Assembly (NCBI RefSeq): GCF_012272815.1
Contig: NZ_JAAWWL010000002.1
Span: 1,084,280-1,148,279 of the forward strand
From: Croceivirga thetidis
GTDB lineage: Bacteria; Bacteroidota; Bacteroidia; Flavobacteriales; Flavobacteriaceae
Reading direction: 5' to 3'
DNA length: 64,000 nucleotides
The notes below the pieces were generated by a model that was not told where the DNA came from, searched no databases, and saw nothing but the letters and a program-made list of their open reading frames with translations. A program made the position numbers and the translations under genes. This document shows positions 1 through 64,000 of the stretch, piece by piece (the stretch's first letter is position 1; the number at the start of each line of letters is the position of its first letter).

Positions 1-36
1 AGAGTTATTAGCTTACACAAATAAAGGAGTTTATTC

Positions 37-80
37 ATCAATCAAAAAACGAAAATCATCAATCAATAACAATCAATCAA
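37..80. repeat. Three ATCAATCAA direct repeats in the PadR leader
   Basis: ATCAATCAA occurs at 37-45, 58-66 and 72-80. Shorter CAATCAA copies recur just before the GIN-domain lipoprotein gene (about 2336-2354). The spacings of 21 and 14 bp do not make a clean array. This may be a low-complexity leader or a binding site shared by both transcription units. I see no gene in 1-188. Confidence 0.35.
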
Positions 81-92
81 TACAAGTTTCCA

Positions 93-117
93 CTCCCTCT
101 GCTTTTAAAAGAGGGAG
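93..117. repeat. 8-bp hairpin in the leader of the PadR operon
   Basis: CTCCCTCT (93-100) pairs perfectly with AGAGGGAG (110-117) around a 9-nt loop. No T tract follows on either strand, so it is not a convincing terminator. Its form resembles purine/pyrimidine palindromes scattered between genes in Bacteroidota, but that resemblance is from memory and unchecked. Confidence 0.4.
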
Positions 118-148
118 CTGAGGAAACACTAAAACGAACAGTAACCAA

Positions 149-167
149 TGCTGAACTTGTTTCAGTA
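149..167. promoter_or_regulatory. Candidate PadR operator (near-palindrome)
   Basis: TGCTGAA (149-155) and TTCAGTA (161-167) form an inverted repeat with 6 of 7 positions matching and a 5-bp centre. It lies 22 bp before the padR-type start codon, next to a TATAAAATTAG stretch that could be the -7 region. PadR proteins commonly repress their own operon by binding such dyads, so autoregulation is a reasonable inference. No second copy was found. Confidence 0.35.
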
Positions 168-188
168 TAAAATTAGAACCATGCAGTT

Positions 189-533
189 ATGAATATAGAA
201 AACACAAAAGCACAAATGCGCAAAGGGGTTCTGGAGTATTGCATCCTTTCAATCATCAAAGATGAGGACAAATATGCATCAGAAATTCTCGGGGCTCTTA
301 AAGACGCAAAAATGCTTGTGGTCGAGGGTACGATTTACCCCCTGTTGACCCGTTTGAAAAATGCTGGGTTACTCAATTATCGTTGGGAAGAATCAACTTC
401 GGGGCCTCCTCGAAAATACTATGCCCTTACAGAAACCGGGCAACTTTTCCTGAACGAGTTGAACGGAACCTGGGATGAACTTAGAAATGCAGTTAATTTG
501 GTAACCAACACTAGTAATCAATCTAAAAAATGA
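189..533 (+). CDS. PadR-family transcriptional regulator
   Basis: This 114-residue protein has the compact PadR winged-helix layout: an N-terminal helix (MRKGVLEYCILSII), a helix-turn-helix around YASEILGALKDA, the recognition and wing segment VEGTIYPLLTRLKNAGLL, and the wing motif SGPPRKYYALTETG followed by a C-terminal dimerisation helix. The length is normal for the short (subfamily-2-like) PadR proteins, which have no ligand domain. The stop overlaps the next start as ATGA, so it is translationally coupled to the PspC-domain gene, which it probably controls. In Bacteroidota, PadR genes next to PspC/GIN-domain envelope genes are a recurring arrangement. The inducing signal cannot be told from sequence. 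A near-palindrome at 149-167 may be its binding site. Confidence 0.93.
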   Translation: MNIENTKAQMRKGVLEYCILSIIKDEDKYASEILGALKDAKMLVVEGTIYPLLTRLKNAGLLNYRWEESTSGPPRKYYALTETGQLFLNELNGTWDELRNAVNLVTNTSNQSKK

Positions 534-2260
534 ACAAGACAGTAAATATAAATTTGGCAAATACCTTCTTCCACATTGATGAAGAAGCGTACAATAAGCT
601 GAGGCGATACCTTGAGGCCATAAAACGGTCTTTTTCAGGTACTGCAGGAAGCGATGAAATCATTGCGGACATTGAAGCCCGTATCTCAGAACTCTTTGGT
701 GAAAAAATGGAGCACGAGCGCCAGGTAATTACCATGAAAGAAGTTGACGAGGTCATCAATGTTATGGGGCAACCCGAAGACTATATGGTCGATGAGGATA
801 TTTTTGAAGATGCTCCACGCTCAAAATCAAGTACTACAACACAGAGCAGGGTTAAGAAATTATATCGAGATACCGAGCAAAAGTACATCGGTGGCGTTTG
901 TTCTGGCCTTGAATATTATTTGGGACTTGATGCGCTATGGATACGTATCATATTTATTCTATTCGCCATATTTTCCGGTTTTGGTATTGTAGCCTATATA
1001 CTACTTTGGATATTGGTTCCGGAGGCAGCTTCTACTTCGCAAAAATTGGACATGCGGGGAGAGCCCATCAACATCAGCAATATAGAACGCAAAGTAAAAG
1101 AGGGGTTTGATGATGTTGCAGATAGGGTAAAAAGCGTTGACTACGATAAAGTGGGCAACAAGGTCAAAAGCGGCTCCAAGACCTTTTTTGATACCCTAGG
1201 GGATATTTTTCTATTCCTATTTAAGGTCTTTGGAAAATTCATCGGGATAATTTTGGTAATAGTAGGTGCTGCAAACCTAGTAGCATTATTCATTACAATG
1301 GTCACCTTAGGGGCTTTTGATGCTTCAAATTTTCCAGTTGTCAACTTTTTTAATTTGATGATGGACACAGGGGTGTTTCCAATCTGGGCGACATTGATTT
1401 TTGGATTTTTTGCTTTTGGCATTCCATTTTTCTTTGTGCTCTATGCAGGACTTAAAATCTTGGTCAGCAATCTTAAATCAATCGGAAATATAGCCAAGTT
1501 CACACTCTTTGGCCTTTGGTTGATTTCTGTGGGGGTTCTGGCTGCGATAGCAATTCGTCAAGCTGCAGAACATTCCTTTACAGGTACCACATCGGTTAAT
1601 GATAGTCTCACAATGGAAGGTGACACCATAAAGATAACGATGAACAATACGGACGAGTTCGACTTTGAAAATACAATGCATTTTGGTGATATGCGCTTGG
1701 TTCATGATGAAAATGGCGAACCCCTATTGTATTCGCGCGATGTGCGATTTGATATTCGTAAGTCAGAGGATAGCCTATTGCGAATTAAAATCAAAAAAGA
1801 CGCCGATGGCTCCTCATTTGAAGAAGCTCGAAATAGGTCAGCAAAAATTGATTATGGCTACGTTTTGAATAGCGATGAAGTTGTATTGAATGATTATTTG
1901 ACCACTTCAAAGGAGAACAAATTACGTGACCAAGAGGTACGCAGTATTGTCTACATACCTGAAGGAAAAACGGTAGTTTTTGACGAATCGGTCAAACAGT
2001 CCATTGGACGTAGTACTAAAAACGATCAAGATTATTATCGACGAAAAATTGTTGATTACCAATGGGTCATGGGCAGTGATGGTGAATTAAAATGCCTCAA
2101 CTGCCCAGACGACCCAGAATCTTGGGAAGATGAAGATGAGGAAGAAAATCGTGTGATAATCAACGGAGAAGGAATCGACATTAATATTGAAGACGGTGCT
2201 GAGTCTCTTAAAGTAAAGATCGATGAGGATGGAGTAGAGATAAAAGCAGATGAAAACTAA
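530..2260 (+). CDS. PspC-domain envelope-stress membrane protein
   Basis: The protein has 576 residues. Residues 1-100 form a soluble N-terminal region with amphipathic helices (IIADIEARISELFGEK). A PspC domain follows at about 108-165 (LYRDTEQKYIGGVCSGLEYY, then a TM helix ending ILLWILVPEA). Three to four more TM helices lie at about 225-350, and a C-terminal extracytoplasmic part is rich in Asp/Glu near the end (EDEDEEEN). PspC domains in proteobacteria regulate the phage-shock response at the inner membrane; in Bacteroidota such long PspC proteins are common but poorly studied. The gene starts inside the padR stop (ATGA) and is followed by a GIN-domain lipoprotein, so the three probably work together on envelope stress. 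The exact function is unknown. Confidence 0.9.
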   Translation: MNKTVNINLANTFFHIDEEAYNKLRRYLEAIKRSFSGTAGSDEIIADIEARISELFGEKMEHERQVITMKEVDEVINVMGQPEDYMVDEDIFEDAPRSKSSTTTQSRVKKLYRDTEQKYIGGVCSGLEYYLGLDALWIRIIFILFAIFSGFGIVAYILLWILVPEAASTSQKLDMRGEPINISNIERKVKEGFDDVADRVKSVDYDKVGNKVKSGSKTFFDTLGDIFLFLFKVFGKFIGIILVIVGAANLVALFITMVTLGAFDASNFPVVNFFNLMMDTGVFPIWATLIFGFFAFGIPFFFVLYAGLKILVSNLKSIGNIAKFTLFGLWLISVGVLAAIAIRQAAEHSFTGTTSVNDSLTMEGDTIKITMNNTDEFDFENTMHFGDMRLVHDENGEPLLYSRDVRFDIRKSEDSLLRIKIKKDADGSSFEEARNRSAKIDYGYVLNSDEVVLNDYLTTSKENKLRDQEVRSIVYIPEGKTVVFDESVKQSIGRSTKNDQDYYRRKIVDYQWVMGSDGELKCLNCPDDPESWEDEDEEENRVIINGEGIDINIEDGAESLKVKIDEDGVEIKADEN

Positions 2261-2355
2261 CAATTCAGTCGCTGAAATCGACAATTGGGAAATATTTAAT
2301 AGTAAAAACAAGTAAATCTTTAGACTTTCACATAGTCAATCAAAAACAATCAAAA

Positions 2356-3078
2356 ATGACAACACTAGCAAGAATCGCAATCGCAATTGTAATGAGCCTG
2401 TTCGCATCATCCTGTATGTTTGATGCTAATTTTGGACCAGGTAAAAAGGGTAATGGTCAAATTGTAGAAGAATCCAGGGATATTTCTGGAGATTTTACAG
2501 AGGTTTCTGCAGCAGAAGGTCTTGATGTATTCGTCACTCAAGCTGACGAATTCAAAATCTCGGTTGAGGCCGACGAGAATGTTATCGATTTGATAGCAAC
2601 CGACATTCGAGATGGGCGCTTAAAAGTGCACACCACTGAGAACATAGGGCGCGCCACAAAAAACATTTATGTGTATTTGCCAAAGGTAACAGCCTTGAGT
2701 AGCTCAAGTGGGGCTGACTTGGTGGTACAAGATGTTTTAGAGGCCGACCAACTTGAATTGGACGCAAGCAGTGGTTCAGATATTCAATTGGAAGTTTATG
2801 CCCAAGAAATCAATGCCAATACCAGTAGTGGTGCAGACATTAAAATTGCAGGTAAAACAGAAATGTTTTATGCAGACGCCAGTAGTGGAGCAGATATCAG
2901 GGCTGGAAGATTAGAGGCCAAAAGCTGTAATGCAAACGCAAGCAGTGGCTCCGATATAAGTGTAAATGTTTCCGAAACACTAATTGCAGATGCAAGTAGT
3001 GGAGCGGACATCTCTTATTCAGGAGACGCAAGCGTTCAAAAATCCAAATCGGTATCTGGAAGCATTCGTAAGAATTAG
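2356..3078 (+). CDS. GIN-domain (DUF2807) lipoprotein
   Basis: A 240-residue predicted lipoprotein. The signal peptide ends in a lipobox (LFASSC, Cys20), followed by a DUF2807/head-GIN domain. The C-terminal two thirds repeat the unit (A/T)SSG(A/S)D roughly every 20 residues at least five times (SSSSGADL, DASSGSDI, NTSSGADI, DASSGADI, NASSGSDI), which fits a right-handed beta-helix with one repeat per coil. The domain is widespread in Bacteroidota, but its molecular role is not settled; surface location and envelope stress are inferred from the PadR/PspC neighbours. The gene has a 95-bp gap upstream containing CAATCAA motifs and a strong intrinsic terminator just downstream. Confidence 0.9.
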   Translation: MTTLARIAIAIVMSLFASSCMFDANFGPGKKGNGQIVEESRDISGDFTEVSAAEGLDVFVTQADEFKISVEADENVIDLIATDIRDGRLKVHTTENIGRATKNIYVYLPKVTALSSSSGADLVVQDVLEADQLELDASSGSDIQLEVYAQEINANTSSGADIKIAGKTEMFYADASSGADIRAGRLEAKSCNANASSGSDISVNVSETLIADASSGADISYSGDASVQKSKSVSGSIRKN

Positions 3079-3099
3079 ACAACCACAATCAACCTAACG

Positions 3100-3132
3100 A
3101 AAAACCCTTTGGAGCAATCCAGAGGGTTTTTT
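3100..3132 (+). terminator. Intrinsic terminator of the PadR/PspC/GIN unit
   Basis: AAAACCCT pairs with AGGGTTTT, and an inner GGA/TCC stem closes a short loop, followed by a T run (TTTTTTA). It begins 22 bp after the GIN-domain stop codon and marks the end of that transcription unit. Confidence 0.85.
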
Positions 3133-3181
3133 ATTTCATTAACAAAATGACCTATGTGTTAATGATTTGATAATTTTTTTT

Positions 3182-3190
3182 GTACCTTTT
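3182..3190 (+). promoter_or_regulatory. Candidate -7 element (TACCTTTTG)
   Basis: TACCTTTTG resembles the Bacteroidota -7 consensus TAnnTTTG with one extra T. It lies 37 bp before the ATG at 3227 and downstream of a possible in-frame ATG at 3167, which supports the later start. The -33 TTG is not well spaced. Confidence 0.4.
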
Positions 3191-3226
3191 GTAGGAATTG
3201 GCAATTATCTTCTTAAAACACCTACA

Positions 3227-3673
3227 ATGAAAAAATTACTAGGATTGGCACTTTTGGTATTTCTACTGGTTAGTGCCACAACGGACACCAAAGAAAACAC
3301 CCCATACCATTCCATTCAAGGCACATGGGAGCTTGTTAGTTTTTATAACTACGATGATGGAATACATATTACGGATACCGTGCCCAAGGCTGAAGGTTAT
3401 CGACAGGTGAAAATGTTTTACAACGGTAAAGTAATGTGGTCACGCCATGATGAGGATGAACCATCTGGACGATTTGGCTATGGTTCATACAAAATCACAG
3501 ATAATCAACTTATTGAACACATTGAATACGGGGACGGGCAAATGGAAAAAGCACTGGACTCCGTCAAAGAATTTACCTTTGAATTGATTTTAAAAGACGA
3601 TATGTACAGTCAAGTTAACTTTAATGAAGAAGGTGACCGAACGTTTTCTGAAAATTACATTCGAATAGACTAA
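3227..3673 (+). CDS. Secreted lipocalin-like small protein
   Basis: With the ATG at 3227 the product has 148 residues and begins with a clean signal peptide (MKKLLGLALLVFLLVSATT). An in-frame ATG at 3167 would add 20 residues in front of it, but these lie on or before the putative promoter, so I reject it. The mature part opens with GTWELVSFYNYDDG, the IQGTWxL start typical of lipocalin-like/DUF4488-type beta-barrels, and continues as alternating strands to NYIRID. Such proteins are exported; ligands are unknown. The gene stands alone between two intrinsic terminators, so it is probably monocistronic. No catalytic motif is visible. Confidence 0.75.
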   Translation: MKKLLGLALLVFLLVSATTDTKENTPYHSIQGTWELVSFYNYDDGIHITDTVPKAEGYRQVKMFYNGKVMWSRHDEDEPSGRFGYGSYKITDNQLIEHIEYGDGQMEKALDSVKEFTFELILKDDMYSQVNFNEEGDRTFSENYIRID

Positions 3674-3691
3674 GTAACTAATCCAACTAAA

Positions 3692-3736
3692 AAAAGCCGC
3701 TGCACTTGAGCATATAATAAGTGACCAGCGGCTTTT
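3692..3736. terminator. Bidirectional terminator between the lipocalin-like gene and trxB
   Basis: AAAAGCCGCTG pairs with CAGCGGCTTTT, and an inner ACTT/AAGT stem extends the hairpin. The A run on one side and T run on the other let it work in both directions for these convergent genes. Confidence 0.85.
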
Positions 3737-3753
3737 ATATTATATCAAAGAAA

Positions 3754-4719
3754 TTATACCGTTAATTCCTTGCTTTCAACTGTGGCAAGGTATCGCTCTG
3801 CATCTAAAGCAGCCATACACCCAGTTCCTGCTGCGGTAACAGCTTGTCGATAGATTTTATCTTGGGCATCACCACTGGCAAAAACACCCGGTTTATTAGT
3901 TTTGGTTGAATCTGGTTCCGTGATAATATATCCCGTTTCATCCATATTCAATTGCCCCTTGAAAATATCGGTATTGGGTTTGTGGCCAATTGCGATAAAC
4001 AAACCCGTAATGGCGATTTCTTCTTTTTCACCAGTTTGGTTATTCACCATTCTCAGTCCTTCCACTACTTGTTCACCGAGTACTTCGTCGATTTCAGTAT
4101 TGTATCGAACATCTATGTTTTCAAGGCTGTTCACGCGATGTTGCATGGCTTTAGATGCACGCATATGGTCTTTACGCACCAACATGGTGACCTTTTTACA
4201 GATATTCGCTAGATATGAAGCTTCCTCGGCTGCAGTGTCTCCACCACCGACAATAGCCACTTCTTGACCTTTATAGAAAAAACCGTCACAAACTGCACAT
4301 GCTGAAACACCACCACCTCGGAGTCTTTGCTCACTTGGAAGCCCAAGGTATTTGGCAGAAGCACCTGTTGAAATAATCACTGTCTCAGCTTCAACTATCT
4401 TATTATCATCGATAGTTAATTTATGAATACCACCAATCTCATCACTCAATTCAACTGCGGTTACCATTCCAATACGAACTTCTGTTCCAAAACGCTCCGC
4501 TTGTTGTTGCAGTTGTACCATCATTGAAGGTCCATCAACGCCCTCAGGATACCCTGGAAAATTGTCGACCTCTGTTGTTGTTGTCAATTGTCCTCCTGGT
4601 TCCATTCCGGTGTAAACCACTGGTTTTAGGTCTGCTCTCGCCGCATATATCGCTGCCGTGTAACCAGCAGGACCTGAACCTACAATCACCGTTTTCAATC
4701 GTTCAATTTCGTTTGACAT
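3754..4719 (-). CDS. trxB: Thioredoxin-disulfide reductase
   Basis: This 321-residue flavoprotein transfers electrons from NADPH through FAD and a redox-active disulfide to thioredoxin in the cytoplasm. The FAD-binding Rossmann motif GSGPAG is at 14-19. The redox motif CAVCDG has Cys141 and Cys144, the active-site pair of the low-molecular-weight class. The NADPH motif GGGDTAAEEA follows, and the C-terminal FAD motif ASGDAQD lies near 285. Length and motif order are normal and nothing is missing. A TACTTTTG -7 element lies 33 bp upstream, and a bidirectional terminator follows the gene, so it looks monocistronic. Confidence 0.97.
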   Translation of the reverse strand: MSNEIERLKTVIVGSGPAGYTAAIYAARADLKPVVYTGMEPGGQLTTTTEVDNFPGYPEGVDGPSMMVQLQQQAERFGTEVRIGMVTAVELSDEIGGIHKLTIDDNKIVEAETVIISTGASAKYLGLPSEQRLRGGGVSACAVCDGFFYKGQEVAIVGGGDTAAEEASYLANICKKVTMLVRKDHMRASKAMQHRVNSLENIDVRYNTEIDEVLGEQVVEGLRMVNNQTGEKEEIAITGLFIAIGHKPNTDIFKGQLNMDETGYIITEPDSTKTNKPGVFASGDAQDKIYRQAVTAAGTGCMAALDAERYLATVESKELTV

Positions 4720-4751
4720 TCCTTTTGTATTTGTCTAATTATCGTCTATTA

Positions 4752-4759
4752 CAAAAGTA
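4752..4759 (-). promoter_or_regulatory. -7 element of the trxB promoter
   Basis: On the minus strand this reads TACTTTTG, an exact match to TAnnTTTG, and lies 33 bp before the trxB ATG. A well-placed -33 TTG is not obvious. Confidence 0.5.
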
Positions 4760-4793
4760 GTTTTTTTGCCAAGAACCTTACAGAAAGTTATCA

Positions 4794-6869
4794 TCAGTCA
4801 ATTAACAATCGAAGACCTAAATATCCATTGATTTCTGGTGCAGGTTCAAAGAATCGCCCGCCAAACGCATTGCTTCTGATATTATCGTTATATGCTGAAT
4901 TCAAAAGGTTATTGATGCCAAAAAACGGTTGCAAATCAAACGTCTTTAAATCAATTCGATACGAGCCACCAAAATTTAGCAGGACAACGGAATCTTCCTT
5001 AACCGTATTGGAATCATTGGCAAAAAAGTTTCCCCTATACTGGCTATCCAATCGCAATAGCAACCCATTTTTTCTAAAACTTGTTCGGAGCGCTGCCAAA
5101 TGTTTTGGAATTCCTGGTAAACGGTTGCCGTCAAAATTTCCGTTAGGAATATCGAACAGTGCGTAAGTAAAATCAGAATACGCATACGACCCGCTCAATC
5201 GCCATTGTCTTGTTATTCTCCACGTTGAGGCCAATTCCAAACCAAAACGCTCGCTTTCTCCAGCATTCCTGAAAAAAGTTCGGTCAGGAAAAGCCTCCAA
5301 TTCAAAAGGAACGAATTCTCCTTCACTCTGAATGTAGAATCCAGTCAGGCCTAAGGAGAACCCATTCTTAAAATACTGATATCCCAGTTCAAAAGTGCTG
5401 GAAGTTTGCTCACGCAGATTTCGGTTAAATCCCCCTGAGTTGTCAGGATTAGCCGATAATTCACTCAATACAGGAGTTTCAAAACTGGTGGAAAATCCAG
5501 CAAATACAGAATTGAACGCATCAAATCGGTATCGTATTCCCAAACTGGGGTTAACTGTATTTAAAGTGGTTTCACCCGAAGCATCGCCGTTTGACAAAAA
5601 AGCGTCCTCTGCTTCCAATACATTTCTATCATAACGCATGGAACCTCGAAATACCCAATTGTTCAACTCAGACTGTAAAATGGCAAAGCTTCCGAAGTTT
5701 CGGAATAGCTCATTCTGTCGTAGGGTCGCATCTCCCCGCTCACCTTCTAAATTTTGATACCGGGTTCTTCTATCGTTTTGAAAAGCCAAATCATATCCGA
5801 ACTGAAAATTCAGTTTGTTTTCAGCAATCAATTTTAAAGTAAGATTACTACCGTGCCCCCAATAATTTCTGATTACATCAACTGCACCACCAAACTGAAA
5901 GGGTAGAAAATTTTCAAAATCCCGATAGTTGTAGTACCCATAGCTATTTAAGGTTGTTTTAGCTGTATTCAATCGATAAGCCAATCCTGTTTTGAATTGT
6001 TTTACTGCCTCCCTTGAATTGAACTCGACATTTCTATCCCTAGCCTGCGAAGGGTTGGCTTCTGCTTCGTCCAGCAAAAGTCCACCTGGATCCTCTGCCA
6101 GTGGACTGTCGGTATAATTTAGTTGAAAATTCAATTTGGAATTTGAATTCAAAGAAAGGTTGCTCCTTAAATTAAATTGGTTGGTCTCAAATCGACTGTG
6201 ATCCCGATATCCATCTTGTGTTGTTCTATTGGTGAATAAGGTAGTTCTGGTCTTTTTTCCCAATAGTCCAACAACGGCTTGATAGTTTTGAAAATTATAA
6301 CTGCCATAACTAGAAGAAATTCGAGCAAAATCTTTAGTAAAATTCGAAAGGGTGTTGACGCTAATCACCCCTCCGGAGGCATTCCCGTAAAGTGAGGATG
6401 AGGCTCCTCGGATTATCTCAATGTTTTCAATAAGCCCAAGATTTAGGTTGTCAACTTGCCCTTGTCCATCAGGCGTGGTTTCCGGTATGCCGTCAATGAC
6501 CAATTTCACTCCCCGAATACCAAAGGCCGAGCGGGCCCCAAAACCTCGAATGGAAATTCTGGCATCCTGTGCAAAATTGTTACCACTTTGCACAAAAACT
6601 CCAGGGACTGCCAGTAAATAATCATTAACTGTGAGTTGCTGTAGATTTTGTTGCAATTGGGTTACGTTTTTTACTGTAACCGCCATCGGGAGTGTATTTT
6701 CAGTTGCGCCTAATCGTGCTGCTTGCACTACCACTGAATCCAATTCTACTGTAGGAATGGAATCTTGTTGGGCTTGGATTTGTTGAATCGAAAAAAAGCT
6801 AGTAATTAGCAATAAAAAGAGATTCTCGATACATCTCGATTTATAGTCGAGCCACTCGAACTTAAGCAT
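4794..6869 (-). CDS. TonB-dependent outer-membrane receptor
   Basis: Starting at the ATG at 6869 the protein has 691 residues; a start at 6935 is open but would run into the icmF 3' end. The N-terminus contains a hydrophobic signal (CIENLFLLLITSFFS) ending IQAQ. A TonB-box-like stretch (LDSVVVQAAR) and the plug domain (VKNVTQLQQNL to RGASSSLYGNASGGVISVNT) follow, then a 22-strand-type barrel rich in aromatic/Asn strands ending GYLGLRLLID. It imports a metal chelate or similar small ligand using TonB energy. It has no SusD partner and no carboxypeptidase-like N-terminal domain, so it is of the siderophore/vitamin type rather than glycan type. Its position behind a B12-dependent mutase makes cobalamin a possible ligand, but only by context. 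The signal-peptide codons come partly from a repeat (6823-6861). Confidence 0.9.
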   Translation of the reverse strand: MLKFEWLDYKSRCIENLFLLLITSFFSIQQIQAQQDSIPTVELDSVVVQAARLGATENTLPMAVTVKNVTQLQQNLQQLTVNDYLLAVPGVFVQSGNNFAQDARISIRGFGARSAFGIRGVKLVIDGIPETTPDGQGQVDNLNLGLIENIEIIRGASSSLYGNASGGVISVNTLSNFTKDFARISSSYGSYNFQNYQAVVGLLGKKTRTTLFTNRTTQDGYRDHSRFETNQFNLRSNLSLNSNSKLNFQLNYTDSPLAEDPGGLLLDEAEANPSQARDRNVEFNSREAVKQFKTGLAYRLNTAKTTLNSYGYYNYRDFENFLPFQFGGAVDVIRNYWGHGSNLTLKLIAENKLNFQFGYDLAFQNDRRTRYQNLEGERGDATLRQNELFRNFGSFAILQSELNNWVFRGSMRYDRNVLEAEDAFLSNGDASGETTLNTVNPSLGIRYRFDAFNSVFAGFSTSFETPVLSELSANPDNSGGFNRNLREQTSSTFELGYQYFKNGFSLGLTGFYIQSEGEFVPFELEAFPDRTFFRNAGESERFGLELASTWRITRQWRLSGSYAYSDFTYALFDIPNGNFDGNRLPGIPKHLAALRTSFRKNGLLLRLDSQYRGNFFANDSNTVKEDSVVLLNFGGSYRIDLKTFDLQPFFGINNLLNSAYNDNIRSNAFGGRFFEPAPEINGYLGLRLLID
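6823..6861. repeat. TCGA-rich interspersed repeat inside the receptor signal-peptide codons
   Basis: Four TCGA cores lie at 6826, 6836, 6847 and 6856 in the setting TTCTCGAT, ATCTCGAT, GTCGAG and ACTCGAAC, with CTCGA/TCGAG dyad symmetry. This closely resembles small palindromic intergenic repeats I know from flavobacterial genomes (from memory, not checked). Here it encodes residues roughly 4-16 of the receptor precursor. Confidence 0.5.
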
Positions 6870-6900
6870 AGCACAGGATTTGTTCTTACAAGCGGAAAAA

Positions 6901-9900
6901 TTACATATTTCTGCGATATTGACCACCAACTTCAAATAATGCAGAAGTAATTTGACCTAACGAACAGTATTTACTGACCTCCATCAATTCTTCAAATATA
7001 TTTTCATTGTTCACTGCAACACCTTGTAGTCTTTTCAGAAGGTCTTTTGTTTCGTTATTTGAGTGCAGGTTTTGCAAGGTTTGAATTTGATTCTCCTTTT
7101 CCTCTTTTGTTGCTCGAATGACTTCTTGCGGTATTATGGTTGGAGAGCCCTTGCTGCTTAGAAATGTATTGACCCCAATAATAGGGTATTGCCCATTGTG
7201 CTTTAACGTCTCATAGTGCAAGCTTTCTTCTTGAATCTTACCACGTTGGTACATGGTTTCCATAGCACCTAACACTCCTCCCCTTTCCGTAATTCGGTCA
7301 AATTCCTGAAGTACAGCTTCTTCTACCAATTCAGTCAATTCTTCAATGATAAAAGAACCTTGCAGCGGATTTTCGTTTTTGGCCAATCCCAGTTCTCGAT
7401 TTATGATTAATTGAATGGCCATTGCGCGACGCACCGACTCTTCAGTAGGTGTGGTAATCGCCTCGTCATAGGCGTTGGTATGTAGTGAATTGCAATTGTC
7501 ATATATGGCATAAAGGGCTTGTAACGTTGTTCTGATGTCATTGAAGTCAATTTCTTGGGCGTGCAAACTTCTTCCCGAAGTCTGTATGTGATATTTCAAC
7601 ATCTGTGCCCTAGGCCCAGCCCCATATTTCAACTTCATGGCCTTTGACCAAATACGTCTTGCCACACGACCTATAACTGCATATTCTGGGTCAATACCGT
7701 TTGAGAAAAAGAAAGAAAGGTTCGGACCAAACTTATCAATATCCATTCCACGACTTAAATAATACTCCACATAAGTAAAGCCGTTGGCCAAGGTAAACGC
7801 CAATTGGGTTATGGGATTTGCCCCGGCTTCTGCAATGTGATAGCCAGAAATAGAGACAGAATAGAAATTTCGAATATTTTTTTGAATGAAATAGTCTTGA
7901 ACATCACCCATTAATCGAAGGGCAAACTCAGTTGAGAAAATACAGGTGTTTTGAGCTTGATCTTCTTTTAGGATGTCAGCCTGTACCGTACCACGTACCT
8001 GTGAAATGGTCTCCTCCTTGATTTTATTATATACTTCGGAAGGAAGCACTTGGTCTCCTGTGACTCCCAATAACATTAATCCTAACCCATCATTCCCCTC
8101 TGGAAGGGCTCCTTGATACGATGGTCTGGTCTTTCCTTGATATATCTTAGCAATTTTAGCGTTCACGTCTTTTTCAAGACCATTCTCCTTGATGTATAAT
8201 TCACACTGTTGGTCGATGGCAGCGTTCATGAAAAAGGCCAGAAGCATTGGTGCAGGACCATTGATTGTCATGCTTACTGATGTTTTTGGGTCAGCCAAAT
8301 TAAAGCCGGAGTATAGCTTTTTAGCATCGTCAAGACAACAGATGGATACCCCAGCATTCCCAATTTTACCATAGATATCAGGGCGGTAATCGGGGTCGTT
8401 TCCGTAAAGTGTTACTGAATCGAATGCCGTGCTCAATCGCTTTGCTGGTTGGTCCAAACTTACATAATGAAACCTTCTATTAGTTCGTTCCGGACCTCCT
8501 TCGCCAGCGAACATTCGTGTTGGGTCCTCCCCTTTTCGTTTGAATGGGTATAGGCCCGCTGTGTACGGAAATTCACCCGGTACATTTTCTTGTAACAGCC
8601 AATTCAAAATGTCTCCCCAAGCAGCGAATTTTGGTAATGCAACTTTTGGAATCTGTTGGTGGGACAGCGAGGTGGTATGTGTCTCCATCTTGATTTCCTT
8701 GCCGCGGACCTCAAATCGATATTCTGGATTTTTATAACTGGCTAGGGTTTCTTGCCACAACAACAGTTTTTCCCAATTGTGGGGATTAAAGTTCATTTTG
8801 ACCTGGTCAAATTCTGCTATCAAGACCTTGGTCAAGTCTGGATTCTTAGTTTCACCTTTAAATGACAATCCGGATTTAGTAAGTTGAGGAGTTTGACCAG
8901 AAATTGTTTCTAACGACTTGTACAGACCATAAAGCTGATGGGCCACTTTTACCTGCACATCTGCCTCACTATCATATGCCCGATTGTTCTCTGATATTTC
9001 CGACAGGTAGCGAACCCGAGCTGGTGGAATAATAAAGATTTTTTCACTTTCGCCATCTTCTGAAAAAAACTTGGATTCAAGCTTGACCTCTGTTTTCTCA
9101 GATAGTGTTTTCATCACTCGTCCATAGAGCGTGTTCATACCAGGGTCATTGAATTGTGAGGCAATGGTGCCAAAAATGGGCAACTGCTCCTGTGGAATAT
9201 CCCACAGATTATTATTGCGCATGTATTGCTTACGTACATCACGCAAGGCGTCTTGAGCCCCTCTTTTATCGAATTTATTGATGGCTACTAAATCAGCAAA
9301 ATCAAGCATGTCGATTTTTTCCAATTGTGTTGCCGCTCCAAATTCTGGGGTCATTACATAAAGTGAAACATCAGAATGCTCTATAATTTCGGTATCGGAT
9401 TGCCCAATCCCCGATGTTTCAAGAATTATTAAATCGTATTCAGCTGCTTTCAACACTTCAACTGCTTCATTCACGTATTTTGAAAGTGCGAGGTTCGATT
9501 GTCGAGTTGCTAAACTGCGCATATAAACCCTAGGGTTGTTTATGGCATTCATTCGAATACGATCACCTAAAAGAGCTCCTCCGGTTTTACGTTTTGAAGG
9601 GTCTACTGAAATAATCCCCAATGTTTTGTGAGGAAAATCCATTAAAAAGCGGCGCACCAACTCATCAACTAAACTTGATTTTCCTGCACCACCTGTACCA
9701 GTGATTCCTAAAACAGGAATTTTGGAAGTCTTGTTCTTTTGATGGATTTTATCTAGTAAGGATTTGGAAACTTCGGGAAAGTTTTCAGCTGAAGATATCG
9801 TTCTAGCCACTGCGGTAGGCACCTTGTTGGCCAACTCTTCCAAACTAGAATTTAATTTATCACCGATAGGAAAATCGGCCTTTTCCACTAAATCATTAAT

Positions 9901-10305
9901 CATTCCCTGTAGGCCCAATTCACGCCCATCATCAGGAGAATAAATACGGGTTATTCCGTAGTCCATCAATTCTTTGATTTCGGTCGGGAGGATTACCCCG
10001 CCACCACCACCAAAAATCTTAATATGGCCAGCTCCCTTCTCTTGGAGCAGGTCGTACATGTACCGAAAATATTCGTTATGTCCGCCTTGGTAGGATGTCA
10101 TTGCAATAGCATTGGCATCTTCTTGAATGGCCGTATTGACCACTTCTTCAACACTCCTATCATGACCTAAGTGAATGACCTCACAACCCGTTGCTTGAAT
10201 AATGCGGCGCATAATATTTATGGATGCATCATGCCCATCAAATAAAGAGGCAGCGGTAACTATTCGAACCTTATTCTTAGGCTTATAGATTTCAGGAGCT
10301 TTCAT
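6901..10305 (-). CDS. icmF: Fused isobutyryl-CoA mutase (IcmF)
   Basis: This 1134-residue fusion has the IcmF order. The B12-binding domain (about 10-140) carries DGHDAS with lower-ligand His25 and a GGGGG loop at 99-103. A MeaB-like G3E GTPase chaperone (about 195-410) has P-loop GTGGAGKS at 203-210 and NKFD near 343. A linker leads to the acyl-CoA mutase barrel from about 555. Where methylmalonyl-CoA mutase has its substrate-selecting Tyr and Arg, this protein has Phe599 (PTRMFAG) and Gln785 (AQNTCIF), the isobutyryl-CoA type. It should interconvert isobutyryl-CoA and n-butyryl-CoA with adenosylcobalamin; related IcmFs also accept isovaleryl-CoA. The gene is complete, begins about 20 bp after a -7 element, and is followed 31 bp later by a TonB receptor. 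Confidence 0.92.
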
Positions 10306-10325
10306 GGGTTATTTTAAGATAATCA

Positions 10326-10333
10326 CAAATTTA
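10326..10333 (-). promoter_or_regulatory. -7 element of the icmF promoter
   Basis: The minus strand reads TAAATTTG, an exact TAnnTTTG match, 20 bp before the icmF ATG. It overlaps the outer arm of an inverted repeat at 10331-10370, so promoter control by a dyad-binding protein is possible. Confidence 0.5.
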
Positions 10334-10370
10334 GCGTTTAAATAAAGACACTTATTTAATTTTTCGCTAA
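10331..10370. promoter_or_regulatory. Nested inverted repeat upstream of icmF
   Basis: The inner arms TTAAATAA (10338-10345) and TTATTTAA (10352-10359) are perfect around a 6-bp centre. The outer arms TTAGCG (10331-10336) and CGCTAA (10365-10370) are also complementary, offset by a few bases. It overlaps the -7 element of icmF, the position expected of a repressor operator. No neighbouring regulator is present. Confidence 0.4.
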
Positions 10371-10444
10371 AAAATACCTCGTTAATTGAGAATTATCTAA
10401 AATATTGGTTGAAAGACAAGTCTTAGGTTACGACCGGTAAATTT

Positions 10445-10462
10445 CTAGTTTTCTAAAACTAG
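10445..10462 (-). terminator. Short hairpin at the end of pgmB (weak terminator)
   Basis: CTAGTTTT and AAAACTAG are perfectly complementary around two bases, and the stem covers the pgmB stop codon at 10459-10461. On the minus strand only AAATTT follows, so termination would be weak. Confidence 0.3.
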
Positions 10463-11124
10463 TTATCAAAGAGTTCGCCGAATGCAGATTTAACTTCAAA
10501 TAAGGTGGCTTCTTTCATGGTCTCAAAACGGACATCAGCATGACCGACCCGTTCCTCAGGACCAATACCAACACTATAAAAACCGCCAGCTTTTGCGGCA
10601 TCAACACCAGCCTCTGCATCTTCGTAAACAATGCATTGTTCTGGTTTTAATTTAAGTTGCTCTGCACCAAAAAGGAAAATATCTGGGGCCGGTTTACTTT
10701 TAGAAACACTGTTACCATCGCCGATAACATCAAAGAATTTGGTAGCCCCTAATTGCTTTAAAACCTTATTTGAATTTTTGCTTGCACTGCCCAGCGCCAC
10801 CAAAAAACCTTCTTGACGCAACAAGGTCAATAATTCTTGTGCCCCAGGCAAGTAATCATCAGGAGTCATTTGATCTAAGCTGGCGACATAAATATCATTC
10901 TTCAACGTAGCCAATTCCAATAATTTTTCTTCTGAAACCTCAGCGTTGTTATGTTCTCTGATGATATTAATGGAATCCATTCGAGAAACCCCACGAAGTC
11001 TTTCATTTACTTCACGGTCGAATTGCCAGCCCATATCATCTGAAAGTTTCTTCCAAGCCTGGAAATGTAATTCAGCAGTATCGGTTATTACGCCATCAAG
11101 GTCAAATATGAATCCTTTAATCAT
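10459..11124 (-). CDS. pgmB: Beta-phosphoglucomutase (HAD superfamily)
   Basis: This 221-residue HAD-superfamily enzyme interconverts beta-glucose-1-phosphate and glucose-6-phosphate. The catalytic loop FDLDGV places the nucleophile Asp8 and acid/base Asp10. The helical cap carries RLRGVSRMDS, matching the beta-PGM substrate-phosphate contacts. Motif II is GSASKNS, motif III the Lys in KSKPAPDIF, and motif IV is EDAEAG. Length is typical. The usual partners, a maltose, trehalose or kojibiose phosphorylase that makes beta-Glc-1-P, are not in this window, so here it is a stand-alone gene. A related sugar-phosphate HAD phosphatase cannot be fully excluded, but the Asp10/cap motif combination favours the mutase. 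Confidence 0.88.
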   Translation of the reverse strand: MIKGFIFDLDGVITDTAELHFQAWKKLSDDMGWQFDREVNERLRGVSRMDSINIIREHNNAEVSEEKLLELATLKNDIYVASLDQMTPDDYLPGAQELLTLLRQEGFLVALGSASKNSNKVLKQLGATKFFDVIGDGNSVSKSKPAPDIFLFGAEQLKLKPEQCIVYEDAEAGVDAAKAGGFYSVGIGPEERVGHADVRFETMKEATLFEVKSAFGELFDN

Positions 11125-11218
11125 TGGTCAAGTCTGGATTTTAAAGCTGCAATTTAGGACTAAATGGGAATTTTACCACAAAAATCCATCTTAGTTTTCA
11201 ATAGCTAAGATAGAGCGT

Positions 11219-11274
11219 GGTCAACCAAAAACGTAAAGTTGTTTTTGACCAATCCTGATGCTCAAAACAGGATT
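11219..11274 (-). terminator. Tandem hairpins between the barrel gene and pgmB
   Basis: AATCCTG (11251-11257) pairs with CAGGATT (11268-11274). Next to it GTTTTTGACC can fold back on GGTCA...AAAAC (11219-11250). Both lie about 100 bp downstream of the minus-strand barrel gene and could end its transcript, although a long T tract is absent. The rest of 11125-11374 shows no gene. Confidence 0.3.
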
Positions 11275-11374
11275 TTCAAATCAGAAATAAACTCCAATCA
11301 AGAAGAATTTAGAGAAAGAAAAGTCTAGGATTAATTTTCAAGCTAGTTATAAATACTAATTCCCTGTTGGATAA

Positions 11375-11998
11375 CTAAAACTTTTTCCCAACGCTCAAGA
11401 AGTATGATACAATTGTATCCTCATTCGTATCGCCCTGAAAACCTCCATTTATCCCAAGAAATAAGGAATTCCCGAAATTGCAACTATATCCCAATCTTAA
11501 TCCTGCCCCAACAGCAAAAGTCCTACCAGGTTCAATTCTAATTATATTTCTAACAGGAAATGGCAAATCAGTTATTGCTGGGAACAAGGTATCGTAACTA
11601 TCACTCAAGGAAGTCGCCTGATATCGCACTAATGGCAATAAAGAAACACCAAACTCATGGTTCGTTGTTTGAACAAAATTGTATTTTAATCCAAATATGA
11701 GCTGCATTCCTGAAGTTACCGTATGTAGGGAGGCGTCGATTAAATTTCCAGATTGATTTTCATAAAACAATTCAAAATCAGGTTTATCATTTAGGGTTCC
11801 TTCAAAACCAATTTGCAAATGCAATTTATTTGAAACGGATTGACCGTAAATAAAGCCGAATTGATAACCCGGTATGTCTCCAGTCCCATGAGTATTTAGG
11901 CCGGCAACAAATTCCAAGTTGAATTCAGAATTATTCTGTGCCTGTAAGGTGGAAATTGTTATTGATAAGCAAAACAAAATTTTGATAATTCGATTCAT
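11375..11998 (-). CDS. Predicted outer-membrane beta-barrel protein
   Basis: The protein has 207 residues with a signal peptide (MNRIIKILFCLSITISTLQAQ) and a mature chain of alternating amphipathic strands such as HLQIGFEGTL, GMQLIFGLKYNF and TFAVGAGLRLGY. It ends in an aromatic residue (SVGKKF), as barrel strands recognised by the Bam machinery do. The size suggests eight to ten strands. I recognise no specific family. It lies 60 bp downstream of a lipoprotein gene on the same strand, with a perfect 12-bp hairpin in the gap, so the two may be co-transcribed and may interact at the outer membrane. Function unknown. Confidence 0.7.
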   Translation of the reverse strand: MNRIIKILFCLSITISTLQAQNNSEFNLEFVAGLNTHGTGDIPGYQFGFIYGQSVSNKLHLQIGFEGTLNDKPDFELFYENQSGNLIDASLHTVTSGMQLIFGLKYNFVQTTNHEFGVSLLPLVRYQATSLSDSYDTLFPAITDLPFPVRNIIRIEPGRTFAVGAGLRLGYSCNFGNSLFLGINGGFQGDTNEDTIVSYFLSVGKKF

Positions 11999-12012
11999 CA
12001 GATTGATTTATA

Positions 12013-12039
12013 ACCAATACCGGATAATCCGGTATTGGT
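12013..12039. repeat. Perfect 12-bp hairpin between lipoprotein and barrel genes
   Basis: ACCAATACCGGA (12013-12024) and TCCGGTATTGGT (12028-12039) pair without mismatch around the 3-base loop TAA. No T tract follows on either strand. It lies in the 60-bp gap between two co-oriented genes, so it could be an mRNA-stabilising or processing hairpin that sets their relative expression. Confidence 0.7.
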
Positions 12040-12058
12040 CCTTTACATAAATTTAGTT

Positions 12059-13294
12059 TTAATTTCTTCTAATTTTGATTTTACCCAATGAATATTCTTG
12101 GGTTAAATCATCGGTAAACTGAATCAAACTTACTCCCAAATCATCATCATCCCTTTTAAAACTAACTTTTGCGGTTCCTCCAGGAAAAGCGGACACAGCA
12201 GGAGTATCACCTGATGCAGGTTTTGCGGCTCTACCAGGCAGAGTAATTGAAATTTCACCTGTTGGGCCTCCATCTACCTCAATCCACTTTTCGATATTGA
12301 AGTCTCCCAAATTGTTGAGATTCCAGTTAAATAAGAAAACATCATAGTCATACCACTTCTTATCCCTGAAATGTTTGCGTTTTACTTTCCCAAATGCCAG
12401 GTCTCTAATGACGGTTGCTGCAGAACCCTCAACACCTGCAACAACCATTCTAAATTCTAATTTGCCGGAAAACCAATGTTCTATTTCATTTAGGTCACTG
12501 GTAACTTGGAGTTCTCCGCCGAGTTCGGCTCGTCCATTCACCCTGGTATTCCGGGTCGAAGAACCTCCACCTCCACCTCCGCCAGTAGCGTAACAATCAT
12601 TTGAGTTTTTTTGATAGTTTTCCTCTCCACAAGGACCGACTACCAAACCAGTATTTTCACGTGCACCAATGACATAAACATCATTGTTCCATGCAAAATC
12701 CTCATTTATCATTTGGTTGTAGACCAAATCTCCATTTGCATTTAAAGTATATCCGGGAGCAGAATAATCATCGTTATAAGCACCTTTCAAAACGGCTATA
12801 GGTTCATTTAGATTTTTTGAGACATCATAATTCTTATTTGCAATTACCCTATCTTCTATTGTCTCTGCCTTGGGAAAGAAAACCATGGGTTCAATACTTG
12901 CATCAATGGACCTAATTTTAGAATCTAAGCGCCCTAGATTTTCAGATGATTTTGAAAATGCACCTCCTTTGGATTTAAATGCATCACTCACATCAACAAT
13001 ATTGACCAAATAATCATCACCCGCATTACTTTCATTCACCGATTCTTTGTAAATGTAATTTCTGAATTCTGCGTCTTTCGCCATTGTTAAGACTTCCTTC
13101 ATGATTTCAGAGTATTCCGTTATCAAAGATTCATCTGTAAATGAATTATTTGGAATCGACATTATTTGTTTTTCAAAACTCGCATTAACATCAAAGATTT
13201 GTTCAGAATCGATTATTTCTTCTTCGTTCTTTGAACAGGATATCACTAAAAGTAATATCGATGACACCAATAAAATGTGTGTATAGTATTTCAT
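12059..13294 (-). CDS. Lipoprotein of unknown function with poly-Gly linker
   Basis: This 411-residue predicted lipoprotein has a signal peptide ending in the lipobox VISC (Cys20) followed by the acidic tether SKNEEEII. Residues 21-230 are helix-rich, with no motif I know. Two Cys residues (GPCGEEN, NDCYATG) precede a run of seven glycines at about 239-245, an obvious flexible linker. The C-terminal 160 residues are strand-rich (VNGRAELGGELQVTS, KLEFRMVVAG, GEISITLPGRAAKP) and look like a beta-sandwich or binding domain. The preceding NDCYATGGGG pattern recalls other Bacteroidota surface proteins, but I cannot name the family. Its downstream neighbour is a putative barrel protein, suggesting an outer-membrane pair. 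Confidence 0.75.
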   Translation of the reverse strand: MKYYTHILLVSSILLLVISCSKNEEEIIDSEQIFDVNASFEKQIMSIPNNSFTDESLITEYSEIMKEVLTMAKDAEFRNYIYKESVNESNAGDDYLVNIVDVSDAFKSKGGAFSKSSENLGRLDSKIRSIDASIEPMVFFPKAETIEDRVIANKNYDVSKNLNEPIAVLKGAYNDDYSAPGYTLNANGDLVYNQMINEDFAWNNDVYVIGARENTGLVVGPCGEENYQKNSNDCYATGGGGGGGSSTRNTRVNGRAELGGELQVTSDLNEIEHWFSGKLEFRMVVAGVEGSAATVIRDLAFGKVKRKHFRDKKWYDYDVFLFNWNLNNLGDFNIEKWIEVDGGPTGEISITLPGRAAKPASGDTPAVSAFPGGTAKVSFKRDDDDLGVSLIQFTDDLTQEYSLGKIKIRRN

Positions 13295-13371
13295 AACATT
13301 ATTAAAAAATTATTCCTACTCTTTTCTGGCTTTTCGGTTTGCGCCTGTCTTCACCGCGATTTTGACGTTGT

Positions 13372-13401
13372 AAAGATGTATGGAGCAACAGTAAAAAACA
13401 A
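13372..13401 (-). promoter_or_regulatory. Candidate promoter of the lipoprotein/barrel pair
   Basis: On the minus strand TTG (13401-13399) is followed after 18 bp by TACATCTTT (13380-13372), close to the TTG-N19-TAnnTTTG pattern. It lies 77 bp upstream of the lipoprotein start. Confidence 0.35.
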
Positions 13402-13565
13402 CTGAAGTAAATCTGCTTTTATAAATCAAGAGTCGATATATATAAATTAAGAGATGGTATTTTAAAATTTTTCTCTTTGCATGATTACCAATACTAGTCT
13501 CCCAATGGAAATTGTTGGTCTAAGTACTTCTTCGAAATGGTTGGGTTGAAATTAGGTCAACCTCG

Positions 13566-13698
13566 CAATTTGAAATTGGAGCCGATTATTTGAATTCTGA
13601 CTTCAAATTTTTTTCTTGAATTTGAAGTATTTAAGGGTTTACTTGACATCATTTTTGTCAAGCAAGGTTTAAAATTTGTTTAAAGGCTGGCCTTTAAA
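13566..13698. repeat. Cluster of four inverted repeats in a gene-free gap
   Basis: The 13295-13941 gap holds no convincing gene but has several perfect inverted repeats in a row: CAATTT-G-AAATTG (13566-13578), CTTCAAATT/AATTTGAAG (13601-13627), CTTGAC/GTCAAG (13642-13662) and TTTAAAGGC/GCCTTTAAA (13679-13698). A further one, ATCAAAGC/GCTTTGAT, lies at 13855-13873. They are unrelated in sequence. A structured RNA or remnants of mobile DNA are both possible. Confidence 0.5.
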
Positions 13699-13880
13699 GT
13701 TGAGATTAAATCAATTGCAAATACCTTAAGTCAAAAAATAAAAATCAATGCTTATAAAACCAAAAGTCCAGAACGAAATTCAGTTTGTTACCCGAGTTTT
13801 TAAGTCTTGGGGTGACCTGATTCACTTTATGCAACTAGAATAGATTTGCTGCAAATCAAAGCTAAGCTTTGATTAATACC

Positions 13881-13928
13881 AAAAAGAAAAAGTTCTCTTT
13901 AGAAAGTAACCTTTCAGTGAGAACTTTT
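13881..13928 (-). terminator. Terminator of tRNA-Pro
   Basis: On the minus strand AAAAGTTCTC pairs with GAGAACTTTT, an inner GAAAG/CTTTC stem extends the hairpin, and TTTTTCTTTTT follows. It begins about 14 bp after the tRNA 3' end and is a strong intrinsic terminator. Confidence 0.8.
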
Positions 13929-13941
13929 CAGCTTTAGCTTG

Positions 13942-14015
13942 TCGGGATGACTGGATTCGAACCAGCGACCACACGCACCCCATGCGTGTACGCTACCAGA
14001 CTGCGCCACATCCCG
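13942..14015 (-). tRNA. tRNA-Pro (anticodon GGG)
   Basis: The minus strand folds as a tRNA. The 7-bp acceptor stem is CGGGATG with CATCCCG, with discriminator A at 13942. The D arm contains GGCGCAGTCTGGTAGCG. The anticodon stem CACGC/GCGTG carries loop ATGGGGT, giving anticodon GGG (reads CCC/CCU proline codons). The T loop is GGTTCGAATCC. CCA is not encoded. It has its own -7 element just upstream and a terminator downstream. Confidence 0.97.
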
Positions 14016-14027
14016 TATTTTGGTTCG

Positions 14028-14035
14028 CAAAAATA
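14028..14035 (-). promoter_or_regulatory. -7 element of tRNA-Pro
   Basis: The minus strand reads TATTTTTG, an exact TAnnTTTG match, 12 bp before the mature tRNA 5' end. This leaves room for a short 5' leader, so the tRNA need not depend on read-through from the adhesin gene. Confidence 0.5.
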
Positions 14036-14071
14036 GAAATTAAATATCGAAAAAAATGTAAGTTTTGACTA

Positions 14072-17000
14072 TTAACGATAGAGCGTAAAATGACCAACCC
14101 AACGTTGATTTCTTTTATCATTCGCATTCACTACATACCAATAATCGCCGGTAGGTAGTTCTGCTCCTTCGTATCTGCCATCCCAACCTTCAACATCTTT
14201 TAAGTTGGCTACCACTCTCCCATAGCGGTCGTAGATTTTCACTTCTATATTTGGGAAGAACTGACTGTTTTCTACTCGCCATTCTTCGTTCATTACATCA
14301 CCATCTGGGGTAAAGAAATCAGGCAGCTGTGGCATTTCGTTAAACTCGTAGGGTATCATAAGGTTAACGACACATCCAAGCCTATCATGTACTTCAACTT
14401 GAATGGTCTGGCTCTCCAATGGAATATAGACATTATCATTCCCGTATGATTCACCGTTAAAGAAATACTCGTAATCACCAAATCCACCAAAGGCAATTAC
14501 ACTTATCTCATTCGGGCTCACTTGTCCAAAATCAGCCGTTAAGGGTAGGTACTCCTTAATCTCAAATTCAGTGAAGGTGACACATCCATTTTTATGATAA
14601 ACATAAACGATATGCTCGCCTGCTGGTAAATCTCCCCAGACCGATTGCTCGGTAGCCAGGGATATGTCATCAACATCTAAAGAAAATAAAACTTCACCTC
14701 TTAAGGCATCATTCGTTAACTCAATAGCCGTTGTATTATTGGGAAATATTCCCTCACAACCGTACTGTACAATTGATTCTGCTATTAAGTCAACTCCTAT
14801 ACCAATCTCAACGGCCACATTGGTTTCACAACCTGCTGCATCCCTGATAAAAATCACTAATGTTTCACCACCAGGTAGCCCTTCAAAGAACATGGAATCA
14901 TTGCGTTCGAAATTAGCTGGGTCATTGGTGTTGATGCTGGTGAAATAGGGTGCTGTACCTCCCGTAATATTTAAGGTTACCGTTCCATCGGCATCACCTA
15001 AACAAGTTTCTGGCGTTGAGCTTGCCATACTGGCAACCAGTTCCTCAGGCGCGGTTATCGTAATAGTCCTTGTAATGGTGCAACCCAACTCATCTTGAAT
15101 GATTATATCGTATTGTCTTGGTGCGAGGTCTTCAAAAATTCTTCGGTTTGGATTAGTTGGGTCATTGCCCTCGAAAAACTCACTGAGGTTGTCAGAAATG
15201 GAATAGCGTATTCTACCGGTACCGCCACTGGCTTCTAAAACGACCTGACCATCGGTTTCGCCAAAACAAGTGGGCGATTGCGTTTCTAAATACTCCAATA
15301 CCAATGGTGGTCTTGGTTCGATTACAATTGGTGGTGAAATGGCCTCACAACCACCACTACGGGCATAAACAAAATATGTCCCAGCGGCTAAGTTCCTGAA
15401 TATTCCGGAATCTTGTTCATTTCTTACTGTATTGGTGGTGGTAGGATTCGGGGGTGTATCTGAATTTAGAAGTGTATATCTGTAATTTCCGATTCCACCA
15501 AAGGCTTCTGAACGAATGATTCCAGTTGATTCGCCGGCACAGTTGATCGTGGCGTTTGTCAAATCCAAGTCAATTACCAATGGTGCAGCGGCATCCAATG
15601 AAATTTGATTGGAACGTTCGAAAGGACATCCATTTGAGTTTTGCACGTCATATTGAAATGGTCCTGGGTCAATATTCACATCAGCAGTAATTTCAACACT
15701 AACAAGACCTGCACCGAATGGTTGGAATGCATCCGTGGTACCTGAACGTCGGTAGAAATAATCAACTCCAAGCTCTGGATTGGTTACCGTCAATTCCATT
15801 CTACCCAAATCTCCACAGCCTGGCGGTTGTAACTCGACCAACTCGGCTTCTACAATTTCTGGATCCTGTACGGTAATTGGTACCGTGATATAACTACAGT
15901 TCCAACCATCAAAAACAGTAATCGTGTAATCACCAGCAGAAAGATTATTAAATGTTGGTGTAGTTTGTAGTCCACTATCAGAACCATCTGTCAATCTATT
16001 TAATTGAAATAAGTAATTACCTACCCCCTGACCTCCAGAAATATTGAATGCTTCTATACTTCCATTATTATCATTATTACATAGCAATGGATTGACAACT
16101 TGAATATCTGCATAAATAGGTGTCGGAAAGCTTAATGTAATCGTTTCTGAAACCTCACACCCATTAATATCCCTCGTGTTTACTGTGTAACTTCCATCAT
16201 TTAGATTTGAAAAAATGGCATCAGTATTCGGATAATCAACCAAAATCGTAACCCCATCGGGTGCAACTAATTGATACTCGTAAGAACCCCATCCGCCGTC
16301 ACCGGCCACAGTAATCTCTCCCAAACCTGGGGTAGCACAAGTCACCTCAGCTGTCTGGGTAACCGTTACTGTCAATGCTCTATCTGGAGAACGAATAGTT
16401 GCAACATTACTTGTAACATCACAAAAGGGAGCATCCATAGCTTCGATATAAACAATCATGTTACCAGCAGGAAGTCCTCCAATGATTTCTGGGCTGTTAA
16501 TCGGAGCATTTGTATCAAAGCTTCCCGTTACGCCAGTAGATGTCTCAACTCCTGTATTATCCCTAGAAAACACCTCGTAATTGTAAAGTCCACTATAATT
16601 TGAAATATCAAGACTTATTTCCCCATCATTACCTCCAAAACATGAAACTGGTCTTACCTCGGCAATGGTAGCATCGATAGTATTGAATTCAGGAACATTA
16701 ACTATTGAAGTAAGGTAAATACAACTACCAGAAGTCAAATCAGTAACGGCAAAAATGTAATCACCCGGGACACTAATGGGCCAATTAACCCTATCTGTGC
16801 CACCTGAATTTCTGGCAGGTTCAGACCCCAATGGTAAAAGTTCCACTTCGTAATTACCTGATCCTTGGTCAACAATGATATCAATAGAACCTGGGTCAAC
16901 CCCTGCGCCCGTAGCATCACAACTAATAGGGCTAACATTAAAACTAAAGGTTAAATCGGAAGGTGCATTTATTGTTATGGCAGATGAAAATTCGCAGCCA

Positions 17001-20000
17001 TTCTGATCTCTGGCCGTAATAGTTATGTTTTGATTGGTACCATTGTCAATTATCGTAAAAGTGTTGTTCGTTTGAAAATTAGTGCCATCAAAGGCAGGAG
17101 TACCATCATTAATACTGTAAGTATATGGCCCTGTTCCAGTGGCAATACCTGAGCCATCGCCATTGGTATCAATAAAAGCTGTTATCGTTGCAGTGCTGAA
17201 CTGATTGTTTGATGGATTACAAACAAAATCACTATTTGCAATATTCAATTGCAGTGCCGACGGTTCTGTAATTATAATATCAGTAGAACGGTCTGTGCAG
17301 CCCCTAAAAGTTACTGCTTCGACTTGATAGGTTCCTGGTCCTAAATTATCAAATAATGAGGTTGATTGCGGCCCAGCTAAAATTGTTGCTGTAGCCCCAT
17401 CGTATAAGTTATATTCAATTGGGGTATCGGTATCCGTACCTGGTTGTAATTCTACGGAAATTGTACCGTCATTGGCTCCATTACAACTAATTGCGGTAGA
17501 TGGGGTAGCTGAAATAATAGGGTTTGCCACGGTGGTCACACTTACTACTGCTACGTCCGAACATAAAGGAACGGTATTCGATGCCAAATCGGTTACAAGT
17601 ATGCTGTAATCACCAGGCGCTATTCCTGTAAAGATGTTGGTATTTTGTGTGGTACCTATGGGCAATAATGTTACAGCATCCCGTAATTGAAATTCGAAAT
17701 TGCCACTACCACCAGTTGTATTTACAGTAATTTCTCCATCCGTACCGTTGCAGGTGGGCTCAGTACTTGCACGTGCAGTAATTGCGAAAAAGTCAAAAAC
17801 ATCAGCGTTTACCGTATTGATACATCCGTTGCCATCCCTTACAGTTATTGAATAGGTTCCGGCATTGGGTGCAGTAAAGTTCGGACTGTTCTGATAACCT
17901 CCACCAAAATCATATTGAAATGTTTCCTCTGGTAAACCTGACCCCGTATTTAAAGGAGCGGTTATTGTAATTTGAAAACCGCTCGTTGCGGTACACTGGT
18001 TTACAACATTGATTGTAGGATTTGGCACTCCCGTACTTTCGGTAACAGTTACGGTTGTTATGCTCTGACACCCGTTTGCGTCCTGAACAAAAAAGTCATA
18101 ATCCGCAGGATAAGGACCTGGAATATCAAAAGTCCCATTTGAAGCGAAGCTTGTTGGTGCGCCCGTTCCGGTGGGTACGTAGGCATATCCATAACTAGGT
18201 GTACCTCCACTGCCCCTTACCGTGACCAAAGCCCCAGAGTTACAGGTGGCTGGTATATTGCCTTCTACAAGTATTGTTGGATTCTCTTCGGTAATAAGTG
18301 CAATGGCACTTGCATTACAAGCTGTATTTAAGTCATTTACAATGACCTGATAATTTCCTGGAGGTAATCCAGAGATTGTTCCATTATAAGGAATCGGCTC
18401 ATTATTGAAGGTTGTTGGACCTGAAATTATGGTTCCGGAATCAACATCTTCCACTGTTACCGTGAAGTCAGCTGGGCTTGCAATTCCTGTAATTTCGTAA
18501 AACACTTCTCCCGTTGCCGCTGTACCGCAAGAAGTAGTTGTGCCAGTTGCCGCTACTGCAATAGGACTTGGGGGAGTAATCGGTGGAATTTCCTCTTCAT
18601 AGATACAGCCCAAGGCATCTCTGACCTCAACAAAGTAGGTAACCCCAAAGGTGACCACTGCAGAAAAATCATGGATATCAATGCCATTGACATTCGCCAA
18701 TACAAAAGTAGGGTCACCGACCAATCGGAATTCGTATGGTGCAGTACCACCTGATGCTTGAACACGATAAGACAAAAATGGGTCCGAGCAGTTGGCCGGA
18801 GGTGTGTCTAAGGGCGTAAGGTTTAATTGGTTCTGGTCGACTTCTGTCGCATCCCTGTCTTCACAACCGTTTGCATCGGTGGTGACCACGGTATAATCCC
18901 CTTGGGGCAAATTTGGGAAATTAACCGTGGTACTGGTCGTGGGCCCAATGCTGGCAACCACGTTTCCACCGACATCCAACAAAGTAAAATTGTAGGGAGC
19001 CGTTGCATCTGTAACATCCACTGTAATTGACCCTTCAACAACTGAAGCCGCACATATGGCAGGCGTTGGAGTCAAGGTGGCGTTTACAGGTAAACTTGTT
19101 CCGATAGTTGCTGAAATCAAATTACTCAAACAACCACGGCTGTCACGAATTACAAAATCATTATAAGTTCCTGGACCGTAACCCGAAAAAACGTTCTGAG
19201 ACCCAAAAGTGGTACCGCCATCATTACTAAATTCAAAAGGAGGTATTCCTTGTGCCAAATTAGGTTGTAGGGTAACCGTACCACTTGTGTTATCACCACA
19301 AAAAGTGTCCGTAGCAGTCGCTGTTCCCGATATGGTTTGCTGTGGACTTATTAAAACAGTGTTGGTAACATTGGTACAACCCTGACTATCGGTCACTTCA
19401 AATCTGAAAGAGGTACGAGCGGTAATAGAACCATCATTGGGAACTGAATAGGTAAATGTATTGCCTACAATAGGGTTATCATCAGTAGTAAAAGGTCCAC
19501 CATTGATACTTACCTCCCAAGAATCATAACTGCTTCCTGCTGGGTAACCATCGAAAATCACTACTTGAATCTCTCCACTAGGTCCCGAACATTCTAGTTC
19601 TTGGGTTATTGAGGCAGAAGCATTGATTTGTGGAGCAATGGTCAGCGTTAGCGTATCTCTACAGTCTTTGGCATCTGCCACTTCTATGTCATAGGTTCCA
19701 GGTGTAAGTCCGCCAAAGGAGTTGCTAGCCCCAAAAACACCATTGTTCAATCGATATTGATAGGGTGCCGCTCCCAAGGTTCCATTGACTACTATGGTAG
19801 CAGCGTCGAATGCATCGTAACAGAAGTCCGACGCCGCCGTGTCCACAGTCAAAACCGGTGCATCAAGTGCTGTCAACGTAAAAGTATCCGATTGGGTACA
19901 TCCATTCAAATCAGTAACGTTAACTGTATATGTTCCGCTTTGCGATAAACCTGAAAATACTGGACTATTTTGTGGTCCCCGCGTTGAACCGTCCGGTTGG

Positions 20001-22390
20001 ATGACACTGAATGATTCTCCCCCCCAACCTCCGGAAGTATTCGCCGTTACAGCACCAATATTGCCATTTAAGCAATCCATTGGGTCAACACTAAGGCTAT
20101 CCAATGAAAATGGAGAGGGAGGCCCCTCTACGGTCAAAGTTATCGAATCAGTACAGCTGGTTTCTTCATCGGTTACGACTATAGTATAGGCCCCAGCCGC
20201 CAAACCATTGATGTCAATTGTTGGATTGGTTTGCCCCGTAAAAGTCGTTCCTCCATCAATACTATAACCATAAGTTGTGTTAAAACTATCAACTATAAAT
20301 CTTCCTTCTCCATCACTATTACCAAAACAACTAACTGGGCTCAACTGTTGGGTCTGTACCCGAATTGAACTAATATCGGTAATCGCATAATTTTCATCAT
20401 AACTGCAACCAAAAGTATCGGTTACCCGAAATGTATAGGAACCCAAACCGAGACCAGAAAAAGAATTGTTACCCCCATTATTTAGGGCAACGGATGCTGG
20501 GGCGATTATTTCATACGTATAAGGACCTGTTCCTCCTGTTTCTGTTAAAGTTACAGTTGCAGTGGTGGCGATACAATCCAAGCTGGATATCGAAAAATCC
20601 AAATCGGAAGGTCTGTCCAAAGCTGCAAAGTTTATGGTAGTTAATGTTTGTACACAACCATTCGCATCCCTTATTTGTGGTGTATAGTTTCCAACACTTA
20701 AATTGGAAAATACTGAGGTTGCACTAAAACCAGCTCCAATACTAAATTCATATGGAGCTGTCCCTCCCGAAACACCTGTTATGGAAATTTGCCCTCCATT
20801 TTCATTGGAACATGAAGGGTTTGAATCTGCATTTGCGATTGCCGTTATTGTTGTAGGCGTCCCAACTGCTACGGTTTGTGAGGGTGTAGTACAAGTAAAT
20901 GAATCTTGTGTATAACGTAACATAACGTCATAAGATCCAGGAGCAAGACCTGAAAAGACGTTACTTACCTGATAAGAGATTCCATTATCAATACTGTATT
21001 CAATATTATATCCAAAACCATTGGTGAGGTTGACTGTTACTTGCCCATTATTTGCACCACCACAATTGGCATCTTGCGCACTTACATTGAATACGGGTGG
21101 CGGTATGTCGACAACATCTACAGAGGCCGAACGTTGGCATCCATTAGCATCTTCAACCAAAATAGCATAAGTGCCGGATGTGGTGACCGAAAAATCCAGG
21201 GAGTTGGTATATGTGGAACCTAAAGCACCACCATCTACGCTAAATCGGTAGGGAGCAGTCCCTCCATCCGTTGATACGGTCACATTAACTGAGGTAGCGC
21301 CACAGCCAAAACTATCCGATGCTGTTGCGGATACATCCAAAGGAGCAATACCCCCACCAATTGAAATGGGGTCCCCATTAACATCATTGGTCACGGTTAT
21401 ATCGCAATCATTGGTTGATACCCTAACGGAATAATCACCAGAAACCACACTAGGGAAGGTATAATTATCCGAACCGTTGGGACCAAATGTATCTACCGTT
21501 ACACCATCCTTGATGAGTCTATAAGTATAAAATCCAGGTACGCCATTAACATTGACCGAAACACTACCTTGTTCACCAGCGCATAAAATATCTGTTTTTG
21601 TTACTTGCACATCAATGTCCAATTCTTGAATGGCTACTGTTTCTGACGGAAATAAACATGCTGAAGAGGCAACATTTTGCAACCTTACATAGACGGTGTA
21701 ATCGCCAGCAACATTAATATCAAAAAAAGGATCTGTTTGAAATGGACCTGTAGGACTATTCAAACTGTACTCATAACCATTAGGGACATTCGTGACCTCT
21801 ACCCTACCAGGGTTTCCACAAATGATATCTTCATAAACCAATTGCGGGTCAAGTGGGTTTTGACTTGCTTTGAAATAGTAAAATTGGCCTCCGCCAATTC
21901 GCACTCGATACTCGCCTGGGTCGCTTAGATCATAGGTTGGATCAGTGCCAACCGTATTCCAAGTACAAGAGGTGTTAATTGTCGGACAATCCTCTACCAC
22001 CGAAGGGGCACAGGTATTCGTATCCAATTGCTGCCATTCATAACTTCCCCCTGAACTATTTAAACTTAGTGTTCTAACATCGCTTGTTCCACAAAGAAAG
22101 AATTTTGCAAGTGTAGAGCCATCATTAGGGCAAATGGCCTCCTCATCCGCATTTTGGATGATAGTCGTAAAGAAAAGCCCGCTATTGGCAGCATTCGTAG
22201 AATGCTCCAAATCAGTAGTGGTACTCTTAGTTTTTTGGTAATCAGTTTTTCTCGATTCCAATAGTCTTTCTGAATCGATATCAGAAAAATAGTTTAAAAT
22301 CGATTTACTTGTGACCGCCGAAGAACTAAGTATTGATGCAACCACCAATAGCAGGGCGACGATATAGCGCCCGGTTTTTCGTGAGGACAT
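14072..22390 (-). CDS. Giant SprB-like repeat adhesin with T9SS type-B C-terminal domain
   Basis: This 2772-residue cell-surface protein begins with a signal peptide (YIVALLLVVASILSSSAV). The N-terminal 250 residues are followed by about 29 degenerate repeats, counted by eye. Each repeat is roughly 75-100 residues and ends in a pattern like GxYxVxVxDxxGC after a GGTAPYxYS-like strand, as in the SprB repeats of gliding Flavobacteriia. The last ~90 residues (LPDFFTPDGDVMNEEW, YDRYGRVVA, GWDGRYEGAELPTGDYWY, ending HFTLYR) form a CHU_C/gliding-associated C-terminal domain, the type-B signal for type IX secretion. The protein is therefore exported by T9SS and likely acts in adhesion or gliding. 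True SprB is far longer, so this is a paralogue. Most repeats carry one or two Cys. A tRNA gene follows 57 bp downstream. Confidence 0.93.
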   Translation of the reverse strand: MSSRKTGRYIVALLLVVASILSSSAVTSKSILNYFSDIDSERLLESRKTDYQKTKSTTTDLEHSTNAANSGLFFTTIIQNADEEAICPNDGSTLAKFFLCGTSDVRTLSLNSSGGSYEWQQLDTNTCAPSVVEDCPTINTSCTWNTVGTDPTYDLSDPGEYRVRIGGGQFYYFKASQNPLDPQLVYEDIICGNPGRVEVTNVPNGYEYSLNSPTGPFQTDPFFDINVAGDYTVYVRLQNVASSACLFPSETVAIQELDIDVQVTKTDILCAGEQGSVSVNVNGVPGFYTYRLIKDGVTVDTFGPNGSDNYTFPSVVSGDYSVRVSTNDCDITVTNDVNGDPISIGGGIAPLDVSATASDSFGCGATSVNVTVSTDGGTAPYRFSVDGGALGSTYTNSLDFSVTTSGTYAILVEDANGCQRSASVDVVDIPPPVFNVSAQDANCGGANNGQVTVNLTNGFGYNIEYSIDNGISYQVSNVFSGLAPGSYDVMLRYTQDSFTCTTPSQTVAVGTPTTITAIANADSNPSCSNENGGQISITGVSGGTAPYEFSIGAGFSATSVFSNLSVGNYTPQIRDANGCVQTLTTINFAALDRPSDLDFSISSLDCIATTATVTLTETGGTGPYTYEIIAPASVALNNGGNNSFSGLGLGSYTFRVTDTFGCSYDENYAITDISSIRVQTQQLSPVSCFGNSDGEGRFIVDSFNTTYGYSIDGGTTFTGQTNPTIDINGLAAGAYTIVVTDEETSCTDSITLTVEGPPSPFSLDSLSVDPMDCLNGNIGAVTANTSGGWGGESFSVIQPDGSTRGPQNSPVFSGLSQSGTYTVNVTDLNGCTQSDTFTLTALDAPVLTVDTAASDFCYDAFDAATIVVNGTLGAAPYQYRLNNGVFGASNSFGGLTPGTYDIEVADAKDCRDTLTLTIAPQINASASITQELECSGPSGEIQVVIFDGYPAGSSYDSWEVSINGGPFTTDDNPIVGNTFTYSVPNDGSITARTSFRFEVTDSQGCTNVTNTVLISPQQTISGTATATDTFCGDNTSGTVTLQPNLAQGIPPFEFSNDGGTTFGSQNVFSGYGPGTYNDFVIRDSRGCLSNLISATIGTSLPVNATLTPTPAICAASVVEGSITVDVTDATAPYNFTLLDVGGNVVASIGPTTSTTVNFPNLPQGDYTVVTTDANGCEDRDATEVDQNQLNLTPLDTPPANCSDPFLSYRVQASGGTAPYEFRLVGDPTFVLANVNGIDIHDFSAVVTFGVTYFVEVRDALGCIYEEEIPPITPPSPIAVAATGTTTSCGTAATGEVFYEITGIASPADFTVTVEDVDSGTIISGPTTFNNEPIPYNGTISGLPPGNYQVIVNDLNTACNASAIALITEENPTILVEGNIPATCNSGALVTVRGSGGTPSYGYAYVPTGTGAPTSFASNGTFDIPGPYPADYDFFVQDANGCQSITTVTVTESTGVPNPTINVVNQCTATSGFQITITAPLNTGSGLPEETFQYDFGGGYQNSPNFTAPNAGTYSITVRDGNGCINTVNADVFDFFAITARASTEPTCNGTDGEITVNTTGGSGNFEFQLRDAVTLLPIGTTQNTNIFTGIAPGDYSILVTDLASNTVPLCSDVAVVSVTTVANPIISATPSTAISCNGANDGTISVELQPGTDTDTPIEYNLYDGATATILAGPQSTSLFDNLGPGTYQVEAVTFRGCTDRSTDIIITEPSALQLNIANSDFVCNPSNNQFSTATITAFIDTNGDGSGIATGTGPYTYSINDGTPAFDGTNFQTNNTFTIIDNGTNQNITITARDQNGCEFSSAITINAPSDLTFSFNVSPISCDATGAGVDPGSIDIIVDQGSGNYEVELLPLGSEPARNSGGTDRVNWPISVPGDYIFAVTDLTSGSCIYLTSIVNVPEFNTIDATIAEVRPVSCFGGNDGEISLDISNYSGLYNYEVFSRDNTGVETSTGVTGSFDTNAPINSPEIIGGLPAGNMIVYIEAMDAPFCDVTSNVATIRSPDRALTVTVTQTAEVTCATPGLGEITVAGDGGWGSYEYQLVAPDGVTILVDYPNTDAIFSNLNDGSYTVNTRDINGCEVSETITLSFPTPIYADIQVVNPLLCNNDNNGSIEAFNISGGQGVGNYLFQLNRLTDGSDSGLQTTPTFNNLSAGDYTITVFDGWNCSYITVPITVQDPEIVEAELVELQPPGCGDLGRMELTVTNPELGVDYFYRRSGTTDAFQPFGAGLVSVEITADVNIDPGPFQYDVQNSNGCPFERSNQISLDAAAPLVIDLDLTNATINCAGESTGIIRSEAFGGIGNYRYTLLNSDTPPNPTTTNTVRNEQDSGIFRNLAAGTYFVYARSGGCEAISPPIVIEPRPPLVLEYLETQSPTCFGETDGQVVLEASGGTGRIRYSISDNLSEFFEGNDPTNPNRRIFEDLAPRQYDIIIQDELGCTITRTITITAPEELVASMASSTPETCLGDADGTVTLNITGGTAPYFTSINTNDPANFERNDSMFFEGLPGGETLVIFIRDAAGCETNVAVEIGIGVDLIAESIVQYGCEGIFPNNTTAIELTNDALRGEVLFSLDVDDISLATEQSVWGDLPAGEHIVYVYHKNGCVTFTEFEIKEYLPLTADFGQVSPNEISVIAFGGFGDYEYFFNGESYGNDNVYIPLESQTIQVEVHDRLGCVVNLMIPYEFNEMPQLPDFFTPDGDVMNEEWRVENSQFFPNIEVKIYDRYGRVVANLKDVEGWDGRYEGAELPTGDYWYVVNANDKRNQRWVGHFTLYR

Positions 22391-22410
22391 AGGTTAAGTT
22401 CGGTTTTCAA

Positions 22411-22443
22411 AAGGATATCGGGATTTGGGAGCCAAATATCCTT
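22411..22443. promoter_or_regulatory. Inverted repeat upstream of the adhesin gene
   Basis: AAGGATAT (22411-22418) and ATATCCTT (22436-22443) are perfect inverted copies 17 bp apart in the 136-bp gap between the divergent adhesin and sugar-dehydrogenase genes. The centre lies about 37 bp before the adhesin ATG, so it could be an operator or a 5'-UTR hairpin. Confidence 0.35.
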
Positions 22444-22526
22444 AAATTGTAATTTTGTTACTTATACTATCTCTTTAAATTAAAACTCTGTTCAACTATA
22501 AAAAGTATCATTTCGTCGTTAAAATT

Positions 22527-23645
22527 ATGAAAAACTGTGCGATTACTCTGTATTTTTTCGTTGTACTGCTTCTTCAAGCGTGCGCCCAAACTGTTGACAA
22601 AAGCATTAAAACGCCTGTAAAAGACTTATTTTCAGCAGAATTGGTCGTCTCGGGACTACAGAACCCCTGGGGAATGGATTTTTTGCCTGATGGATCAATT
22701 TTGGTGACCGAAAAGGCTGGTGAACTGTTTTTATATAAAGATGGAAGCAAAAAAAACATAGCCGGATTACCTGAAATAAAGGTACAGGGACAAGGAGGTC
22801 TGATGGATGTGGAGGTACATCCTAACTTCGCTCAAAACAAGTTCATTTATATTTCCTACGCATCTTCTGAAGGAGAAGGGCGAGGAGCCAATACTGCCAT
22901 TATGAGGGCCAAGCTCCAAGGTAATAAGTTGACAAACCAAAAAGTCTTGTACAAAGCTAGTCCGAATACTGGGCGCGGCCAACACTTTGGCTCCCGTCTG
23001 GTTTTTGATGATGCCGGATATCTCTATTTCTCTGTTGGTGATCGCGGAAATAGAGGTGAAAATCCGCAGGATATTACCCGTGATTGTGGCAAGGTATATA
23101 GAATTAAAGACGATGGAAGCATTCCTTCAGACAATCCTTTTGTAGGCAAATCAGGAGCTAAAAAAGCAATTTGGAGTTATGGTCATCGGAATCCGCAAGG
23201 TTTGGTCAAAAACCCGTTTACTGGAGAAATTTGGGAACATGAGCATGGCCCTAGAGGGGGAGATGAAATCAATATCATTCAAAAAGGGAAAAACTTCGGT
23301 TGGCCGGTCATCACTTACGGAATTAATTATAGCGGAACTAAAATAACCGATGAGACTGCCAAGGATGGAATGGAACAACCCATACATTACTGGGTGCCCA
23401 GTATTGCTCCTTCAGGAATGGAGTTTGTATCCTCCGAAAAGTATCCGGAATGGAAAGGGAATATTCTAGCGGGTTCCCTTGCATTTCAATATTTGGAGCG
23501 ATTGGAATTAAAGGACAATAAAGTTGTGTATCGCGAAAAATTAATGGACGGCATGGGCCGTGTACGAAGTGTTAAACAAGCCCCCGATGGTTATATTTAT
23601 GTAGGTGTCGAAGGCAAAGGCATTTACAAGCTTCTACCCAAATAG
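22527..23645 (+). CDS. PQQ-dependent sugar (aldose) dehydrogenase-type lipoprotein
   Basis: A 372-residue protein with a lipoprotein signal (LLLQAC, Cys19). The mature chain is a six-bladed propeller of the soluble glucose/sorbosone dehydrogenase family. Family motifs are visible in order: GLQNPWGMDFLPDG, GQGGLMDVEVHPNF, GRGQHFGSRLVFD, SYGHRNPQGL, EHGPRGGDEINII and PSIAPSGMEF. These contribute the PQQ pocket and the calcium site, and the His in GQHFGS/EHGPRGGDE matches the catalytic region of characterised aldose dehydrogenases. It would oxidise aldose sugars outside the cytoplasm and pass electrons to the respiratory chain. The exact sugar is unknown, and PQQ synthesis genes are not in the window. 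It converges on the AGCS gene with a 9-bp gap. Confidence 0.88.
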   Translation: MKNCAITLYFFVVLLLQACAQTVDKSIKTPVKDLFSAELVVSGLQNPWGMDFLPDGSILVTEKAGELFLYKDGSKKNIAGLPEIKVQGQGGLMDVEVHPNFAQNKFIYISYASSEGEGRGANTAIMRAKLQGNKLTNQKVLYKASPNTGRGQHFGSRLVFDDAGYLYFSVGDRGNRGENPQDITRDCGKVYRIKDDGSIPSDNPFVGKSGAKKAIWSYGHRNPQGLVKNPFTGEIWEHEHGPRGGDEINIIQKGKNFGWPVITYGINYSGTKITDETAKDGMEQPIHYWVPSIAPSGMEFVSSEKYPEWKGNILAGSLAFQYLERLELKDNKVVYREKLMDGMGRVRSVKQAPDGYIYVGVEGKGIYKLLPK

Positions 23646-23654
23646 TCAATCTAT

Positions 23655-25229
23655 TTAAAGTTGTTCGTTTTTCGACTTTGCAATCAAATTCAGGTACGTT
23701 TTCAATTCTTTTTTTGCCATTGGAAATAAAAAGAATAAGCCGATAATATTTGGGAAAACCAAGGCCAATATCATCGCATCAGAGAATTTGATTACCGCAT
23801 CAAGAGTAATGGCGGCGCCTAAAACCGTAAATACCAAGAATAATATCTTGTAAGTCAAATCTGAAAACTTCGAGCGCCCGAAAAGGTATTTCCATGACTG
23901 TAAGCCGTAATATGACCAAGAAATGATTGTGGAAAACGCAAATAACACTACTGCCAGTACCAAAACGTAAGAGGCCCCAGGTATGGAATTTTCAAAAGCC
24001 ATTGAGGTTAAGTTCACTCCTCCAAGTCGAGTACCATCTGCCATCAATACTTGTTGATTCATAACATTACCATAAACAAAACCGCCGTCAATATTGAAAA
24101 TGATGATGACCAATGCCGTTATAGTACAGATAACCACAGTGTCAATAAAAGGTTCCAATAAGCCTACCAACCCTTCTGAGGCTGCGTAGTTTGTTTTAAC
24201 AGCAGAATGGGCAATCGCTGCTGAACCTGCACCTGCCTCATTCGAAAAAGCTGCTCTTCGAAAACCTTGAATCATAACTGCGACAAAGCCTCCAGATATT
24301 GTTGCTCGTGGTGTAAAGGCCTCTTCGAATATTAGCTGAACCGCAAGCCCCAATTTATCAAAATTCATAAAAACGATAATCAGGGCAGAAAAAACATATA
24401 AGGCTGCCATAAAAGGAACCACCTTTTCGGTGACTTTGGCAATTCGTTTTATTCCACCAATAATTACTAGCCCGACTAGAATCGCAAATAGCACTCCAAT
24501 TAAGGTGCCTGAACTAGTACTTTCAATATTGAATCTCGAAATTATTTGTGCTGCGGCTTGATTGGTCTGAAAAGCATTACCACCACCCAATGAAGCACCA
24601 ACACAAAGTATGGCAAAAACCGCACCCAATACTTTACCTACGGTTGCATATCCCATGTTATGCAAACCTCTTGATAAATAGTACATAGGCCCTCCAAAAA
24701 CATTTCCATTGGTATCGATATCCCTGAATTTCACTCCCAATGTGCACTCAACAAATTTTGTTGACATACCCAATAGACCAGCGATTATCATCCAAAAGGT
24801 AGCGCCTGGACCACCAATAGAAATCGCGACTGCAACCATCGCAATATTACCAAGCCCTACTGTACCTGATACAGCGGTGGTCAGGGCTTGAAAATGATTG
24901 ACCTCGCCTGAATGGGAAGCACTAGGTCCTATTGAGGAGTCTTCCTCTATTTTTTCAATTTCATCGAACCTGCCCCGTACAACATTAATAGCTAAAGGAA
25001 AGCGTCTGATATTCACAAACCCAAAATAAATGGTGAAGAACAACGCACCTGAGAGCAATAGAATAAGAACTATTGGGATACCCATCCCCAATATAGAAAC
25101 CTCAGAAAATATTAAATTCTCCCACCATATGGCAAAAGGCATAAAGGCTTCATTGATTTGTTCATCAAGACCAATCTGTTCATTTTGAACTAAAAAACCT
25201 GTCTTTTGAATATTTTGCAGCTGTAGCAT
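23655..25229 (-). CDS. Alanine/glycine:sodium symporter (AGCS family)
   Basis: This 524-residue inner-membrane protein has about ten to eleven hydrophobic segments. The AGCS signature region is clear (GGPGATFWMIIAGLLGMSTK, then FVECTLGVKFR), as are the flanking GTVGLGNIAMVAVAI and FSNEAGAGSAAIAHSA segments, which form the substrate and Na+ sites in this family. It should import alanine or glycine with sodium. The roughly 45 residues before the first TM helix are longer than in many homologues. It is a single gene: upstream lies a 120-bp gap with a 12-bp direct repeat (AGCTACAAATTG at 25249-25260 and 25278-25289). Confidence 0.93.
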   Translation of the reverse strand: MLQLQNIQKTGFLVQNEQIGLDEQINEAFMPFAIWWENLIFSEVSILGMGIPIVLILLLSGALFFTIYFGFVNIRRFPLAINVVRGRFDEIEKIEEDSSIGPSASHSGEVNHFQALTTAVSGTVGLGNIAMVAVAISIGGPGATFWMIIAGLLGMSTKFVECTLGVKFRDIDTNGNVFGGPMYYLSRGLHNMGYATVGKVLGAVFAILCVGASLGGGNAFQTNQAAAQIISRFNIESTSSGTLIGVLFAILVGLVIIGGIKRIAKVTEKVVPFMAALYVFSALIIVFMNFDKLGLAVQLIFEEAFTPRATISGGFVAVMIQGFRRAAFSNEAGAGSAAIAHSAVKTNYAASEGLVGLLEPFIDTVVICTITALVIIIFNIDGGFVYGNVMNQQVLMADGTRLGGVNLTSMAFENSIPGASYVLVLAVVLFAFSTIISWSYYGLQSWKYLFGRSKFSDLTYKILFLVFTVLGAAITLDAVIKFSDAMILALVFPNIIGLFFLFPMAKKELKTYLNLIAKSKNEQL

Positions 25230-25248
25230 TATTCTGGAATTTGAAATC

Positions 25249-25289
25249 AGCTACAAATTGAAAACTAGGATTAGTAGAGCTACAAATTG
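25249..25289. repeat. 12-bp direct repeat upstream of the AGCS gene
   Basis: AGCTACAAATTG occurs at 25249-25260 and 25278-25289, 29 bp apart. An ATTGTC/GACAAT inverted pair follows nearer the neighbouring gene. The location just before the symporter start suggests a regulatory site, without further support. Confidence 0.3.
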
Positions 25290-25350
25290 TCAGAAAAAAT
25301 ATTGAGTTGTCAGTAGTTTGTATTCCGACAATTGACTTATAAATCGAGTG

Positions 25351-26460
25351 TTATAGGTTGATGTTATTGGGAGGAATTCGAAGTCTGATCTTACGTTCCC
25401 GTTTTTTAGAAAGTTCAAAAAGCGAATCTTTCAAAGGATTTAAGTGCTGCTCTTTAGTCCAATTACCTCGACCAAAAAGTCCATCCAATAGTGAAAACAA
25501 CAGTCTTTTGATTTCGTTATAGTCGCCGATATCGTAACGTTTATTTTTAGATGGATTGTTCTTAGGTCGAATTTCGAGCCATTCCTCTGGCTCGTTCTTT
25601 CGCAATTCGGCAAACTGATTGAACAGTTCAAATTGTGCCCCAGTCAACTGTACCTTTCGGTTGCCCTTTCCACGGAATCCACCAATAGAGACCCAACGTT
25701 CTACTTTATCGCTATTTCTAACTACATCAAAAAGAAGGGTTATTTCATTCGCTACTGGAATGGTGTTTTCAGATAATTCCTTGACCCAACTCAAGGCCAA
25801 AGCAAAGAAAATCATAATCAAACAAGTTTTGAAAATGGCTGAGAATAAGGTGAGATTAATAGTAGAACCCGTTAACTTATAAATTTGGGCAAGCAGTGTT
25901 ATACCAATGCACACCAAGGACAAATATGCTAACGAGACCAACCTTCTTTTTGAAAAGGAATGCCATAGTACCAATCCTAAAAAGACAAGGGTAAGAACTG
26001 CATAATAAACATCAAGTTCATTGATAATCGCAGCTCGACCCAAAACCATTTTGTTTAAGGTTGGCAATAAGGAGAAAAGAAATGGCAAGCCAACAATCCA
26101 ATGCCAATAACGTGACTTAATCAATTGCTCCAAAAAACGAGGCAAATACCTGAACCATGGTAAAGCCAATAGAATGAAAAGACTATTGAACAAAGACAAT
26201 ACGCTGCGTAATCCGTCCAAATAGATATTAGAAATGTTGGGGTTATTTGAGAAATATACCTCTACCAATCCTGAAATACTCCAACAAAAGATGGAAAGTG
26301 CCAGCCAAACTTGTCCAAAATCCTTTTGTCGTTTACCAATATGCCACCAAATGGATAGAAGGGCCACAAATGCAAAAAGACAGGTAGCAAATTGCCACCA
26401 TCCATAAAACAAAAAAGTTTCAGTGGTACTTAAAAATTGAATTTTACTGATGAAAAACAA
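25351..26460 (-). CDS. Seven-TM membrane protein with basic cytosolic tail, function unknown
   Basis: The protein has 369 residues. I count seven hydrophobic helices between about residues 20 and 225 (the first WWQFATCLFAFVALLSIWW, the last TLFSAIFKTCLIMIFFALAL), then a soluble tail of about 140 residues. Seven helices put the tail on the opposite face from the N-terminus, consistent with N-out/C-in receptor topology. The tail (GGFRGKGNRKVQLTGAQFEL, later FELSKKRERKIRLRIPP) is strongly basic and loosely resembles a winged-helix fold, but I cannot identify it. It is probably the last gene of the regulator-murQ arm (43-bp gap upstream). A membrane-bound sensor or regulator for cell-wall recycling is possible; this is inference only. 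Confidence 0.75.
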   Translation of the reverse strand: MFFISKIQFLSTTETFLFYGWWQFATCLFAFVALLSIWWHIGKRQKDFGQVWLALSIFCWSISGLVEVYFSNNPNISNIYLDGLRSVLSLFNSLFILLALPWFRYLPRFLEQLIKSRYWHWIVGLPFLFSLLPTLNKMVLGRAAIINELDVYYAVLTLVFLGLVLWHSFSKRRLVSLAYLSLVCIGITLLAQIYKLTGSTINLTLFSAIFKTCLIMIFFALALSWVKELSENTIPVANEITLLFDVVRNSDKVERWVSIGGFRGKGNRKVQLTGAQFELFNQFAELRKNEPEEWLEIRPKNNPSKNKRYDIGDYNEIKRLLFSLLDGLFGRGNWTKEQHLNPLKDSLFELSKKRERKIRLRIPPNNINL

Positions 26461-26503
26461 GGCAATTGGCTATTCTCAAAGATAAATATTCTGCTCTTTG
26501 CTT

Positions 26504-27025
26504 TTAAGCTAAATGATTCAAGGTTTTCTGTGCTTTTTTTGATACTGAATTCCTATCATCTTTAGCCAAACGTTTTAAATGAGGCATCAGCCAAGATTTC
26601 AAATCATTGTCTTTTTTAGCCCACTTACCCAAAGTTTCGGTGGTTTGACATAGTACAATCCAATCGTTGTGATTAGCAAGGTTACGCTTCATAATGTCCA
26701 ATGCTTGAACTAATTGGTTTTGGGTCATATCTTTTTCCCATTGTAAAAAAAGCTGAGACAAAGTCCATTGTGTTGAGGCCTGATCAATCTTAGATATTTC
26801 GTCTAAAAAACGATTTATATAAGGCAGTACTATAGGTTTATTTGCCTTTGAAATACGCTTCATGGCATTGGAAACCCGTAACCGAACTACTTCATCCTTG
26901 GAGAAATAACAGTTGAACAATTCGTCAAATAATAGAGGATTTTCCAAAACCTCCTCTACAATGGCAACGGTATTTCCCAAAGAATTTGGATGACCACCCT
27001 TTAAACGTTGCTCAAAATCACCCAT
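26504..27025 (-). CDS. HEAT-repeat-like protein, function unknown
   Basis: A 173-residue soluble protein made almost entirely of helix pairs, for example DELFNCYFSKDEVVRLRVSNA, NRFLDEISKID and MKRNLANHNDWIVLCQTTETL, with the Arg/Asp pattern (EVVRLRVSNAMKRISK) typical of HEAT or PBS-lyase repeats. There is no signal peptide, so it is cytoplasmic and probably a protein-protein scaffold. It lies 13 bp after the small 4-TM gene and 43 bp before the 7-TM gene, inside the murQ arm of the recycling locus, where conserved neighbours of this kind may assist sugar handling or regulation. No catalytic residues are visible. Confidence 0.75.
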   Translation of the reverse strand: MGDFEQRLKGGHPNSLGNTVAIVEEVLENPLLFDELFNCYFSKDEVVRLRVSNAMKRISKANKPIVLPYINRFLDEISKIDQASTQWTLSQLFLQWEKDMTQNQLVQALDIMKRNLANHNDWIVLCQTTETLGKWAKKDNDLKSWLMPHLKRLAKDDRNSVSKKAQKTLNHLA

Positions 27026-27038
27026 TATACTTTATTCA

Positions 27039-27416
27039 TTATTGCCTTGAAGATATCTTAAATTCCATTAATACAAGACCTGCTATGACCATCTGTTCTA
27101 CAATAAAATAAAATCGCCCTAGAAATGTCAGTTTATGCCAAAAGTGAATCAACACAAAGATGTTCAGCACACAATAGGAGAGATTGCCTATTGCAATTAG
27201 CCTTAAAAATTTAACCCAGTTTTGAGACAGATTGATGTAACACCACAAAGAATACAAAAAGAAAATAAAGGCAATTGAAGCCAGTAGCCAAAGAATTGGT
27301 TTTGGCAAGCCAAAATAGATTTGAAAATAAGGTAACACAAAACCTAAAAGTAGTGCTGAAACAAAAGCACCTATAGCGTCTATTAAGAAAAGTGTTCGAG
27401 GTGAAATACTACACAT
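27039..27416 (-). CDS. Small four-TM membrane protein
   Basis: The protein has 125 residues with four predicted TM helices (TLFLIDAIGAFVSALLLGF, PILWLLASIAFIFFLYSLW, FLRLIAIGNLSYCVLNIFVL, FYFIVEQMVIAGLVLMEF) and very short loops. It lies 14 bp after murQ and 13 bp before the HEAT-like gene, so it is in the same operon. I do not recognise the family; small 4-TM proteins of this kind occur widely in Bacteroidota. A possible role in sugar or muropeptide passage is only suggested by position. Confidence 0.75.
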   Translation of the reverse strand: MCSISPRTLFLIDAIGAFVSALLLGFVLPYFQIYFGLPKPILWLLASIAFIFFLYSLWCYINLSQNWVKFLRLIAIGNLSYCVLNIFVLIHFWHKLTFLGRFYFIVEQMVIAGLVLMEFKISSRQ

Positions 27417-27430
27417 GTTGCTATTGAAAA

Positions 27431-28246
27431 CTACGATTTCAGTTGCGCTATAGCTTCCCGCACTGACCCATATTTTTTCAACGCCTTTTCAGCCTCGGAA
27501 TACTCCATATTTAATGCTTCAACCAAATACCGCGTACCTCGGTCGACCAATTTATTGTTGCTCAATTGCATATCGACCATTTTGTTGCCCTTCACCCTTC
27601 CAATTTTAATCATCAATGCGGTTGATATCATATTCAAGACCAATTTTTGACTTGTACCACTTTTCATTCGCGTACTCCCAGTAACAAATTCAGGACCCAC
27701 TTCAATAGCAATTGGAATATCTGCAGTAGTAGCCAAAGGTGAACCTGGATTATTTGTAATCCCTGCCGTTAATAACCCATTCAATTTAGCATCCATTACG
27801 CCACCCAAAACATATGGGGTGGTGCCTGAAGCTGCGATACCGACAACCACATCATTCTTATTGATTTTATAAGATTCAAGGTCCTTCCATGCTTGAAAAG
27901 TATTGTCTTCAGCAAATTCCACAGCTTTTCTTATCGCCCCGTCGCCACCTGCAATTAACCCAATAACTCGGTCATGTGGCATTCCAAAAGTAGGTGGAAT
28001 CTCAGAGGCATCAAGTATTCCCAAACGTCCACTGGTACCAGCACCGATATAAAACAACCGTCCACCCTTTTCAAAACGTTCCTCTAATGCATCTACCAGT
28101 TTTACAACCTGCGGAATTACTCCTTCAACTGCTTTTGCTATTTTTTGGTCTTCCTGATTAATTCCATTTAAAAGTTCACTAGTGGACTTTAGTTCCAAAT
28201 CATTATGTAGGCTGGATTGCTCTGTAATTTTTCGAAATTCACTCAT
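27431..28246 (-). CDS. murQ: N-acetylmuramic acid 6-phosphate etherase
   Basis: This 271-residue SIS-fold enzyme cleaves the lactyl ether of MurNAc-6-phosphate to give GlcNAc-6-phosphate and D-lactate in the cytoplasm, the committed step of MurNAc recycling. It shows the phosphosugar-binding stretch FYIGAGTSGRLGILDASEIP with catalytic Glu82 (SEIPPTFG), the second motif VVGIAASGTTPYVLG, and the family signature GSTRMKSGTSQKLVLNMIST. The protein is slightly shorter than the ~300-residue enzymes, with a trimmed C-terminus ending just after the UBA-like helix (EAEKALKKYGSVREAIAQL). Its ATG directly follows the stop of the DeoR-type regulator, so the two are co-transcribed. Upstream supply of MurNAc-6-P would come from anmK on the opposite arm. 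Confidence 0.96.
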   Translation of the reverse strand: MSEFRKITEQSSLHNDLELKSTSELLNGINQEDQKIAKAVEGVIPQVVKLVDALEERFEKGGRLFYIGAGTSGRLGILDASEIPPTFGMPHDRVIGLIAGGDGAIRKAVEFAEDNTFQAWKDLESYKINKNDVVVGIAASGTTPYVLGGVMDAKLNGLLTAGITNNPGSPLATTADIPIAIEVGPEFVTGSTRMKSGTSQKLVLNMISTALMIKIGRVKGNKMVDMQLSNNKLVDRGTRYLVEALNMEYSEAEKALKKYGSVREAIAQLKS

Positions 28247-28996
28247 CTATAGCAATTGTAAATTTTGTTTTCTAAATGTACTCAAAAGGGCATGTTCGGG
28301 AGATAGTTCGGTAACCATGGTGTCCACTTGATTTAGGTTACAGGTTTTGTAACGATGTTTTGAATTCAACTTTTCTGAAATACAAAGAAGAATAGTTTTT
28401 TTTGAAGCCGCTATAACAGCTTTTTTTGTTTGAACAATATCCCAATCAAACTCCGTCAATCCATAGATGGAATCTACATAACCCGTACCTATGAAGCCAT
28501 AATCCACATTGATTTCAGATAAATTATGAACCGTATTAGCCCCATTGGTTATCTGGGCATCTTTGGAAATCCTTCCTCCAATAAAAATAACCTCCACATT
28601 TGGCTTGTGTAAAAGCTCCTGTGCTACTGGTAAACTTAGGGTAAAACATGTCAGATTTATTTCAGTTGGCAGTAATCGGGCAAGTTCTAAGCAAGTAGTT
28701 CCACCATCAATTAGTATCGCACTACCCTCTTTGACAAGTTTTGCTGCTTTCTCAGCTATTGCCGTTTTTTCTTGCAGCTTGTAAACGTTGTTCCTTGAAG
28801 GACTATAACTAGTAAATCCTAAAGAAACCGCTCCACCATGTACCTTTCTTAGTTTATTGTTAGCGTCTAGTTCCTTAACATCCCTGCGCACGGTATCAAT
28901 AGATACATCAAGCTTTTCCGCTAAATCTGCCAATTGTACCCTATTGTGCAATTCTACCTCGTTCAAGATGGATAATTGGCGTTCTTCTTTAAGCAT
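28247..28996 (-). CDS. DeoR/GlpR-family repressor of the peptidoglycan-recycling locus
   Basis: From the ATG at 28996 the protein has 249 residues. It has the DeoR layout: an N-terminal helix-turn-helix with the family signature (RVQLADLAEKLDVSIDTVRRD, split here as HTH plus recognition helix, then LRKVHGGAV), and a C-terminal phosphosugar-sensing isomerase-like domain (AILIDGGTTCLELARLLP, EVIFIGGRISKDAQITNG, DYGFIGTGYVD). Such repressors respond to phosphorylated sugars; here GlcNAc-6-P, GlcN-6-P or MurNAc-6-P are natural candidates. An upstream in-frame ATG (29023) is rejected because a TATCTTTG -7 element at 29020-29013 sits over it. The gene is divergent from nagB across twin direct repeats and heads the murQ operon. 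Confidence 0.92.
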   Translation of the reverse strand: MLKEERQLSILNEVELHNRVQLADLAEKLDVSIDTVRRDVKELDANNKLRKVHGGAVSLGFTSYSPSRNNVYKLQEKTAIAEKAAKLVKEGSAILIDGGTTCLELARLLPTEINLTCFTLSLPVAQELLHKPNVEVIFIGGRISKDAQITNGANTVHNLSEINVDYGFIGTGYVDSIYGLTEFDWDIVQTKKAVIAASKKTILLCISEKLNSKHRYKTCNLNQVDTMVTELSPEHALLSTFRKQNLQLL

Positions 28997-29012
28997 AATA
29001 TTGTATTCGCAC

Positions 29013-29020
29013 CAAAGATA
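29013..29020 (-). promoter_or_regulatory. -7 element of the regulator/murQ promoter
   Basis: The minus strand reads TATCTTTG, an exact TAnnTTTG match, 16 bp before the ATG at 28996. It implies a leader of only about 10 nt and fixes the start codon choice. A -33 TTG is not seen at the usual spacing. Confidence 0.55.
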
Positions 29021-29076
29021 CATAATTCAATTTATTGCCGTTTGTGGTTGATTAAATGTAAAATAATTGTTATTAA

Positions 29077-29113
29077 TTGCATAAAACAGCATTAATTATT
29101 GCAAAAAACAGCA
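29077..29113. promoter_or_regulatory. Twin direct-repeat operator between the regulator and nagB
   Basis: TTGCATAAAACAGCA (29077-29091) and TTGCAAAAAACAGCA (29099-29113) differ at one base and lie 22 bp apart, two helical turns. The second copy sits where the -33 region of the nagB promoter is expected, so a bound protein would block that promoter. Tandem direct repeats are typical of DeoR-family operators. A single dimer or tetramer could control both arms. Confidence 0.65.
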
Positions 29114-29131
29114 ACTATTGAAATATATTCC

Positions 29132-29139
29132 TACATTTG
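29132..29139 (+). promoter_or_regulatory. -7 element of the nagB promoter
   Basis: TACATTTG matches TAnnTTTG exactly and lies 20 bp before the nagB ATG at 29160. It follows the second operator repeat by 18 bp. It also lies after an in-frame ATG at 29118, which supports the later start. Confidence 0.6.
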
Positions 29140-29159
29140 CGCCTCTAAACTTCATTATT

Positions 29160-31100
29160 ATGTCGCATGCCATTGCAGAATTACTTCCAACAACCAACCC
29201 TGAGAACGAAGGAATTCGAAAATTTGAAAAGGTTCACACCTTGATTCATGAAAATTCTGAAGCTGCCTCCAAATATGTAGCTGAAGAAATAGCAAAGTTG
29301 ATACGCCAACGCCAATCAGAGGGCAGAAATGCTGTTTTAGGTTTGGCAACAGGTTCAACCCCAACCAAGGTTTATGATTTCTTGGTTGAAATGCACCAAA
29401 CCGAAGGCTTAAGTTTCAAAAATGTAGTCACCTTCAATTTAGATGAGTACTACCCAATGCTCCCTGATTCCATTCATAGCTATGTGCGTTTCATGAAAGA
29501 ACATTTGTTTGACCTGATAGATATTCCTGAAGAGAATATAAACATACCGGATGGTAGTATACCAGAAAGTGAGGTAAAGGCCTATTGTCAGGCTTACGAA
29601 CAAAAAATTGAAAGTGCCGGTGGTCTAGATATTCAAATTTTAGGAATTGGTAGAACTGGGCATATTGGATTCAACGAACCCGGTTCTTCACTGCACAGCA
29701 AAACTAGAATGATTCGGCTGGATCGGGTAACGAAGTTAGATGCCGCAAGTGACTTCTTTGGCCAAGAAAATGTACCTGACCGTGCATTGACCATGGGAGT
29801 AGGTACAATAATGAATGCTAAAAAAGTATTTCTTATGGCATGGGGGGAAGGAAAGTCTCCCATAATCAAAGATGCAGTAGAAGGGCAAATTCGAGAGTCT
29901 GTTCCAGCGACATTTTTGCAGATTCATTCCAATTGTGATTTTGTGCTTGATGATGCCTCATCCCAATTCCTAACTCGAGTACAGACTCCGTGGCTGGTCG
30001 GTGACTGTGAATGGACCGATACTTTAATCAAGAAATCTACCATATGGTTATCAGAACGCCTTGGTAAAGCAATTTTGAAACTTACCAACGAAGATTATAA
30101 CGAATATGGTATGGGAACCCTAGTAGCCGAGATTGGCTCTGCAGAGCAGATTAACTTAAAGGTATTCAATGAGCTACAGGCAACAATAACGGGTTGGCCA
30201 GGGGGTAAGCCTCAAGCCGATGACGGTCGTAGGCCGGAACGTTCATTCCCCTACCCCAAGCGCTCGTTGATTTTCAGTCCGCACCCCGATGACGATGTAA
30301 TTTCAATGGGGGGCACTTTGCTAAGATTGGTAGACCAGGGCCATGAGGTTCATGTAGCCTATCAGACATCAGGTAACATTGCGGTATTCGATGACGAAGT
30401 AATTCGATTCTTAGATTTTGCTTCTGATGCAAACGAAGACAACGATGAATTAAAGCAAAAACTACAGGATGTACGAAAGTTTTTGAGCAAGAAAACCCCA
30501 GGCCAGATTGATAGCCCTGAAATTCAAAAATACAAAGGTCTTATTAGAAAAGGAGAAGCCCTATCCGCATGTAGATATTGCGGTGTTTCAGAGAAGAATG
30601 CACACTTTCTGAACCTACCATTTTATGAAACCGGAGCAGTTAAAAAGAAACCACATTCTGAAGAGGATATTCAAATCACCTACGACTTACTTCAAAAAGT
30701 AAAACCACATCAAATATTTGTCGCTGGAGACCTTTCAGACCCGCACGGTACGCACCGTGTTTGTCTTCAAGTTGTTTTTAAAACTTTAGAGCGACTTGTA
30801 GATGAAGGAGCTGAATGGGTAAAAGACTGTTACGTATGGATGTACCGCGGTGCATGGCAAGAATGGGACATCGCTGATATGGAAATGACCGTTCCAATTG
30901 GCCCGAGGGATATGACACGCAAAATTAATGCTATCTTCAAGCACCAATCCCAAAAAGATGCGGCCATGTTTCCTGGAAATGATGAACGGGAATTTTGGCA
31001 ACGTGCTGAACAACGAAATAAAGAAACAGCACAGAAATATAACGCATTGGGATTGGCAGAGTACGAAGCCATGGAAGGGTTCGTCAGGTATCATTTTTAA
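29160..31100 (+). CDS. nagB: Glucosamine-6-phosphate deaminase fused to a PIG-L/LmbE deacetylase-like domain
   Basis: From the ATG at 29160 the protein has 646 residues. The first ~300 residues are a NagB deaminase (LGLATGSTPTKVY, VTFNLDEYYPM with the catalytic Asp region, ILGIGRTGHIGFNEPGSS with active-site residues), converting GlcN-6-P to fructose-6-P and ammonia. After a linker, the C-terminal ~270 residues are a PIG-L/LmbE domain with the zinc motif SPHPDDD near residue 375 and the downstream partner DPHGTHR. The metal ligands are intact, so the domain looks catalytic; GlcNAc-6-P deacetylation is a reasonable guess because no nagA is present. Such fusions occur in other Bacteroidota. It is divergent from the DeoR-type regulator and followed by a terminator-like hairpin at 31137. 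Confidence 0.93.
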   Translation: MSHAIAELLPTTNPENEGIRKFEKVHTLIHENSEAASKYVAEEIAKLIRQRQSEGRNAVLGLATGSTPTKVYDFLVEMHQTEGLSFKNVVTFNLDEYYPMLPDSIHSYVRFMKEHLFDLIDIPEENINIPDGSIPESEVKAYCQAYEQKIESAGGLDIQILGIGRTGHIGFNEPGSSLHSKTRMIRLDRVTKLDAASDFFGQENVPDRALTMGVGTIMNAKKVFLMAWGEGKSPIIKDAVEGQIRESVPATFLQIHSNCDFVLDDASSQFLTRVQTPWLVGDCEWTDTLIKKSTIWLSERLGKAILKLTNEDYNEYGMGTLVAEIGSAEQINLKVFNELQATITGWPGGKPQADDGRRPERSFPYPKRSLIFSPHPDDDVISMGGTLLRLVDQGHEVHVAYQTSGNIAVFDDEVIRFLDFASDANEDNDELKQKLQDVRKFLSKKTPGQIDSPEIQKYKGLIRKGEALSACRYCGVSEKNAHFLNLPFYETGAVKKKPHSEEDIQITYDLLQKVKPHQIFVAGDLSDPHGTHRVCLQVVFKTLERLVDEGAEWVKDCYVWMYRGAWQEWDIADMEMTVPIGPRDMTRKINAIFKHQSQKDAAMFPGNDEREFWQRAEQRNKETAQKYNALGLAEYEAMEGFVRYHF

Positions 31101-31130
31101 CCGATTTAATTCTGCATTAACTTGTACAAT

Positions 31131-32615
31131 TTGATTAAAAAACTATCATGGATGTTTCTGTTCATGATAGTTTTTTCTTGTAGTCCCTTAAAATCAAAAG
31201 CACCGCAAAAGGAGTTCAGGGGCGTTTGGATTGCCACAGTAGTTAATATTGATTGGCCCACAAAAGGAAGCGATGAAGCGCGAAAACAGAAGGAAGACTT
31301 TATCAAGCTCCTCGATTATTACGACGATTTAAATTTCAATGTCGTTATTGTTCAAATTCGTACTGCGGGAGACGCTTTTTACGATTCTAAAATGGCTCCC
31401 TGGTCCCGATTTTTGACAGGAAAAGAAGGTAATTCCAAGGCGGGTTTTGAAAATCCTTTACAATGGATGATTGAAGAGACCCATAAGCGGGGAATACAAT
31501 TTCATGCATGGCTCAATCCTTATCGTGCGACCTTTGACCTTGATACTACCGTCCTATCTAAAAACCACGATTTTTTTGAACATAAAGACTGGATGGTCAA
31601 ATACGGTAAGAAATACTACTACAATCCAGGGATGCCTGATGTTTGGAAGCATTTAACGAATGTAGTTGAAGAAGTGGTGGTAAACTTTGATATTGATGGT
31701 ATTCACTTTGATGATTATTTCTATCCATATAAAGTTGCTGGAGAGACTTTTAAAGACTCTCTTACCCATGTTCAATTTGGTCTACCAAATCAAAATAGAG
31801 CCGATTGGCGCAGGAGCAATGTAGACTCATTGATAAAAAATGTCCATAAAACCATAAAAAGAAATAAAACTTGGGTGCAGTTCGGAGTAAGTCCGTTTGG
31901 GGTTTGGAAAAACAACACTACAGACCCTAGTGGTTCTGATACAAAGGCAGGACAAACTACATATGAAGATTTATATGCAGACCCTTTGCTCTGGATTCGA
32001 AACGATTGGTTGGATTACATCGTACCACAGGCCTATTGGAGTATGGATTACCCTGCAGCTTCCCATAAAAAAATTGCGATGTGGTGGTCGAATAAAACTG
32101 ACCAAACCAATTTGTTCATGGGCAACGGAGCCTATAAAATCAGAAATAATCCAGACGAAGCGTGGGACAACAAAAACGAACTCCTAAAACAGTTAAAGCT
32201 AGCTCGTTCCATTCCTGAGGTAAAGGGCAATGTGTTTTTCAGCTCAAAATCAATTCCAAAACATCCAGACGTTTCCAAAAAATTAAAACGAAAGCTATAC
32301 AAGTATCCAAGTGAGGCACCTACAAACCAAAAAATCATAAAACGTACGGTTACAGAACCTGTTATCCTTTCTAAGGATTTTAAATCATCTTTCAAGAAAA
32401 TATGCATCTCGCATTTCGATTCTGTACCGAGTTATTTATCAATCTATAAAGGAAATGGAAACAAAAGTCGGCTTCGAGAATTACTAAAAAAAGTCTACCT
32501 TCCTCCAAAGGAATCCAAGCATTGTATTGAATTCAATAGCAATTCGAAAAGACTGTTTTTCGTGGTCAAAGATGCTTTTGGCAATGCAAGTCAAACACTT
32601 ACAGTAACCAATTAA
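31131..32615 (+). CDS. GHL10 (DigH-like) glycoside hydrolase lipoprotein
   Basis: The family-10-like glycosidase domain (DUF187/GHL10) opens with KEFRGVWIATVVNIDWP, continues through VVIVQIRTAGDAFY, GIQFHAWLNPYRA and DIDGIHFDDYFYP (acidic residues of the barrel), and ends near residue 385, followed by a C-terminal beta domain. The E. coli relative DigH (YddW) cleaves stem-peptide-free glycan strands, which suits this recycling cluster. A TTG start at 31131 gives a proper lipoprotein signal (IKKLSWMFLFMIVFSC); TTG at 31122 is an alternative, and the first ATG (31152) would lose the positive n-region. These signal codons coincide with a 14-bp terminator-like hairpin. The protein would act at the outer membrane or periplasm. 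Its stop is 2 bp before ampG. Confidence 0.88.
   Translation: MIKKLSWMFLFMIVFSCSPLKSKAPQKEFRGVWIATVVNIDWPTKGSDEARKQKEDFIKLLDYYDDLNFNVVIVQIRTAGDAFYDSKMAPWSRFLTGKEGNSKAGFENPLQWMIEETHKRGIQFHAWLNPYRATFDLDTTVLSKNHDFFEHKDWMVKYGKKYYYNPGMPDVWKHLTNVVEEVVVNFDIDGIHFDDYFYPYKVAGETFKDSLTHVQFGLPNQNRADWRRSNVDSLIKNVHKTIKRNKTWVQFGVSPFGVWKNNTTDPSGSDTKAGQTTYEDLYADPLLWIRNDWLDYIVPQAYWSMDYPAASHKKIAMWWSNKTDQTNLFMGNGAYKIRNNPDEAWDNKNELLKQLKLARSIPEVKGNVFFSSKSIPKHPDVSKKLKRKLYKYPSEAPTNQKIIKRTVTEPVILSKDFKSSFKKICISHFDSVPSYLSIYKGNGNKSRLRELLKKVYLPPKESKHCIEFNSNSKRLFFVVKDAFGNASQTLTVTN
31137..31176 (+). terminator. Intrinsic terminator-like hairpin inside the start of the GHL10 gene
   Basis: AAAAAACTATCATG (31137-31150) and CATGATAGTTTTTT (31163-31176) pair perfectly over 14 bp around a 12-base loop, leaving a T6 tail. 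It is 36 bp after the nagB stop and would normally be called the nagB terminator, but it also encodes the signal peptide of the next gene. Confidence 0.8.
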
Positions 32616-32617
32616 AT

Positions 32618-33895
32618 ATGTCCTCTATTAAAAAAGATAAATGGGCCTGGGCCTGGGTGCCCATACTATACTTCACCCAAGGGTTGCCCTATGTTATCGT
32701 TGTTACGGTATCAGTGATAATGTATAAGAAACTGGGAATAAGCAATGCAGATATCGGTCTGTATACCAGTTGGCTTTACCTTCCTTGGGTGCTCAAACCA
32801 CTGTGGAGCCCATTTGTTGATTTAAAAGGCACCAAACGAAAATGGTTTCTCTGGATGCAATTATTGATTGCCATAGCCATATTGGGTGTTGGATTAACCA
32901 TTTCAACTAATATCTTTTTTACAACAACGTTGGCTTGCTTCTGGATGGCTGCATTTGCCTCGGCAACAAACGATATTGCTTCTGATGGGTATTACATGAT
33001 AGGGTTAACCGAAAAAAAACAATCTTTTTTTGTTGGAATACGGAGTACGTTTTATCGGCTTGCCATGGTTACCGGTGAAGGCTTGATAATCATCTTAGCA
33101 GGCTTTTTGGAAAACTACTACGGTGACAACTCAAAGGCCTGGAGCATTACAATGATGGCAACCGCATTTTTAATGCTTTTACTAACGGTTTCTAACTTTT
33201 TCGTTAGTCCGAAATTTGAAAGCTCGCAAGACATTCAAATTGAAAAGCCTCAGGGTTTTTTTGATGTTTTCGTTTCTTTTTTTAAAAAACCAAACATTGG
33301 TTTGGCTTTGGCATTTATCTTGACCTATCGCTTAGGCGAATCCCAACTTGTTAAAATGGCGGCACCTTTTTTACTTGATCCTCTGGAAAATGGCGGACTA
33401 GGCTATTCAACGGAAAAGCTCGGAACAATATTTGGCACTGTTGGGGTGGTGATGTTATCACTAGGTGGTATTCTCGGAGGAATACTTATTTCTAGGGATG
33501 GCTTGAAAAAATGGATGTTTCCTATGATTCTGTCATTAAACGTACCAAATATATTTTACGCGATTTTGGCATGGACCCAAACCACAAGCATGTGGGCAGT
33601 AACTACAACCGTGATTTTTGAGAAGTTCGGTTATGGTTTTGGATTCGCAGCCTTTCTTATGTATCTCATTTACATTGCAGAAGGAAAATCAAAAACTTCA
33701 CACTATGCCATAGCAACAGGCTTCATGGCCTTGGGAATGATGTTACCCGGCATGCTAAGCGGTTTTATGCAAGAATGGCTCGGTTACAGTGGTTTTTTCA
33801 TTTGGGTTGTCCTTGCCGCATTGCCAGCGGTATTCCTCTTACCTTTTTTAAAATATCCAAAAGACTATGGTAAAAAAGGCAATTCAAATGCATAA
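32618..33895 (+). CDS. ampG: Muropeptide permease, AmpG-type MFS transporter
   Basis: This 425-residue MFS protein has twelve predicted TM helices. It starts with the AmpG-like WVPILYFTQGLPYVIVVTVS, has the intracellular loop WSPFVDLKGTKRKWFLW (MFS motif A position) and the FASATNDIASDGYYM segment, in which the conserved Asp residues suit proton coupling. AmpG imports GlcNAc-anhydroMurNAc (with or without peptide) from the periplasm into the cytosol. The call rests on the match to the AmpG branch and on the neighbours nagZ and anmK, which process exactly that substrate. The gene overlaps nagZ, so they are translationally coupled. Confidence 0.87.
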   Translation: MSSIKKDKWAWAWVPILYFTQGLPYVIVVTVSVIMYKKLGISNADIGLYTSWLYLPWVLKPLWSPFVDLKGTKRKWFLWMQLLIAIAILGVGLTISTNIFFTTTLACFWMAAFASATNDIASDGYYMIGLTEKKQSFFVGIRSTFYRLAMVTGEGLIIILAGFLENYYGDNSKAWSITMMATAFLMLLLTVSNFFVSPKFESSQDIQIEKPQGFFDVFVSFFKKPNIGLALAFILTYRLGESQLVKMAAPFLLDPLENGGLGYSTEKLGTIFGTVGVVMLSLGGILGGILISRDGLKKWMFPMILSLNVPNIFYAILAWTQTTSMWAVTTTVIFEKFGYGFGFAAFLMYLIYIAEGKSKTSHYAIATGFMALGMMLPGMLSGFMQEWLGYSGFFIWVVLAALPAVFLLPFLKYPKDYGKKGNSNA

Positions 33896-35408
33896 TCTCC
33901 CACCACATTCTGCACTTTCAAAATCACAAAAGGTCGGGCAATTATTTATGCCTGCTGCTTTTATTAATGATACGGAGGAAGAGGTTCAAAAACTTGAAAA
34001 ACTAATTCAAGAACATCATATTGGCAGCTTGTGCTTTTTTCACAGTCGCGCTAGTGCAGCAACTAATTTCGAAGGAAAGAAAGAAGTAGTCCACAATGAG
34101 AACAGCTACGACCGTTTACGCTATTTGATTGAGCGTTATCAGAGCGTAGCCACTATACCTTTACTTATTGCAATCGATGCTGAATGGGGACTGGCCATGC
34201 GTATTGAAAACACCCCCCAATATCCTTATGCCATTACCCTAGGTGCAATGCAAGACCAAGCAAGTTTGGTTTATGAAGTAGGTAAAGGAATCGCAATGGA
34301 CTGCCGAAAAGCAGGGATTCACTGGAATCTCTCTCCTGTTGTGGACATCAACTTGAATCCGAAAAATCCAGTTATAGGTTACCGTTCTTTTGGGGCGAAC
34401 AAAGATTTGGTCACTCGATATGCTCAAGCTTATATCATGGGGATGAAATCGGAAGGTATATTGAATTCAATCAAACACTTCCCAGGGCATGGCGATACGG
34501 CCACCGATTCGCATCTTGGACTTCCCTTAATCGCTAAGGAAAAAACAGTATTACTAGAAAACGAACTATATCCTTTTATTCATTTGATGGATGATTCTTT
34601 GGACTCAGTTATGGTAGGCCATTTAGCTGTCCCTGCCATTGCAGATGGAAAAAAAACTTCTTCCTCGGTTTCCAAAGAAATAATGACTGATTTTTTACGG
34701 GGTGAACTCGGATGGGAAGGTGTTATCATTTCTGATGCTTTAAACATGCATGCGGTGTCTAAAGAATTTCCTGAAAAGGGCGGGGTAGAACATGCTGCTT
34801 TTGAGGCAGGTAACGATGTTCTTTGCTTTGCAGATAATGTAGCGGAAGGCATTCATTTGATAAGCAATAATTCCTCAGAAGAAAGAATCGAAAGTAGCTT
34901 TAATCGATTTTGGAAACTAAAAGAAAAAGCATTTGCAAATACTTCCAATACATTAATCGATGGCTCTTATGAAGAATTAATGAAGCAACTTGCTTTTAAA
35001 AGCCTTACCATAAGCAAAGGAGACGAATCAATAATTCAATCATTTCGAAAAAATGGTTTTAAATTTCACCACTTCGGTAAATCGGGAGGATTTTTTGAAA
35101 ATCAGTTTTCGTCAAATAAAATTGAGGTTACGAATAATTTGATAAGTATCGTTCCAAGGCAGGTGAAACCGAATAACAAGTTTGGATTTACCGACAAGGA
35201 ACTTGAAACCTTAATCGAATTAATCCAAAATCAGAAAAGCATCATTTACCTTTTTGGCAATCCATTTGTTTTGAATCTTTTGCCATGGCAATCTGCCCTT
35301 GCTGTTGTCATCTGCTATCAAGATTTAGATACATTTCAAAAAAATGCTGCTGCGCATTTTAAGGGTAAGGTTAATGCACAAGGCAAATTACCAGTATCTT
35401 TAGGCTAA
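33888..35408 (+). CDS. nagZ: Beta-N-acetylglucosaminidase, glycoside hydrolase family 3
   Basis: This GH3 enzyme (506 residues from the ATG at 33888; an in-frame ATG at 33867 adds seven) has KSQKVGQLFMPAAFIND, the substrate-binding KHFPGHGDTATDSH (with the Asp-His dyad that acts as acid/base in NagZ enzymes), and the nucleophile region EGVIISDALNMHAV. There is no signal peptide, so it is cytoplasmic. It removes GlcNAc from GlcNAc-anhydroMurNAc imported by AmpG. Only the N-terminal barrel is catalytic; the ~150-residue C-terminal part is a GH3 C-domain remnant. The shorter start overlaps the ampG stop by 8 bp (ATGCATAA). The anmK start lies 6 bp downstream, so the arm is one operon. Confidence 0.92.
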   Translation: MHNLPPHSALSKSQKVGQLFMPAAFINDTEEEVQKLEKLIQEHHIGSLCFFHSRASAATNFEGKKEVVHNENSYDRLRYLIERYQSVATIPLLIAIDAEWGLAMRIENTPQYPYAITLGAMQDQASLVYEVGKGIAMDCRKAGIHWNLSPVVDINLNPKNPVIGYRSFGANKDLVTRYAQAYIMGMKSEGILNSIKHFPGHGDTATDSHLGLPLIAKEKTVLLENELYPFIHLMDDSLDSVMVGHLAVPAIADGKKTSSSVSKEIMTDFLRGELGWEGVIISDALNMHAVSKEFPEKGGVEHAAFEAGNDVLCFADNVAEGIHLISNNSSEERIESSFNRFWKLKEKAFANTSNTLIDGSYEELMKQLAFKSLTISKGDESIIQSFRKNGFKFHHFGKSGGFFENQFSSNKIEVTNNLISIVPRQVKPNNKFGFTDKELETLIELIQNQKSIIYLFGNPFVLNLLPWQSALAVVICYQDLDTFQKNAAAHFKGKVNAQGKLPVSLG

Positions 35409-35414
35409 CACAAT

Positions 35415-36494
35415 ATGAATAACTACAAAGTTCTAGGTATGATGTCGGGCACTTCTTTGGATGGTCTCGATATGGCACTTTGTCATCTATGGAAAGACGG
35501 TGACAAGTGGGACTTTGAAATTAAAACCGCCAAAACAATAACCTATCCGGAATGGTTGTACGGATTTCTTGCAGATGCAGTCAATCTCTCTTCCCAGGCG
35601 CACGATACACTTCATGAAACATTTGGGACTTGGTCTGGTGAAGAAGCAAAACAATTCATTATTGAGAAAAACCTTGAAGTTGATTTTATTGCCAGTCATG
35701 GCCATACTTCGCACCATAGGCCCAATCTGGGCTTAACCTTTCAATTGGGCGAAGGCCAACACTTAGCTAATGCCTCTGGCCACAAGGTAATTTGTGATTT
35801 TCGTACGAAGGACGTTAAACTAGGCGGCGAAGGTGCACCCCTTGTGCCCATTGGAGATGAACTATTGTTATCAGAATATGACTTTTGCTTGAATTTGGGG
35901 GGTATCAGCAATATGTCATTTAAAAAAAATGATGAACGTAAAGCCTTTGACATTGGGCTTGCTAACATGCCTTTAAATTACATTACCAAAAAAATCAATC
36001 TTCCTTATGACGAAGATGGAAAACTGGCTAAAAAAGGTAACCTAGACAATGGTTTGCTTTCAGCACTCAACGCTTTAGCTTATTACAAACTCCCTTATCC
36101 AAAATCTACTGGATACGAATGGTTTAAACTTGAAGTAGCACCTTTGATTGAAAAGTCTAGCGCACCAATCAATGACCTGTTACACACCTTTATCGAACAT
36201 AACTGTTTTCAAATAAAGGAGGCCATTAAAAAAGAGAAAACCACAAAAAATTCTAAAATGCTGGTTACTGGTGGCGGTGCCCTTAACTCCTACTATGTTT
36301 CAGTTCTTAAAAGGCATTTGGAAGGATTGGTCGAAGTAGTAATCCCACCAAAAAAATTTATTGAATATAAAGAGGCATTGGTTTTTTCATTGATGGGCAC
36401 GCTCCGCGAATTAAATGAAATAAATGTTCTTAAATCGGTTACCGGCGCAAAAGAAGACTCGTGTTCTGGTGAAATATTTCTACCAAAGAATTGA
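35415..36494 (+). CDS. anmK: Anhydro-N-acetylmuramic acid kinase
   Basis: The protein has 359 residues. It uses ATP to open and phosphorylate 1,6-anhydroMurNAc, giving MurNAc-6-phosphate, the substrate of MurQ on the opposite arm. Family motifs are present in order: LGMMSGTSLDGLDMAL (phosphate loop), ASHGHTSHHRP with the LTFQLGEG segment, DFRTKDVKLGGEGAPLVP (with the conserved Asp used as base), LNLGGISNMSF, DIGLANMPLNY and the C-terminal TGGGALNSYY nucleotide-binding turn. Length and motifs are intact. It is the last gene of the nagB arm; its stop and the stop of the convergent exporter gene are 1-2 bp apart. Confidence 0.96.
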   Translation: MNNYKVLGMMSGTSLDGLDMALCHLWKDGDKWDFEIKTAKTITYPEWLYGFLADAVNLSSQAHDTLHETFGTWSGEEAKQFIIEKNLEVDFIASHGHTSHHRPNLGLTFQLGEGQHLANASGHKVICDFRTKDVKLGGEGAPLVPIGDELLLSEYDFCLNLGGISNMSFKKNDERKAFDIGLANMPLNYITKKINLPYDEDGKLAKKGNLDNGLLSALNALAYYKLPYPKSTGYEWFKLEVAPLIEKSSAPINDLLHTFIEHNCFQIKEAIKKEKTTKNSKMLVTGGGALNSYYVSVLKRHLEGLVEVVIPPKKFIEYKEALVFSLMGTLRELNEINVLKSVTGAKEDSCSGEIFLPKN

Positions 36495-36495
36495 T

Positions 36496-37704
36496 TTAAA
36501 TGGTTGCCAATTTTCGTTTTCTTCTTGAAATCAAAATGATGCCAACAGAAAGAAAGCCACAGATAGAAAGTCCAATAAAAAGTGGTAGTGCGGTATCATC
36601 AAGGAATGAACCGATCCAAGAAGCAATAGGTACTGAAATCATAGTGGAAATGAACCCGTTGATTGCTGCACCGATTCCTGCAATGTGCCCAATTGGTTCC
36701 ATAGCTATCGAACGAAAATTTCCCCACATAAATCCCAAACAAAAGAACTGGAAAAACAAAAAAGAGACCAATATCGCCACACTTGGATTACTACTGTTCC
36801 AAAAAAGAAGAACATATGATAAAGCGATACAACTAAAACCTATGGTAGCCGCCAACGCCAATTTTCGCATTCCAAAACGTAAAACCATGGTACCATTAGT
36901 AAACGTTGAGGAACCAATTGAAATCGCCAATGCTGCAAATAAAAAGGGGAACGCCTCACGCATACCATACTGGTCTTCAAAAATATGCTGTGCCGAGCTG
37001 AGATAAACTAAAAAGGCACCGGTAACCAGTCCAGAAATAAAAGTATAGGCTACAGTTTCTGGATACCTTAGCATTTCTTTGGTACCAGACACAAAACTCT
37101 TCAACGAAAATTTGACCTTATACTCCGGTTTTAATGTTTCTGGTTGACGCTTCCAAAACCAAATCCATAATAGAACGGCCAAAAATAGGTGCAGATAAAA
37201 TATGGTTTGCCAATTAAAGATGTCTAGCACGAACTTCCCAATTGCGGGTGCTACCACCGGTACCAGAATAAAAAAAGCAGTGACAAAAGACATGACCCTT
37301 GCCATATAATCACCCTTATACGAATCTCGGATTATAGAGATTGCAATAGTTCTATGGGAAGAAAGACCAATTCCTTGCAGAATTCTTCCTACCACCATAA
37401 CCTCAAGATTTGGAGCCATCAAACAAATGGCACTGGCAATACCAAAAACCACAAAACCTGCATAGACCATTGGTTTTCGCCCATATTGATCCGAAAGGGG
37501 GCCAAAGAAAAGTTGACCAAATCCAAGGCCCAAAAAAATCATGGTCACAAAGAGTTGATGCTCAGCAGGGTCATAACTTTTGATGGTCGCTCCAATATCA
37601 GGAATAGCCGGCAACAAGGTGTCAATGGCCAAGGCCACAATGGACATCAACGAAGCCATTAAAGCAATAAACTCAAAATTAGGTTTTGACGCATTTTCTT
37701 GCAT
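36496..37704 (-). CDS. Bcr/CflA-type multidrug MFS exporter
   Basis: The 402-residue protein has twelve TM helices and belongs to the drug:proton antiporter-1 MFS branch. It carries the motif A loop LSDQYGRKPMVYAGF, motif B-like ILQGIGLSSHRTIAISIIRD and the motif C-type FFILVPVVAPAIGKFV segment, which mark Bcr/CflA exporters. The N-terminus FIALMASLMSIVALAIDTLLPAIPDI is typical of this family. The substrate is unknown; bicyclomycin and sulfonamide resistance are known for E. coli Bcr only. The gene stands alone, convergent with anmK and with an 84-bp gap from pccB. Confidence 0.88.
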   Translation of the reverse strand: MQENASKPNFEFIALMASLMSIVALAIDTLLPAIPDIGATIKSYDPAEHQLFVTMIFLGLGFGQLFFGPLSDQYGRKPMVYAGFVVFGIASAICLMAPNLEVMVVGRILQGIGLSSHRTIAISIIRDSYKGDYMARVMSFVTAFFILVPVVAPAIGKFVLDIFNWQTIFYLHLFLAVLLWIWFWKRQPETLKPEYKVKFSLKSFVSGTKEMLRYPETVAYTFISGLVTGAFLVYLSSAQHIFEDQYGMREAFPFLFAALAISIGSSTFTNGTMVLRFGMRKLALAATIGFSCIALSYVLLFWNSSNPSVAILVSFLFFQFFCLGFMWGNFRSIAMEPIGHIAGIGAAINGFISTMISVPIASWIGSFLDDTALPLFIGLSICGFLSVGIILISRRKRKLATI

Positions 37705-37787
37705 CCGGCAAAGGTACGTCTACCTTAAAAATTGAGAACAATTAAGATGCCATTGTTTTGTTAATGGAATAACTTTTCCAAAAGAGG

Positions 37788-39329
37788 CTACAAGGGGATA
37801 TTGCCATGCTTTTTCTTTGGTGTAACCACCTCTTTATTCTCGAGCATCGCAAAGGCCTTTAGCAGTTTTCTTCTTGTATTTTCGGGTAGGATAATCTCGT
37901 CAATAAAACCACGTCTAGCCGCACGATAAGGGTTTGCGAATTTTTCGGCATATTCGGCTTCTTTTTCCTTTAGTTTGGCTTCTGGGTCATCCGCAGCAGC
38001 AATCTCACGCCTAAAAATAATTTCACTAGCCCCTTTCGCACCCATAACCGCAATTTCAGCGGATGGCCATGCAAAATTGAAATCAGCACCAATGTGCTTG
38101 GAGTTCATTACATCATATGCTCCGCCATAAGCTTTACGTGTAATCACTGTAACCCTGGGTACTGTTGCTTCACTCAAAGCATAAAGCAGTTTGGCCCCAT
38201 TCATAATAATGGCATTCCATTCTTGGTCGGTGCCTGGTAAAAACCCTGGCACATCAACCAATACCAAAAGTGGGATATTGAAGGCATCGCAAAAACGGGT
38301 AAACCGTGCTCCTTTAATTGAGCTATCAACATCAAGAACTCCTGCCAAGAACATGGGTTGGTTAGCTACTATCCCAATACTTCTTCCTCCTAAACGTGCA
38401 AATCCTACAATAATATTCTCAGCGTAGTCTTTATGGATTTCGTAAAAGGAATCTTCATCAATAATGCCTTGAATAACATCGTGCATGTCATAAGGCTTAT
38501 TTGCATTATCGGGTACAATATTCCGGAGCTGTTCTCGTATTTCATCCCCTAATTCATACGGAATTGCTAGTGCTTTTTCTTGATTGTTTTGGGGCAGGTA
38601 ACCCAACAGCTTTTTTATATCCTCTAAACAGGCCGCATCATTTGCAGCTGTCTTATGGGCAACTCCCGATTTTGATGCATGGGTATTCGCACCTCCCAAC
38701 TCTTCTGAGGTGACTTCTTCATTCGTTACCGTTTTCACCACATTCGGCCCTGTAACGAACATATAACTACTTTGTTCAACCATAATAATGAAATCGGTCA
38801 TTGCTGGCGAATAAACGGCACCACCGGCACAAGGACCCATTATTGCAGATAACTGTGGGATAACACCTGAAGCCTGAACATTGCGATAGAAAATATCAGC
38901 ATAACCCCCCAAAGATTTTACACCTTCTTGAATTCGTGCACCACCAGAATCATTAAGACCAATAACTGGGGCACCAACTTTCATGGCCAAATCCATCACC
39001 TTACAAATCTTTTCGGCATGTGTTTCGGATAGGGCACCACCAAAAACAGTAAAGTCTTGAGCATAAACATATACCAATCTTCCATTTACCGTACCGTAGC
39101 CTGTGACCACCCCATCTCCAAAATAAACTTCCTTTTCCATTCCAAAATCAGTGGTACGATGGGTAACCATAATCCCCATTTCTTCAAACGACCCGTCGTC
39201 AAGAAGGTAATTGATACGCTCTCGGGCTGTTAGTTTCTTTTTGGAATGTTGTTTTTCAATCCGTTTCTCTCCCCCACCTAAATGTGCTAGAGCAATGCGT
39301 TCCTCAAGTTTTCTCAATTTATCATCCAT
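37788..39329 (-). CDS. pccB: Propionyl-CoA carboxylase, carboxyltransferase (beta) subunit
   Basis: This 513-residue crotonase-fold carboxyltransferase moves CO2 from carboxybiotin to an acyl-CoA. Visible motifs are [36 protein letters not shown] and [18 protein letters not shown], the last being the hallmark of propionyl-CoA-type beta subunits, and the C-terminal half has [21 protein letters not shown] and [11 protein letters not shown]. It would give methylmalonyl-CoA from propionyl-CoA. It is the last gene of a three-gene minus-strand operon after the biotin-carrier and biotin-carboxylase genes (5-bp gaps). The pathway continues with methylmalonyl-CoA mutase, of which only the small subunit is in this window. 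Confidence 0.93.
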
Positions 39330-39334
39330 TAGCT

Positions 39335-40777
39335 TCAGTTTGTTGGGAGTTTTAGCGTTTTTTGATCTTCAAAAAATTGCTTTAGGGCAACCAATGCTGC
39401 AATTTTTGCTTCTTCTTCTTTTGCCTTTAGTATCATTTCAGGGGCGTAGTACTTTTTCACAAAGTGGGTATCGAAATCACCGGACCGAAATGCATCATGT
39501 TTCATAACGAAGGTCCCGAATGGTAAAGTTGTCTCTACACCTTCAACTTCATAATTCTCAATTGCTTTTAGCATGAGGGCGATTGATTCTTCGCGCGTTG
39601 CACCATAGGTTATCAATTTCGATAACATAGGGTCATAGTAAATAGGAATGTCCATCCCTTCTTCAAAACCATTATCAACCCGAATATTGGCACCAACTGG
39701 TAAACGATAGCGTTCTAATTTTCCAACACTCGGTAAGAAATCATTCAATGGGTCTTCAGCATAGACACGTAGCTCCATGGCATGACCATTTATTTTTAAA
39801 TCTTCTTGTTTCATAGGCAACGCCTCCCCCCTTGCCACCTTAATTTGTAGTTCAACCAAGTCAACGCCAGAAATCAATTCAGAAACCGGGTGTTCTACTT
39901 GTAATCGCGTGTTCATCTCTAGAAAATAGAAGTTGTGGTCACCATCCAATAAAAATTCCACCGTTCCTGCCCCTACATAATCACAGGCCTTGGCAACCCG
40001 TTTGGCAGCTTCACCCATTTCGCTTCTTAATTGTTCCGTTAATACCGATGAAGGGGCCTCTTCAACCACTTTTTGATGTCGTCTTTGAATGCTACATTCC
40101 CTTTCAAAAAAGTGAAGGATATTGCCATGGGTATCTGCCATGACTTGAATTTCGATATGGCGCGGTGAAGTCACATATTTCTCAATAAAAACAGAACCAT
40201 CACCAAAAGCGGAAGTGGCTTCACTTATGGCACGGTTCATCTGGGATTCTAAATCTTCTTCCTTTTCCACAATTCGCATTCCTTTTCCTCCACCACCAGC
40301 GGAAGCTTTAATTAGAATTGGAAATCCAATTTCCTTGGCAATACGGCGGGCTTTCGGAACATCTGAAATGGCTTCATCAATACCAGGAACCATGGGAATG
40401 TCATACTTTTTTACAGCTTCCTTTGCTGCCAGCTTACTACCCATTACTTTGATTGCGTGAGACTTTGGTCCAATAAAAACCAGCCCAGCCTTTTCTACCG
40501 CCTCTGCGAATAAGGCATTCTCGCTTAAGAATCCGTAACCCGGATGTATACCATCGACATTAAGCCGCTTGGCGTGTTCAATAATCTTATCTCCCAACAA
40601 ATACGATTGATTTGAAGGTGGAGGTCCTAGACAAACGGCTTCATCAGCAAATCTAACGTGCGGTGCATTTCTATCGGCCTCAGAGAATACAGCGACCGTT
40701 TTGATACCCATCTTTTTGGCCGTCTTCATTACCCGAATAGCGATTTCACCCCGATTAGCAACCAATATCTTTTTCAT
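39335..40777 (-). CDS. pccA: Biotin carboxylase subunit of acyl-CoA (propionyl-CoA) carboxylase
   Basis: The 480-residue protein uses ATP and bicarbonate to carboxylate biotin. The ATP-grasp motifs are intact: [33 protein letters not shown] (glycine-rich ATP loop), [18 protein letters not shown] and [16 protein letters not shown] (metal and catalytic residues). It ends after a short C-terminal helix, lacking a fused biotin-carrier domain, so it relies on the separate carrier encoded 5 bp upstream. Position with pccB makes propionyl-CoA carboxylase the best assignment over acetyl-CoA carboxylase. Confidence 0.92.
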
Positions 40778-40782
40778 ACTAT

Positions 40783-41268
40783 TTATTCAAAGGTTATGAG
40801 GGAATGATTTTTTTCGACAGTGGACCCTTTTGTTACCGATATTTCTTTAATAAAACCATCTCTCGGTGAGGTAATCACGTTTTCCATCTTCATTGCCTCC
40901 AAAATCAATAAAGAATCGCCTTCTTTAACCTCTTGCCCAACCGAAACGGAAATCTCTAGAATAAGACCAGGCATTGGCGCTTTAATACTCCCGATTAATG
41001 CACCTTCACCAACAACAAAACCCATGTTTTCAATTAAAACATCCAAAGGATTTGAAATATCAACTTCGTACTTTGAATTATTTATTCGAATAAGGTATTT
41101 CTTGGAATAAAAATTCTTGGAATCTATTGCCACGTGATAAGACTTATCATTTCGAAGCAAATGGTATGAGGCTGAACCTGTTTTTACCAAATCCAAGTCA
41201 GTTAATTGCTCCTTGGTTAACTCGAACTCGTATTGGCCATTAACCTTGAGCTTGTGTTTTTTCTCCAT
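40783..41268 (-). CDS. Biotin carboxyl carrier protein of acyl-CoA carboxylase
   Basis: From the ATG at 41268 the carrier has 161 residues. The C-terminal biotinyl domain (GSIKAPMPGLILEISVSVGQ) contains the biotinylated lysine in EAMKMENV. The N-terminal ~90 residues are strand-rich and probably mediate docking with the carboxylase subunits. I choose 41268 over the ATG at 41295 because a TATTTTTG -7 element at 41300-41293 would place transcription start near 41286. It swings the carboxybiotin between the pccA and pccB products encoded directly downstream. Confidence 0.9.
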   Translation of the reverse strand: MEKKHKLKVNGQYEFELTKEQLTDLDLVKTGSASYHLLRNDKSYHVAIDSKNFYSKKYLIRINNSKYEVDISNPLDVLIENMGFVVGEGALIGSIKAPMPGLILEISVSVGQEVKEGDSLLILEAMKMENVITSPRDGFIKEISVTKGSTVEKNHSLITFE

Positions 41269-41292
41269 AAACGTGCTACCTGATGATGTATT

Positions 41293-41300
41293 CAAAAATA
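41293..41300 (-). promoter_or_regulatory. -7 element of the propionyl-CoA carboxylase operon
   Basis: The minus strand reads TATTTTTG, an exact TAnnTTTG match, 24 bp before the chosen ATG at 41268. Confidence 0.45.
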
Positions 41301-41445
41301 TAGAGATTTACCCTAAAAAGAGAATCCAACCAAATAGCATCACAAAGCGATTATTTCTAAAAAATCCTTCATCGCCAATGAATCGAAGGACGAAAAGCTT
41401 TTATATTGGCATCGATTAACACTTTACGAGCTTATACCAATTGTG

Positions 41446-41453
41446 TACTTTTG
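41446..41453 (+). promoter_or_regulatory. -7 element of the udk promoter
   Basis: TACTTTTG matches TAnnTTTG exactly and lies 18 bp before the udk ATG. No clear -33 TTG is at the standard distance. Confidence 0.5.
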
Positions 41454-41471
41454 GCCTAAACTTATTTTTAA

Positions 41472-42086
41472 ATGCTCATCATAGGAATTGCTGGAGGAAC
41501 AGGCTGTGGAAAGACCACGGTTGTCAATCAGATTGTAAATGAATTACCTGAAAATGAAGTCGTGGTTATTTCGCAAGATTCCTATTACAATGATTTGGCC
41601 CATCTCACTAAAGAAGAGCGAAACCTGGTAAATTTCGACCATCCGAATTCCATAGATTTTGACCTATTGATCTCACATTTAAAAGAGTTGAGAGCAGGAA
41701 AACCAATCCATATTCCGGTATACTCCTTTGTAGAAGAAACCAGAATGCCAGAAACAATTCTAAAGCACCCAAAGAATGTTATAATAGTTGAAGGTATATT
41801 GGTTTTGGTCAATCCTGAACTGCGTGAACTATTTGATATCAAAATTTTTGTGCATGCCGATTCTGATGAACGTTTAATACGAAGACTGCAACGCGACCTT
41901 AAGGAAAGGGGCCACGATATAGATAAAGTGCTGTACCGATATCAAACTGCTGTGAAACCCATGCACAACCAGTTTATTGAACCCTCAAAAGAATTTGCAG
42001 ACATAATAATTCCGAATAATCACTACAACACAGTGGCAGTAGATATCGTTCGTACCATTATAAACGAAAAACTATTGACGCCGTGA
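41472..42086 (+). CDS. udk: Uridine kinase
   Basis: This 204-residue P-loop kinase phosphorylates uridine and cytidine in the pyrimidine salvage pathway. It has Walker A GIAGGTGCGKTTVVNQIV, the QDSYYNDL segment with substrate-binding Asp/Tyr, the NFDHPNSIDFDL motif, and the LID-region arginines in DERLIRRLQRDLKERG. All catalytic features are present and the length is typical. The stop overlaps the following FtsB/DivIC-like start by 4 bp, so the genes are coupled. This udk-ftsB-mutA order is conserved in many Flavobacteriaceae (from memory). Confidence 0.96.
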   Translation: MLIIGIAGGTGCGKTTVVNQIVNELPENEVVVISQDSYYNDLAHLTKEERNLVNFDHPNSIDFDLLISHLKELRAGKPIHIPVYSFVEETRMPETILKHPKNVIIVEGILVLVNPELRELFDIKIFVHADSDERLIRRLQRDLKERGHDIDKVLYRYQTAVKPMHNQFIEPSKEFADIIIPNNHYNTVAVDIVRTIINEKLLTP

Positions 42087-42415
42087 ATTGGAAAGAACTA
42101 AGGGAAACCAAATGGTTCGCAATTGCGTCAAGTTCCTATTTTCTGGTTTCTTTGGCTTTTATTGTTTGGATGCTTTTTTTCGATACCAATTCGTTTAGAA
42201 ACCATAAAGCGCTGCAAAAAGAAATCGATAAATTAGAACAGCAAAAAGAATTTTTGGAAACCGAAATTTCCAAAGACAAGGCTACATTGAAAAAGCTATC
42301 AGACCCAAAAGAACTTGAAAAATTCGCCCGTGAGAACTATTATATGAAAAAGGAGGGCGAGGAATTGTTCTTAATTGAATATGAGGATAGCACCAAAACG
42401 AAAGTTGAAGATTGA
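42083..42415 (+). CDS. FtsB/DivIC-like septum formation initiator
   Basis: The protein has 110 residues: a short cytosolic N-terminus, one TM helix (YFLVSLAFIVWMLFFDT), a coiled coil (residues ~45-75, heptads of Leu/Glu/Lys in LQKEIDKLEQQKEFLETEI) and the conserved C-terminal tail DPKELEKFARENYYMKKEGE, the hallmark of FtsB/DivIC proteins. It would link with FtsL and FtsQ/DivIB at the divisome on the periplasmic side. Both ends overlap or abut its neighbours: it starts inside the udk stop, and its stop is 2 bp before the mutA ATG. Confidence 0.9.
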   Translation: MNWKELRETKWFAIASSSYFLVSLAFIVWMLFFDTNSFRNHKALQKEIDKLEQQKEFLETEISKDKATLKKLSDPKELEKFARENYYMKKEGEELFLIEYEDSTKTKVED

Positions 42416-42417
42416 AA

Positions 42418-43806
42418 ATGAAAAACGAAACGCTTTTTTCTGATTTTGACGCAGTTTCAACTAAGCAATGGAAGCAGAAAATCCAATTTGATTTAAAAGG
42501 TGCAGATTATAATGACACTTTGGTTTGGGAATCAATTGAAGGCATTAAGGTTAAACCTTTTTATGATGCTTCCGATAGAAGTAACACTACTTCTTTTTCC
42601 CTGCCTAAAGACCATTCTTGGAAAATAGGTGAAGCTATCTACACTGGAAATCCTAAACTTGCCAATGAAAGAGCCTTGCAGGTACTTTCAAAAGACGTTC
42701 AAAGCTTGGTGTTTCAAATTCCTGACGGTTCCATTTCCATGGCTGAACTATTATCGGGCATTGACTTAACCAACCCATCAATTCATTTTGAGCTCGGATT
42801 TTTAGACCCTGATTTTTTTAAAAATCTATTATCCGAATTTACGCTTGAAGGAACGAACATTCACTTTAATGTCGATATCATTGGAAATTTAGCACGCAGT
42901 GGAAATTGGTTCGACAGTCTAAAAAAGGACCATCAATTTCTTGAAGAAACAGTTCGTATTTCAAATGATTATTCCTTAACAAGCGTTCTTTCGGTCGATA
43001 TGGCCTTGTATCAAAACGCTGGTGCAAATTGCGTTCAGCAATTAGCCTATGCTTTAGCACATGCCAACGAATACCTCAACCATTTTGATAATACAAAAGC
43101 GAAAGAAAAACCCGTTGTTTTTGATGTAGCAATAGGTCAAAACTATTTTTTTGAAATAGCAAAGCTTCAAGCGCTTCGATTACTTTGGCAAAATTTGAGT
43201 TCGGAATATGGACTAAATCATGATTGTCACATTAAAGCCATTCCTTCAAAAAGAAACAAAACCCTTTATGATTACAATGTCAATATGCTAAGATCTACTT
43301 CTGAGTGCATGGCGGCAATTCTTGGAGGTGCAAATACGGTTTGTAACCTGCCTTATGATGCTATTTATCATAAAGAAAATGAATTTGGTACGCGAACAGC
43401 ACGAAATCAATTATTACTGCTAAAGGAAGAAAGTTATTTTCAAGAGGCAGTTCATGCAGCCGGAGGATCTTTTTACCTCAATTCCTTAATCAACCAAATG
43501 TCTGAAAAGGCATTAATTTTATTCAAGCAGCTGGAAGCCGGAGGTGGTTTCCTTGAGAATCTGAAAAATGGCACTATTCAGAGAAAAATCAAGGAAAATG
43601 CCAAAAAAGAACAGGAGTTATTTGATTCCAAAGACACCACCCTTGTTGGAACAAACAAATACATAAACGAGGATGACCGTATGAGTCAGGATTTGGAATT
43701 ATATCCTTTCCTTAAAAAGAAGAAAAAACAAACAATAATTGAACCTATTTTAGAATACCGATTGGCCGAAGGCATCGAACAAAATCGATTAAAACAAGAA
43801 TCATAG
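42418..43806 (+). CDS. mutA: Methylmalonyl-CoA mutase small (beta) subunit
   Basis: From the ATG at 42418 (a TTG at 42412 is in frame but unnecessary) the protein has 462 residues. The N-terminus NETLFSDFDAVSTKQWKQKI and GADYNDTLVWESIEGIKVKP are typical of flavobacterial small subunits, as are the later ECMAAILGGANTVCNLPYDA and VHAAGGSFYLNSLINQM. The C-terminus (YPFLKKKKKQ, ILEYRLAEGIEQNRL) looks natural, so the gene is intact. The small subunit resembles the mutase barrel but lacks the B12 domain and is inactive alone; it needs the large subunit (mutB/scpA), which normally follows directly. Here it is followed by a 317-bp gap and then parA, with no large subunit in the window. Confidence 0.93.
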   Translation: MKNETLFSDFDAVSTKQWKQKIQFDLKGADYNDTLVWESIEGIKVKPFYDASDRSNTTSFSLPKDHSWKIGEAIYTGNPKLANERALQVLSKDVQSLVFQIPDGSISMAELLSGIDLTNPSIHFELGFLDPDFFKNLLSEFTLEGTNIHFNVDIIGNLARSGNWFDSLKKDHQFLEETVRISNDYSLTSVLSVDMALYQNAGANCVQQLAYALAHANEYLNHFDNTKAKEKPVVFDVAIGQNYFFEIAKLQALRLLWQNLSSEYGLNHDCHIKAIPSKRNKTLYDYNVNMLRSTSECMAAILGGANTVCNLPYDAIYHKENEFGTRTARNQLLLLKEESYFQEAVHAAGGSFYLNSLINQMSEKALILFKQLEAGGGFLENLKNGTIQRKIKENAKKEQELFDSKDTTLVGTNKYINEDDRMSQDLELYPFLKKKKKQTIIEPILEYRLAEGIEQNRLKQES

Positions 43807-44123
43807 TTGCGATTACTATCCACCTTTATATCAAAATCAGTTAAGAAATCTTCCAAAATTTTTAAACCCCAACTTTCTTTTTCCATACGCACAACTAACA
43901 GTTTTACAAGAAGTACGCTGTAATGTTGGACAATCAGTGGAGTAACGAAAAAAACCTTTGTAGAATTTATTCAAAAGGGGTTGAAGTAAACCGTTGAAAA
44001 CTATTAATTCAAACTTTAACTTCATTTAACGTAAGTTGATAAAGTTATCCACCAACTGTTAACAAATTGGGTTTTTTCTAGCGGGATTAAATTGTATTTT
44101 TAGCCCCTAACTTAACTGTAGCA
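43807..44123. other. Gene-poor gap before parA with a DnaA-box-like motif
   Basis: This 317-bp stretch has no convincing ORF. It is AT-rich and contains TTATCCACC (44045-44053, 8 of 9 to the DnaA box TTATCCACA), a weaker CTATCCACC near 43817, and a TGTTAACA palindrome at about 44057-44064. Proximity to parAB makes a link with the replication origin possible, but one good box is not enough. No remnant of mutB is recognisable. Confidence 0.35.
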
Positions 44124-44897
44124 ATGGGCAAAATTATTGCGATAGCCAATCAAAAGGGAGGCGTGGGAAAAACCACCACTTCTGTGAATCTAGCTGCCTC
44201 GCTAGGAGTATTGGAAAAGAAAGTCTTACTTATAGATGCCGATCCACAAGCAAATGCCACTTCTGGTCTCGGTGTTGATGTAGAAAGTGTTGAAAAAGGC
44301 ACATATCAATTATTGGAACACACCATGGGGCCGGAAGAAGTCGTAGTTAAGACAAATTCCCCAAATGTAGATTTGATTCCAGCGCATATTGATTTGGTAG
44401 CCATAGAGATTGAACTTGTTGATAAGGATAGAAGGGAATACATGCTAAAGCAAGCCCTGAGTGATTTAGCCAGCCAGTATGACTATGTGTTGATTGATTG
44501 TGCACCATCCCTAGGTTTATTGACACTTAATGCACTAACTGCTGCCGACTCCGTCATGATACCTATTCAATGTGAATATTTCGCTTTGGAAGGATTGGGC
44601 AAGTTATTGAATACAGTGAAAAGTGTTCAGAAAATACACAACAACAATCTTGATATAGAAGGCATGCTACTAACCATGTACGACTCAAGGCTACGTTTGT
44701 CCAATCAAGTTGTTGAAGAAGTGCGAAAACACTTTGCTGAAATGGTATTTGATACCATTATTCAACGAAACGTAAAACTAAGTGAAGCTCCAAGTTATGG
44801 GGAAAGTATCATAAAATATGATGCAAGCAGTAAAGGAGCGGCCAATTATTTGAATTTGGCCAATGAAATTTTGAATAAAAACAAGGAGAAAGTTTAA
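44124..44897 (+). CDS. parA: Chromosome-partitioning ATPase ParA
   Basis: The 257-residue protein is a Soj/ParA-family ATPase with the deviant Walker A motif KGGVGKTTTSVNLAASL (including the signature Lys before GG), Walker A' and B stretches LLIDADPQANAT and YVLIDCAPSLGLLTLNAL, and the C-terminal LSEAPSYGESIIKYDA. It forms the nucleoid-bound gradient that moves ParB-parS complexes during origin segregation. No N-terminal helix-turn-helix is present, as expected for chromosomal ParA. Its TAA overlaps the parB start by one base (TAATG). Confidence 0.97.
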   Translation: MGKIIAIANQKGGVGKTTTSVNLAASLGVLEKKVLLIDADPQANATSGLGVDVESVEKGTYQLLEHTMGPEEVVVKTNSPNVDLIPAHIDLVAIEIELVDKDRREYMLKQALSDLASQYDYVLIDCAPSLGLLTLNALTAADSVMIPIQCEYFALEGLGKLLNTVKSVQKIHNNNLDIEGMLLTMYDSRLRLSNQVVEEVRKHFAEMVFDTIIQRNVKLSEAPSYGESIIKYDASSKGAANYLNLANEILNKNKEKV

Positions 44898-45802
44898 TGG
44901 CAAAGGCACAAAAAAAACAGGCCCTCGGTAGAGGGCTTTCTGCTCTTTTAAAGGATCCTGAAAACGATATTCAATCCAGTTCAGATAAGAATGCTGATAA
45001 AGTGATAGGGAATGTAGTTGAATTGGACCTTGCTTCAATTGAAGTGAATCCATTTCAACCACGTACCAAATTTAACGATGACGCTCTAGAAGAATTGGCG
45101 AGCTCCATTCGAGAACTCGGAATAATTCAACCGATAACCGTTCGCAAGCTAGATTTCAACAAGTATCAACTGGTTTCTGGGGAGCGTAGATATCGAGCTT
45201 CGAAAATGGTTGGTCTGGAGACAATTCCAGCATACATTAGAATTGCCAATGACCAAGAATCGCTTGAAATGGCCTTGGTTGAAAATATTCAACGTCAAGA
45301 CCTAGATCCTATTGAAATCGCGCTTTCTTATCAACGATTGATTGACGAAATAAAAATAACACAAGAAAAACTAAGTGACCGAGTAGGAAAAAAAAGATCT
45401 ACAATCACAAATTACCTTAGATTATTAAAGCTACACCCGTCCATTCAAAATAGTATGCGTGATGGTGACGTAAGTATGGGGCATGGTAGAGCATTAATCA
45501 ATATTGACAAAGAAAAAGATCAATTACAGATTTTTGATAGGGTGGTAAGAAGTGGGCTTTCTGTCAGGGCAACGGAAAACTTAGTAAAAGCATATAAAAA
45601 TTCTGATAATAAAATTCAGAACATAAAATCTTCAAAAAGTTCTATTCCCGAATTTATAATCAAGAATATTGACTCAATAAAGAAAAATCTTGATGTAAAA
45701 GTTGACATCTCGGCAAATGCCGATGGAAAAGGTAAGATTACGATTCCGTTCAATTCTGAAAAAGAATTCAAAAGACTAAAAAAAATACTGGCTGGTGACT
45801 AA
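44897..45802 (+). CDS. parB: Chromosome-partitioning protein ParB
   Basis: This 301-residue protein has an N-terminal ParA-interacting segment (KQALGRGLSALLKD), the CTP-binding domain with NPFQPRTKF and GERRYRASK, the ENIQRQDLDPIEIA motif, an HTH domain (ITQEKLSDRVGKKRSTITNYL) for parS binding, and a C-terminal dimerisation domain after a basic linker. ParB loads at parS as a CTP-dependent clamp. I found no clear parS (TGTTTCACGTGAAACA-like) nearby, so the sites must lie outside or be divergent. It is coupled to parA and overlaps the next gene by 8 bp. Confidence 0.96.
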   Translation: MAKAQKKQALGRGLSALLKDPENDIQSSSDKNADKVIGNVVELDLASIEVNPFQPRTKFNDDALEELASSIRELGIIQPITVRKLDFNKYQLVSGERRYRASKMVGLETIPAYIRIANDQESLEMALVENIQRQDLDPIEIALSYQRLIDEIKITQEKLSDRVGKKRSTITNYLRLLKLHPSIQNSMRDGDVSMGHGRALINIDKEKDQLQIFDRVVRSGLSVRATENLVKAYKNSDNKIQNIKSSKSSIPEFIIKNIDSIKKNLDVKVDISANADGKGKITIPFNSEKEFKRLKKILAGD

Positions 45803-46418
45803 AGTTAAAATAGTCATATTCTTCTTTTTTTGCTTTGGACTAATGGTGAGTGCCCAAGTTCAAGATAGTATACCTGATAAGGGTGCTGACTCTATCAGAA
45901 CCGATTTAAAGCGTCGTGGCATTGTTATTCAAGATGGACAGCTTGAGAAAAAAGAAATAAATCCTTTAGCCCCTGCCAAAGCTGCATTTTTATCAGCGAT
46001 TCTACCAGGTATGGGTCAAGTCTACAACAAACGATATTGGAAAGTACCATTGGTCTGGGGGGCAATGGGAGCTGCCATATATGGGTATTCCATAAATAAT
46101 ACCCAGTATAATCGAGTACGTGATGCTTTTAAAAAGAGACAAGCGGGTTTACCCGAAGAGTTTTCAGACGGTATAGTTCCAGATTTGTCAACTGATGCAT
46201 TACAAGACTCTCAAGAAAGATTTCAGCGTGATAGGGATTTGATGTTGTTGCTTACCATTGGAGCTTATGCATTGAATATAATCGATGCGAATGTTGACGC
46301 ACACCTAAAACAATACAATGTTGATGATCGCTTAGGTATTGACTTCAAGCCTTTTATTGATTATAACGAGATGACAGCACAGCCGTACTATGGCTTGGCA
46401 TTTCAAGTTAAATTTTGA
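45795..46418 (+). CDS. DUF5683 family membrane protein
   Basis: The protein has 207 residues with a GTG start overlapping the parB stop, then a signal peptide (VIFFFFCFGLMVSAQ). The conserved core NPLAPAKAAFLSAILPGMGQVYNKRYWKVPLVWGA is the DUF5683 motif (split here across a loop), with two to three TM segments (ALAIY-type helix at VWGAMGAAIYGYSI, LLLTIGAYALNIIDANVDAH). Its role is unknown, but it is conserved beside parB and dapB in Bacteroidota, suggesting a household envelope function. A GTG start is accepted because no ATG precedes the signal peptide. Confidence 0.88.
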   Translation: MTKVKIVIFFFFCFGLMVSAQVQDSIPDKGADSIRTDLKRRGIVIQDGQLEKKEINPLAPAKAAFLSAILPGMGQVYNKRYWKVPLVWGAMGAAIYGYSINNTQYNRVRDAFKKRQAGLPEEFSDGIVPDLSTDALQDSQERFQRDRDLMLLLTIGAYALNIIDANVDAHLKQYNVDDRLGIDFKPFIDYNEMTAQPYYGLAFQVKF

Positions 46419-46421
46419 TTC

Positions 46422-47120
46422 ATGAAAATTGCTTTATTTGGGTATGGTAAGATGGGCAAAATGATTGAATCTCTTGCCCTAGCTCGAAATCATGAAATTG
46501 TCGCAAAAATTGATATTGACACCGTTGACATCCCGTACAACGAAATTGACATCGCCATAGATTTCAGCACACCTGAAGCGGCATTTCAAAACATTACCGA
46601 ATGTTTTAAAAATAATATCCCAGTCATTAGTGGAACCACAGGTTGGCTATCAAATTATGAAGAGGCGATTGCTATATGTGATAAAAATAACGGAGCATTT
46701 ATTTATGCATCGAATTTTAGTTTGGGTGTGAATTTGTTTTTCGAACTGAATCAAAAACTTGCAAAAATGATGCAGGGCGTCTCTGGTTATAGAACAAGCA
46801 TAGAGGAAATACACCATACCCAAAAGTTGGACGCACCTAGTGGAACGGCAATAACCCTGGCAGAAGGTATTTTAGATAACTCAGCGTATAAAACATGGAA
46901 GCTTGACGGCGAAAAAGAACAAGAGCTTTCAATTCACTCGATTCGTGAGGGCCAAGTTCCCGGCACCCATACCATAGCATACAAGAGTGAGGTAGATAGC
47001 ATTGAGATAAAGCATACTGCACATAATCGTGAAGGATTTGCATTGGGAGCAATAATAGCTGCGGAATGGTTGGTCGGAAAAACTGGGGTTTATTCTATGA
47101 AAGATGTGTTAAACCTATAG
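46422..47120 (+). CDS. dapB: 4-hydroxy-tetrahydrodipicolinate reductase
   Basis: This 232-residue enzyme reduces HTPA with NAD(P)H on the lysine/diaminopimelate pathway, feeding peptidoglycan synthesis. The nucleotide-binding motif is FGYGKMGKMI, followed by DFSTPEAAF and GTTGW. The substrate-binding and catalytic region is IEEIHHTQKLDAPSGTA, with the catalytic His-His and Lys and the conserved SGTA turn. It is slightly shorter than the E. coli enzyme, as usual in Bacteroidota. It lies 3 bp after the DUF5683 gene and 52 bp before lepB. Confidence 0.96.
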   Translation: MKIALFGYGKMGKMIESLALARNHEIVAKIDIDTVDIPYNEIDIAIDFSTPEAAFQNITECFKNNIPVISGTTGWLSNYEEAIAICDKNNGAFIYASNFSLGVNLFFELNQKLAKMMQGVSGYRTSIEEIHHTQKLDAPSGTAITLAEGILDNSAYKTWKLDGEKEQELSIHSIREGQVPGTHTIAYKSEVDSIEIKHTAHNREGFALGAIIAAEWLVGKTGVYSMKDVLNL

Positions 47121-47172
47121 GAATACGTAACAAAATTTAACTTTACCACACTAAGAACCAAAAGCTGGCATT

Positions 47173-48915
47173 ATGAACGGTACGCAATGGATCATTTTTA
47201 TATTGATAATTCAAGTAATTCACTTCTTAGGCACTTGGAAACTCTATGTGAAAGCGGGTCGAAAAGCTTGGGAAGCAGCAATTCCGATTTACAACGGAAT
47301 TGTTTTGATGCAAATAATAAACCGACCTAAGTGGTGGGTTGTATTGCTCTTTATTCCGATAATCAATTTATTGATGTTTCCAGTAGTTTGGGTCGAAACC
47401 ATACGAAGTTTTGGTCAAAATAAACTATGGCAAACCTGGGCGGTTATCCTAACACTTGGATTTTATATCTATGTCGTCAACTATTCTATGGATGTCGAGC
47501 ATATAAAAGATAGAAGTCTTAAACCAAGAACGGGCCTCGGTGAGTGGGTAAGTTCAATTGTTTTTGCAGTAGTGGCCGCCACTCTGGTTCATACGTATTT
47601 TATCCAGCCCTACGTAATACCAACAGGATCATTGGAGCGCACACTCAGAGTGGGTGATTTCTTGTTTGTTAGCAAATTTCATTTTGGAGCAAGGGTACCC
47701 ATGACCACCTTGGCAGCGCCAATGGTTCATGACACATTGCCCTTAGTCAAAAGTCGTTCATATGTAGCTGATGTAGAAAAGGATACCTACAAGACTTCCA
47801 TTTTGAACAAATTACAATTACCCTATATGCGATTGCCAGGTTTTGAAAGACCTGAAAAGAACGATATTGTAGTCTTTAGTTGGCCCGCAGATACTGTACG
47901 CCAGTTTTTTGTCGCAGAAAAAGGTGTTCGTAAGCCAATTGACAAAAAGTCAAATTATGTAAAAAGATGTGTTGGTACGCCTGGTGATTCCCTTGAAGTA
48001 AGAAATGGAATTGTCTTTATCAATGGAAAAGAGTTGATACTATCGGATCGAGCTAAGGTAATGTACGATCATTTAATCTCTTCAAGTAAAGGGGTGTCTA
48101 GTAGACTATTGGCAGATGTCGGCGCCACAGATTTTTCTAGAAAATATGTACCTGCCAATTTGACCGATCAACAAATTAGTGTTTTACGTTACAATGGGTA
48201 TGGTGTTGGTGCCGATAGTTCAGGAAAACCAGCAATTTACACCGATGAAAAAGGAATCAATCCTGATCTCATACGCGAACTTCGGTTGTCTCTAAAGGAA
48301 GAAACACCAAAAAATAGGATTGCCAATCTTACTCTTGAGATGGCAGCTGAAATAAGAAAAAATAGTTCGATAGATTCCGTAAAAATAAACCTTGAAGGAA
48401 AGGGTGAAAGAGGTAGTAATATTTTTCCTCAAGATGGACGATATGCGTGGAATAATGATAATCTTGGACCAATATATTTACCTGAAGAGGGCAAAACGGT
48501 TAAAATAACTCTTGCAACCTTACCCCTATACAAGAAAATTATCCGTGATTACGAGGGCAATGAAGTCTCTGTCAATGGCAACCAAGTTTCCATTAATGGG
48601 AAACCTTCAGATAGTTATACATTCAAACAAGATTATTATTGGATGATGGGCGATAACCGCGACCATTCTGAAGATAGTAGAACATGGGGTTATGTTCCTG
48701 CTAATCATATTGTCGGTAAACCGGTCTTTATTTGGATGAGCATGGACAATTTTCCAGATGGAATTAGATTCAACGAGAAATTAAGGTGGGATAGGATTTT
48801 CACGACTGTTGGCGGTGATGGCGAACCTGTATCGTATTTCCGATATTTCTTAATTCTATTAGTTGGCTGGTTTGTTTTTGATTTTATCAGAAAAAGGAGG
48901 AAATCCCAAGCCTAA
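47173..48915 (+). CDS. lepB: Signal peptidase I
   Basis: This is the long (580-residue) Bacteroidota form. The N-terminal ~105 residues contain DUF5684-like TM helices (WIIFILIIQVIHFLGTWKLY, WVVLLFIPIINLLMFPVVW), then the S26 catalytic TM. Ser153 lies in VIPTGSLERTLRVGD (Leu replacing the usual Met after Ser), the Lys in NYVKRCVGTPGD, and the final motif GDNRDHSEDSRTWGYVP. A ~200-residue insert separates the Lys and GDNRDHSEDSR segments. A last TM follows at the C-terminus with a short basic tail. It removes signal peptides during Sec export, including those of the T9SS adhesin and lipocalin-like proteins described here. Confidence 0.95.
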   Translation: MNGTQWIIFILIIQVIHFLGTWKLYVKAGRKAWEAAIPIYNGIVLMQIINRPKWWVVLLFIPIINLLMFPVVWVETIRSFGQNKLWQTWAVILTLGFYIYVVNYSMDVEHIKDRSLKPRTGLGEWVSSIVFAVVAATLVHTYFIQPYVIPTGSLERTLRVGDFLFVSKFHFGARVPMTTLAAPMVHDTLPLVKSRSYVADVEKDTYKTSILNKLQLPYMRLPGFERPEKNDIVVFSWPADTVRQFFVAEKGVRKPIDKKSNYVKRCVGTPGDSLEVRNGIVFINGKELILSDRAKVMYDHLISSSKGVSSRLLADVGATDFSRKYVPANLTDQQISVLRYNGYGVGADSSGKPAIYTDEKGINPDLIRELRLSLKEETPKNRIANLTLEMAAEIRKNSSIDSVKINLEGKGERGSNIFPQDGRYAWNNDNLGPIYLPEEGKTVKITLATLPLYKKIIRDYEGNEVSVNGNQVSINGKPSDSYTFKQDYYWMMGDNRDHSEDSRTWGYVPANHIVGKPVFIWMSMDNFPDGIRFNEKLRWDRIFTTVGGDGEPVSYFRYFLILLVGWFVFDFIRKRRKSQA

Positions 48916-48919
48916 ATCC

Positions 48920-49546
48920 TTGGAAAACCATCATCTCTTACACCCTGTTTATTTTCCTAACGTGGCGACGTTAGCACTGATAGTGAAGTTACCTGTCATA
49001 TGGGAAGTGTATGATAATTTTCAAAAACAAACTTTTCGTAATCGATGCTATATCGCCACTGATCAGGGTAAACATATGCTCAATGTGCCGATAAAACATA
49101 TTGGCGGAAATCAAGGTCGGCAACTTTTTAAAGAAGTCAAGATTGACTACAGTAGCGCTTGGCAGAAACAACATTGGAAAACCTTACAAACTTCTTATCG
49201 AACTTCTCCCTTTTTTGAATACTATGAAGATGATCTGTCACCAATATTTGAAAAAAAATATGAGTTTTTGATGGATTTAAACTTTGAAACAATTCAGTTC
49301 TTTTGTGATTCGTTTCAGGTAACTATGCCCCTAAAAAAATCAAAAAACTACCAAAAAACACCCTTGGATATTGTCGACAATAGAAGCCTGGCAATCGCCA
49401 AAACCAATTTTTCATTTGTGCAAGAGGAATATTTTCAAGTCTTTGGTGAGCGACATGGTTTTTTAAAAAACTTAAGTGGCTTAGACCTTCTTTTTAATAA
49501 GGGACCGGAAGCAATGGAGTATCTGAATTCCATTAAATTAGAATAG
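48920..49546 (+). CDS. WbqC-family protein
   Basis: The WbqC-like core starts LLHPVYFPNVATLALI, with HMLNVPIKHIGGNQGRQLFKEVKIDY and HWKTLQTSYRTSPFFEYYEDD, a family related to glycosyl/thiamine-type transfer enzymes and often found beside LPS or signal-peptidase genes. No ATG is available. A TTG at 48920, 5 bp after the lepB stop, gives a natural 208-residue protein; the other in-frame TTG (48863) would overlap lepB by 53 bp. The AGGAGG at 48895-48900 is lepB coding sequence and too far upstream to be its SD. The biochemical role is not settled. Confidence 0.85.
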   Translation: MENHHLLHPVYFPNVATLALIVKLPVIWEVYDNFQKQTFRNRCYIATDQGKHMLNVPIKHIGGNQGRQLFKEVKIDYSSAWQKQHWKTLQTSYRTSPFFEYYEDDLSPIFEKKYEFLMDLNFETIQFFCDSFQVTMPLKKSKNYQKTPLDIVDNRSLAIAKTNFSFVQEEYFQVFGERHGFLKNLSGLDLLFNKGPEAMEYLNSIKLE

Positions 49547-49547
49547 G

Positions 49548-49862
49548 ATGCTACGGTTTGTATTTCACTATGGTATTCATTTTTTGGTCCCTGTGCTAAT
49601 TGGACTAGTCTTTTTTAAAGAAAATCGTATTCGGATTATTTTAATTCTTCTGGCAGGAATATTTATAGATATTGATCATCTACTTGCAAGCCCAATATTT
49701 GATAGTAACCGATGTAGTATTGGCTTTCATCCGCTACACAGTTATTTAGCCATTGCAGGCTACTTTATTTTGTTTGTAGTCAAGAAAACCAGAATATTAG
49801 GGCTTGCCTTGCTCATTCATATTTTGGCAGACTTTGTCGATTGCCTATTCCTTAAGTCTTAA
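49548..49862 (+). CDS. DUF6122 family membrane protein
   Basis: A 104-residue protein with three TM helices. Conserved features are FHYGIHFLVPVLIGLVFF near the N-terminus, GIFIDIDHLLASPIFDSNRCSI with the acidic/His cluster, and FHPLHSYLAIAGYF. The histidines and aspartates (HYGIH, IDIDH, HPLH) are placed as in metal-dependent membrane hydrolases of the YfhO/DUF457 type, so a metal site is plausible, but no activity is known. It starts 1 bp after the WbqC gene and its 3' end overlaps the convergent endonuclease gene by 18 bp. Confidence 0.82.
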   Translation: MLRFVFHYGIHFLVPVLIGLVFFKENRIRIILILLAGIFIDIDHLLASPIFDSNRCSIGFHPLHSYLAIAGYFILFVVKKTRILGLALLIHILADFVDCLFLKS

Positions 49863-50807
49863 TTTGGCCTTTATCGGATAGTGGTCAGAGAACTTAACAT
49901 CGTAGTTTTGATGTTCAAGAACCTCAAATGTATCATCTACTAGTATATAATCAATTCGCATTGGTACATTAAACAAGGTATAAGAACGACCAAATCCACT
50001 TCCTGATTCATAGAATGTATCTTGGAAATCAGCCTTCAGAACTTTATAAATACTAGAAAATTGTGTGTTGTTGAAGTCGCCTGTAATCACCACCGGATAG
50101 CTGGTATTTTTTAGATGTTCAACTAAAAGTTGAGCTTGCTCTTTTTGTTTTTGAATTCCACGGCCAATGCGCTTCAAAAGCCTACCAGATTTTTCCTGTT
50201 GAAGACTATTGACTTCGGGCACTACAGCAAAAGATTGCAGATGAACATTGTAAACCCTAATGGTATCACCTCTAAAAAGAATATCGGCAAATATGGTATT
50301 GTTTGATGTGCCTTCTGGATTCAACGATCCTTTGTTTAAAATTGGAAATTTAGAAAAAATGACCTGTACCGAACGTTCGGTGTTATGAGGTGTCTCCGCT
50401 TTGAAGGAATAACCATCAAAGTAATGGTTCCAGTCTCGATTATGTTCTTGAATGCTTAGAATTGCCGGCGAATTTTCTTCAATAAACCCCACAATATTTT
50501 CCCCAACTTTCGGACGGTCAATCCATTTGTATTTATTAAACAAACGAACATTGTAACTCATAACCGATAAACTGGCTTCAGAATTTTTTGAACCCTCTTC
50601 TTCGGGAAACTTATAAAACGCCCCAAAAGAGAACGTGCAGAGCAATAAGATAAAAATGGAAAACAAGGCAAGTAAGATTTCTCTTTTAAGCATCCATACA
50701 AACACGAAGAATACATGAATAATCAAAAATATTAGGGTGAAGAAACTGACAAACTCTAGAGAATCAAAGATTCGGAAAGGCAGGTAATATTGAATCAGCA
50801 CCAACAT
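49845..50807 (-). CDS. Membrane-anchored endonuclease/exonuclease/phosphatase family protein
   Basis: From the first ATG the protein has 320 residues: TM helices at 20-40 and 45-65, then an EEP hydrolase domain with SVMSYNVRLFNKY, ILSIQEHNRDW, VYNVHLQSF, VVITGDFNNT and DYILVD...SDHYPI, which supply the Asn, Glu, Asp-x-Asn and Asp-His residues of the metal site. It could cleave phosphodiester bonds in nucleic acid or lipid head groups outside the membrane. The frame stays open upstream to a CTG at 50879 with a typical N-terminal segment (IKKRTFFNKTLFGVQILFAL), so the real start may be CTG or another non-AUG codon overlapping the rhomboid stop. Confidence 0.87.
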   Translation of the reverse strand: MLVLIQYYLPFRIFDSLEFVSFFTLIFLIIHVFFVFVWMLKREILLALFSIFILLLCTFSFGAFYKFPEEEGSKNSEASLSVMSYNVRLFNKYKWIDRPKVGENIVGFIEENSPAILSIQEHNRDWNHYFDGYSFKAETPHNTERSVQVIFSKFPILNKGSLNPEGTSNNTIFADILFRGDTIRVYNVHLQSFAVVPEVNSLQQEKSGRLLKRIGRGIQKQKEQAQLLVEHLKNTSYPVVITGDFNNTQFSSIYKVLKADFQDTFYESGSGFGRSYTLFNVPMRIDYILVDDTFEVLEHQNYDVKFSDHYPIKAKLRLKE

Positions 50808-50875
50808 TAAAGCTAATGCAAATAGGATTTGAACCCCAAAAAGAGTTTTATTAAAGAAAGTTCGTTTTTTGATAC

Positions 50876-51745
50876 TCAGTCTTCTTTACCAGCTTTGAAT
50901 AAGAAGTCCTTTTCTGCTTTTGAAAGGCTTTCATATCCAGACTTGCTTATTTTATCTAAAATGGTGTCTATTTTCTTTTGGCGTACGGCTTTGTCATAGT
51001 TCGCATTTTTTGAGCCTTCTTGCGCATTTTTGTACACTGTTTTTAATGGAGATTTTTTTTCCTTTCTTGCGAATATACCACCAAGACCATCCATTAGCTT
51101 TTCAAACCCACTTCCAATATCGTTACCTTTCATTAATTGACGCGCGTATAAAAACCCTAAGAATGCCCCTCCTAAATGGGCCAACTTTCCCCCTACATTA
51201 TCTCCGGTTCTTATTTGAATTAAATCCATAAGCACAAAAAAGGCACCGATGTACCAAAGTTTTATATTGAATAAGCCAAATAGCCGAACTTCTTGATTTG
51301 GAATATAAGCACAAATAAATATCAAAACCGAAATAACCCCAGCAGAAGCACCGACAAGCCCCGGGGTCCTAGACCCAACGAGCCCAGGAAAAAGATTGTA
51401 GCTAAGTAAAAATATTAATCCACCCAGTATCGCCCCTAAAAAATAAACTGACAAAAATGTTTTAGGTTGGAATAGATTTAAAACCATTCGACCAGCAAAA
51501 TACAGAAAAACCATATTGAACAGTAGGTGCCAAAATCCACCATGAAAAAACGAGTAGGTTACTATTCCCCAAGGTTGAAAAATAAATTCATTGAACTCTT
51601 TTGGTAAATGAAACCAATCCGATACATCTATTAAAAACAATACTTGGCACAACCCGGCCAAAATGAAAACGAGAACGTTAATCGCAATTAATCGCTCCGC
51701 AATATTCAATCTTGCCCAATAGTAATTTAAACCGCTATTTGCCAT
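50876..51745 (-). CDS. Rhomboid intramembrane serine protease (first of a tandem pair)
   Basis: The 289-residue protein has six TM helices of the rhomboid core plus a cytosolic C-terminal tail of ~100 residues rich in Lys/Ser (KKSPLKTVYKNAQEG). Catalytic Ser lies in VGASAGVISVLIF and the partner His in KLAHLGGAFLGFLYA; the N-terminal HLLFNMVFLYF segment carries the conserved His/Asn. It would cleave TM substrates in the inner membrane. It directly follows a second rhomboid on the same strand: its ATG overlaps the upstream TAG by one base. Substrates are unknown. Confidence 0.92.
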   Translation of the reverse strand: MANSGLNYYWARLNIAERLIAINVLVFILAGLCQVLFLIDVSDWFHLPKEFNEFIFQPWGIVTYSFFHGGFWHLLFNMVFLYFAGRMVLNLFQPKTFLSVYFLGAILGGLIFLLSYNLFPGLVGSRTPGLVGASAGVISVLIFICAYIPNQEVRLFGLFNIKLWYIGAFFVLMDLIQIRTGDNVGGKLAHLGGAFLGFLYARQLMKGNDIGSGFEKLMDGLGGIFARKEKKSPLKTVYKNAQEGSKNANYDKAVRQKKIDTILDKISKSGYESLSKAEKDFLFKAGKED

Positions 51746-52377
51746 TAGCTATCCCATCGATTTTGATTAAACTGATTTCGTTTCCAGTACCACATCATTA
51801 TAAATCCGATTAACGCACCTCCAATGTGTGCGAAATGTGCAATACCTGTATTGGCATTGCTAAAGCCAAAGAACAAATCACCAACAATAATGAGAGGCAC
51901 AAAGTATTTTGCCTTAATTGGGATTGGCAAAAAAATCATCATTAACTGTGCATTTGGATACATAAAGGCAAAGGCTACCAAAACACCATATACTGCTCCA
52001 GACGCCCCTACTGCCGGTATATTGACAACTTCAGTAAAACCTTGGGTGAAGAAATAATAGTTCGCAGCTGTATGCACAAGAGCAGCCCCAATTCCTGCCG
52101 AAAAATAAAAGAATAGGAACTTATTCCTACCCCAAATTCGTTCTAACGGAGATCCAAATGCCCAGAGGGCATACATATTAAATAAGATGTGCAGAAAACC
52201 ACTGAAATCATGTAAAAACATATGGGAAACCAACTGCCAAATGCCAAAATTTTGATTTTCAGGAAACCAAAGTGCCAGATATTTGTAAAGGATGCCCCCA
52301 TACCCCGCAATACCGGCCACAAAGAAGATGACATTAACAATAATCAGATGCTTAATTGCATCAGTAATTCTTCCCAT
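51745..52377 (-). CDS. Rhomboid intramembrane serine protease (second of the pair)
   Basis: This 210-residue rhomboid has the six-helix core without the long tail. The loop HDFSGFLHILFNMYALWAFG, the catalytic Ser in VGASGAVYGVLVAFA and the catalytic His in IAHFAHIGGALIGF are all present. Its ATG directly abuts the mutL stop codon, and its stop overlaps the next rhomboid start, so mutL and both rhomboids form one transcription unit. Tandem rhomboid genes after mutL recur in Flavobacteriaceae. Confidence 0.93.
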   Translation of the reverse strand: MGRITDAIKHLIIVNVIFFVAGIAGYGGILYKYLALWFPENQNFGIWQLVSHMFLHDFSGFLHILFNMYALWAFGSPLERIWGRNKFLFFYFSAGIGAALVHTAANYYFFTQGFTEVVNIPAVGASGAVYGVLVAFAFMYPNAQLMMIFLPIPIKAKYFVPLIIVGDLFFGFSNANTGIAHFAHIGGALIGFIMMWYWKRNQFNQNRWDS

Positions 52378-54207
52378 TTATAAAAAATTATTTTCCAGTT
52401 CGTTTTCGTTTAATGTAATATACGTCAGTTTTTTGAATGGACTGAGTTTTGGTTCTACGCATCCAAACAAATCATTAACAAGAGCCATTTGGGATTCGTG
52501 TTCTAGTATTTGACCGTTTTTTATTGCCATGGCCTTAGCTAAACTTTTTGCAGTAAATTCAATATCAAACTGGTCCTCGGTTCCATATTCATCAAATTCT
52601 TTTATAAAATCGTGTAAAAGCTCTCCTATATTTTTTTCGGAGATCGAGGGAGGAATGGCCTCAACAACTACTTTATGTTCGGCTCGAAAGACAATTTGAA
52701 ATCCTGCCAAGGATAATTTATCAGAGATTTCCTCAAGTATAGAGAATTCCTTAGCAGTTAGCTTTATTTCTATGGGAAATAAAAGCTCTTGACTCAAAAC
52801 ATTTTCATCTGAAATACTTTTTAGATAATGTTCATATAAGACCCGTTGGTGGGCCCTATTTTGATCAATAACCAGTAAGGCGGATTTCACTTTTGTAACA
52901 ATGTACTTTCGTCGCAATTGGAAAGTACTTGGACCATTATCAAAAGCTACGTTCTCAGACTCAAATAATTCATGGTCTTTTGTTTCCGATTCAAATTGAA
53001 CACTACTAAAACAGTCCATGTTCTTTTTAGACACTGCATATAAATCTTGCCAGCCTTCTACGGATTTCTTTTGAAAGTTACCGGAGCCAAGATTGTGAGA
53101 CTCAAAGGGGTTAAATGAAGGATTAACAGATACATTTGGTTGTATAGCCTCTTTGTTTTGAAAAGCATAAGGTGTATCCAAATTCTTATCCCGTTCAAAA
53201 TCTAAAGCCGGCGTAACATTAAATTGACCAAGGCTGTGTTTTACGGTCGATTTCAACAAGGCATACAACGTATGCTCATCATCAAATTTCACCTCTGTCT
53301 TTGTTGGGTGTATGTTGATGTCTATGGTGGCTGGGTCCACTTCTAACTTTATGAAATATGCAGGTCGCATTTCTGCACGCATCAAACCTTCAAACGCAGC
53401 TACCACTGCATGATGTAAATAAGAACTTTTAATAAATCTTCCGTTTACGAAAAAGAACTGCTCACCCCTACTCTTCTTAGCGAATTCAGGCTTTATAACA
53501 AAACCATTAATTTTCAAAACCTCGGTTTCTTCCTCTAGGGGCACCAAACGTTCGTTTATTTTTGAACCAAATATGTGAACGATTCGTTGCCGAAAACTTT
53601 CGCTTTTAAGGTTGAAGTGTTCACTACCGTTGTTATAAAATGAAAAGCCTATCTCTGGGTGTGCCAGTGCCACTCGATGAAATTCATCAGTGATATGACG
53701 AAGTTCCACCTGATCTGACTTCAAGAAGTTACGCCTAGCCGGAATATTGAAAAATAGATTTTTGACTGAAATTGAAGTGCCTTTAGGAGTTACTGTCACT
53801 TCTTGTGCCACCACATTACTTCCTTCAATTTTTAGTTGGGTACCTACCTCATCTTCTTCTCGACGTGTTTGCATATCAACATGTGCGATTGCAGCAATTG
53901 AAGCTAATGCTTCACCTCGAAACCCTTTAGTATGTAAATTAAATAGGTCTTGGGCAGATTTGATTTTTGAAGTTGCGTGACGTTCAAATGAAAGTCGTGC
54001 GTCTGTAACACTCATTCCCTTTCCATCGTCAACCACTTGTATCAATGTTTTACCGCCGTCTTTTACAATTAACTTGATAATTGAGGAACCAGCGTCTATA
54101 GAATTTTCAAGTAGTTCTTTTACGACCGATGCTGGTCGTTGAACAACCTCTCCTGCTGCTATTTGATTAGCAACATGATCCGGTAAAAGTTGAATGATGT
54201 CAGGCAT
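52378..54207 (-). CDS. mutL: DNA mismatch repair protein MutL
   Basis: The 609-residue protein has the GHKL ATPase N-terminus (IIQLLPDHVANQIAAGEVVQ, ENSIDAG with catalytic Glu, DDGKGM, RHATSKI, GFRGEALASIAAI), the transducer domain (ATIDINIHPTKTEVKF) and a C-terminal dimerisation domain. The C-terminus lacks the clear DQHAxxE endonuclease motif: the matching stretch reads VIDQNRAHQRVLYEHYL, with DQNRAHQR in its place, so endonuclease activity is uncertain. It acts with MutS in mismatch repair. Its first 8 bp overlap the small TM-protein gene upstream. Confidence 0.95.
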   Translation of the reverse strand: MPDIIQLLPDHVANQIAAGEVVQRPASVVKELLENSIDAGSSIIKLIVKDGGKTLIQVVDDGKGMSVTDARLSFERHATSKIKSAQDLFNLHTKGFRGEALASIAAIAHVDMQTRREEDEVGTQLKIEGSNVVAQEVTVTPKGTSISVKNLFFNIPARRNFLKSDQVELRHITDEFHRVALAHPEIGFSFYNNGSEHFNLKSESFRQRIVHIFGSKINERLVPLEEETEVLKINGFVIKPEFAKKSRGEQFFFVNGRFIKSSYLHHAVVAAFEGLMRAEMRPAYFIKLEVDPATIDINIHPTKTEVKFDDEHTLYALLKSTVKHSLGQFNVTPALDFERDKNLDTPYAFQNKEAIQPNVSVNPSFNPFESHNLGSGNFQKKSVEGWQDLYAVSKKNMDCFSSVQFESETKDHELFESENVAFDNGPSTFQLRRKYIVTKVKSALLVIDQNRAHQRVLYEHYLKSISDENVLSQELLFPIEIKLTAKEFSILEEISDKLSLAGFQIVFRAEHKVVVEAIPPSISEKNIGELLHDFIKEFDEYGTEDQFDIEFTAKSLAKAMAIKNGQILEHESQMALVNDLFGCVEPKLSPFKKLTYITLNENELENNFL

Positions 54208-54502
54208 TAAAAAACAGGTGTTCTAGACCAAAATATCGTATGATAAGATATGCTGCGAAAAATAAAATGGCCAAGATAACAAAGAACCTTGCTGATGAAT
54301 TTCCTGCGGCTTTATATTCTTTTCGTTCGAGCCATTCATCCCTGAAATTGATACTTTTTCTTTTATTGGCGAAAGTAGTATCATCAGGTAGGTTTTCATA
54401 TTTTTTTCGAAGTTGTTCCAACCTTTCCTTACGCTCATCATAATACCTGGGAACATAATTGAAACTCTTATTCCTTATTTTTTTGAATACACTTAATCGC
54501 AT
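54200..54502 (-). CDS. Small membrane protein between ribH and mutL
   Basis: A 100-residue protein with a strongly basic N-terminal half (FNYVPRYYDERKERLEQLRKK, broken by acidic residues) and one C-terminal TM helix (FFVILAILFFAAYLIIRYFG). Homologues in this genomic position are sometimes labelled riboflavin synthase subunit beta; that name comes from the neighbouring ribH, and nothing in the sequence supports enzymatic activity. The reverse-strand 3' end overlaps the mutL start by 8 bp. Function unknown. Confidence 0.82.
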   Translation of the reverse strand: MRLSVFKKIRNKSFNYVPRYYDERKERLEQLRKKYENLPDDTTFANKRKSINFRDEWLERKEYKAAGNSSARFFVILAILFFAAYLIIRYFGLEHLFFNA

Positions 54503-54577
54503 AACTCAAATTTACCAAAACAATGACTTTGTACTTGATAAACGTGTACTAAAAATTGTTAACTACTATGGAAATGT

Positions 54578-55066
54578 TTAATTAGAACTTCCTAAGGTGG
54601 CCATCTTTATGGCAGCAATTGCAGCTTCGACACCTTTGTTGCCATGTTGTCCTCCACTCCTATCTTTTGCCTGTTGAAGCGTATTATCGGTCAATACGCA
54701 AAAAATAATAGGAACTTCTTGAGACGTGTTCAATTGCATTATGCCGTGAGCTGTGGCAGAACAAACAAAATCAAAATGACTGGTTTCACCTCTTATTACA
54801 CTGCCAATAGCAATGATGGCGTCAATTTTTTCGGATTTTAGCATTTTAGCACATCCAGCAGGCAACTCAAAACTACCTGGAACTGTCCAGTGGGTTAAAT
54901 TGGATTCTTTGGCACCACAATCCAATAAAGCACCTTTTGCTCCTTTAAATAGATTATCAGTGATTGAATCGTTCCATTCAGAGACAACTAATCCGAACCT
55001 CAATTGTGAAATATCTGGCAAGCTGTCTTTATCGTATGCCGATAAGTTGGTAAGCCCTGTTGCCAT
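54578..55066 (-). CDS. ribH: 6,7-dimethyl-8-ribityllumazine synthase
   Basis: This 162-residue lumazine synthase joins the ribityl-aminopyrimidine and dihydroxybutanone-phosphate in riboflavin biosynthesis. The substrate loop GLVVSEWNDSITDNLFKGA, the VPGSFELPAG turn and the catalytic His region GETSHFDFVCSATAHGI are intact, as is the C-terminal RSGGQHGNKGVEAAIAAIKM. The protein forms large icosahedral or pentameric assemblies in other bacteria. It lies 5 bp downstream of the TPR gene, so the two are co-transcribed; other rib genes are not in the window. Confidence 0.96.
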   Translation of the reverse strand: MATGLTNLSAYDKDSLPDISQLRFGLVVSEWNDSITDNLFKGAKGALLDCGAKESNLTHWTVPGSFELPAGCAKMLKSEKIDAIIAIGSVIRGETSHFDFVCSATAHGIMQLNTSQEVPIIFCVLTDNTLQQAKDRSGGQHGNKGVEAAIAAIKMATLGSSN

Positions 55067-55071
55067 AATAC

Positions 55072-55830
55072 CTATTTTGCCATTCCCAAGAGCACCTCAA
55101 TGTCATTTGCCTGGGAGGAATTTGGGAATTCTTCTTTGATACGTTCAAAGAAGCCTACAGCCTTATCCTTATCATTGGTGTTCAAAGCTAATATCCCTGC
55201 TTTATATAAAAACTTGGGAGTTGTGAAGTCATTTGAACTGTGTGCTATGGCCTTTTCGTAATAATCTAAGGCATCAACTGGTTGGTTCAATTGCGAAAAT
55301 GCATCACCTATTCCACCTTTAGCAAGTGCGCCTAAAATCTCGTCATCTGAGGAGAATTCTTCCAGATAAGAAATGGCCTCTTGATAGTTTTGTTGATTCA
55401 AATAAGCCATTCCCGCAGAATACCTGGCCAAATTAGCAGCTTTGGTACCACTGTACTCGTCTATTATATCAAGAAAACCGAACTTACCATCAGCACCGTT
55501 TAAAGCCAAGGTCAATAAAGAATCTTTTTGTTCGGTATTTTGCATAGCTTGGTCAAAAAACTGTTGAGGATAATACAGTTCATTAGAGGCCTCTGTCTCC
55601 TTCGGTTTTTGAACGAATTGAGTATAGGCTAAATAGCCTAGTACCCCAATGGCTATTGCACCAATAACCCCTAAAATATAATTCTGGTTTTTTGAAACCC
55701 AGGCTTCTGTTTTTGAGGCACTTTCATCCAAGGTACTAAATACCTCAGCTGTTGTACTTCCTTCAATCTCCTCTATTTCTTTTTCAACCTTATTTTTTGG
55801 TTTGTAACCCCTTTTCTTATAGGTTGCCAT
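55072..55830 (-). CDS. YfgM-like tetratricopeptide-repeat membrane protein
   Basis: The 252-residue protein has a basic, low-complexity N-terminus (KKRGYKPKNKVEKEIEEIEG), one TM helix at about 52-75 (YILGVIGAIAIGVLGYLAYT) and a C-terminal region of TPR-like helix pairs (LARYSAGMAYLNQQNYQEAI, LGALAKGGIGDAFSQLNQPV). This is the YfgM arrangement: a periplasmic TPR domain tethered by an N-terminal TM, linked to the Sec translocon and chaperone interactions in E. coli. It shares a 117-bp promoter region with the divergent recF and is followed by ribH. Confidence 0.85.
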   Translation of the reverse strand: MATYKKRGYKPKNKVEKEIEEIEGSTTAEVFSTLDESASKTEAWVSKNQNYILGVIGAIAIGVLGYLAYTQFVQKPKETEASNELYYPQQFFDQAMQNTEQKDSLLTLALNGADGKFGFLDIIDEYSGTKAANLARYSAGMAYLNQQNYQEAISYLEEFSSDDEILGALAKGGIGDAFSQLNQPVDALDYYEKAIAHSSNDFTTPKFLYKAGILALNTNDKDKAVGFFERIKEEFPNSSQANDIEVLLGMAK

Positions 55831-55850
55831 GCTTCATTTTTTTAATCGGG

Positions 55851-55858
55851 CAAAAATA
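55851..55858 (-). promoter_or_regulatory. -7 element of the TPR-ribH unit
   Basis: The minus strand reads TATTTTTG, an exact TAnnTTTG match, 21 bp before the TPR gene ATG. It faces away from the recF promoter with 36 bp between the two -7 elements. Confidence 0.5.
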
Positions 55859-55894
55859 AAGCTTTTATCAAAATCTGAAAGGCAATTTATTCTT

Positions 55895-55902
55895 TAATTT
55901 TG
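55895..55902 (+). promoter_or_regulatory. -7 element of the recF promoter
   Basis: TAATTTTG matches TAnnTTTG exactly and lies 45 bp before the recF ATG. No clear TTG sits at the usual -33 distance. Confidence 0.5.
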
Positions 55903-55947
55903 TCGCCCGTCTTTAAAATGAGAAAGACCCTATATCCGCATTAAGGC

Positions 55948-57027
55948 ATGTTTTTAAAGCACTTATCCCTTCTCAACTATAAAAATTTTGAAACTGCCGA
56001 CTTTGAATTTCACCAAACTTTCAATTGTTTGGTAGGCCAAAACGGCATTGGCAAAACCAATGTTCTCGACGCTATTTACCATTTATCGATGGGTAAGAGT
56101 TATTTCAATCCGTTGTCAACCCAAAATGTTAGACATGGGGAAGAATTTTTTGTAATTGACGGAGAGTTTGAAAAGGCTGAAAAAAACGAAAGAATTGTAT
56201 GTAGTTTTAAAAAGGGGAGTAAAAAGATCATTAAAAGAAATGGTAAGCCTTATGAAAAGTTTTCTGAGCATTTAGGATTATTACCAGTGGTCATAATCTC
56301 TCCTGCAGATAGGGATTTGATTCTTGAAGGTAGTGAGACCAGAAGGAAATTTATTGATGGGGTGATTTCACAATCCGACAAAAAATATCTGAATGACCTA
56401 ATCAGTTACAATAAAGTTCTCGTTCAACGTAACTCCCTCTTAAAATACTTCGCTGCAAATCAAACTTTTGATCAAGATACCTTAGGTATTTACAACCAGC
56501 AACTGAATGAATTTGGTTTGCGAATTTTTGAAAGTAGAAATAGGTTTCTACAGGAATTCATACCCATATTCGAGGAGCAATATGAGCTAATTTCAAACAA
56601 ATCTGAAATAACCAAAGTTTCCTATCAAAGTAAATTACAAGCCACACCACTAATTCAATTATTGGAAGACAGTATCGATAAAGACAGGGCATTGCAATAT
56701 ACCTCAGTAGGAATTCACAAAGATGATTTGGCATTCACAATAGAAGGGCATCCAATCAAAAAGTTTGGAAGCCAAGGTCAACAAAAGTCATTTCTAATCG
56801 CGTTGAAATTGGCACAGTTTCATTTTGTTTCAAAAGAATCGAAAACCACCCCTATTCTTCTTTTGGATGATATCTTTGATAAGTTGGACGAGAAGCGTGT
56901 TGCCCAACTAATTGCCTTGGTAAATAATGAGAGATTTGGGCAAATATTTATTAGTGATACCCATAGTACGAGAACCGAAAATGTAGTTAAAAATAGCAAT
57001 CAGAATTACAAAATCTTTACTTTGTAA
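55948..57027 (+). CDS. recF: DNA replication and repair protein RecF
   Basis: The 359-residue SMC-like ATPase loads RecA at single-strand gaps together with RecO and RecR. Walker A is [18 protein letters not shown], the signature region is [19 protein letters not shown], and Walker B is [17 protein letters not shown]. Coiled-coil arms lie between about 160 and 260. The N-terminus ([19 protein letters not shown]) is typical. It is followed without a gap by a lipoprotein and a DUF721 gene, an order often seen next to recF. Catalytic residues are intact. Confidence 0.96.
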
Positions 57028-57028
57028 G

Positions 57029-57475
57029 ATGAAAGGAATTTGGTGTTTTATTCTAGTTATAGTAATTGTTTCCTGTAAAAAGGAAAAAGAATATACTGTC
57101 GAAGACATTCAAATTATCAATGGCTACTGGCAAATTTCTGATGTTTTATATCCTGACGGTTCTGAAAAGAAATATTCCCTTAGTGGTACGATAGACTATA
57201 TTAAGTTGGATAGTCTAAAAGGATATCGAAAAAAAATGTACCCTCAATTGGATGGAACGTACTTGACCAGTGATGATGCTCAAAATTTTTACATTGTTAA
57301 AAAGGCGAGTAAGGGTTTTTTTATCAATTACCACAACGAACTTACTTCTTGGCAAGAATCCATAATATATTTAGAACCGAACAAGTTTTACTTAGAAAGT
57401 GCTGAAGGCATTGTATACCGTTACAAGCGTTTTGAACCCATAAATATTTATGAAGATGGCAAAACGTCAGAATGA
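57029..57475 (+). CDS. Lipocalin-like lipoprotein downstream of recF
   Basis: This 148-residue predicted lipoprotein has a signal peptide ending in the lipobox IVSC (Cys16) followed by a basic stretch (KKEKEY). The mature part is strand-rich (IINGYWQISDVLYPDG, SGTIDYIKLDSLKGYRKKM, NKFYLESAEGIVYRYKRF) and fits a small lipocalin-type barrel, similar in plan to the secreted protein at 3227 but not close in sequence. It starts 1 bp after the recF stop and overlaps the DUF721 gene by up to 26 bp, so it belongs to the recF transcription unit. Its function is unknown; position does not imply DNA repair. Confidence 0.8.
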   Translation: MKGIWCFILVIVIVSCKKEKEYTVEDIQIINGYWQISDVLYPDGSEKKYSLSGTIDYIKLDSLKGYRKKMYPQLDGTYLTSDDAQNFYIVKKASKGFFINYHNELTSWQESIIYLEPNKFYLESAEGIVYRYKRFEPINIYEDGKTSE

Positions 57476-57752
57476 CAACCAACATTTAAGTGAAGCCCTA
57501 AAAGGTTTTATCAAGGCACATAAACTTGAGAAAGGTATTGACAAAGTCGATGCTCAAAAAGCTTGGGCTAAACTGATGGGTAATGGTGTAAATAATTATA
57601 CCACCGCAGTAGAACTAAAAAACCAAACACTGTACGTTAGCTTATCATCTTCAGTGCTAAGGGAAGAACTTTCTTATGGAAAGACTAAAATCGTAAAAAT
57701 GCTGAATGAAGAATTGGGGAAAGAACTAATTAAAAAGCTAATACTTAAATAA
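57456..57752 (+). CDS. DUF721 (DciA-like) protein
   Basis: A 98-residue protein from the second in-frame ATG (57456; an ATG at 57450 is also possible). It contains LSEALKGFIKAHKLEKGIDKV, AWAKLMGNGVNNYTTAVELK and VSLSSSVLREELSYGKTKIVK, the DUF721 pattern. DciA, the best-studied member of this domain family, helps load replicative helicase, which fits its place beside recF. It overlaps the upstream lipoprotein gene by 20 bp and ends just before a bidirectional terminator. Confidence 0.88.
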   Translation: MAKRQNDNQHLSEALKGFIKAHKLEKGIDKVDAQKAWAKLMGNGVNNYTTAVELKNQTLYVSLSSSVLREELSYGKTKIVKMLNEELGKELIKKLILK

Positions 57753-57755
57753 AAT

Positions 57756-57786
57756 AAAAAAGCCATCCGGAACAGGATGGCTTTTG
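57756..57786. terminator. Bidirectional terminator between DUF721 and ndk
   Basis: AAAAAGCCATCC pairs with GGATGGCTTTT around ggaaca, with an A run and a T run flanking the stem so both convergent genes can use it. Confidence 0.88.
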
Positions 57787-57806
57787 TTTTATATGGTTTT
57801 CTAAAC

Positions 57807-58226
57807 CTAAAAGACTTCCCTCCCTGAAAAATGAAAATCCCCTTCGATTTTTGCGTTTTCATCACTATCAGAACCGTGCACAGCATTCTCAGCAACATTT
57901 GAAGCAAAAAGCTTTCTAATTGTGCCTTCAGCAGCATCAGCCGGATTTGTAGCGCCAATTAAAGCCCTAAAATCCTCAACAGCATTGTCTTTTTCCAAAA
58001 TGGCCGCAACAATGGGACCACGAGTCATAAATTCAACCAACTCTCCAAAGAAAGGACGTTCGTTATGCACGGCATAAAAAGTCTCAGCATCCCTCTTGCT
58101 TAATTGCGTATACTTCATTGCTACAATCTTAAATCCCGCAGCAGTTATTTTTTCAAGTATTGCTCCGATATGACCATTTTCAACAGCATCCGGTTTAATC
58201 ATGGTAAAGGTGCGATTTCCAATCAT
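57807..58226 (-). CDS. ndk: Nucleoside-diphosphate kinase
   Basis: This 139-residue enzyme balances nucleoside triphosphate pools by phosphate transfer via a phosphohistidine. The active-site motif [15 protein letters not shown] contains the catalytic His. The N-terminal [16 protein letters not shown] binds nucleotide, and the Kpn-loop and RGPIVAAIL segment are standard. Length is normal. A promoter with TTG-N20-TAATTTTG sits just upstream, and a bidirectional terminator follows, so it appears monocistronic despite lying behind the phosphatase gene. Confidence 0.97.
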
Positions 58227-58242
58227 TCTATAAAATTTTGCG

Positions 58243-58273
58243 CAAAATTACGGTTATACGGAGCAACTAACAA
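58243..58273 (-). promoter_or_regulatory. Promoter of ndk
   Basis: On the minus strand TTG (58273-58271) and TAATTTTG (58250-58243) are separated by 20 bp, within the Bacteroidota TTG-N17-23-TAnnTTTG range. The -7 element is 17 bp before the ndk ATG. Confidence 0.55.
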
Positions 58274-58276
58274 GCT

Positions 58277-59335
58277 TTAATAACTTTGTTTAAGTTCTTG
58301 TAACAGTACATTTCCGTCGGTCAATATTTTCATTGTGACTTCTTTGGCCGTCAAATCCAATTCTATAATTCCGAAACTTACAGTATTAACTACTTTGCCA
58401 ACCCTATATTTGTTGGGTTCCCCACTATATTCAGTGTAAGAATGTGTAAGACCGCTGCTAGTAAAATCAATTATCGGATAATTAAGTCCTTTAATGGAAG
58501 TTTTTGAAAATTCAGAAATATGACGGTCGCCTGAAAGAAATAGCACCCCTTTAGCACCACTTTTCACGATTATTTCTTTCATTTTTTCAACTTCATGGGG
58601 AAAATTGGCCCATTTCTCATAACCATGTTCACTGGATAGAAATTGTATGCTAGAAATAATTAGGTTAAACTCTGCTCTAGAGTTCGTCAATTCCTCTTCC
58701 AACCAGGCCCACTGTGTTTTTCCAAGAAGTGTCTTTGAGCTGGTCGTATCTGGTTCATAACGCCTATTTCTTTCAGTACTTTTCTTTAATTTACTTCTAA
58801 AATATCGCGTATCAAGATTATAAATATTGACTAGACCTGTTGGGGTACTTATTTCCGCTTTAGAATAAATTCCGTTGATTTCTCTTCTAGAATCGTTTTT
58901 AGAAATTCCCATAAAATCTAAAAACTCCTGTTGACTTTCATTTTTTGCAGCAAACTCTTCACCACCATCATTAAGACCATAATCATGATCGTCCCAAACA
59001 CCAGTGACCATTGTATTCTCTTTAAGTTTGCGATAACCTTCGATTTGGTTTTGAGCAAGATACATTGCCCTTAACTTCTCAACATCATCTGTATCGGCAT
59101 ATATATTGTCTCCTCCCCAAATCCACATCACTGGCTCATTGGCCAAAATATCATCCCAAAGTTTATTCTCTGAATCGGTTTTGTTACAAGAACCAAATGC
59201 AATTCTTATCACCTCGGAAGTCGTATTTGCTTTTTGGGCTTTATCTTGTTTTGACGCATTTCTATTGATACTGCAGGCAGCACTCAATCCTATAATGACC
59301 AAGAGAAGAGTTCGGAATATTTGGGATTTTTTCAT
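58277..59335 (-). CDS. PhoD-like alkaline phosphatase lipoprotein
   Basis: The 352-residue predicted lipoprotein (LSAAC, Cys21) has a PhoD-type metallophosphatase domain. Motifs are RIAFGSCNKT, MWIWGGDNIYADT, VTGVWDDHDYGLNDGG with metal-binding Asp/His, WLEEELTNS, and LFLSGDRHISEFSKT for the second metal site. Such enzymes hydrolyse phosphomonoesters or phosphodiesters outside the cytoplasm with Fe/Ca, releasing phosphate. No Tat motif precedes the signal, unlike B. subtilis PhoD. It stands 50 bp from ndk and is divergent from nrnA. Confidence 0.88.
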   Translation of the reverse strand: MKKSQIFRTLLLVIIGLSAACSINRNASKQDKAQKANTTSEVIRIAFGSCNKTDSENKLWDDILANEPVMWIWGGDNIYADTDDVEKLRAMYLAQNQIEGYRKLKENTMVTGVWDDHDYGLNDGGEEFAAKNESQQEFLDFMGISKNDSRREINGIYSKAEISTPTGLVNIYNLDTRYFRSKLKKSTERNRRYEPDTTSSKTLLGKTQWAWLEEELTNSRAEFNLIISSIQFLSSEHGYEKWANFPHEVEKMKEIIVKSGAKGVLFLSGDRHISEFSKTSIKGLNYPIIDFTSSGLTHSYTEYSGEPNKYRVGKVVNTVSFGIIELDLTAKEVTMKILTDGNVLLQELKQSY

Positions 59336-59394
59336 GCTGTAAAAGTAATACTTGTGAAATTAGTTGAAGATTATAATATCGTATCTTCGGCGTC

Positions 59395-60414
59395 ATGGAT
59401 TCCATGAAGATTGAAGCCCTAAAAGAACTCCTGGGCACACCTAAAAAGATTATAATTGTTGTACATAAAAATCCAGATGGAGATGCCATTGGTTCTGGTT
59501 TAGGTCTAAAGCATTTTTTGACGCAATACGGCCATACGGTTGAAATGATAGTGCCCAATGAATATCCAAAATTTCTAAAATGGTTACCTGGAACAAAACA
59601 GGTGCTAAATTTTGAATGGGAAACCTCAAAGTCAAAGTATTTAATAAAAGAAGCAGAGGTTATATTCACTTTAGATTTCAATCATTTGTCCAGAACAGGA
59701 AATATGGAAAGTGTTTTGGAAAATGTTGATTCTGATTTTGTTATGATTGATCATCATCAATCTCCGTCAGATTATGCAAGTTTTATGTATTCTGATGTGA
59801 ATATGAGTTCAACCTGTGAGATGGTATATCATTTTATTGACAAACTGAATGGTCTAGACAAAATAACACCAGAAATTGCCGCCTGTCTATATACCGGAAT
59901 TATGACCGACACAGGTTCGTTTAAATTCGCTTCGACTTCGAAGACCACCCATATTGTGGTTGCAGATTTGATAGATAAGGGTGCACAAAATCATGAAATA
60001 CATCAAAATGTGTTTGATAATAATTCACCGTCTAGACTACACCTTTTAGGGGTCGCCCTAAAAAATTTGGTTATTCTTGAGGAGTATAATACTGCATTCA
60101 CATATTTAACACAAAGCGAACTAGACCAATATGGCTACAGTAAAGGCGATACCGAGGGGTTTGTGAATTATGGCCTCACTTTAGAGAAAATTGTATTTGC
60201 AGTAATCTTCATTGAGAACACAGAAGAAGGTATCATTAAAATATCCTTTAGGTCTGTCGGAGATTTTTCAGTTAACGAGTTTGCAAGGGATAATTTTAAC
60301 GGAGGTGGTCATAATAATGCTGCAGGAGGGAGAAGTGAAAAAGGCATGCAAGAAACAATTGATACCTTTGTGAATCTTTTGCCCCATTACAAAGATTTGT
60401 TGCTTAGCAAATGA
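59395..60414 (+). CDS. nrnA: Bifunctional oligoribonuclease/PAP phosphatase NrnA (DHH family)
   Basis: The 339-residue DHH-DHHA1 protein degrades nano-RNA 3'-5' and dephosphorylates 3'-phosphoadenosine 5'-phosphate. Metal motifs are present: VVHKNPDGDAIGSGL, DFNHLSRTG, VMIDHHQSP (the DHH motif), GIMTDTGSFKF and the DHHA1 substrate motif GGGHNNAAGG. It is cytoplasmic. Bacteroidota lack the Orn oligoribonuclease, so NrnA is the expected replacement. Its TGA overlaps the gldI start (ATGA). Confidence 0.93.
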   Translation: MDSMKIEALKELLGTPKKIIIVVHKNPDGDAIGSGLGLKHFLTQYGHTVEMIVPNEYPKFLKWLPGTKQVLNFEWETSKSKYLIKEAEVIFTLDFNHLSRTGNMESVLENVDSDFVMIDHHQSPSDYASFMYSDVNMSSTCEMVYHFIDKLNGLDKITPEIAACLYTGIMTDTGSFKFASTSKTTHIVVADLIDKGAQNHEIHQNVFDNNSPSRLHLLGVALKNLVILEEYNTAFTYLTQSELDQYGYSKGDTEGFVNYGLTLEKIVFAVIFIENTEEGIIKISFRSVGDFSVNEFARDNFNGGGHNNAAGGRSEKGMQETIDTFVNLLPHYKDLLLSK

Positions 60415-60968
60415 CACGAAAATTAGTTGTATTCTTTCTCTGTATGGTTTTCATTTCGTCTTGTAACGAATCACTACCAAGACGCCCAATCCAAAACAAA
60501 TCTGGTTCTTTTTACAAGGAATCAATTGAACGCAGCAGGCGAATTTTGTCACTTGAAGAAAAAAGAATCAAGCTTATTATCGAAGAAGATACAGTACATG
60601 ATTATTTAGAGAGTGCTAATGGATTTTGGTATTTCTATGAAAATCACGCAGATTCAATGATTCCTCAAGCATCTACCGATGATGAAGTCATCTTAAAATA
60701 TAACATTATGGAATTGGATGGAGATACCATATACCGTTCAGATGTCTTAGGGATGCAACAGATAAAAGTTGACAAAACCCAACTTTTTCCTGGACTAAGA
60801 AATGCTATCAAACTTTTGAAAGAAGGTGAAAAAGCCACATTCTTCTTTCCCTCATCCCAAGCTTTTGGCTATAAGGGCGACAATAACAAAATAGGGGCGA
60901 ACGTTCCTGTAAGGTCAAGTTTAGAACTGTTAAAAATTTTGAAACCAATTGACTCATTAACGCGATAA
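60411..60968 (+). CDS. gldI: Gliding motility peptidyl-prolyl isomerase lipoprotein GldI
   Basis: The 185-residue lipoprotein has a lipobox (VFISSC, Cys18) and an FKBP-type domain at the C-terminus (VILKYNIMELDGDTIYRS, TQLFPGLRNAIKLLKEGEKA, FFFPSSQAFGYKG). GldI is a periplasmic FKBP required for gliding in Flavobacterium johnsoniae and is thought to fold components of the T9SS/gliding machinery, linking it to the giant adhesin in this window. It is translationally coupled to nrnA and 10 bp before the cyclophilin-FKBP gene. Confidence 0.93.
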   Translation: MTRKLVVFFLCMVFISSCNESLPRRPIQNKSGSFYKESIERSRRILSLEEKRIKLIIEEDTVHDYLESANGFWYFYENHADSMIPQASTDDEVILKYNIMELDGDTIYRSDVLGMQQIKVDKTQLFPGLRNAIKLLKEGEKATFFFPSSQAFGYKGDNNKIGANVPVRSSLELLKILKPIDSLTR

Positions 60969-60978
60969 AATAAATAGA

Positions 60979-62088
60979 ATGAAGAAGATTATTCTTATAA
61001 TTTCAATAGTTGCACTAGGTGTTTTCGGCTGTAAATCTGCAAAATATGCTGATTTAGGCGATGGTATATACGCAGACATACAAACTACAGAAGGTGATAT
61101 TGTGGTTAAGCTCTACCATAAGGCCACCCCTGTAACGGTTGCGAACTTTGTATCGTTAGCAGAAGGAACGAACGACTTTGTAACTGATAGTTTAAAAGAA
61201 AAAAAATACTACGACGGGCTAACATTTCATCGGGTAATGAAAGATTTTATGATACAAGGTGGCGACCCACTTGGAAATGGTTCTGGTAATCCTGGATACC
61301 GTTTTGCAGATGAAATTGTCGATTCCCTGAAGCATGATCGCAAAGGGATTCTTTCTATGGCCAATGCAGGTCCAAAAACCAATGGAAGTCAGTTCTTTAT
61401 CACTCATAAAGAAACGCCTTGGCTAAATGGCAAACACACTGTTTTTGGTGAAGTTGTTTATGGTCTTGAAGTTGTTGATAGCATAGCGGCGGTAAAAGTG
61501 GGACCTGGTAACAAACCTGATGTTGATGTAATCATGAACAATGTAGATATCATCAGAAATGGAAAGGAGGCCAAAAAATTTGATGCAAACAGCGTTTTAG
61601 CAAATTATTTTGAAGAAGCAGAGCGGATGGAAGCTGTATTCAAAAAAATGAAGGAAGAAACAGTTGCCGAATTTAAACAACAAAGCGAAAGTGTTGAGGC
61701 ATTACCATCAGGACTGAAAATTGTTTCGCTAAAAACAGGTGAAGGGGAGCAACCTAAACATGGCCAAAAGGTGTATGTGAATTATGCTGGTTGGCTAATG
61801 GCCAATGCAGACTTGTTTGACACAAGTGATTTGGAAGTGGCCGAAAAATTCGAAAAAGTGAATCCGGGTAAACGTGATCAAGGTGGTTATACCCCCTACC
61901 CTATGGATTATAGTCCTGATGCTGCATTGGCTCCAGGTTTCAGGGAAGGACTTTTGACTATGAAAGTAGGTGATAAAATCCGCATTTTCGTACCACCATA
62001 TTTGGGGTATGGTGATAACGACTACGGACCCATTCCTGGTGGGTCAACCCTAGTATTTGATTTAGAGGTTACTGGAATAGCACAATAA
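60979..62088 (+). CDS. Periplasmic cyclophilin-FKBP fusion peptidyl-prolyl isomerase
   Basis: This 369-residue protein with a lipoprotein signal (GVFGC, Cys18) contains two isomerase domains. The cyclophilin domain (about 28-200) carries GDIVVKLYHKATPVTVANFV, YYDGLTFHRVMKDFMIQGGD, NAGPKTNGSQFFITH and ETPWLNGKHTVFGEV, so active-site Arg, Gln/Phe and His/Trp residues are present. The FKBP domain (about 250-365) has GEQPKHGQKVYVNYAG, DAALAPGFREGLLTMKVGD and FVPPYLGYGDNDYG. It probably serves envelope and secretion folding alongside GldI directly upstream. A C-terminal FKBP tail on a cyclophilin is a known Bacteroidota fusion. Confidence 0.93.
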   Translation: MKKIILIISIVALGVFGCKSAKYADLGDGIYADIQTTEGDIVVKLYHKATPVTVANFVSLAEGTNDFVTDSLKEKKYYDGLTFHRVMKDFMIQGGDPLGNGSGNPGYRFADEIVDSLKHDRKGILSMANAGPKTNGSQFFITHKETPWLNGKHTVFGEVVYGLEVVDSIAAVKVGPGNKPDVDVIMNNVDIIRNGKEAKKFDANSVLANYFEEAERMEAVFKKMKEETVAEFKQQSESVEALPSGLKIVSLKTGEGEQPKHGQKVYVNYAGWLMANADLFDTSDLEVAEKFEKVNPGKRDQGGYTPYPMDYSPDAALAPGFREGLLTMKVGDKIRIFVPPYLGYGDNDYGPIPGGSTLVFDLEVTGIAQ

Positions 62089-62092
62089 CCAC

Positions 62093-63160
62093 ATGAAGCC
62101 AAAATTGAAAAATGGAATTGCACTAAGCTTGATTCCACAGATAATTTTGGTGAAATGGTTAGGGAGCTATCCCGAATTGATTGAGAGATACTATTCCGAA
62201 GGAATTTATCCTGTTATTTCAAAGTTTTTGCGGCTTTTAACGGGATGGATTCCTTTTTCTGTAGGGGACATTTTATATACAGTTCTTGTTTTATTGGCTT
62301 TTCGATATCTCTATCGAAACTGGAAAAAAATTAAAAGCCAGCCCCTATTTTTTCTACGTGATATCGGTGTGGTACTTTCTTTAGCTTATTTTATTTTCCA
62401 TTTATATTGGGGTTTGAATTACTATCGTGTGCCCCTAACCGAAAAATTAGACTTTCAAGCTGACTATACGCAAGAAGAACTTCTAGAGTTCACCATGAAA
62501 ATGGTGCATACGACGAATGTTTTACAGTTGCAATTGACCAAAGATGTAGAAAAACCAGTTGTTATTCCCTACACAACGGAAGAGGTATATGAAATGACCT
62601 TAAATAGCTACAAAAGAGCATCTCGGGTATTCCCAATTTTCACATACAAACAACCAAGCTTAAAGTCCTCATTGTTTTCATTGCCTTTGACCTACATGGG
62701 ATATGGGGGCTATATAAATCCATTCACGAACGAAGCTCAAGTCAACTATAAGGTTCCTATTCTTCGTTTGCCTTCAATAAGTGGTCATGAGGTTGGCCAC
62801 CAGATTGGATACTCCTCTGAAAGTGACACAAATTTCATAGGATTAATTGTGACCTCTGCCAATAAGGATGTTTATTTTCAATATGCAGCCCAGTCACATG
62901 GTCTTGCCTATTGTCTTTCTGATTTGCGCCGAAAGGACGAAAAAGCATATAAGACAGTGCTAGAAAAACTTAATCCCGGTGTTCTGGCGAACTTTAGGGA
63001 ATTAAGTGAGTTCTGGAACAGATATGAAAATCCTACAGAACCCATTTTTAAAGCTGTTTTTAATGCTTTTTTAAAGGCTAACAACCAAAAAGATGGTATT
63101 CAGAGCTATAATGCTGTCGTTGGCCTGATGATTGGTTACGATAGGGCGTATGGTTTCTAA
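62093..63160 (+). CDS. DUF3810 membrane zinc-metalloprotease-like protein
   Basis: The protein has 355 residues with three N-terminal TM helices (IALSLIPQIILVKWLG, FSVGDILYTVLVLLAFRYLY, IGVVLSLAYFIFHLYWGLN) and a soluble domain containing SISGHEVGHQIGYSSESDTNF, a HExGH-type zincin motif with a downstream Glu/Asp. The family is DUF3810. A membrane metalloprotease is plausible but undocumented. It starts 4 bp after the cyclophilin-FKBP gene, the end of the gldI cluster. There is a 64-bp gap before the amidohydrolase promoter and start. Confidence 0.87.
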   Translation: MKPKLKNGIALSLIPQIILVKWLGSYPELIERYYSEGIYPVISKFLRLLTGWIPFSVGDILYTVLVLLAFRYLYRNWKKIKSQPLFFLRDIGVVLSLAYFIFHLYWGLNYYRVPLTEKLDFQADYTQEELLEFTMKMVHTTNVLQLQLTKDVEKPVVIPYTTEEVYEMTLNSYKRASRVFPIFTYKQPSLKSSLFSLPLTYMGYGGYINPFTNEAQVNYKVPILRLPSISGHEVGHQIGYSSESDTNFIGLIVTSANKDVYFQYAAQSHGLAYCLSDLRRKDEKAYKTVLEKLNPGVLANFRELSEFWNRYENPTEPIFKAVFNAFLKANNQKDGIQSYNAVVGLMIGYDRAYGF

Positions 63161-63165
63161 AAGCC

Positions 63166-63196
63166 TTGTGCTTTCCTTCGGTATGCACTATCTTTC
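63166..63196 (+). promoter_or_regulatory. Promoter of the amidohydrolase gene
   Basis: TTG (63166-63168) and TATCTTTC (63189-63196) are 20 bp apart, close to TTG-N19-TAnnTTTG with one mismatch in the -7 element. It lies 28 bp before the ATG at 63225, just after the DUF3810 stop. Confidence 0.45.
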
Positions 63197-63224
63197 AAAC
63201 TAGCTAATTCAAAAGACTTTTGAA

Positions 63225-64000
63225 ATGAAATTGAGGTTATTCAGCCTTGCACTCCTTTTGTGTGGGGGACTAACGTTTTCACAAGATTATTTTCCAGAAA
63301 ATGAGGGTATAAAATCAAAGAACAATAACTATAGGGCGTTTACCAATGCTCGGATATATGTTTCTGCTAATGAGATTATTGAGAATGGTACCCTACTAAT
63401 AAAAAACGGAAAGATTGTACAGGTAGGAGCTTCCGTATCAATACCAAAAAACACGGTTATTGAAGATGTAAAAGGACTTTCTATTTATCCATCCTTTATC
63501 GAAGTTGTTTCAGGTTTTGGAGTTGATAAACCAAAGCGTGCTCCGAGAGATGGTCGATCCGCACAATACGGCCCTGATCGAGAAGGCTTTTATTGGAATG
63601 ACCACATTAGGCCAGAGAATAACGCCGTTGAGAAATTTAAGTATGACCAGAAGAAAGCTGAAACTTTAAGAAAAGTTGGTTTTGGATTGGTTAACGCGCA
63701 TATTGAAGATGGTATCGCACGAGGTTCAGGTGTATTGATAGCACTCAATGACGAAGGCAACGAAGGGGAAAGGGTCATTGATACCGAATCTGCCCAATAT
63801 TTTTCTTTTTCTAAGAGCATTGCGAGCAAACAATCCTACCCCACATCACTAATGGGTGCCACGGCACTCATGCGCCAATTACACCACGACCTCAGATGGT
63901 ACGAAGCAGGTAATGCAGTTACTACCGATCGTTCTTTAGAAGCTTTAATTGCAAATAAAAACCAGGCACAGCTATTTTTGGCTGGTGATAATGGCAATGT
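63225..64000 (+). CDS. Secreted amidohydrolase-family protein, truncated by the window end
   Basis: The reading frame is open from the ATG at 63225 to the window edge (about 258 codons). It starts with a signal peptide (LRLFSLALLLCGGLTFSQ) followed by YRAFTNARIYVSANEIIENGTLLIKNGKIVQVG, the amidohydrolase beta-sandwich (split here in two pieces), and VIEDVKGLSIYPSFIEVVSGFG, where the metal-binding HxH would normally follow; in this position the sequence reads SFIEVV, so the first metal ligands appear changed. Such imidazolonepropionase-like exported proteins are common in Bacteroidota and often come as tandem paralogues. Substrate unknown. The C-terminal two thirds are outside the window. Confidence 0.85.
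   Translation, partial: MKLRLFSLALLLCGGLTFSQDYFPENEGIKSKNNNYRAFTNARIYVSANEIIENGTLLIKNGKIVQVGASVSIPKNTVIEDVKGLSIYPSFIEVVSGFGVDKPKRAPRDGRSAQYGPDREGFYWNDHIRPENNAVEKFKYDQKKAETLRKVGFGLVNAHIEDGIARGSGVLIALNDEGNEGERVIDTESAQYFSFSKSIASKQSYPTSLMGATALMRQLHHDLRWYEAGNAVTTDRSLEALIANKNQAQLFLAGDNGN

Follow-up and report, generated by a model that had tools for sequence, protein, structure and literature searches.

A conserved cell-wall sugar recycling locus, probably with a two-in-one NagB-PIG-L enzyme, beside a candidate membrane regulator and its transporter gene

E. coli-type recycling of anhydro-muropeptides employs AmpG, NagZ, AnmK, MurQ, NagA and NagB. DigH/YddW-type enzymes are GHL10 glycosidases, and 7TMR-DISM proteins are membrane receptors. 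The locus examined in the present study lies in a window of 64 kb (the whole stretch of Croceivirga thetidis DNA that was analysed) and resembles the E. coli-type system in covering import, GlcNAc release, anhydroMurNAc phosphorylation, ether cleavage and deamination. Unlike that system, it has its genes together in a single divergent arrangement with a DeoR-family regulator, shows no recognisable NagA, and carries NagB fused to a PIG-L domain. All open reading frames that a preliminary description had reported for this two-arm locus were recovered in place, those of the core being the following:

28247..29023, minus strand: deoR, DeoR-family regulator (PF00455 and PF08220 over cut-off), detected in 29 of 30 core regions, G080 being the one in which it was not
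27431..28246, minus strand: murQ, MurNAc-6-P etherase (TIGR00274, 309 bits; cut-off 302)
29118..31100, plus strand: NagB-PIG-L fusion (PF01182 at residues 46-268, PF02585 at residues 384-554; NF002557)
31122..32615, plus strand: GHL10 (DigH-like) glycosidase (PF02638, 239 bits)
32618..33895, plus strand: AmpG-like MFS permease (TIGR00901, 192 bits, below the cut-off of 350)
33867..35408, plus strand: NagZ-like GH3 (PF00933, 230 bits; NF003740, 149 bits, below the cut-off of 207)
35415..36494, plus strand: anmK, anhydroMurNAc kinase (NF007144, 465.6 bits; cut-off 436)

Pfam and NCBIfam matches bear out the families proposed earlier for DeoR, MurQ, NagB, GHL10 and AnmK. AmpG and NagZ likewise match their families and are named "-like" because their NCBIfam scores fall below the cut-offs. 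Two enzymes of the anhydro-muropeptide recycling pathway, AnmK and MurQ, are thus both present over NCBIfam cut-offs (NF007144, TIGR00274), and anmK is the single match across the genome. The NagZ-like GH3 contains KHFPGHGxxxxDSH, which we take to be a motif of significance for such proteins, and the N-terminus of the GHL10 protein, judged by eye, reads like a lipoprotein signal.

The order of this core (deoR-murQ divergent from nagB-GHL10-ampG-nagZ-anmK) is held in 20 other genera, a minimum and not a rate, because these were hand-picked by eye for murQ and the fusion lying close together. It also occurs, with gaps, in 10 congeners among the genomes examined; the second comparison set comprised all 10 congeners and 10 comparators lacking a linked fusion (L138-L147). 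Family matches, synteny and repeated promoter boxes uphold the divergent two-arm recycling locus of the preliminary description, which is a conserved cluster for the re-use of the cell's own cell-wall sugars. The boxes within the window are:

29079..29091, plus strand: box GCATAAAACAGCA, candidate DeoR operator
29101..29113, plus strand: box GCAAAAAACAGCA, candidate DeoR operator, 22 bp from the GCATAAAACAGCA box

These are the only two matches across the 64 kb, and both fall in the divergent promoter between deoR-murQ and nagB. Boxes of the type GCAWAAAACRGCA were found in 28 of 30 divergent core promoters, with 59 sites versus 0.03 in shuffles; the pattern was derived from the same promoters in which it was counted, with counts outside promoters as the control, and the shuffles, here and for the half-site array below, preserved base counts only, not dinucleotides. 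The locus has the DeoR protein and the repeated boxes in its divergent promoter that mark a DeoR-family regulon, and DeoR may bind these boxes as its operators.

The gene previously listed as nagB proved to encode a 660-aa NagB-PIG-L fusion, which the earlier account had missed. It matches NF002557 over residues 27-659 (1046 bits; cut-off 384) and carries the active-site motifs of both halves. LDEY, GRTGH and DPHGTH are retained in at least 42 of 43 relatives. Sequences lacking HPDD or FNEP had been discarded from this set, and the conservation of those two motifs therefore reflects selection; the other three are unaffected. The best score in the genome for NagA, which acts on GlcNAc-6-P, was 31.2 bits with TIGR00221 (cut-off 225.65), and the enzyme was not recognised; elsewhere, 16 of 149 genomes gave NagA scores of 188-291 bits. 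In view of the lack of a recognisable NagA in the genome, we propose that the fusion would deacetylate GlcNAc-6-P and then deaminate the product, so that a single polypeptide would also take over the NagA step, both the deacetylase step and its substrate being predicted from sequence. The recycling cluster probably holds an unusual two-in-one enzyme. If the fusion does stand in for NagA, the annotation of amino-sugar recycling would have to be revised in many Flavobacteriaceae, and one gene would supply a testable two-step enzyme.

NagA was lacking in 61 of the 77 fusion-carrying genomes. Mutual exclusion of the two is nevertheless refuted because all 16 genomes with NagA also have the fusion, and NagA was found in none of the 72 genomes without it. 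About 66 genomes carry murQ and lack both fusion and NagA, which implies other fates of GlcNAc-6-P in the family. The PIG-L half might instead target free GlcNAc, chitobiose or another GlcNAc compound, with GlcNAc-6-P re-used without deacetylation, a possible route being via GlcNAc-1-P. Consistent with such a substrate are those murQ genomes, the occurrence of NagA only alongside the fusion, and the presence of diacetylchitobiose deacetylase among the closest solved chains of the C-terminal half. Against it, the PIG-L half is joined to an enzyme that uses GlcN-6-P, and in at least 20 other genera the fusion gene is transcribed away from murQ, which encodes the enzyme that yields GlcNAc-6-P; we consider this alternative unlikely, while according it appreciable weight.

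The far end of the murQ arm leads to a second gene pair, the AGCS member of which, lying next after the 7-TM gene, had been overlooked previously:

25351..26460, minus strand: 7-TM protein, its C-terminal domain (about residues 233-369) compact and cytosolic (AlphaFold2 models, pLDDT 82.6 and 92.1)
23655..25229, minus strand: AGCS Na+:alanine/glycine-type symporter (PF01235, 395.5 bits; cut-off 24)
25289..25330, minus strand: array of three half-sites, 42 bp, candidate operator, in the gap between the 7-TM and AGCS genes

The AGCS gene begins 121 bp beyond the 7-TM gene on the same strand and is directly downstream of it in 45 of 46 loci. These loci were gathered using one query protein and are for that reason close relatives (51-79% identity), some of them, to judge by contigs of equal length, probably the same records as genomes in our other comparison sets. 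With 13 more distant relatives, 11 of which adjoin a POT (peptide) or AGCS transporter gene, the neighbour counts cover 59 loci. A wider profile search identified 7-TM relatives in at least 5 of 296 genomes, a lower bound because only six first-look candidates per genome were scored. A TTACAATTA-type element occurs in five of eight POT-group loci.

Using a loose pattern, the array was found in 42 of 46 gaps (45 gaps plus that of the window) and nowhere in 446,663 bases outside gaps; a search of the whole 3.7-Mb genome found it a single time. In its strict three-site form the array is present at 25 of 46 loci, and three of the 46 gaps lack even two half-sites. The pattern was derived from the same gaps in which it was counted, the controls being the whole-genome search and the counts outside gaps. 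Two of the half-sites are inverted and spaced 11-12 bases apart, often with T-rich sequence following, and the third has the same direction at a fixed distance (42 of 46). A riboswitch upstream of AGCS was rejected, the window's only Rfam matches being at 13313-13347 and 13942-14015.

The AlphaFold2 model of the 7-TM protein has seven TM helices; the best Foldseek matches of the full model were TMEM87A and GPCRs (E 0.065 or worse), a hint only. For the window-type C-terminal domain, Foldseek returned none at E<=0.001. In the models, strands and helices follow one another in a way that had suggested an OmpR-type winged helix, a candidate rejected on an hhalign probability of 0.1 versus four OmpR-type domains encoded in this genome; no OmpR-type domain appeared among the best 50 of 431 Foldseek matches. 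A LuxR-type HTH follows the homologous 7-TM part in three of the more distant relatives, all three AGCS-linked, their GerE matches being below cut-off.

The likeliest reading of these sequence data is that the 7-TM protein sits in the membrane and regulates the transporter encoded next to it. It may itself bind the half-site array, and its ligand would presumably be related to the transported substrate. More broadly, and with a little less than even confidence, we suggest that such proteins make up a family of one-component transcription factors embedded in the membrane. Each would join a seven-helix receptor-like sensor to a cytosolic output domain that can be exchanged, either an unclassified alpha/beta domain or a LuxR-type HTH. 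Most members would have their gene immediately upstream of that for a single amino-acid or peptide transporter, and the window type would act via a three-half-site operator in the gap. Otherwise, the 7-TM protein could serve the neighbouring transporter as an accessory subunit or a stabiliser and be no transcription factor, with another protein reading the array, as its obligate pairing with transporter genes and a window-type domain without a recognised DNA-binding fold would allow. This is the less favoured possibility, since a LuxR-type HTH, though weakly matched, forms the C-terminus of the three relatives sharing the 7-TM part, and the array is confined to window-type gaps and missing from the 13 POT-linked, LuxR-type or unpaired loci, so that array type goes with C-terminal type. 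If the regulatory reading is true, the near-invariant 7-TM-transporter pair and its array would represent a compact form of transporter control in Bacteroidota, with a membrane sensor touching DNA and with regulator, operator and target all within 3 kb.

Between murQ and the 7-TM gene lie two further genes:

27039..27416, minus strand: 4-TM protein (by hydropathy), lineage-specific
26504..27025, minus strand: HEAT-like protein (PF02985, 23.3 bits, just below the cut-off of 23.5)

The 4-TM, HEAT-like and 7-TM proteins gave no Pfam or NCBIfam match above cut-off. The preliminary description had grouped all three with murQ as co-transcribed genes; the small same-strand gaps (0, 14, 13 and 43 bp for deoR-murQ, murQ-4TM, 4TM-HEAT and HEAT-7TM) are compatible with co-transcription and still allow a shared transcript. 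The tie to murQ largely fails as recurrent linkage. The 4-TM gene was present in 2 of the genus's 11 genomes, and in the three other genera having a full-length relative it does not adjoin murQ. The HEAT-like gene is 3' of murQ in 6 of the 11 (one copy apparently broken) and in G086, and is located elsewhere in G026 and G106. As conserved context of the 7-TM gene, murQ was rejected, being within the flanks in 7 of 46 loci; adjacency in a single genome had pointed to the wrong partner, which the 46-locus neighbourhood count put right. That the three proteins are functional parts of peptidoglycan recycling, for example in membrane handling of turnover products, would suit their shared strand and short gaps, the HEAT-like gene's positions after murQ and those few 7-TM loci; it appears improbable given AGCS as the steady 7-TM partner, the rarity of the 4-TM gene in the genus, and the 20 other genera that keep the core, only G086 having any of the three after murQ.

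Even though the spacing of the inverted half-sites and the T-rich stretch often next to them could suggest, in place of a DNA operator, a hairpin in RNA that serves either to terminate the 7-TM transcript or as a leader element, we rejected this as very unlikely, as facing bases did not co-vary, 9 of 37 being non-pairing and five of these A-C (here and in the count of the strict pattern, 7 of 45 loci missed by the ORF filter were dropped, and L195, cut off at a contig end, was excluded beforehand), the third half-site keeps its direction and distance, and the array had no Rfam match.

Taken as a whole, it is rather probable that two distinct regulons meet at this place, one an amino-sugar recycling locus controlled by DeoR and the other the 7-TM/AGCS pair, the HEAT-like and 4-TM genes being lineage-specific insertions downstream of murQ. 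In the first, AmpG-like import would be followed by GlcNAc release by the NagZ-like enzyme, formation of MurNAc-6-P by AnmK and its conversion to GlcNAc-6-P by MurQ; the PIG-L half of the fusion would then take the acetyl group off GlcNAc-6-P and the NagB half would turn GlcN-6-P into fructose-6-P, with DeoR acting on the boxes in the shared promoter. In the second, the 7-TM membrane protein would govern the downstream AGCS gene via the three-half-site operator in the gap.

Compared with known systems, the GHL10 protein resembles DigH/YddW-type enzymes in its domain, which is over cut-off, but its gene was detected at the core in only 10 of the 20 other genera. The fusion is like NF002557/PRK02122 (glucosamine-6-phosphate deaminase-like protein) across its matched residues; the NCBI name is without a deacetylase step, whereas a two-step activity is proposed here. 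The HPDD region of its PIG-L half aligns with diacetylchitobiose deacetylases (8bgn, 8bgo; E 1.2e-6), from which it differs in that only about 74 residues are aligned, in the fusion to NagB and in the proposed substrate, GlcNAc-6-P. The 7-TM protein shares with 7TMR-DISM receptors the combination of a membrane sensor and a cytosolic part, and one of 14 members of the 7-TM alignment (A1) gave a weak 7TMR-DISM_7TM match (0.0034), the window protein itself having no Pfam match of any kind up to E 1. In contrast to those receptors, its seven TM helices are joined to an unclassified domain and it is paired with one transporter gene.

The core locus, in which deoR and murQ diverge from nagB, GHL10, ampG, nagZ and anmK, is a real unit. 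All genes named in the preliminary description of a two-arm peptidoglycan-recycling locus were found in the window, drawn from a 3.7 Mb genome, and the family assignments match Pfam and NCBIfam searches. AmpG-like and NagZ-like are the best names for two of the products, since their scores fall under their NCBIfam cut-offs. Two features had been overlooked: the 660-aa nagB product is a fusion in which NagB is joined to a PIG-L/LmbE deacetylase domain, and the gene past the 7-TM gene encodes an AGCS sodium:alanine/glycine symporter (PF01235). Features of the murQ arm, the fusion gene and features elsewhere in the window are as follows.

13313-13347, DUF805b RNA motif (Rfam RF02914, 41.7 bits, gathering 35.6)
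13942-14015, tRNA near the DUF805b RNA motif
14072-22390, 2772-aa repetitive surface-type protein, by eye
23655-25229, reverse strand, AGCS symporter gene
25289-25330, array of three half-sites
25351-26460, reverse strand, 7-TM gene
26504-27025, reverse strand, HEAT-like gene
27039-27416, reverse strand, 4-TM gene
29118-31100, forward strand, NagB-PIG-L fusion gene

The described gene order, murQ <- (deoR) / fusion - (GHL10) - ampG - nagZ - anmK, is kept in 20 other genera, picked because murQ and the fusion are close to each other there. The fusion, AmpG-like, NagZ-like and AnmK proteins each occur in 20/20 of these core regions, DeoR in 19/20 and GHL10 in 10/20. Within the genus, all ten congeners retain DeoR, murQ and the fusion; the core region of congener G149 (locus L131) also retains anmK, has a NagZ match of just 29% and gave no match to AmpG or GHL10, while that of G154 ends with its contig after ampG. 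Based on its presence across other genera and congeners, GHL10 is the loosest core member. In ten comparator regions that lack a linked fusion, murQ adjoins anmK (G077 and G021) or, in G100, a DeoR relative (51%); no other core gene was found around murQ in the remaining seven. An extra gene lies between nagZ and anmK in L108 (G086; 8845-9513), where by eye its product resembles a methyltransferase, and in L128 (G158; 12053-12856; both in flipped locus coordinates).

The divergent promoter is common to both arms. A box pattern, GCAWAAAACRGCA with at most one mismatch, was derived from the same 30 deoR-fusion intergenic stretches (29 loci and the window) in which it was then counted; at least one box is present in 28 and at least two in 24, with none in the promoters of L133 and L136. 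This amounts to 59 sites versus 0.03 in shuffles, with 15 in 547,927 bases outside the promoters. The 64 kb window holds just two matches, both in the deoR-fusion promoter and spaced 22 bp apart. DeoR is the obvious candidate for binding these boxes.

The proposed linkage of the 7-TM, HEAT-like and 4-TM genes to murQ as a module was not borne out. The small gaps after murQ (14, 13 and 43 bp) would allow co-transcription, the one part of the link still standing; the grouping of all three genes is largely peculiar to one clade. Close 7-TM orthologues (60-70%) were found in four others of 149 family genomes and are murQ-linked in one, G086. The 4-TM gene is present in 2/11 genomes of the genus, and none of its full-length relatives in G050, G127 and G026 adjoins murQ. 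A 4-TM relative (39%) in G127 (C6:91746-100284) lies ~6 kb from a fusion gene, with murQ on another contig. The HEAT-like gene follows murQ in 6/11 genomes of the genus and in G086; in G026 and G106 it is on a different contig from murQ and adjoins an MBL-fold gene (by Pfam and by eye, respectively). One of the six copies, in G153 (L100), is apparently broken into two overlapping pieces with a 117-aa open frame, and after it only AGCS residues 474-519 are matched, as if the 7TM-AGCS stretch had been lost there.

The 7TM-AGCS pair is the most novel thing near the core locus. A scan of named genomes, with record titles including MAGs labelled Saprospiraceae, Chitinophagales and Ekhidna, yielded 46 7-TM loci, in 45 of which AGCS lies directly behind the 7-TM gene on the same strand, the sole miss being a contig end. 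Within the flanking sequence covered, murQ occurs in seven, HEAT in three and 4-TM in one. The intervening gap carries TGTCNG-N11/12-CNGACA in 43/46 loci (not found in L176, L187 and L190); in 42/46 there is also a third half-site (CNGA), located 14 bases on. Shuffles gave 0.02 and 0 for two and three half-sites, respectively, and no match lay in 446,663 bases outside the gaps. A stricter form was found in 25/46 loci. The three-site pattern occurs once in the window's own genome, in the 7TM-AGCS gap, and its reversed control not at all. RNA-like co-variation of facing half-site bases was not seen (9/37 non-pairing). Promoters of the Bacteroidota type have a -7 box; if the CAATTTG- or ACATTG-like element picked by eye 33-34 bases past the third half-site start (19/36) is such a box, the array would occupy an activator position.

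An AlphaFold2 model of the 7-TM protein (pLDDT 82.6) combines seven TM helices with a cytosolic domain that is compact and, modelled alone, reaches pLDDT 92.1. Foldseek with the full model returned just weak matches, GPCR- or TMEM87A-like, and with the domain nothing significant. Distant relatives (25-27% identity) adjoin POT peptide transporters in 8/10 loci (L008-L013, L148, L149), with no adjacent POT in L007 and L015. In L014, L151 and L152 the protein has a homologous 7-TM part (hhalign 96%, E 3.9e-9) and a C-terminal LuxR-type HTH under the Pfam cut-off (GerE 0.0011-0.0021), and its gene is next to AGCS. None of these 13 loci has the array, and neither does window-type locus L006; the array thus largely goes with the window-type C-terminus. 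These data fit a membrane-embedded transporter regulator. The main rival is a transporter accessory protein, given that the window-type domain matches no recognised DNA-binding fold. A literature search, with most subscription papers outside it, found nothing on the family. Directly upstream of the POT-group 7-TM gene is an amidohydrolase-like gene (by eye; L009-L013, L015), and a TTACAATTA-type element directly follows the 7-TM gene in 5/8 POT-group loci.

The likeliest reading of the fusion sequence is a two-step enzyme, deacetylase and deaminase, that would stand in for NagA. Across 43 distinct relatives including the window, LDEY, GRTGH and DPHGTH are retained in at least 42, as are HPDDD and FNEP, but HPDD and FNEP were required for inclusion. 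The residue before GH is threonine in the fusion, versus aspartate in the solved NagB 1cd5, from E. coli, and asparagine in another solved NagB, 2bkv, from B. subtilis; as 2bkv also differs there, threonine need not abolish NagB activity. Four solved chains match the C-terminal half (E<=0.01, 74-82 aligned residues), two named diacetylchitobiose deacetylase and two uncharacterized. The best NagA score in the window's genome is 31 bits. Among the 149 genomes, NagA matches of 188-291 bits were obtained in 16, with no listed match between 38 and 187 bits, and the fusion (E<=1e-220) in 77, a count that omits partial or weak matches in G041 and G118. NagA is absent from 61 of these 77; all 16 NagA genomes carry the fusion, and the 72 fusion-free genomes all lack NagA, which counts against a simple exchange of one for the other. 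By our reading of the searches, about 66 genomes have murQ and neither fusion nor NagA, and GlcNAc-6-P must therefore have other fates there. The F. johnsoniae chitin paper (PMC5127042) reports that attempts to express a NagB from a chitin locus failed and that a NagA was predicted elsewhere. Literature on such a fusion as deacetylase plus deaminase was not found in a search that left out most subscription papers. In 12/30 core regions (L112, L113, L120, L123-L130, L137) the murQ-linked fusion is 55-57% identical to that of the window, versus 72-89% in the other 18, with position and boxes retained, perhaps reflecting in-place replacement by a second fusion subfamily. Overall, the core locus represents a known pathway in variant form, for which the proposed enzyme assignment is new and can be tested.
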